A stretch of 23,954 nucleotides of DNA. It comes from a virus. Under the pieces are notes generated by a model. The model did no database searches and was not told where the DNA came from. It was given only the letters and a program-made list of their open reading frames with translations. The stretch is taken from the IMG/VR virus record IMGVR_UViG_3300025112_000191, positions 1 to 23,954 of that record; one strand, given 5' to 3'. Position 1 is the first letter of the stretch; each line of letters starts with the position of its first letter. This document shows positions 1 to 23,954 of the stretch, piece by piece. Both the position numbers and the translations under genes were made by a program.

Positions 1-39
1 TCCCTCCCCCCCCCATTCTTCTTTTAAACGGATAAAAAA
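1..39 (+). other. Leader with a 9-base C run upstream of the first gene
   Basis: The 39 bases before the first start codon hold a pyrimidine tract with nine consecutive C (6-14), a T-rich stretch (16-25) and an A-rich stretch directly before the ATG at 40. There is no good Shine-Dalgarno sequence; the bases just before the start are a GGAT followed by A residues. The tract could be the tail end of an upstream intergenic region, presumably after the major capsid gene, or an assembly or library artefact if this is a true contig end. The sequence alone cannot decide between them. Confidence 0.4.
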
Positions 40-504
40 ATGCCTATTCTTAAAATTGATGGTGTAGATGGTGCACTGAACGAGTACAAGCACATCTATA
101 CTGCACTTGCAAACGGAACTATCGCTAAGGGAGCTACTGTTGAAGTTGAAACAGACCCTACGGCTACTCCAGATCCAGACCTTCATGGTTATAACGGACA
201 AGTTGTAAAGTCTTGTGGAACTACTAGCAGTACGTTGTGTATTGGTGTAGCCCTGGAAGCGGCAACTGAGGGCCAGAAGGTCCGCGTTCAGTGTGGCGGA
301 ATGGTTGACTCTAGCGTTACAGGCACAACATCTGCCGAGGCTATCGCTATCGGTCAAAAGGTGTCTGCTTCAACGTCTGGTGAAATTCGTATCTACGATT
401 CTGATAGCGCAACTACTGCATCTATCGGTGTATGTGTCGGTGCATACTCTGGTGCTACCGCTGACGGTAAGATCCTTCTGTATGATAAGGGTTGGCTCGG
501 CTAG
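40..504 (+). CDS. Capsid decoration/cement-like protein
   Basis: A 154-residue small, beta-rich, Gly/Ala/Thr/Ser-rich protein with no signal peptide or membrane segment. The pattern (IAKGATVEV near residue 28, then IGVALEAATEGQKVRVQ at about 68-84, a later AIAIGQKVSAST segment, and a closing IGVCVGAYSGA element) is typical of phage capsid cement or decoration proteins. These bind the outside of the shell and stabilise it. Its position directly before a terminator and a tail tubular A-like gene fits a capsid-associated product; the major capsid protein would be expected just upstream, outside the window. The start at 40 has an A-rich leader rather than a clear Shine-Dalgarno site. Function is inferred from composition and gene order; another minor capsid or head protein is possible. 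Confidence 0.6.
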   Translation: MPILKIDGVDGALNEYKHIYTALANGTIAKGATVEVETDPTATPDPDLHGYNGQVVKSCGTTSSTLCIGVALEAATEGQKVRVQCGGMVDSSVTGTTSAEAIAIGQKVSASTSGEIRIYDSDSATTASIGVCVGAYSGATADGKILLYDKGWLG

Positions 505-535
505 AGCATATTCGCTACCGGACCTCGGTCCATCT

Positions 536-577
536 ACGGCTGCTGGGGTATGATATCTCAGCAGCCGTTTTCTTTTT
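536..577 (+). terminator. Rho-independent terminator between head and tail genes
   Basis: A perfect 10-bp stem (ACGGCTGCTG at 536-545 with CAGCAGCCGT at 559-568) closes a 13-base loop and is followed by a T-rich tract (568-577, interrupted by one C). It lies 32 bases after the cement-like gene and just before the GTG start at 590. This is the same relative place as T-phi in T7, between gene 10 and gene 11, where partial termination lowers expression of tail genes relative to the capsid. Confidence 0.85.
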
Positions 578-579
578 CT

Positions 580-583
580 GGAG
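580..583 (+). promoter_or_regulatory. Ribosome binding site deciding the GTG start at 590
   Basis: GGAG at 580-583 stands six bases before GTG (590-592). No ATG in this frame has comparable spacing. This makes GTG the likely start of the adaptor-like gene and puts its ribosome site directly downstream of the terminator hairpin. Confidence 0.7.
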
Positions 584-589
584 CCTGAC

Positions 590-2029
590 GTGAACCTTCG
601 CGACCTAAGAGACGAAATCAACTCAGCGTTGGATTACAACCCCGATCTGAAGCAGTACGATGACAACCTGACGCGAGTCATCAACCGCCACTACTTGCAG
701 GTCTCCAGCCAGTACCAGTGGCTCTTTATGCAGAAGCGAGCGCTACTCATGCTCAGGGCCGATATCGACGGCAGCAGCACTGATACCCTCACTTCTACCG
801 GAACCCACGTTGTGACCCTGCCCATTACCGAAGGAGCAGGCATTAAGAACCTGCCCGAGGATATCGTGGGCCAAACGCTCGTTGTAAACAACGCTACATT
901 TCAGATCACTCGTCAGCATAATGCGCGAGAGTTTGTTGTTGATCAGCAGGTTCCGTCTGGAACATACACAAGCTGGACAATCAGGTACAACTCTTACCCG
1001 ATGCCGAGGGATTCTGTTGAGGTTTTGGGCGTTATGGACCGAGGCATAACGACCACTGAGACTATATCTTTTGAGTCTGACTCAACAACAACAACTCAGA
1101 CTGCCCCAAATCGGGGCCGGTTTATGTTTCTTGATGCTCGAAAAGAAGAATATCTGTACCTTGACCGGGTGGGCACTGGCGACCCGTTTGTCAGCGTTGA
1201 AGAGATGCACGCGAATCTTCCGCCTCCAGACTTTGCTCCGAGCCTTAGGTTAAAGACGGCGGGGGGCGGCCTGACATCGGTCGTTCGAAATGCAACCTAC
1301 GAGTATTGCTATACATTTCTGTATGCCGGAATGGAGAGCCCGCCCTCGCCTGTCGCAAGCTTAGACACAACAACCGACGAGAGTGATTCTATTGTTGTTC
1401 TCATCGAGAAGCTGATGGATACGTCCGCTAAATTGTTGACGCCATCGAACACGGGTAGAGTGAAGAAGATCTACCGTCGATTCTCTCGTGATAACGTCAG
1501 TGATGTTCCAACCTCACGGCTTGTTTCAGGCATGGGCCCGTGGAGGCACATCGCCACCGTAGGCGAGTCAACGACGAGTTTTATAGACGACGCCGATGAA
1601 CTGACCGATAAGACGGTTGCCGGTGAGACCTCTTATGACGGCTACGTTGATCCGTCTGGTGAGTTGTTTCGTGTCGATAGGCTCAATGAAATAGGGCCTC
1701 GCCAGTATCTGCGGTTCTGGAATACACCCAATAGTGATTACTTCGTCGAGGCCCGATACCATCGGAGACCTTTTCGGCTGGTAAATGATGCCGATGCTCC
1801 TGAGTGGCCTGTTCAGTACCATCACTACCTTGTGTACGCAGCGCTCAAAGACATCTGCATGCAGCACGGTATGACGAGCAACAGCCAGTTGTACGATGGC
1901 AGGGCAAAAGAGCTTATGGAGCGCATGAAGTCTAAGTACCTAAGCCGTACAGACCGAATGCATATCCGCAGAGGGTTCGATCGAGCCATGGCTGATCGCG
2001 AGCGCTTTGGCATCCCGAGTAAATCATGA
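590..2029 (+). CDS. Tail tubular protein A / adaptor-like protein (T7 gp11-like)
   Basis: A 479-residue protein starting at GTG. The N-terminal 55 residues are helical with an MNLRDLRDEINSALDY opening, a pattern common in podovirus adaptor proteins. The C-terminal part (about 365-460) has an EARYHRRP segment, a PEWPVQYHHYLVYAALKD segment and an amphipathic helix, which also fits adaptor proteins that join the portal to the tail nozzle. It is far longer than the roughly 200 residues of T7 gp11. The extra length is largely a beta-rich insertion at about 225-345 (YEYCYTF, AGMESPPSP, KKIYRRFS, ATVGESTTSFIDDADE) that resembles a Fn3-like phage module and recurs in the next gene. It overlaps the next gene by four bases (ATGA), implying translational coupling. 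Head-to-tail connector is the preferred role; identity is inferred from pattern and gene order. Confidence 0.65.
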   Translation: MNLRDLRDEINSALDYNPDLKQYDDNLTRVINRHYLQVSSQYQWLFMQKRALLMLRADIDGSSTDTLTSTGTHVVTLPITEGAGIKNLPEDIVGQTLVVNNATFQITRQHNAREFVVDQQVPSGTYTSWTIRYNSYPMPRDSVEVLGVMDRGITTTETISFESDSTTTTQTAPNRGRFMFLDARKEEYLYLDRVGTGDPFVSVEEMHANLPPPDFAPSLRLKTAGGGLTSVVRNATYEYCYTFLYAGMESPPSPVASLDTTTDESDSIVVLIEKLMDTSAKLLTPSNTGRVKKIYRRFSRDNVSDVPTSRLVSGMGPWRHIATVGESTTSFIDDADELTDKTVAGETSYDGYVDPSGELFRVDRLNEIGPRQYLRFWNTPNSDYFVEARYHRRPFRLVNDADAPEWPVQYHHYLVYAALKDICMQHGMTSNSQLYDGRAKELMERMKSKYLSRTDRMHIRRGFDRAMADRERFGIPSKS

Positions 2030-4275
2030 ACACTCAACGCCTTATTGTTGAGCGGCTGCGTGGTATTGATCAGCGATACTACACCCGCCCTGAGTCTGCC
2101 TCAATCATCGAGGAGATGACTTGGGATTCCTATGATGGATGGAAGACCGCTGGTGGCTACGATCTGGTCACACAAGACTTGTATGACTGGAATAGGGCTG
2201 TGTCTGAAGATGGAATCAGGATCACATCGCTGCACAACTATTCAAGAGGGTCCAGCTACAATGAGATCATTTTTGAAAACGACCAGGGCCAGCTTTGTAA
2301 ATTAGACATCGGCAAGCTTAAGGCTGGCGCCGCCGACCCGTTTTCTTTTCTGAAAGATGAATCCAACAGGGTGTTTGATGGCCGCGAACCAGAGACCGAC
2401 GACACAGGAACCGCCAATAACAGCAGAAAAAGGTTCGTTCCGAGGTCTAACGGAGTCGGGACACAGTCCTGCACGTTCGGTGGGCGACTGTACTTAGTTA
2501 ATGGTGTGGATGAGCCCATTGTTTACGACGGAAAGCGGGCTTGTAGGGCTGGTTTTTTCGAGAAGCCAGCGCAGCCGAAGGCAGACGTTGTAATCAGGGC
2601 GTACCACAACGAGTGGATTGCCTCTGGAAAGCACACAAGCGACTATTTTTTGGGCACCAAGATCAAAGGCCAGGGCCTCGGAAGCCTGAAGCCTAAGGGT
2701 GTCAAGGATAAGAATACCGCCGAATTCATCGATGGCAAAGTCTGTGGATATCAGTACCGTGTGACATTCGTTAATAAGCGCTCACAAGAAAGCGAGATGT
2801 CCGAAGTCAGCGACATGTGTACGTTTGAGTGCGCTGCTGGCAAGAAGCGCTTCGTTCATATCCAGTTGCCGATTGGTGATAACTCCTGCGTTGCTAGGCG
2901 CGTTTATCGGACACGGGACCTGTTGGATGATTTTGGCAACCCACTCGGGCCAGAGGTCGGTCAGAACTATTACTTTGTGAGAGAGATCCAAGACAACGAG
3001 ACCACTGATTTTGAAGACGGCCTCCCTGACTCCAGCCTGGGTGCGCTGACCGATGATTACGATTTCGGCAGGTATCCGATGCAGGCCAAGTTCATTGCAT
3101 CATTTAAAAACTCAATCTTTCTGACTGGTGGCCCAAACAACCTCTTGTTTTACAGCGCCAGCGGCATGCCAGAAGTATTCCCTCAGCGTAACATTATCGA
3201 CCTGGGAGACTCTGACGCCGGCAAGATCACGGGCATGTACGCCAGCACCAACTCGTTGGTAGTGTTCAAGGAGTTTGGCGTCTATCTGATCAAGGCCACA
3301 CCAAGCGGCGGCTTTACCTACCAGACGATATCTCGCGACATTGGGTGTATAGCTCCAAACTCAATCAAGGACGTTCCTTTCACCGGCCTCGCATTTCTGT
3401 CGCACAAGGGCGTTCATGTGATGAAGGGGTTTCTGGAGGACTCAAACTCTCCAACAGAGATTGTAAACCTGAGCACTCCCATCAAAGAAATAATGGATAG
3501 GCTGTGCATCACTGCTTCATACGGGGCCGTTTCTTGCCTGAACAGAAGTGACAAAGAATACTGGCTGTGCGTTCCGACCATAGGCGAAAAAAACAACCTG
3601 CTGCTCGTGTGGCACTACGAGGTTGGTGCATGGAGCATTAGAAACAACTACCCCATGTCGTGCGCCATAGAGACCAGGGGTGCGTCTACGTCTGTTTTTT
3701 TTGGAAGCCATGACATTAGAATGCCTGGAATCTTTGTCTACACTCCTTTTTATAGGAGAAAAAACGAGATTGGCTCAACTGTAACAATAGAGCGCGGGGT
3801 GGGAGAAGACGTTCGTAAATCGATTTTAGACTACCCTGTTTATGAAACCGTACCGTTAAAGCTAAATGGAGTTTATAGCGGAGCCCATGTTTCATACATA
3901 AATATTTATGCCGTTGCTTTTGGTAACGAGCCAATAAAGATGAACTTCAAGATTAACCGAAATCAGGTGGTTGTTTTAGATTCCAACAAGGGCCGTACAC
4001 AGCAACACACCGATATGAGCGAAAAGCTTGACGTGTACGGCACCGCTCGATTTGACGAGGCTTCCTTTGGCTACCATCGTCCAGTCGTTATCCGGTTTGA
4101 TGTTTCTCACTCCCACAAAACCCTGACCACCGAGTTTGCGATTCGAATCCTTCAAGACATTGAAAATGAGTTTCCAAACAGAATCATGATTGTCGGTTAT
4201 TCAGTCGATGCCAAAATGGGCGAGCAGAAGAACATTCGGGCCATGACCGATGTACTGGGTTCAAATAGGAGATAA
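2026..4275 (+). CDS. Tail tubular protein B / nozzle-like protein (T7 gp12-like)
   Basis: A 749-residue protein starting inside the stop of the previous gene (ATGA). It carries repeated blade-like segments expected of the beta-propeller nozzle of short-tailed phages: GRLYLVNGVDEPIVYDGK at about 154-171, FIASFKNSIFLTGGPNNLLF at about 356-375, ITGMYASTNSLVVFKEFGVY at about 400-420, and an IGCIAPNSI ... GLAFLSHKGVHVMKG block at about 440-468. These alternate 'look up a value / is it shown' strands are typical of podovirus gp12-like proteins, which form the tube through which DNA leaves. A beta-sandwich module at about 240-340 (YQYRVTF, ESEMSEVSD, RRVYRT, FVREIQDNETTDFED) resembles the insertion in the preceding adaptor-like protein. 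The last 250 residues are beta-rich. No enzymatic motif is visible. Its stop (TAA 4273-4275) overlaps the ribosome site of the next gene. Confidence 0.7.
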   Translation: MNTQRLIVERLRGIDQRYYTRPESASIIEEMTWDSYDGWKTAGGYDLVTQDLYDWNRAVSEDGIRITSLHNYSRGSSYNEIIFENDQGQLCKLDIGKLKAGAADPFSFLKDESNRVFDGREPETDDTGTANNSRKRFVPRSNGVGTQSCTFGGRLYLVNGVDEPIVYDGKRACRAGFFEKPAQPKADVVIRAYHNEWIASGKHTSDYFLGTKIKGQGLGSLKPKGVKDKNTAEFIDGKVCGYQYRVTFVNKRSQESEMSEVSDMCTFECAAGKKRFVHIQLPIGDNSCVARRVYRTRDLLDDFGNPLGPEVGQNYYFVREIQDNETTDFEDGLPDSSLGALTDDYDFGRYPMQAKFIASFKNSIFLTGGPNNLLFYSASGMPEVFPQRNIIDLGDSDAGKITGMYASTNSLVVFKEFGVYLIKATPSGGFTYQTISRDIGCIAPNSIKDVPFTGLAFLSHKGVHVMKGFLEDSNSPTEIVNLSTPIKEIMDRLCITASYGAVSCLNRSDKEYWLCVPTIGEKNNLLLVWHYEVGAWSIRNNYPMSCAIETRGASTSVFFGSHDIRMPGIFVYTPFYRRKNEIGSTVTIERGVGEDVRKSILDYPVYETVPLKLNGVYSGAHVSYINIYAVAFGNEPIKMNFKINRNQVVVLDSNKGRTQQHTDMSEKLDVYGTARFDEASFGYHRPVVIRFDVSHSHKTLTTEFAIRILQDIENEFPNRIMIVGYSVDAKMGEQKNIRAMTDVLGSNRR
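4267..4271 (+). promoter_or_regulatory. Ribosome binding site choosing the ATG at 4277
   Basis: AGGAG (4267-4271) stands five bases before ATG 4277-4279. An upstream in-frame ATG at 4250 has no such site and would overlap the nozzle gene by 26 bases, so 4277 is preferred. The motif is made from the last codons of the nozzle gene, so the two genes are tightly packed. Confidence 0.75.
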
Positions 4276-4276
4276 A

Positions 4277-5338
4277 ATGTCGTACCGATTTCCAATCGTT
4301 CGTCCAGAAACAAAAGAAATTATTGAACCCGATGATCTGAACCAGAACTTCAAAGAATTTATTGATGAAATCAATGGAAATCTAAGTCGTGAAAACATGG
4401 CCGCAGAGTCTGAGACAGCCGGCGGCCTTGCTCCGCGTCAGTTCAAAAATGAATCGTTTAACGAAGTCTTTCAGGCTTCAATAGAGTCTGATGCAGCCTG
4501 GGAGGACTCAACCTCGTCAGCCTTTGTCTGCAGCAAGAATACTACTGGGTATGTGAGCACTGATGTGGATGAGAGGACAATGCCTTCGATTGAATTCAAC
4601 GCTGAGCGTGATGGTTGGATTATCGTAGACTTTTCTGTTGCACACCTGTGGACGGGCACGGGCCTTTTAAGTGAAGAGGAGGCCCTGAGGGTTCTTCACG
4701 TCAAGCAACACAAGCCATTTCTGTATAGTGAGCGGCTGTGGGGCCATAAATCCACTCTGCCCCCCGGAGCTTGGCTTGGAATCACTGGTGAGGGAGCCTC
4801 TGATTCGACCGGCGCAGACGCGGGCCGACTGCTACACCACGACAATACGCTACAAGCGGTAGGCCCCGGTGGGACAACATTTGACTCTAAACTCAAGGGG
4901 CGCAATTTTCCACAAGGCAAGTTTTTGAATTGGCCCGTTGATCGGTACGCTGTTCGATACCGGGTCACTGCGAACGGGTCTGAGGTCGCTGAGTCTGGGT
5001 GGCAGTATAATGGGAACGATAGAACGGGCGTGTATATCTGCGGGTGCATACCGGTTAGGGCTGGACACAATATAATAAAGACGGAAGTGGCGGCTGCTAT
5101 GATTCAAGATGTCTACGGAGTCTCTCAGGGAATCAGAGCCAAAGATGGAGTTGCCAAGACGAAGGGCAAGTTCTTTCCGACATCCTCGCTGTCTTCTCGC
5201 AACAACATGCATACTCTGCCAAAATCCAAACAGGTAGACATCAAGATAACTGAAAAACAGGGGGCCTATAAGATAAACCTTGGAATAGATGTCACGGTTC
5301 ATTCTGGCAACTTAGTCGTTCAGTATAGGAAAGCATAA
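4277..5338 (+). CDS. Putative tail appendage protein 1 (first of three paralogues)
   Basis: 353 residues from the ATG with the AGGAG site. The N-terminus (EPDDLNQNFKEFIDEINGNL, about 17-36) matches a module often found at the start of phage fibre-like virion proteins: an acidic 'xADDfN..F' turn, a short amphipathic helix and an NG-N/L ending. It recurs in the next two genes. The rest is beta-rich with aromatic strands (GWIIVDFSVAHLW; GVYICGCIPVRAGHNIIKTE), consistent with a trimeric or lectin-like virion protein. No signal peptide or transmembrane segment is seen. It follows the nozzle gene without a gap and shares one base with the next gene. A fibre, fibre-adaptor or nozzle-decorating role is likely; the exact role is unknown. 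Confidence 0.55.
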   Translation: MSYRFPIVRPETKEIIEPDDLNQNFKEFIDEINGNLSRENMAAESETAGGLAPRQFKNESFNEVFQASIESDAAWEDSTSSAFVCSKNTTGYVSTDVDERTMPSIEFNAERDGWIIVDFSVAHLWTGTGLLSEEEALRVLHVKQHKPFLYSERLWGHKSTLPPGAWLGITGEGASDSTGADAGRLLHHDNTLQAVGPGGTTFDSKLKGRNFPQGKFLNWPVDRYAVRYRVTANGSEVAESGWQYNGNDRTGVYICGCIPVRAGHNIIKTEVAAAMIQDVYGVSQGIRAKDGVAKTKGKFFPTSSLSSRNNMHTLPKSKQVDIKITEKQGAYKINLGIDVTVHSGNLVVQYRKA

Positions 5339-6312
5339 TGCCTTATGTTAAAGTACCAGAGTTTAAGTCTAATAATGCTATTAGCGCCGATGATTTCAAC
5401 GAGGCTTTTTCCAGCGTACAGGTCGTTTGCGACAAGCTAGATGGAACCAACTTTGCTGATGAGTCGCTGGGCTTCGATGAGATCCCAGACGAAGTAGCGC
5501 TTACCAAAAACGACCACCTGGCGTCACACAAGCATACTTTTTCGGGAGCGCAGATTAACCACGGAGATGGGGTAATAGACCCGTTTTCCGACTTTACCCT
5601 TGATCTTTACGCCGGAAGAAGGCATCAAAACTTTACACACCCAAAGAACAACAACATTACGGCTACCGGTTTAACTGGAGGCGAGAAGTTTATTATTAGG
5701 GCTAGCTGCCGCATTTACATCCCAGACATGGGCGCAAGAACGTACTACGACGGTGTTCCGGCAGTGATGAAGGTCGGGCTGTTTCAGTTTCCTGGTGAAG
5801 ACTCGATTACAAGCGGCTCGATCAATGCCAATACAAAAAGGCTGCGGTCAACGGAACAACATTTTCGAGTAGCCTTCAGCGGAAAAGTGCCAAGCGCTTC
5901 CTCTTGCTCTAAGGAGGCTGCTGAGGAGGTCGCCGCTGATACCGGCGTACTTATCCCGAGGGACCGAACGGTAGACTTAGACTGGGAATATCGAGACAAT
6001 CGCGGTGACCTCAACTCGGCTGATGAGCCTGGTGATACCTATGATCATCATGACCCGGCGCAAAATCAAAGCAAGCTGCCGCTGGGGGGCTATTTCTCGT
6101 ACACTACTTGTTACCTCTACGAGCACCCGAGCATCGGCAGCCCTAACTCCACACAGTCTTTTGGGATTCTGTGCTACCTGTCAGGAATGGATGTGGGGAT
6201 CAGCAAGACCGACGATACAGACGCAGGCGGCAGCGAGGGCTCTGTGTCCCCAAAACCCCTTCCTGCATCAATCACTGACGGTAGCCTTCATATGTATCAG
6301 GTGAGGCGATAA
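5338..6312 (+). CDS. Putative tail appendage protein 2 (paralogue)
   Basis: 324 residues. The start shares a base with the previous stop (TAATG), with TAGGA at 5326-5330 as ribosome site. The N-terminal module is clear (AISADDFNEAFSSVQVVCDK and LDGTNF, about 15-40). It is followed by HLASHKHTFSGAQINHGDG (about 60-78), a His-rich segment of the HxH kind seen in phage fibre and needle proteins, where such histidines can bind metal. The body has aromatic beta strands (GEKFIIRASCRIYIPDMG at about 116-133; a PLGGYFSYTTCYLYEH block near 252). The family relation to its two neighbours is inferred from the shared N-terminus and similar strand order. Probably a virion surface protein at the tail; receptor binding is possible but not shown. 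Confidence 0.55.
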   Translation: MPYVKVPEFKSNNAISADDFNEAFSSVQVVCDKLDGTNFADESLGFDEIPDEVALTKNDHLASHKHTFSGAQINHGDGVIDPFSDFTLDLYAGRRHQNFTHPKNNNITATGLTGGEKFIIRASCRIYIPDMGARTYYDGVPAVMKVGLFQFPGEDSITSGSINANTKRLRSTEQHFRVAFSGKVPSASSCSKEAAEEVAADTGVLIPRDRTVDLDWEYRDNRGDLNSADEPGDTYDHHDPAQNQSKLPLGGYFSYTTCYLYEHPSIGSPNSTQSFGILCYLSGMDVGISKTDDTDAGGSEGSVSPKPLPASITDGSLHMYQVRR

Positions 6313-7205
6313 TGCCAGTAAATCCAGACAAATTCAGTTCTACGGTTGTCTCTGGAGATAAGGTTGATGCCGAGGACATCAGGTCAAGGTTTTCTGAGCT
6401 TGAGCGATTCGTCAACGGTGGGATTAAAGCCACCGATGTTAAGTATGCGCTTTCGTCAGAAACGGATGGATTAGTAACCAACACATCCGATGTCCGTGAA
6501 GACGCATTTGAGACACGGCACCTGATCAAGCCAGAGTTTTATCTGGGCGGAAACACCAGGGTTGAGGGCGTTACCTCCGATACCTACCACAGGCATGTGC
6601 CTCAGGCCTCGATGAATAGGTATTTCAGGCATGAGCAAAGCGGTATGTACTTTACGGATCTCGACGGGTTTAGTAGCTCAGCAGTTGATGACCTGCACCA
6701 TACCGCTTGGCAACCAGTAGACGGGATGTCCGCGACCATTGATGTAAAGGGGGACGAAACGGTTAGTGCCTATATTTGTGGCTCTCTGTATGCATTCGCA
6801 AGCGGTGGCACTGATTTCCAGAATGACAAGCTTCAGACTCAGGCGCAACACCTTAGCGCTGGAGATAACCAAGGCTACGACCTCTCTACCACCCAGATGG
6901 CCGCGTATACGCGCATGCAGGCCTCTGGTGCAATCATTGCCATATTTAAGCTATACGTGCAGAGGCCTGAAGACGACGAGCCCATTGCTCACACACACAC
7001 CGAACGAAGGCTATACAATAGAGGCGAGAAAAGCTACAACTGCCGTCGTCAGCAAATATCATTTGCACACATGGTCGAGCTTGAGCCGGGAATTAACAAA
7101 GTGTCCTATAGGTGCGTGTATAGGTTGAGAACTATTGAGGCTCGCACTGCCCGACATCTTTACGTTGATGGCAGGAATTTTTTCGTAGATGTACACTACA
7201 AGTGA
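6312..7205 (+). CDS. Putative tail appendage protein 3 (paralogue)
   Basis: 297 residues, starting one base inside the previous stop, with GAGG at 6303-6306. It has a more diverged copy of the N-terminal module (VDAEDIRSRFSELERFVNGG, about 18-37). The body resembles that of the first paralogue: an ATIDVKGDETVSAYICGSLY strand pair, and an ISFAHMVELEPGINKVSYRC block near the C-terminus comparable to GVYICGCIPVRAGHNIIKTE there. A DEPIAHTHTERR segment near residue 225 carries another HxH. No transmembrane segment. It closes the appendage block; the next gene opens the presumed ejection block. Confidence 0.55.
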   Translation: MPVNPDKFSSTVVSGDKVDAEDIRSRFSELERFVNGGIKATDVKYALSSETDGLVTNTSDVREDAFETRHLIKPEFYLGGNTRVEGVTSDTYHRHVPQASMNRYFRHEQSGMYFTDLDGFSSSAVDDLHHTAWQPVDGMSATIDVKGDETVSAYICGSLYAFASGGTDFQNDKLQTQAQHLSAGDNQGYDLSTTQMAAYTRMQASGAIIAIFKLYVQRPEDDEPIAHTHTERRLYNRGEKSYNCRRQQISFAHMVELEPGINKVSYRCVYRLRTIEARTARHLYVDGRNFFVDVHYK

Positions 7206-7226
7206 TACGATCGGGTAGGAATATTT

Positions 7227-7640
7227 ATGGCTGTTGAAGACTACGCATTGTCGATGGGTTCTGGGGCGCTGAGCGGTGCCGGCACAGGTGCCGCGTTTGG
7301 TCCCTGGGGCGCGGTTGCTGGCGGAGTCATCGGCGCTGGCCTGGGCTTTCTTGGTGCATCTCTGGCCGACAAGCAAGAAGACGAGGCTGGAAAATTAGCC
7401 CAACGACAAAGGCGCAGAGAAAAGAAACTCAGAGCCAAGCAGCGAAGCGTAGAGCGTAGGGCGCTGGCACAGCAAACTGGGGCGGCTGCTCGTGGGGCCA
7501 AGGATGATATGACCATTCCTTCTCCTCGGGTGTCCACAGCCGACATCGCGATGCAGCAGAGCATGGCGATTGGAACCGGAAGCCCGTTTGATACATACAT
7601 TCTTCGAACGTATGGTCAGCCGCAGAGCAAAACGACATAG
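7227..7640 (+). CDS. Small glycine-zipper internal virion protein candidate
   Basis: 137 residues with GGTAGGA (7214-7220) before ATG 7227. Residues about 10-46 form a Gly/Ala-rich hydrophobic segment with repeated GxxxG and GxxG spacings (GAGTGAAFGPWG; AVAGGVIGAGLGFLGAS). It is followed by a strongly basic helix (about 49-78, rich in R, K and Q), then a Pro/Ser/Ala region. A single glycine-zipper membrane segment next to a basic region is a frequent pattern in small podovirus ejection proteins, the group that includes T7 gp14, which inserts in the host outer membrane. It is shorter than T7 gp14 (196 residues). Its position after the appendage genes and before coiled-coil and giant proteins supports this. 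Homology to gp14 cannot be claimed; a scaffold or membrane-active lysis role is an alternative. Confidence 0.5.
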   Translation: MAVEDYALSMGSGALSGAGTGAAFGPWGAVAGGVIGAGLGFLGASLADKQEDEAGKLAQRQRRREKKLRAKQRSVERRALAQQTGAAARGAKDDMTIPSPRVSTADIAMQQSMAIGTGSPFDTYILRTYGQPQSKTT

Positions 7641-7648
7641 AGGTAATC

Positions 7649-8662
7649 ATGGTAAAGAAAGCAGATCCATCATCGTCAGAAGGCTTGAAACTAAGCGAAG
7701 AAGACCGGGACGCGCTTGCCCTTGAGGATGCGTTCTACGAAAAGCAGTACACTAGGGGCACTTTAATTGGGGCCGGTTCTGACTATTCGGCAAATGTTTT
7801 TGATTACATCAATCGAATCGGTGGAGCGAAGCTTCTTACAGAGCTTGCAACCAAGACGAGCAAGAGGGCGCAGGATATTATAGATACTGCCGGCGAGGGC
7901 GCAGAAGAACGCCTTGAGACCGCCCGTGGCGCGAAGATGGCTGCAGCGCGGGGCGCCCTTGACACTGCAGCAAAGATGGCGGCCATGGACCCTACCGGCA
8001 CTGCGGCAATAGAGCTTACCCGGAAGGGCGCTCAGATGGTTCAGGCCGGTTCAGATATGAGCGCAGAAGAAACAAGAGAAATGGAGCGCTCCCTTGAGGA
8101 GAGAAAGATTGGCGAGGAAATGAAGACTGAAGCCGAGCAGCTAAAAATGAAAGGTAAGCACGACAAGCAAACTGCTCGCCTACAACTAGCCAAGGATACC
8201 ATCGCAAGCGCAGCTACTCTGGGGGCCGCGCTGAAGCCCAGTAGCTACGAGGCAGGGCTGGAAAGAAAGGCCGCCCGTGGTGAAGCGAAATCCTTGAGAC
8301 AAACTAAGAGGCAAAAGAAGCTTGCTGTGAAGATGGGCACAGCCCAAACTAAAGACATCAAGGCTAAGGTCTCAAGTGGAGAAATGACCAAAGAGGAAGG
8401 GGATAAGCTTCTTGCCCAGACTCTAAAACTTCGGCAAAAGAAAAACGTGTTCGGTAAAACTCGCATGGAGAGGTATAAAAAAGCTCAAACCAGGAAAGTA
8501 GCAGGACTAGAGCAACAGGCAGCAGCCGATCAAAGCCTTGATGAGTTGTTCAAGGCAAAAATGGCTAAGTTCAATGCAGTAATGGGCCAGAGAGCAGCCG
8601 AAAGAGCCAAGCTCACCCCAGCGACGGAGCTTGCCGACACCATGACGCCCAAAGTTAAGTAG
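7649..8662 (+). CDS. Coiled-coil, Lys/Ala/Glu-rich internal virion protein candidate
   Basis: 337 residues, AGAGG ribosome site at 7639-7643. After a short acidic N-terminus and a compact region (about 30-65), residues about 70-330 are almost entirely predicted helix: long runs of A, E, K, R and Q with few Gly or Pro, as in coiled coils. The C-terminal third is strongly basic (several KK and RxxK stretches), which could contact packaged DNA. No signal peptide, membrane segment or enzyme motif. Position within the ejection block suggests an internal core protein that enters the cell with the genome, in the place where T7 has gp15; this is inference from order and composition only. Confidence 0.45.
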   Translation: MVKKADPSSSEGLKLSEEDRDALALEDAFYEKQYTRGTLIGAGSDYSANVFDYINRIGGAKLLTELATKTSKRAQDIIDTAGEGAEERLETARGAKMAAARGALDTAAKMAAMDPTGTAAIELTRKGAQMVQAGSDMSAEETREMERSLEERKIGEEMKTEAEQLKMKGKHDKQTARLQLAKDTIASAATLGAALKPSSYEAGLERKAARGEAKSLRQTKRQKKLAVKMGTAQTKDIKAKVSSGEMTKEEGDKLLAQTLKLRQKKNVFGKTRMERYKKAQTRKVAGLEQQAAADQSLDELFKAKMAKFNAVMGQRAAERAKLTPATELADTMTPKVK

Positions 8663-8670
8663 GGGTCGCT

Positions 8671-9243
8671 ATGCCATGGGTCAATGGCCGATACGTTCCA
8701 AGAAAAATAGCCAATACGGAAGCGTCAACACCGTCCCAAGATGAAACGTCTATTTACCGGGGCCCAGTAGCCCTTGAAGAAGTGCAGATTGAAGACGGCT
8801 TCTTCACGGAGTCTCTGCTCAGCACAAAGTTTGTTGAAGGCTCATTTACGGCTGCAATCCTCAAGAGGCTCCTGCCCGAGGGGGTGATCTCAGTTGCCAA
8901 CGGGATGAGGTCTTTGTTCTCATCCGGCTTCGTAAATAGAGACTTGATTGCCGCAGATGCAGTCAGTGGCTCTAAAATCAGCAACCCGATTAAGTTGTCC
9001 ATCATTAGCGGCGGTGCCGCCGGAACCCATACGGTCACTGGAATAAGGACTGGAGACGAACTTATTTCTGTATTAGAGCAGAACGGTACATCCGGCTTGT
9101 TAACTGATCTTACAACCGAGTTTGCGATTGCTACATCTGATACAATCACAAACTCAGGTGGGACTGCCACAAGCGGCGATAACCTTATAGTTTTATACTT
9201 AGACAAAACAACTGACCTGACTTTAATGGCAGGTTCTTTATAG
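8671..9243 (+). CDS. Small phage structural protein
   Basis: 190 residues; AGGGG (8661-8665) overlaps the previous stop and gives a five-base spacer. The N-terminus MPWVNGRYVPRK and the middle (FVEGSFTAAILKRLLPEGVI, then FVNRDLIAADAVSG) are followed by a beta-rich C-terminal module (about 108-190: GTHTVTGIRTGDELISVLEQ, then TTEFAIATSDTITNSGGTAT). This last pattern recurs in many small structural proteins of environmental phages that I have seen; its exact function is not established. It sits between the coiled-coil and the peptidase genes, so it may be co-packaged, or it may be a decoration or tail protein whose gene lies in the operon. No enzyme motif or membrane segment. Confidence 0.45.
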   Translation: MPWVNGRYVPRKIANTEASTPSQDETSIYRGPVALEEVQIEDGFFTESLLSTKFVEGSFTAAILKRLLPEGVISVANGMRSLFSSGFVNRDLIAADAVSGSKISNPIKLSIISGGAAGTHTVTGIRTGDELISVLEQNGTSGLLTDLTTEFAIATSDTITNSGGTATSGDNLIVLYLDKTTDLTLMAGSL

Positions 9244-9253
9244 CGAGGCCGAC

Positions 9254-12200
9254 ATGCCCTTTACCGATGAGCTTCGAAAGAAGATTGGACCCTCCACTGA
9301 CGTATGGGTGAAGGCCGTTGAGCGAGACTACCAGGACCCAGTCAAGCGGCTGCTCGCTATTCGTAAAGAGATCGCTACGCTGTCGAATCCGAGGAACAGA
9401 AGTCGCGTTCGAGGCGATAGGTCTCACGACGCGATGCTTCGATTGATCTTGAAGTATGAGACCCTGCAGAACAAGACTCACGAAGCCCGCAACAAAACCC
9501 GGAAAAAGATTGAAGACGATCTTAATACCTATACCAGTGATCGAGACACCATGCTTAAGGCTGTGGTCTTGGCCTTTTCGGATGAAAACAAAGTAAAATC
9601 TGTCGCTAGAGACCTGAACAGTAACTGGAATAAAAGCACTTTAGAGGCGCTATTCGGGCCGAAAGGCTGGAAGATATCAGATAAAAAGGGCCCCAATGAG
9701 GCAACCTTTATGGGCTTATCTAATCTTCGAGCCTATGTTGACGATCCAACAAAGGCTAAAATCGATAGCCTTATGGCCGAATATGTTAAAGCTAAATATC
9801 CGGGTGACGAACGGTTCGATGACTTGAATTCCATCAATCCGACAGAATGGCTCGATAAGTACTACCCTGACGTGAGTACCACAAACAAAGAAGCGCAAGC
9901 TATGCGGCAGGAGGTTCTTTCAAACCCAGAAGCCTGGTATGGGCCCAAGGGCGTTGCCGGTAAGCTTCATGACGAGGACCTCTCTGGATATATCGATTAC
10001 AGCGATAAAATCAAGAAGTACCAGAACTTCGTCGATGGCCAACTCGCCATAGACACCATTCCGGCAACAAATACGACCGACGAGGAGAAGACCGCGTTCG
10101 TCAGTCAAGTCGGGCCGTTTGCTGTTGAGAACGATAAAATCAAGCTCCAAGAAGGCTTGCCCCCCGAAGCTAAAAAGGAAGCCGTCGAGATTCTTGCGAA
10201 CAATGGCTTGAAGGAAGGCGGCAAGTACACCGATTTCGTTAGGTCTAGTACGGTACAGAATGGGCTGGCCGGAATGATGACTGCGGCCTCTACGAACGCC
10301 AGAATAGATAAGCGAATCGAGGAGTTGAAGTCGCAAGAAGCTGGAATGTCGGAAATGGCCGTCCGTGCTGGTCGCCTTTCGCCCACCCAGCTTTCCGTGC
10401 TCTACAACCCACTGTTCCCTCGCACCGGCTTTAGAAGGTCTGCAGGGTATGGGCTACAGAAAAGAGTTCAGCGCCTTCGCCGTGAGGCCGATGAGCCAGT
10501 CGAGGCAGTGGCCCCTCAAGCTGAGGCTGAGGCTGCGCCTGAGGCTCCTGAGGCTGAAAAAGAGTCCTCTGGCGTGCCAATTATTCCGGCAGTTATCAAT
10601 CGAATCAAAAAGGCCCATGAAAGGGCCAGCACCGCTAGCCCAGAAGATACAGCGGAAGCTGACGAGGAGTTGAGAAGCGCCATTGAGGGCTTCACGGGCC
10701 TTCCCAAGGATATTCAAGACAAGTTTCCTATGGCTTTCGTTACTGCTGCGAAGGCTTCATTGGAGCCAATGGAAGGCAAAACAGATTCGCCTGAAGGTCG
10801 TCGAATGGAGTTGGAGAAGGGCATACCAAGCCTAGATGACTCTGCAATTACGACACAAACAATCGGGGAGTACGTTGCTGATGTTTCCGGTCGCGGGAGT
10901 GCTGCTGCACTCAAAGAGACATCAGATATGGCTGCTTTCTTGAACCATCCCGATTCTCTTGGTGAGGGGTTCAGCGATGTTGGTCGAGAAGACATCATAG
11001 GATCGATCGGAAGTGATTTTTTGGAGGTCATGAACCGTGGCGAAGATGCCAGCAAGACTGACCTCATTGATGTCTTTGAGCGATCCAAGACCTTGAGCCA
11101 AGAAGATCGTCCTGACTTTTTTGATACCGCAAAGTACGGTCGGTATGAATCCATTGACCGATTCGTAGCAAAGATGGATGCGGACGGAGAGGCCCCAGAA
11201 GATGCCCCAGAAGATGCCCCAGAAGATGCCCCAGAAGATGCGTCCGGTCTTGATCCGACCGACTACTTGACGGGTAGAAAGCAAAGGCGATTTAAGAAGC
11301 GTGGGAAAAAAATAGAAGAAGCCAGAAAAGCAAGAGAACTCGAAGAATCGCAGACGGCGTTTGCCGAAGCGCAACGAGCTAACGCGAGGCGTGAAGGTAA
11401 GGCGGTCTGGGATGACCCCCCTGAGAGCCAAGAATCTGTTGGCGCGGTTGCTGATGCGCCGATGACCGAAGAAGACCGCGCCGTAGTGGAAGGCTTGAAA
11501 ACGATGGAGCCCCCTAAGGACCCGCAAGAGGTTGCTGGGGAAGAAGTCTCCGAAGAAGAAATCCGCGAGATGGACATTGCTGCCCACGACGAGCGGCCCG
11601 GTCAGGCCCCACACGGCACCACGTTCCCGGCTAGCGCACCAACAGTTACTCCTGTGGAAACAATCGCGCCTGAAGGAGAGTCAGTTGAAGAAGCGGAGAT
11701 GCCTCCTGCTCAAATAGAACGAGACGATGAAATGATCGCCAAGGCTGACGCCAAGGCCGAGGAGTACGACCCCACACCAGAACAGCTTGCGAGAGATGAT
11801 GCCGCTATTTCTGCGGAGTATGACCCCACACCAGAACAGCTTGAAGGGGATGACGCCGCTATAGCGGCAAGCCTTGAGCGAGACCGACAACGATCACGCG
11901 ATAGGGCTCTGGTCGGAACACTACAAGATCTCTACAGTGACGCCAAGACTGGCAAGGTCACTGGTGAAGACGCAAACATTGCTCTGGATAAGATCGCAGG
12001 AGTCTGGAAGCTTGATGATAAGAGGCTGGCAAAACTCAAGGCCAACCTGAATCAGTTCTTGCCCCCCGACCAGCGGACTGAGCCAGAGGTTGAGCCAGAG
12101 GCTGAGCCACCAAAGAAGCTGAGGCTTTCGATGCCGTCCCAATACAATGTTGTGACATCGTCCACGTTTGGCCCGCGAGAATCCCCCACTACCGGGAAAG

Positions 12201-12625
12201 TAAAACCACACGAGGGAGTAGACATCAGGGCCAGAGAGGGCACCCCGGTATTCTCAGTGAAAGATGGTGTCATCTCCAGGGCCATTCACGACGAGAAGCG
12301 GGGCGGCAACGCTGGAATACACATTTATGTTGACCACCCGGATGGAACTCAGACTAGGTATTACCACGGCAGCGCCATACCCAGTACGATTGTCGAGGGC
12401 ACGAAAGTCACCGCTGGCATGGAGATCATGAAGGCCGGGAATACGGGTGACTCAAAGGATGCTCACCTGCACCTAGAGATATTGAAAAATATCGATGGCG
12501 TGATGACGCAGGTTAACCCTATTGAGGAAATGCCAGAATTGTTTAAGCAAATGGAGTTCCGTGACGGAAGTCCGGTTATCAAAAGTGATGTGCGTACAGC
12601 AGGTTCCGGTGCGGTTAAAAAATAG
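9254..12625 (+). CDS. M23-peptidase internal virion (ejection) protein
   Basis: 1123 residues; GAGG at 9245-9248. The N-terminal ~400 residues are mostly helical. A long acidic, Pro/Glu/Ala-rich, low-complexity middle (about 415-440 and 640-900) contains in-frame tandem repeats. The C-terminal ~150 residues form an M23 (lysostaphin/LytM-like) zinc metallopeptidase: HEGVD gives the HxxxD pair (His986, Asp990), YYHGS holds His1038, and HLHLEI gives the HxH pair (His1071, His1073). All expected ligand and catalytic positions appear intact. M23 enzymes cut peptide cross-links in peptidoglycan. In a virion protein encoded in an ejection block, this domain would open the wall for the tail or ejection tube, as the gp16 transglycosylase does in T7. 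It has no signal peptide, which argues against a classical secreted endolysin. Confidence 0.75.
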   Translation: MPFTDELRKKIGPSTDVWVKAVERDYQDPVKRLLAIRKEIATLSNPRNRSRVRGDRSHDAMLRLILKYETLQNKTHEARNKTRKKIEDDLNTYTSDRDTMLKAVVLAFSDENKVKSVARDLNSNWNKSTLEALFGPKGWKISDKKGPNEATFMGLSNLRAYVDDPTKAKIDSLMAEYVKAKYPGDERFDDLNSINPTEWLDKYYPDVSTTNKEAQAMRQEVLSNPEAWYGPKGVAGKLHDEDLSGYIDYSDKIKKYQNFVDGQLAIDTIPATNTTDEEKTAFVSQVGPFAVENDKIKLQEGLPPEAKKEAVEILANNGLKEGGKYTDFVRSSTVQNGLAGMMTAASTNARIDKRIEELKSQEAGMSEMAVRAGRLSPTQLSVLYNPLFPRTGFRRSAGYGLQKRVQRLRREADEPVEAVAPQAEAEAAPEAPEAEKESSGVPIIPAVINRIKKAHERASTASPEDTAEADEELRSAIEGFTGLPKDIQDKFPMAFVTAAKASLEPMEGKTDSPEGRRMELEKGIPSLDDSAITTQTIGEYVADVSGRGSAAALKETSDMAAFLNHPDSLGEGFSDVGREDIIGSIGSDFLEVMNRGEDASKTDLIDVFERSKTLSQEDRPDFFDTAKYGRYESIDRFVAKMDADGEAPEDAPEDAPEDAPEDASGLDPTDYLTGRKQRRFKKRGKKIEEARKARELEESQTAFAEAQRANARREGKAVWDDPPESQESVGAVADAPMTEEDRAVVEGLKTMEPPKDPQEVAGEEVSEEEIREMDIAAHDERPGQAPHGTTFPASAPTVTPVETIAPEGESVEEAEMPPAQIERDDEMIAKADAKAEEYDPTPEQLARDDAAISAEYDPTPEQLEGDDAAIAASLERDRQRSRDRALVGTLQDLYSDAKTGKVTGEDANIALDKIAGVWKLDDKRLAKLKANLNQFLPPDQRTEPEVEPEAEPPKKLRLSMPSQYNVVTSSTFGPRESPTTGKVKPHEGVDIRAREGTPVFSVKDGVISRAIHDEKRGGNAGIHIYVDHPDGTQTRYYHGSAIPSTIVEGTKVTAGMEIMKAGNTGDSKDAHLHLEILKNIDGVMTQVNPIEEMPELFKQMEFRDGSPVIKSDVRTAGSGAVKK
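11192..11239 (+). repeat. Four tandem 12-bp units encoding (Ala-Pro-Glu-Asp)x4
   Basis: Four copies of a 12-base unit (GCCCCAGAAGAT) run head to tail, in frame, in the acidic linker of the M23 protein; the fifth Ala follows. The copies are identical at the DNA level, so the array looks recent or slippage-prone. Changes in copy number by whole units would lengthen or shorten the linker without a frameshift. Confidence 0.9.
11761..11868 (+). repeat. Two tandem 54-bp units (EYDPTPEQL-type repeat)
   Basis: Two adjacent 54-base units encode an 18-residue repeat, EYDPTPEQL followed by two variable residues and DDAAI. The unit boundary falls at 11814/11815. The copies differ at several bases (for example codons for Tyr and Asp), so the duplication is older than the 12-bp array. 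It lies in the same disordered acidic region of the M23 protein. Confidence 0.85.
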
Positions 12626-12631
12626 TCTTTT

Positions 12632-12635
12632 GGAG
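12632..12635 (+). promoter_or_regulatory. Ribosome binding site deciding the GTG start at 12641
   Basis: GGAG (12632-12635) stands five bases before GTG 12641-12643, only seven bases after the stop of the M23 gene. No ATG in this frame competes close by. This fixes the giant protein's start. Confidence 0.75.
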
Positions 12636-12640
12636 ACATT

Positions 12641-15600
12641 GTGGCAGAGCCCGAAGATATCGAAGAAAGCAAGACTGAGCTTGAGAATGACCTTGAGCTA
12701 GAGCCTATTGAAAACCCCATTGATGACCCGATGGAAGCCCAGGCTCTCGAAGACATCATTGTCGATCAGACGGGTGACGACAGGCTTGAGCTAAGAGCCA
12801 GCAAGACGGTCCCCCTCGTTGATAAGGTCGATGAGCCGCCTCATGTGGCGGAAGAAGCCGCTGATTTTGGAAGGCTGGGGTGGAAGGTCGCCCTTGCGTC
12901 TGCCATTCGAGAAGGGGACTCAAGCCTCACTGACGCTCAAGTTGCGGAGTTGGTCGATAAGGAAGCGTCGTCCATACGGTCTGTTGGCGGTCCTTCTGGT
13001 GGGCTTATAAACGCTCGCCTACTTGTAAACGCCCCAAGCACCTATATGTATCAGGTTGCTGAGGCCGCAGAGATGGCTCTTATGGAGTCTGAAGAAACAG
13101 TGTTTGATGGAATCAAGGGCTTCTTTTCGGCTCCTCCACCAGAAGTGCTGACTACGGCAGAACAACTGGTTCAGGAGCGCGTGATTGACGAAGAAGGCCG
13201 GTACCTCATGACCCCGTTCAGTAAAGGGCAGCGAAGCGTTGACCTGCCTGGAGAGAGCCTTGACTTCACGGTCACCCCCGAGGGGGTAGATGTAGCCTCA
13301 TCTGTTGTTGGTGGTGTTCTTGGATACAAGGGCGTAAAGAAAGGCGCTAAGGTGGGTGCCGCCATCGGTGGAAAACTTGGAACACCGGGCAAGGTTATCG
13401 GTGCCGGAATAGGCGGGACCATCGGCGGCCTGGGTGGCTTCGTGATGGCTAAGATGGGCACAAACGTTTTGGTTACCGAGAGGCTGGACTACCAAGGTGG
13501 CCCAGAGAAAGACTTTCTTGATGCGCGACAGGGCACGGAGGCCCTCTTTGATTTCGCAAAGGCATTGAACAGTTCTGCCGGGGTATTGCATGATCTTTCA
13601 GATTGGTTTGAGATCGCAAGCGCTGAAGCCAGAAGCGCATTTATTGCCAGGTCTATCGCAGCAGCAGATGCATTCGGTGTTTCTGAAAAAGCCGGTAAAT
13701 CTAAGGCGGTTACTGATTTTATAGAACACACAAAAATGGTCTCTAAGGGCGAGGTTGTGCCGGTTCTTTCGGGGCCATTTGCTCTGGCTTCTATCCTGTC
13801 TCATCCATATGTTGGTGATGCGATCAGAGAGCAAATGGAGCGCCGTGGCTTTACCGAGGCCGAAACATTTGCTGTTGAAGTGTTTACGCCGATTCCAGAG
13901 GAAGGCGAAAAAACGATCCACCAGTACATGGCAGACGTAGTCCTTGCAGTCCATGAAGAACTAGAGGCATCAGAAGAATTTCGTCAGGCAAAGAGCCTTT
14001 TTCGACAACAGGAAATCGAAGATCTGAATAGACAGCTTTCCAAGGAAAGGCGCACCCGTGAGCCCGAATACAGCGACTGGCCCATCATTCAATACTTTGA
14101 AGACATTGACCTTGGCGTGCATTCTCCGTCCGACAAAGAGATAAAGCTATTTGTAAAGGATAAGATTGGTAGCTTGTCCTACAATGACTTGCCCCCAGAC
14201 CTAAAGGGTAAACAGCCTGATGTAGATAAGTTCACTGAGTTTGTAAAGCTTGACTTGTCTATGGGCGGATTAGAGCGCCACGGAAACCCCAAGCTCGATT
14301 CAGTCATTGAGGCCATACAGAAGGACGACAACAAAGAGGCAGTTCAGAAGCTTTTGAACACGCTGCCGATTGGTCTTATTGATCAGTTGAGGTCGTCCAA
14401 CAACGTTGGGATATACCGAAAGCCATCGGCTGGCGCTGTGGCGAAGTGGGCACGCTCCACTATAAAGTATCTTGAGAAGGAGGTTGGTCGAAAGATAACC
14501 CGCCCGGTGCAGCGGAATCTTCACCCGCAACTTCTCAGCAAGGGCAGCAGCATGCACTACTCCCCGTCTGTATTCGGTGAAATGCTGCAGTGGGCTGTAT
14601 TGATGCCGACCACCGTCGCTGAACAAGACATAGCGATTGACTTTAAAGATTACCCGGAGAGCCTTCTCCCGATCGTTCAAAAGCTTGGGCTTCCAGCAGT
14701 ATTGGGAACACCAGCCGGTGTAGACTTTGCGCTAGGTCTCGGTATCAGAAACCCACTATCTACCGCCGAGGAGCGAATCAGGGCGCGGCGCAAGACAACC
14801 ACTGGCGGCTTTCAGGTTGGGTATGAAGAAATAATGCTGGCCCAAGGCTACGCAAGAGGTAGCTGGGAGTTCAACCTCGCCCAGAACATTGGGCTCATCA
14901 TGGATATGGTGCCCCAAGAGAAGTGGGCTGGCCGCGCCGTTGCAAACGTAGGCAGGCTGGGAATGAATGTTAAGCCTGCTGCTAAAGTATTTATGGCCAC
15001 TAAAGAATTTAAGGCCACCCACCCAGGCATTAGGGCTGGGCTAACAAAGCGAAGATTGCTCCAGAACACTGTTTTCGACAAAGCTGAAGATCCGACCGTA
15101 CAAGCACACAAGCTATGGAAAAAGGGAGCACAGACGGAGCTTAACGAGGGGCTAAATCCGCTCGACCGGCTGGATGCTGCACAAAGAGAGCAGCTTGCAG
15201 ATATTCTGGTTGCAACGGGGCGAAACCCAGAACAAGTTTTTGCTGCCTTTGAGCAAGCGGCACGAGTCACTAAAAAAGCCCGCAGAGCCTCTCAGAAGAT
15301 TATTCGGTCGGTTGGCACCAACGATATCATCGTTCTCAAGAATAGCGCCGAATACCAGTCGATTTTATCTGACCTCAACGGCCTCGTTCAGGCTGGCCAC
15401 ATGCAGGCTGCTGAGGCCGCTCGAATTATGGCTCATGTTGAGGCCCAGGCCATCCGAGTTGCTGACGCAATAGATACGCCCTATGGGTCGGCAAAAGATG
15501 TCCTGGGCGGTCTGAGAGTCACTATGGGCCGTCCTGCTGGCACTGGAGCCGGTGTTGTTGTTCGGCTAGTGGAGGATGGTGACCCAAGCGCACCGCGCAG

Positions 15601-18600
15601 ACAGGGCGTCCCGCTCGGTTACTTTGAATACGACCAGCGTACACACAAGGCGGTCATCAACCTTTTTCAGGGGGGAGACCTTAATACGCTCTGGCAAAAC
15701 GATGGCCACTTTATGGCTACCCTGATGGGTAGAGAGTTCACCGATAAGCTCATCCGGTACTTCGATAATGAGTTGGCGCCCGACGGGACTAGAAGGCTGA
15801 CTGACACAGGCAACGTTCAGTTTGCTGAAGCCTGGATGCATTACCGCAGGGTTCGCGACAACCCGAACGGCTTTGTGCGCAGGCTGATGGGCGAGCTTTG
15901 GACTTCATTGCATAATCTCTGGTCTCGCCTTCGCAAAAAGCCTGGTCTTTTGCCGAGAGAGGTTCGACAGTACTGGGACCTTGAGTTTGGTGAACTGCCT
16001 AAAGATAGACGCCTTGTGCAGGCGATTAGTGGTGCCGCCCTTAACAAGAGGCCCAAGCACACTAAGCTTGCGGCGACTCAAGAGGAAAGAATCCTTAGAA
16101 GCCCAGATGCAGACAAGGCCCGTAAGCGTGTCGCAACAGATTTGGGCTACGACGCTGAAACGATGCACGCCCTTCTCGGTGATCGAAAGCAGACGCGAGT
16201 CACGGTGGTCAGGGATGCGGCTACTGGGCAGTCAAAGAGGGTCGTAGAGCGCAACTATGTTCCACGCGAATACGACGCGATTGATGCTGGGCTTGAAGTC
16301 TTTGCATTGCTTAAAACTGCCGACTTTCGTAAATCATTATCGAAAAGCAAATTAGTCCCCATTGGTAGTGGTCGTTATCACGTACCGGCATCTATTCTGA
16401 AGACCGTCATGGATAAGGTTGCTGGCAGGTTTATGGATGCCTTGGGCGTGGACCCTGCAGCAATCGCCAAGAGGATTTACCAGCCCGATCGCAGCGGAGT
16501 GAACGCTCTCGCAAGCAGAAACACCCTCCCTAGCGGCGTTACGGTGGGAGATGTAATTGCGTTTAGGGAGCGATTCAAGGCGCGGTATATTGAATCGAAC
16601 GAACAAATAAACCAACGAGTACGGGAAACTGACTTCATAGTCTTAGATGAAAGGCCTCGGGCAGGGCTGAAGACCCTCATTCAGGAGATCTCAGATCAGC
16701 CAGAAGCGGACCTGATCCCGTTCTCGTTGCTTGACCCTGATGCAAACCTGAAGCTGATATCAGTTGAAGAATACACAACCATTCGTAATGTCCTGACTGA
16801 CATCACGGCTACACCGCTGAATCGCCGCAACAGGAACATGGCTGATCCCGGCTACCTGATGTCGATGTCTCGATTTTTCGCAAATCGCAAACTGACCGAG
16901 GCCATTGGCGAGATTTTCAAAGTTATATCTGACCTGACGAGAAAGAAGAAGGAGATCCCGGTGGGGGCCGCTGATCCTCACTTTGTGAATATTTTAGAAG
17001 GCTATAGCCGAATGGTGATGAATTCCCCCAAAGCGATCATACGGCTTGCCAATGATCCTGACTTGAAGGCCATTGATACCGTTTTTGGATTTTTTGAGCA
17101 CAACCTGTCTTTGCACACACCAAGGGTCAGCCTTTCCAATGTTCGCCGTCTTTTTAGCATTGTGGGCTTGCTGGATGGGTCCATCAGGCGAATGGAAGCC
17201 AAGGCTGCGGCCAGGGTTGCTGGCGAGGTAGAGGCCGGGAAGCCGATCACCGCCACATACGATCCGTTTGATATAGACGCTCCCGCTGGTGGAGGCGTAA
17301 CGCTTAGGCAGATCGGCAGAAATCTTTCCATGATACAAGATCTTCTTGGGGATCAGTATGGAATGACGGCGCTTGAGCGAGAGTCGCTGACCCGGCTTCG
17401 TATGTTCAATGACCGTCTTAACGCTGGAGATGCGCGTAAGCTTACCCAGGCAGAGCGCTCAGCCGTCGCTGATTCTATCCAGGTCATTTACGAGGGGCTG
17501 AAAGAAAAGCAGCAATATGTTGAAACATTCTCAACTAGAGTGTTTGAAATAGTTTTAGCAATAAAGGAGGCTTCGCAGTTTGACTTAACTATTCCGGCTA
17601 AGATTGATATCTATAATAAGTTTTACACTGGAGATATTGCTGGCATTCTTGATATCGATACTGCAAAGAAAATCAGGCCACTTCCAGGCGCTCAAACGAA
17701 ACCAAGAACCGTATTTGCCGACAAAAGGTTCCCTGCAATATCTAAGGGCATAAACGCGGCATTGCAGGTTGCTGACAAGCTGATGGGCACTAGGTATTCA
17801 ACCAAGACACCCGACCTCAATCAAAACTTGATTTCGTTGATGGTGATGCTGAAGCTTGACGACATTCAGTTCGGTCTTGCGCGTGAGCTTGCTGAAGAAG
17901 GATACGACCTGTCTCGCAGGTCAATCACGAACAACCTAGACCTTAAAGGCGAGATCAACATAAGTAGAAGCAAGTACATCGATAGGGTGGTTCGTTATAT
18001 CGATAGGGCCCTGGCAAAGGCAGACGAGGTCTCCGGGTTCAAAGATCCGCAGAAGGGTCGCAAAGTTCGTGTCCCCAAGAAGCCGCCCAAGGAGATGTAC
18101 GGGCCAACAGAGGTCCCGCCTAAGTTAAAACCAGAGACATCAGGAAGGCAGGACCACGACGTAATCACCCGCCTCGACAAAGAGGCTCAACACGAGGCCG
18201 ATAGGATACTCCAGCGTGCTGGTATTAGAATTGACGAGGGCAGTGCTGAGATTGTGATGATTGGTGGAAAGGAATTTGTCCTGCCAAAAAACATGGTCGA
18301 TCAACTGGAAAGCTGGGTCCAAGAGACATACCCCAACGCCATATTCAAGAAGCACTGGGGCCGTAAGGGTCGCGCTGAATACCGCTTTGAGTCAAAGGAC
18401 CCCGCCAGCCAGGTCTCTGAGCGAATAACGCAGCATGTCAAAGGTGTAGCAAGAGATGTCATGAGGGTCGGAGAGTTCATAGTTTCTCCACGAACCTTCT
18501 ACACAGGTCTGCTTATTGGCACTGGCGGGTTGCCAATGATCGGCTACGGCATCGGCGTATTTATTGGTGGACTGAGCCAAGTACACCTCGGCCACGGCGC

Positions 18601-20398
18601 GTTGGCGGCGGCAAGAGATCTTGTTGAAGCGCCTGCTGCTGGTGCTCGGTTGGCATCAGAAGTGACCCCGATCGTTAGGGGCCTTACTGAGGCAGCAGAC
18701 GCAGAGGTCCCGTTTGTCTCGGGCGTGCTTGCAAGATTGTTTGGTGAGGGTGCCCACCGGCCACGCACCAAGCCCCTTGTTCTTGATGATGGCAGGATCT
18801 TCACGGCGGACATGATTGCAGCAAGCGTTGACCGGCATGGCTGGAAAAGTGCGTTTGCTGATGTTTTGGCCAACAATAATCTAATGGATGCCATGCATGA
18901 TCGGTTCAATAAGGCCAATGCTTCTTGGGCAACCGGTGCAATGTTTGCGCTTGCTGGCTTGCCGCTCGGACCACAGAGTGCTCTTATTAGTGGCGCATTC
19001 GGGGCAAGTGTCTCCTGGGCTGTGAAGCCTGGAAATATATTCAGTAAGACCCACAGGTTCTACAGGGAAACCTTCATTGCGTTTGATACCTACCTCAGGA
19101 TCAAGGTGCTGGTTCGAGAGCTTAAAAAGGGCGCAGACCTTGACCATGCAGCGCAAAAGACCAGAAACATCATGCTGGACTATTCGGACCTCAGTGAGGC
19201 TGAGGTGTCCTACTTTAAGAAATGGTTTGCTTTCTACACGTACTTCTCCCAGGCCAACAAGCTTTTGTTTAGATCCATTATGGAGCACCCAGACCGCGTG
19301 ATCACTCAGCTTAAGCTTGCTAGAGCGACTCAACTGAAGGTGACGGAGTCCAAGGACCCAGACCTTGTGCTGTCTCCGTGGGACAAATATCGAACATTCT
19401 TGCCCTTTGAGATACTGGGTCAGAAGTTCCGCCTGCCTTTCCTTCTTACTGGTGATTCGGTTGGGTTGTTAATTGAAATACTTACGTCGTTACCCTTCGG
19501 TGATGACGAGGCTACTAAAGAAGCGCGGGTGGCGTTCTTTGGGAGGCTGTCTCCGCAGATTGGTCTTGCCGCAGCGATAACATTTGATATTGATCCCGGC
19601 CTCGGATTTCCGCTTGAGAGGGCAACCCTTCAGGTGCCTGCCGAATTGATCGAGTTCGACCTAATGGTAACTGGTGGCGCCTTGCGCAACTATTTACAGG
19701 TTGAATATATAGAACCAGAAAACATCAGATACATATATGATGAAAAAGAAAAAAGAAGAATAAATGAGCGAAATATTGAAATGCCAGGAAGGGGTATATA
19801 TGTTGCGAAAAATACTGGTGGGTACTTATTCTTAATGAACTACCTGCAGACCCCCCTGACTGGCCGAATGGGTGACAACCTGTGGGCTCTTGCGCGGGCT
19901 AATGCCGGGATTACTGAAACAGGCATGGACGGCATCAAGGCCCTGAAGAACGCCCTTGGGGGCCAGCCGATACTGTCTCATGTCGGCGCCCTTCAAACTC
20001 TCGGCCTCGTAAAGGGTGATCCGGGCCGAGGAAGCGTCCACGACGGCGTCTTCATACCCGCCATCTCACCAACAGAGCCGGGGCTGGCTGAGCCTGGTTC
20101 ACAGGTCGCCATTCAGCGGGCCGACCAATTAACAACAGCGCCCCCCGCTGTTCTCAAGAAATACGGCGTTGCATACAAAAGCGCGGATGGGACAAAGTAC
20201 CATATTTACGCAGACCAGTTCTATCCTACTGAGCTTGGCAGAATCTTTGGCCTCTCTGCAGCCCCAGAAATGGATTACAGCAGAAGCTCCGGGTGGAAAT
20301 ATAGGCAGTATATAAAGGAGTCTGCTAAGAAAATTAAGAGCAATGAGGCAGCAAAAGCAGAGTTGGCGAGAACTAAACCTATAGACGACGAACAGTAG
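12641..20398 (+). CDS. Giant internal virion / large polyvalent protein-like ejection protein
   Basis: 2585 residues, GTG start. Features in order: acidic N-terminus; glycine-zipper segment at about 218-272 (VVGGVLGYKG; KVIGAGIGGTIGGLGGFVMA); long helical region; a possible zincin-like domain at about 960-1125, where TLWQNDGHFMATLMG (His1023) aligns by eye with the TLLHExGHxF site of phage large polyvalent proteins, followed by FAEAWMHY (Glu1063) and a Trp-rich amphipathic helix; more helical sequence; hydrophobic Gly-rich segments at about 1951-1985 and 2096-2128; then LDYSDLSEAEVSYFKKWFAF (about 2179-2198), a motif I associate with the C-terminal part of large polyvalent phage proteins. No lytic transglycosylase or RNA polymerase motif is seen. 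The role is likely that of T7 gp16: an internal core protein ejected with DNA to span the envelope. It is about twice the length of gp16. The assignment is from order, size and motifs; homology is unproven. Confidence 0.6.
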   Translation: MAEPEDIEESKTELENDLELEPIENPIDDPMEAQALEDIIVDQTGDDRLELRASKTVPLVDKVDEPPHVAEEAADFGRLGWKVALASAIREGDSSLTDAQVAELVDKEASSIRSVGGPSGGLINARLLVNAPSTYMYQVAEAAEMALMESEETVFDGIKGFFSAPPPEVLTTAEQLVQERVIDEEGRYLMTPFSKGQRSVDLPGESLDFTVTPEGVDVASSVVGGVLGYKGVKKGAKVGAAIGGKLGTPGKVIGAGIGGTIGGLGGFVMAKMGTNVLVTERLDYQGGPEKDFLDARQGTEALFDFAKALNSSAGVLHDLSDWFEIASAEARSAFIARSIAAADAFGVSEKAGKSKAVTDFIEHTKMVSKGEVVPVLSGPFALASILSHPYVGDAIREQMERRGFTEAETFAVEVFTPIPEEGEKTIHQYMADVVLAVHEELEASEEFRQAKSLFRQQEIEDLNRQLSKERRTREPEYSDWPIIQYFEDIDLGVHSPSDKEIKLFVKDKIGSLSYNDLPPDLKGKQPDVDKFTEFVKLDLSMGGLERHGNPKLDSVIEAIQKDDNKEAVQKLLNTLPIGLIDQLRSSNNVGIYRKPSAGAVAKWARSTIKYLEKEVGRKITRPVQRNLHPQLLSKGSSMHYSPSVFGEMLQWAVLMPTTVAEQDIAIDFKDYPESLLPIVQKLGLPAVLGTPAGVDFALGLGIRNPLSTAEERIRARRKTTTGGFQVGYEEIMLAQGYARGSWEFNLAQNIGLIMDMVPQEKWAGRAVANVGRLGMNVKPAAKVFMATKEFKATHPGIRAGLTKRRLLQNTVFDKAEDPTVQAHKLWKKGAQTELNEGLNPLDRLDAAQREQLADILVATGRNPEQVFAAFEQAARVTKKARRASQKIIRSVGTNDIIVLKNSAEYQSILSDLNGLVQAGHMQAAEAARIMAHVEAQAIRVADAIDTPYGSAKDVLGGLRVTMGRPAGTGAGVVVRLVEDGDPSAPRRQGVPLGYFEYDQRTHKAVINLFQGGDLNTLWQNDGHFMATLMGREFTDKLIRYFDNELAPDGTRRLTDTGNVQFAEAWMHYRRVRDNPNGFVRRLMGELWTSLHNLWSRLRKKPGLLPREVRQYWDLEFGELPKDRRLVQAISGAALNKRPKHTKLAATQEERILRSPDADKARKRVATDLGYDAETMHALLGDRKQTRVTVVRDAATGQSKRVVERNYVPREYDAIDAGLEVFALLKTADFRKSLSKSKLVPIGSGRYHVPASILKTVMDKVAGRFMDALGVDPAAIAKRIYQPDRSGVNALASRNTLPSGVTVGDVIAFRERFKARYIESNEQINQRVRETDFIVLDERPRAGLKTLIQEISDQPEADLIPFSLLDPDANLKLISVEEYTTIRNVLTDITATPLNRRNRNMADPGYLMSMSRFFANRKLTEAIGEIFKVISDLTRKKKEIPVGAADPHFVNILEGYSRMVMNSPKAIIRLANDPDLKAIDTVFGFFEHNLSLHTPRVSLSNVRRLFSIVGLLDGSIRRMEAKAAARVAGEVEAGKPITATYDPFDIDAPAGGGVTLRQIGRNLSMIQDLLGDQYGMTALERESLTRLRMFNDRLNAGDARKLTQAERSAVADSIQVIYEGLKEKQQYVETFSTRVFEIVLAIKEASQFDLTIPAKIDIYNKFYTGDIAGILDIDTAKKIRPLPGAQTKPRTVFADKRFPAISKGINAALQVADKLMGTRYSTKTPDLNQNLISLMVMLKLDDIQFGLARELAEEGYDLSRRSITNNLDLKGEINISRSKYIDRVVRYIDRALAKADEVSGFKDPQKGRKVRVPKKPPKEMYGPTEVPPKLKPETSGRQDHDVITRLDKEAQHEADRILQRAGIRIDEGSAEIVMIGGKEFVLPKNMVDQLESWVQETYPNAIFKKHWGRKGRAEYRFESKDPASQVSERITQHVKGVARDVMRVGEFIVSPRTFYTGLLIGTGGLPMIGYGIGVFIGGLSQVHLGHGALAAARDLVEAPAAGARLASEVTPIVRGLTEAADAEVPFVSGVLARLFGEGAHRPRTKPLVLDDGRIFTADMIAASVDRHGWKSAFADVLANNNLMDAMHDRFNKANASWATGAMFALAGLPLGPQSALISGAFGASVSWAVKPGNIFSKTHRFYRETFIAFDTYLRIKVLVRELKKGADLDHAAQKTRNIMLDYSDLSEAEVSYFKKWFAFYTYFSQANKLLFRSIMEHPDRVITQLKLARATQLKVTESKDPDLVLSPWDKYRTFLPFEILGQKFRLPFLLTGDSVGLLIEILTSLPFGDDEATKEARVAFFGRLSPQIGLAAAITFDIDPGLGFPLERATLQVPAELIEFDLMVTGGALRNYLQVEYIEPENIRYIYDEKEKRRINERNIEMPGRGIYVAKNTGGYLFLMNYLQTPLTGRMGDNLWALARANAGITETGMDGIKALKNALGGQPILSHVGALQTLGLVKGDPGRGSVHDGVFIPAISPTEPGLAEPGSQVAIQRADQLTTAPPAVLKKYGVAYKSADGTKYHIYADQFYPTELGRIFGLSAAPEMDYSRSSGWKYRQYIKESAKKIKSNEAAKAELARTKPIDDEQ

Positions 20399-20413
20399 AT
20401 TTATTATGTCTTT

Positions 20414-20442
20414 TCTTCATAACCTTTAGTCTGTGTTATGAT
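20414..20442 (+). promoter_or_regulatory. Extended -10 promoter candidate
   Basis: In the 82-base gap after the giant gene, TATGAT (20437-20442) is preceded by TG one base upstream (20434-20435), an extended -10 element of the sigma70 type. A weak -35 match (TCTTCA, 20414-20419) lies 17 bases upstream. The predicted start near 20449 would give a leader of about 30 bases, ending at the ribosome site of the gene at 20481. It would let the fibre and lysis genes be transcribed separately from the 16-kb unit upstream. Confidence 0.5.
20417..20441 (+). promoter_or_regulatory. Seven-base dyad overlapping the promoter
   Basis: TCATAAC (20417-20423) and GTTATGA (20435-20441) are perfect inverted copies separated by 11 bases. 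The second arm covers most of the -10 element and the first touches the -35 region. The dyad could be an operator for a repressor or a weak hairpin at the 3' end of the giant gene's transcript. No U-tract follows, so it is not a classical terminator. Confidence 0.35.
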
Positions 20443-20453
20443 CCTTCCGAATA

Positions 20454-20467
20454 CCTTCCCCTTCCCC
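20454..20467 (+). other. C-rich leader tract before the fibre module
   Basis: CCTTCCCCTTCCCC lies between the promoter candidate and the ribosome site (GGAG 20471-20474). It would be in the untranslated leader of the transcript. Together with the C run near the left edge, it is one of two pyrimidine-rich leaders before small structural genes. Confidence 0.5.
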
Positions 20468-20480
20468 AATGGAGTAAATC

Positions 20481-20933
20481 ATGTCCTCAATTCCCGAACT
20501 TACTGGTGGCCGTGCGCTTGTTCACGATATTGCGTTTGAAGCCGGAAAAGGCTTTAAGGTAAAAGGTGAGACCGCGCTTCTGACCTCACTTAGCGGTGCG
20601 ACAAGTCTTTTGGCGTTTAAGAGCGAAGCTATCGATATGGCTGATGCTACTCATACGCTTATCGTCACAGGTACAGCAGCGAGCGCTCAAACCAAAATCA
20701 CGTCCAACGTGCTGATTGTTGATCCAAACAGTAGTGGCTCAACAGAAAATCTTGATCTTCCCGCAGAGGCTTTGTGTACCGGGCTTCTTCTTATTGTCTT
20801 GAACAGCGGCGGCGAAGGAATTGTCATCAGGGACGACGCGGCTGCAACGAAGCTTACTCTCGATACAGCGCAAAGCGGCCTGCTGTTCTGTGATGGAACA
20901 ACTTGGCGTGGATTCATGGGCGCAATCACCTGA
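20481..20933 (+). CDS. Small beta-rich virion protein, first gene of the fibre module
   Basis: 150 residues, GGAG six bases before ATG. Gly/Ala/Thr/Ser/Leu-rich with alternating beta strands throughout. It ends in LTLDTAQSGLLFCDGTTWRG, where the 'FCDGTTW' ending is a pattern common at the C-terminal edge of small phage fibre or decoration proteins. No signal peptide or transmembrane segment. It is the first gene after the promoter candidate and the first of a run of compact structural genes that replaces a single long fibre gene. Probably a fibre, head-fibre or decoration subunit; no defined family can be named. Confidence 0.45.
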   Translation: MSSIPELTGGRALVHDIAFEAGKGFKVKGETALLTSLSGATSLLAFKSEAIDMADATHTLIVTGTAASAQTKITSNVLIVDPNSSGSTENLDLPAEALCTGLLLIVLNSGGEGIVIRDDAAATKLTLDTAQSGLLFCDGTTWRGFMGAIT

Positions 20934-20948
20934 TCTTAAACCTCTGAT

Positions 20949-20970
20949 TTGGGGGGGGCAACCTCCCCAA
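20949..20970 (+). terminator. GC-rich hairpin with GNRA-type loop, no U-tract
   Basis: TTGGGGGGG (20949-20957) pairs with CCTCCCCAA (20962-20970) through nine pairs, one of them G-U, around a GCAA tetraloop of the GNRA class. No T-run follows, so it is not a standard rho-independent terminator. It may be an mRNA-stabilising or processing hairpin, or an attenuator. It lies between the stop at 20933 and the ribosome site at 20982. Confidence 0.5.
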
Positions 20971-20981
20971 TCTCTACTCGT

Positions 20982-20987
20982 AGGAGG
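20982..20987 (+). promoter_or_regulatory. Perfect AGGAGG ribosome binding site
   Basis: A consensus AGGAGG, five bases before the ATG at 20993 and 12 bases after the hairpin. It is the strongest ribosome site seen in the window and predicts high expression of the next gene. Confidence 0.8.
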
Positions 20988-20992
20988 CCCAC

Positions 20993-21418
20993 ATGAGAGG
21001 GTTCATCTGTAATGACAATGCTACGACCGAGATTGTGGCAACATACGGCAATGGCGTTCTTCTTCACGAAGACGCCACCGTCGATGCGCGTTCTCGGGCG
21101 ATGCCCCAATCGTGTTGGCTTTCTCACGTAGACATCTCGCTTACAAACGCGAATAGTGCTGCGACCGTGTCTGCTTTTCTGACCTGGGATAGCGGCAAGG
21201 ACCATCCGATGACTGGCGAGGCCACTGGGTACAAGCTTCAGGCGGGCTCAACATCCAACCTGAAGCATGTGACCATCTCTCTCGATGCTGATGTGACGGC
21301 TCCTACGGCACAAACAACGGCGGGCAAGTGCTACCTTTGGATTCTGGTTGATGATGCAACCGGAAGTCCCGAGGTGGCGACTGCTCGGCTTCACTGGGCT
21401 GATAACCGCAGCCGATAA
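20993..21418 (+). CDS. Small structural protein, unknown family
   Basis: 141 residues with a perfect AGGAGG. The sequence is a beta-rich alternation (CWLSHVDISLTNANSAATVS, then strands up to KCYLWILVDDATG) with a short polar N-terminus, no signal peptide and no membrane segment. The Cys and Trp residues lie in strand-like segments. It follows a stable hairpin and precedes a fibre-motif gene, so it is most likely an abundant virion component such as a fibre base or decoration subunit. I do not recognise the family. Confidence 0.45.
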   Translation: MRGFICNDNATTEIVATYGNGVLLHEDATVDARSRAMPQSCWLSHVDISLTNANSAATVSAFLTWDSGKDHPMTGEATGYKLQAGSTSNLKHVTISLDADVTAPTAQTTAGKCYLWILVDDATGSPEVATARLHWADNRSR

Positions 21419-21427
21419 GGGGTAGCC

Positions 21428-21790
21428 ATGGGCTTCAACAATAACTTCAACAGTTCGGGTGGAGCTACGGTTCTCACTGATCTTGAGGTCGATGGCACAA
21501 CACTCTCCATCGATGAGACTAATAACCGCGTTGGTGTCGGTCTGACTACACCCAAGACACGGCTCACAGTAGAAGGTGCCGTAACATTTAAAGAGCAGGC
21601 TGCAGCAGACGCGGACACAGCAGCCTATGGGCAGATGTGGGTGAAGACGGCCACGCCAAATGAGTTGTACTTCACAACAGATGCCGGTGACGATATTCAG
21701 CTTACCACGGGCACAGGTACTGCTGGCGGTGGGGGCGGTGCGGCTGCCGATACCGCAGATACTATTTTACACATGCAAGTTTTTGCTTAG
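21428..21790 (+). CDS. Tail-fibre motif protein lacking a C-terminal chaperone
   Basis: 120 residues; AAGGGG (21417-21422) overlaps the previous stop. Two motifs typical of long phage tail fibres are present: RVGVGLTTPKTRLTVEG (about 34-50) and YGQMWVKTATPNELYFTTDA (about 67-86). In longer fibres such motifs often precede a trimerisation region and an S74 chaperone. Here the chain ends after a Gly-rich stretch (about 94-107) and a short hydrophobic tail with no S74 domain. It may be a short fibre segment completed by the neighbouring gene products, or a trimmed remnant of a longer fibre. Its place between other small structural genes supports a role in distal tail structure. Confidence 0.55.
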   Translation: MGFNNNFNSSGGATVLTDLEVDGTTLSIDETNNRVGVGLTTPKTRLTVEGAVTFKEQAAADADTAAYGQMWVKTATPNELYFTTDAGDDIQLTTGTGTAGGGGGAAADTADTILHMQVFA

Positions 21791-21799
21791 AGGATAACC

Positions 21800-22162
21800 A
21801 TGGCTACAATTTCAAGAATCAAACTAAGCGGCTCTACGGATGGCAGGGGGATTGTTGTCGCAGCAAACAGCAGCGTAGGAACGACTATTCATACAGGCTC
21901 ATCCACCGCTGCTGACTACGAAGAAATTTGGATGTGGGCTTCGAACTTTAATAGTTCAGCCGAAACCCTGACACTAGAGTGGGGTGGAACAACAGAGGCT
22001 GGAGATCACTTCAAGACGATTATTCAGCCGAATGAAACCGTTCTGGTCGCTCCTGGCTGGATTATCAAAGGAAACGCATCACCTCTCGTTGTGAAAGCGT
22101 TTTCAACTACGGCTGACAAGGTGAACATCGTGGGCCACTGCAACCTTATAGATGCGGCGTAA
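21800..22162 (+). CDS. Small virion protein of a common environmental-phage type
   Basis: 120 residues; GAGGA (21790-21794) overlaps the previous stop. The pattern of an IHTGS segment, then YEEIWMWASNFNSSAETLTL and EWGGT, then a PNETVLVAPGWIIKG strand pair, matches a set of short structural proteins I have seen repeatedly in environmental podovirus and siphovirus genomes; no function is established. It is beta-rich with no membrane segment. Adjacent genes suggest it is part of the tail-fibre or head-decoration layer. Confidence 0.5.
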   Translation: MATISRIKLSGSTDGRGIVVAANSSVGTTIHTGSSTAADYEEIWMWASNFNSSAETLTLEWGGTTEAGDHFKTIIQPNETVLVAPGWIIKGNASPLVVKAFSTTADKVNIVGHCNLIDAA

Positions 22163-22166
22163 GTAA

Positions 22167-23114
22167 ATGTCTAAGAGAATCCGAGAATGCGGCCCCATAA
22201 AACAAACTGGCTTGGGCATATCTAGTTTGCGGGAGAACGAAAGCTGGACGCGAGCCAATATCGCAGATGGAACATGGACCCTCAACGACCCGGATAGCAC
22301 CCTATCGTCAATCACAAACACGGGCGGAATCAATCAAGTTATTGTTAATACCACAAATAATAACGAAATCGTGACGGGTGGCGTTCACTATACTGAATTG
22401 CTGAACCCAGACGGCACATCGATAGATTTTGGCGATCGTCCGGTTTCCGTTCAGGTCTATGTTCATTGGCCAAATACTGGATGGTATACGACCGATTCAG
22501 ACGGTAACGGGACCGATGCATCAGGGGGCAACGATAGGCCCGGTCGGGGGTCGCGCTGCTACACGGTTGCGGGCATTATGACAGACCCTGAGAATCTGCC
22601 AGCAACAGGTGGGGCGGCTGAACACCCGATCGATCTGCTGGGATATGGCCTGCGATCCATCACTGATACCACAAGAGGCGCCCGTTTCGGTCTGTGGAAC
22701 GATAGCAGCGGCGGGACATATGGATCACTGAACACAATTAGCAGCACCACACCAACGACGGAGTACACTAACTATGCGGCTGGCCGAAAGTGGGTCAATA
22801 GGATGGTTTGGTGGTGCCGAATCGCAAAGCACGACAAGAGCAATGGATCGGGGCTGAATGTAGCCGGTGAGCCACAGGTCAATGAGTTCAGCTATTCGTT
22901 CCGGTGGGACAATGGAGACAAACACACCGAGGACGGAGAGCAGATTGTAAATGCCCGATTCGGGCGGGTCAGGACTGACAAGCTCTATTTTTGGATCGCC
23001 AATGGCAGAGCAAATACCGGGGCTGGCAGTAGCGTTACGATCGATTTCGATGTCTACTACAAGATTACTGTCCTTGATGACGGTAACAATCCATCAGGGC
23101 GGACCGGGCTATGA
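22167..23114 (+). CDS. Candidate receptor-binding or fibre-tip protein
   Basis: 315 residues, the largest of the distal module. The gap to the previous stop is four bases and no Shine-Dalgarno site precedes ATG 22167, so translation is probably coupled. It is rich in Trp, Gly, Asp and Asn with a jelly-roll-like strand pattern (VSVQVYVHWPNTGWYT; RKWVNRMVWWCRIAKH; a closing TIDFDVYYKITVLDD segment), suggesting a lectin-like beta-sandwich of about 270 residues after a short N-terminal anchor. No catalytic motif of a depolymerase is visible. Size, aromatic surface and gene order make it the best receptor-binding candidate. It overlaps the next ORF by four bases (ATGA). Confidence 0.45.
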   Translation: MSKRIRECGPIKQTGLGISSLRENESWTRANIADGTWTLNDPDSTLSSITNTGGINQVIVNTTNNNEIVTGGVHYTELLNPDGTSIDFGDRPVSVQVYVHWPNTGWYTTDSDGNGTDASGGNDRPGRGSRCYTVAGIMTDPENLPATGGAAEHPIDLLGYGLRSITDTTRGARFGLWNDSSGGTYGSLNTISSTTPTTEYTNYAAGRKWVNRMVWWCRIAKHDKSNGSGLNVAGEPQVNEFSYSFRWDNGDKHTEDGEQIVNARFGRVRTDKLYFWIANGRANTGAGSSVTIDFDVYYKITVLDDGNNPSGRTGL

Positions 23115-23290
23115 ACTTTGAAGATGATGACCAGACGATAATCCGCCGAGATTCAATGACCGTTAACGACAATTTCGAGGTGATCTATGTGCGTTTTCAG
23201 ATGAGGCAGTCTGAGTTTGACCTTATTAAAAGCGGCCTCAAGGCGGATATGGAATACTTTCTTGAATGGCTACAGCCCAAACCTGAATAG
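23111..23290 (+). CDS. Short acidic protein between fibre and holin genes
   Basis: 59 residues starting at the ATGA overlap with the fibre-tip gene and ending at TAG 23288-23290, whose last bases supply the AGGA ribosome site of the next gene. The protein begins MNFEDDDQTIIRRD and ends in EYFLEWLQPKPE; it is acidic with an amphipathic C-terminal helix, no signal peptide and no membrane segment. Perfect packing (overlap on both sides of the junction) argues that it is translated. It may be a virion or lysis accessory protein; function unknown. Confidence 0.5.
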   Translation: MNFEDDDQTIIRRDSMTVNDNFEVIYVRFQMRQSEFDLIKSGLKADMEYFLEWLQPKPE

Positions 23291-23298
23291 GAAACACT

Positions 23299-23490
23299 AT
23301 GAAAAATCTACTCACTGCACTCTTTTGCTCTCAGAAGCGCGTCTCTTGGCGTCGTCTTGCTGTTCTGGCTCTTGGTACTGGCTTGCTCGTCGCGGGCCGT
23401 CTAGAGTCTGCTCAGTGGCTTTATCTCGGCCTCGCTTATATCGCTGGTGACTCGGCTGAGAAGGCAATGGCTGCAATCTCAAAGAAGTAG
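23299..23490 (+). CDS. Holin-like small membrane protein
   Basis: 63 residues; AGGA at 23289-23292, six bases before ATG. A basic N-terminus (K13, R14, R18, R19) leads into a hydrophobic helix (about 20-33, LAVLALGTGLLVAG). A second, shorter hydrophobic stretch (about 40-49, WLYLGLAYIA) follows, then a charged C-terminal tail with Lys. This is the build of small phage holins, which make lethal lesions in the inner membrane at a set time. The position after the fibre genes matches T7 gene 17.5. No endolysin gene is seen next to it in the window; the M23 peptidase is a virion protein. A generic small membrane protein cannot be excluded. Confidence 0.6.
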   Translation: MKNLLTALFCSQKRVSWRRLAVLALGTGLLVAGRLESAQWLYLGLAYIAGDSAEKAMAAISKK

Positions 23491-23493
23491 TAG

Positions 23494-23871
23494 ATGGCAT
23501 TTGTAACTACCAAGTTTGGTAATGTATTGCCCTATAGGGTTTCCTATAATGCAAACATAACCAATACTGTTACTTCCAACCTATGCGATGGGTCTGGCGC
23601 CCTTTACTCTGTAAAAGTAGTAAACGGAAACAATGCAGAGGTCTTTGTAAAAATAGCCAATGCTTTAACAGCAACATCTGGTAGTACTAACCCTGACTGG
23701 ATTTTTCCATGCGCGGCATCTGGCACTCATACCTATGAGATTCCAGGCGGCATCGCATTCGATGCTTTGTCCGTCTGGGCTACTGAAAATGCTATACCTT
23801 CTGATAATACGGCACCATCGGCTGATGTAGCAGCCAATGAGACAATTGCCATTACGCTGGTAACGGGTTGA
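23494..23871 (+). CDS. Small beta-sandwich virion protein
   Basis: 125 residues beginning four bases after the previous stop. Only a weak ribosome site (AAAGAAG) precedes it, so coupling to the holin-like gene is likely. Strands YSVKVVNGNNAEVFVKIANA (about 38-57), THTYEIPGGIAFDALSVWAT and a closing TIAITLVTG suggest an immunoglobulin-like or beta-sandwich fold seen in many small phage structural proteins. No membrane segment. It probably belongs to the virion surface layer together with the genes before the holin. Confidence 0.45.
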   Translation: MAFVTTKFGNVLPYRVSYNANITNTVTSNLCDGSGALYSVKVVNGNNAEVFVKIANALTATSGSTNPDWIFPCAASGTHTYEIPGGIAFDALSVWATENAIPSDNTAPSADVAANETIAITLVTG

Positions 23872-23874
23872 TCA

Positions 23875-23954
23875 ATGGCCACTTTTGCAAAAACAGCGCT
23901 GAGTGACCTAGCCAACAAGATCGTAATAGACCTTGCGGCTGATACTACTGCCGA
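23875..23954 (+). CDS. Partial gene cut by the window end
   Basis: An ATG three bases after the previous stop opens a frame that stays open for 26 codons to the edge (MATFAKTALSDLANKIVIDL at the start). No clear ribosome site precedes it; coupling with the previous gene is likely. The visible part is too short to assign, though the Ala/Asp/Lys-rich start is compatible with another small virion protein. Confidence 0.35.
   Translation, partial: MATFAKTALSDLANKIVIDLAADTTA

What the first reader, a model, noticed from the sequence alone, without database searches (positions are those of the whole stretch)
12641..20398. 2585-residue giant ejection-protein candidate, a third of the window
The sequence shows one uninterrupted 7.8-kb frame with a convincing GTG start. 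It follows a small glycine-zipper gene, a coiled-coil gene and an M23 peptidase gene, and precedes fibre and holin genes. In T7 this place belongs to gp16 (1318 residues), whose ejected product spans the envelope. The product here is about twice as long and lacks a recognisable transglycosylase. It may combine DNA-ejection channel functions with additional domains.
Basis: partly seen in the sequence, partly recalled or inferred. Interest (0 to 1): 0.6.

Follow-up and report, generated by a model that had tools for sequence, protein, structure and literature searches.

The report
Cargo-free giant phage ejection protein
A short-tailed virus of bacteria carries a very large protein that is almost certainly injected into the host cell with the viral DNA; in related viruses the same protein has a slot filled with different enzymes and a working protease next to it, but here the slot is empty and the protease is dead, so only the delivery chassis remains.

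Summary
The ORF is real: 2585 codons, intact, GTG start confirmed by relatives, under purifying selection. It is the last gene of a five-gene ejection block (4,372 aa with no cysteine; about 52 expected from the neighbouring genes), placed as gp16 is in T7. I found 19 homologues (918–3,860 aa, one of them partial) in IMG/VR relatives, mostly at the same locus, and none in GenBank phages. There is no detectable homology to T7 gp14/15/16 or to an RNA polymerase. One domain (aa 988–1118) is homologous (profile E 6e-13) to the zincin metallopeptidase of BPP-1 Bbp10-type giants, which lie in the same gene order. All large length differences sit at one site just before this domain: 0 to about 1,400 extra residues, including an ADP-ribosyltransferase, GNAT acetyltransferases and extra zincins. 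The window protein has an empty site and a dead zincin (QNDGH for HExxH, third ligand lost), while its sister (L110) has about 740 extra residues and HENGH. The layout matches BPP-1-type giants and N4 vRNAP. Best reading: a Cys-free ejection chassis of the polyvalent class, secondarily stripped of cargo and protease. Observation confirmed; interpretation right on role, but T7 gp16 is not the closest relative. Virion presence and ejection are inferred.

The parts
12641..20398 (+). giant ejection-protein gene, 2585 aa, no cysteine
   Evidence: open frame; homologues; purifying selection; Cys count
13292..13468 (+). glycine-zipper, membrane-like segment (aa 218-276) in the N-terminal part
   Evidence: hydropathy; weak matches to Gly-rich segments of phage tail/lysis families; conserved glycines
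15527..15592 (+). cargo slot (aa 963-984), empty here; 0 to about 1,400 residues inserted in homologues
   Evidence: alignment
15602..15994 (+). zincin-type metallopeptidase (MPTase) domain, degenerate (aa 988-1118)
   Evidence: hhalign to BPP-1-type giants E 6.2e-13 local, 2.1e-8 full profiles
15695..15709 (+). lost HExxH: QNDGH (aa 1019-1023); sister L110 has HENGH
15815..15817 (+). lost third metal-ligand position V1059 (Glu in all homologues with intact HExxH)
16058..20395 (+). C-terminal module of nearly constant length (aa 1140-2585), mostly helical in a low-confidence model
18506..18598 (+). conserved hydrophobic GLLIGxGGLPM segment (aa 1956-1986)
19049..19315 (+). C-terminal motif iDxYxRI...LDYSxLSxxE...FAFYTYFxQAxKL...NPDRVITQLK (aa 2137-2225), similar to the C-end of N4-type vRNAP
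   Evidence: hhalign E 3.1e-5 local (0.015 full length), other segment pairs at or above 0.097
9254..12625 (+). 1123-aa ejection-block protein with C-terminal M23 peptidase, no Cys
   Evidence: Pfam PF01551 1e-18; synteny; Cys
8671..9243 (+). 190-aa protein of the block, no Cys, conserved at the same place
7649..8662 (+). 337-aa charged, probably coiled-coil protein of the block, no Cys
7227..7640 (+). 137-aa glycine-zipper protein of the block, no Cys; like P22 gp7 C-end (E 4.8e-5, a Gly-rich match)
2026..4275 (+). tail nozzle / P22 gp10-like 'phage stabilization protein', marks a podovirus tail module
   Evidence: PHROG 511 8.8e-20; tblastn to annotated stabilization proteins

Best explanation
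The gene encodes the largest internal-virion (ejection) protein of a podovirus. It belongs by architecture to the phage 'polyvalent' ejection giants (BPP-1 Bbp10 type; N4 vRNAP is built alike): an N-terminal part of about 950 aa with a membrane-like glycine zipper, a cargo slot, a zincin metallopeptidase domain and a helical C-terminal module of about 1,500 aa. Proposed working: the Cys-free chain is packaged with the DNA, leaves through the nozzle unfolded or as beads on a string after the small block proteins, the M23 partner cuts peptidoglycan, the N-part lodges in the inner membrane, and the C-part refolds at the cytoplasmic side and takes part in DNA entry. In relatives it also delivers enzymes from the slot, which their active zincin may process. 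In this phage the slot is empty and the zincin has lost its metal site, so the protein works as a delivery and channel chassis only. Shown from sequence: frame, synteny, Cys absence, zincin homology, motif loss, single insertion site. Inferred: virion location, ejection, membrane insertion, cargo release, lack of enzyme activity.
For: Conserved order nozzle - three fibre-like genes - Gly-zipper - coiled coil - 190 aa - M23 - giant in relatives; same order tail protein - internal virion protein - transglycosylase - giant - fibre in BPP-1 and its kin. Block of 4,372 aa has 0 Cys; the other window genes have 41 in 3,458 aa, so 51.8 expected, P(0) about 10^-22.6; giants 1 Cys in 54,945 aa; T7 gp15/16, P22 gp7/16/20, N4 gp50/51/52 and 11 vRNAPs 0 Cys, a feature already linked to passage through tail and periplasm for vRNAP (PMC3715699). 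Zincin domain homologous to Bbp10-type giants, E 6.2e-13. Almost all length variation of the homologues sits in the slot: N-part 855-1043, slot 38-1418, zincin to end 1368-1572 aa; Bbp10-type 1214-1387, vRNAP 1054-1313. Slot contents: ART-PolyVal 8.3e-14, GNAT 4.6e-8, GNAT-like, N4-type zincin. N4 vRNAP cryo-EM: membrane NTD, RNAP, HExxH C1, helical C2 without known fold (PMC12633501).
Against: No virion proteomics. Structure models are of low confidence and match nothing. N- and C-parts show no convincing sequence homology to Bbp10-type or N4 proteins apart from the zincin and a short C-end motif. The cargo-free junction is seen in one contig only.
Confidence: 0.72

Rival explanations
1. It is a true gp16-type protein of the T7 lineage, enlarged and with its transglycosylase lost, working purely as inner-membrane channel.
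For: Same place in the late operon; Cys-free like gp16; M23 partner supplies the hydrolase missing from it.
Against: No profile similarity to T7 gp14, gp15 or gp16; its one recognisable domain is the Bbp10-type zincin, not a gp16 domain.
Confidence: 0.12
2. The giant still delivers an activity of its own, e.g. an unrecognised effector domain in the N-part or aa 1140-1940, so it is not an empty chassis.
For: Large conserved regions of unknown fold; most of the chain matches no family.
Against: The same regions are shared by all homologues whatever their cargo, as expected of a chassis.
Confidence: 0.25
3. The empty slot is an assembly or deletion artefact of one metagenomic contig.
For: No second contig holds the exact junction.
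Against: The frame is intact; at least ten other homologues also lack large cargo; the zincin has three active-site replacements while staying the best conserved region against the sister (pN 0.154), which an artefact would not give.
Confidence: 0.05
4. It is a tape-measure or other tail protein and not an internal head protein.
For: Length and helicity; weak Gly-rich matches to tape-measure families (E 1 or above).
Against: P22 gp10-like nozzle; order of genes as in BPP-1 and other short-tailed phages.
Confidence: 0.04

Closest known systems
BPP-1 Bbp10-type giants (Bordetella phage BPP-1, Caulobacter phage Jess A, Cobetia phage Carin1, Acinetobacter phage Ab9, Limnohabitans phage DC33 and others)
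   Same: Gene place behind internal virion and peptidoglycan-hydrolase genes and before fibres; (nearly) Cys-free; homologous zincin domain; variable stretch before it, constant C-part after it; ART and GNAT-like cargo shared between DC33 and relatives of the window protein.
   Different: Rest of the chain not alignable with confidence; C-part about 200-300 aa longer; in the window protein HExxH is lost and cargo absent; hydrolase partner is M23, not a transglycosylase.
N4 virion RNA polymerase (gp50) of Schitoviridae
   Same: Ejected giant without Cys; N-part of about 1,000 aa, cargo, HExxH domain, helical C-part of 1,050-1,300 aa; similar C-end motif (PMC12633501).
   Different: No RNA polymerase domain in any homologue or in the fetched relative contigs; zincin of another subfamily; overall sequence unrelated at this sensitivity.
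T7 gp16
   Same: Position in the late operon, zero Cys, presumed inner-membrane role.
   Different: Half the size, transglycosylase at the N-terminus, no detectable similarity.
Phage-type polyvalent proteins (Iyer et al. 2017, PMC5512222)
   Same: Zincin MPTase hub; relatives combine ART, GNAT and extra MPTases.
   Different: The window member has no recognisable active domain.

Membership tests
BPP-1 Bbp10-type polyvalent giant | homologous zincin (MPTase) domain | tested here: met
   hhalign E 6.2e-13, prob 97.9
BPP-1 Bbp10-type polyvalent giant | intact HExxH active site | tested here: not met
   QNDGH and V1059 in the window protein; core motif intact in 6 of 19 aligned family members
BPP-1 Bbp10-type polyvalent giant | gene order internal virion protein - peptidoglycan hydrolase - giant - fibre | tested here: met
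BPP-1 Bbp10-type polyvalent giant | homologous C-terminal module | tested here: inconclusive
   best E 0.005; length similar
polyvalent proteins (PMC5512222) | two or more recognisable effector domains in one chain | tested here: not met
   none in the window protein; single or several cargo domains in relatives L117, L121, L130
N4 virion RNA polymerase | single-subunit RNA polymerase domain | tested here: not met
   hmmsearch with 11-sequence profile, no hit; controls E below 1e-270
N4 virion RNA polymerase | absence of cysteine | tested here: met
T7 gp16 | sequence or profile similarity to gp16 | tested here: not met
T7 gp16 | N-terminal lytic transglycosylase | tested here: not met
podoviral ejection protein (functional class) | present in the virion and leaves it on infection | not testable with these tools
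   needs proteomics of full and emptied particles
podoviral ejection protein (functional class) | no cysteine, as in T7 gp15/16, P22 gp7/16/20, N4 gp50/51/52 | tested here: met

The most novel reading that the evidence does not exclude
Ejection giants of short-tailed phages share one modular delivery chassis with a single cargo bay directly in front of a self-processing zincin; the protease is kept mainly while there is cargo to process, and lineages such as the window's phage have dropped both, keeping the dead protease domain as a structural joint. HExxH occurs in 6 of 6 family members with 500 or more slot residues but in 3 of 13 without (Fisher 0.003; on the tree about 4:0 independent pairs, p 0.125, so not significant once kinship is counted).
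Probability: 0.4. Interest if true: 0.7.

Novelty: new variant of a known kind. Interest (0 to 1): 0.55.

Why it matters
It gives a natural minimal form of a giant protein-delivery chassis. Comparing it with its sister L110 (64% identical, same scaffold, about 740 extra residues and an intact protease motif) makes directly testable what the zincin in N4 vRNAP and Bbp10-type proteins is for, and marks a site where phages add or drop injected enzymes. Cysteine absence over a whole gene block is a simple predictor of ejection proteins where homology fails.

Tried and rejected
P0001 as a direct query in GenBank phages, plasmids and IMG/VR: no match; relatives were reached through the nozzle and 479-aa genes. 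Pfam, PHROGs and PDB sequence searches of the giant and its pieces: nothing significant. AlphaFold2 on aa 430-1480 and 1481-2585 gave pLDDT 67 and 61; Foldseek against PDB (both) and BFVD (first model) gave no match at E 0.001. T7 gp14-16 and P22 gp16/20 homology rejected. RNA polymerase in the giants or elsewhere in the fetched relative contigs rejected. A DNA-glycosylase-like (HhH-GPD) look of part of the L110/L121 insert came from memory and found no support in Pfam or PDB. Completeness of G011 by end repeats: not shown. One alignment was too diverse for a collection scan. Co-loss of cargo and protease is not significant when kinship is counted.

Full report
OBSERVATION. Window 12641-20398 (+) is a single open frame of 2585 codons, with a GGAG ribosome site before the GTG. 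The window is itself an IMG/VR virus record of 23,954 bases. Direct searches find no relative in GenBank phages, plasmids or, by exact peptide patterns, in IMG/VR, and no Pfam, PHROG or PDB family.

RELATIVES. The neighbouring nozzle gene (2026-4275; PHROG 511 internal virion protein 8.8e-20; like P22 gp10-type 'stabilization' proteins) and the 479-aa gene brought in dozens of related contigs of up to 75 kb. Of 35 contigs 18 hold a homologue of the giant; a further scan added four loci (L154, L155, L156 and the partial L158). In all, 19 homologues are used besides P0001 (one of them partial), 918-3860 aa. Gene order around the giant is conserved. pN/pS against L110 shows purifying selection along the whole chain.

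EJECTION BLOCK. The five genes 7227-20398 hold 4,372 residues and no cysteine, whereas the other window genes have 41 in 3,458; about 52 would be expected. The giants together have 1 Cys in 54,945 residues. The known ejection proteins behave the same: T7 gp15 and gp16, P22 gp7, gp20, gp16, N4 gp50, gp51, gp52 and eleven vRNAPs have none (T7 gp14 has one). For vRNAP this was noted before and tied to passage through tail and oxidising periplasm (PMC3715699; PMC5795418). Some other virion proteins, e.g. N4 coat and T7 and P22 scaffold proteins, also lack Cys, so the signature is strong for large proteins and blocks but not exclusive.

DOMAINS. Alignment A1 shows that several relatives have LWHENGHFMATLMG...GHEQFAEAW where the window protein has LWQNDGHFMATLMG...GNVQFAEAW. 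A profile of the giants matches a profile of eight BPP-1 Bbp10-type giants over exactly this domain (HESGHFF...HEQFARGFE...EVRxVxDR) with E 2.1e-8 on full profiles and 6.2e-13 locally. [quoted passage not shown] So the domain is a zincin MPTase; in the window protein two HExxH residues and the predicted third ligand E1059 are replaced. The Glu is present in 6 of 6 family members with intact HExxH and 3 of 13 without (Fisher 0.003, not corrected for kinship). Yet the region is among the best conserved between P0001 and L110 (pN 0.154 in aa 1001-1200; 80% identity in aa 1001-1100), which suggests a structural role.

CARGO SLOT. All large insertions of homologues lie at P0001 aa 963-984, just before the zincin: N-part 855-1043, slot 38-1418, zincin to end 1368-1572 residues. 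Contents recognised: ART-PolyVal in L117 (8.3e-14), GNAT in L130 (4.6e-8), GNAT-like in L121, and in L119 a zincin stretch of the N4 vRNAP type (PHROG 2206, 3.4e-14; C1 profile 1.2e-10; tblastn to Litunavirus vRNAPs). Limnohabitans phage DC33's Bbp10-type giant shares both the ART and the GNAT-like stretch. In Bbp10-type giants too the zincin-to-end length is nearly constant (1214-1387) while the front varies from 797 to over 2,366 residues, and in vRNAPs it is 1054-1313. N4 vRNAP has just this order: membrane NTD, RNAP, HExxH-bearing C1, helical C2 of unknown fold (PMC12633501).

HISTORY. On a maximum-likelihood tree P0001 is the sister of L110 (starred support), and L121 with L122/L154/L155 forms the next clade. 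L110 and L121 have homologous cargo (38-74% identity per 100 residues) and HENGH; P0001 and L122/L154/L155 have neither. The simplest reading is cargo in the common ancestor and two losses, each with loss of the protease motif. Other cargo-free members (L113, L123, L126) keep HExxH, so the link is a tendency; with kinship counted it does not reach significance.

C-END. A 90-residue motif near the C-terminus (aa 2137-2225) matches the C-end of Schitoviridae vRNAPs (E 3.1e-5 locally, 0.015 full length; the segment pairs not holding both motifs gave 0.097 or more), in the same relative place. The N-part carries a glycine zipper and aa 1956-1986 a second hydrophobic stretch.

MECHANISM (inferred). 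By analogy with T7 and N4 (PMC8954989; PMC12633501) the small block proteins would form outer-membrane and periplasmic parts, the M23 protein opens the wall, and the giant passes last, placing its N-part in the inner membrane and its C-part in the cytoplasm. Relatives use the same passage to bring in host-modifying enzymes; the window's phage does not, so far as can be recognised.

VERDICT. Ejection protein: very likely. New, strongly diverged branch of the Bbp10/vRNAP-like delivery giants, in a cargo-free, protease-dead form: likely. Not T7 gp16, not an RNA polymerase.

Noticed in passing
window 20993-21418; L117 5553-5978, L119 12672-13100, L128 674-1105: The 141-aa product is 79-88% identical between phages whose giants share only about 21-25%: this gene seems to move between phages of the group independently of the ejection block.
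   Followed up: no
L121 6151-6840, L122 6763-7287, L127 11729-12316: The M23 peptidase is a separate small ORF between the 1,100-aa block protein and the giant, while it is fused to the block protein in the window.
   Followed up: partly
window 4250-7205: Three consecutive genes (362, 324, 297 aa) start with a similar 'EPDDLNxNF' / 'SADDFNEAF' like anchor but are not alignable by BLASTP; possible ancient spike or fibre-adaptor paralogues.
   Followed up: partly
L113 and L156: Two very close giants differ in the zincin motif, HENGH against YENGH, a recent loss of the active site.
   Followed up: no
L171 (Xanthomonas citri phage CP2 giant): A Bbp10-type giant also matches the N4-type C1 zincin profile (hmmsearch 9.8e-12), probably at its second HExxH (aa 926): the module crosses between vRNAPs and RNAP-less giants.
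   Followed up: no
L149 (PQ492659.1): Limnohabitans phage DC33 is filed in GenBank as Inoviridae, but its genes are those of a tailed podovirus of the BPP-1 type.
   Followed up: no
window 1-15: The record begins with a run of C (TCCCTCCCCCCCCC), perhaps an assembly edge.
   Followed up: no
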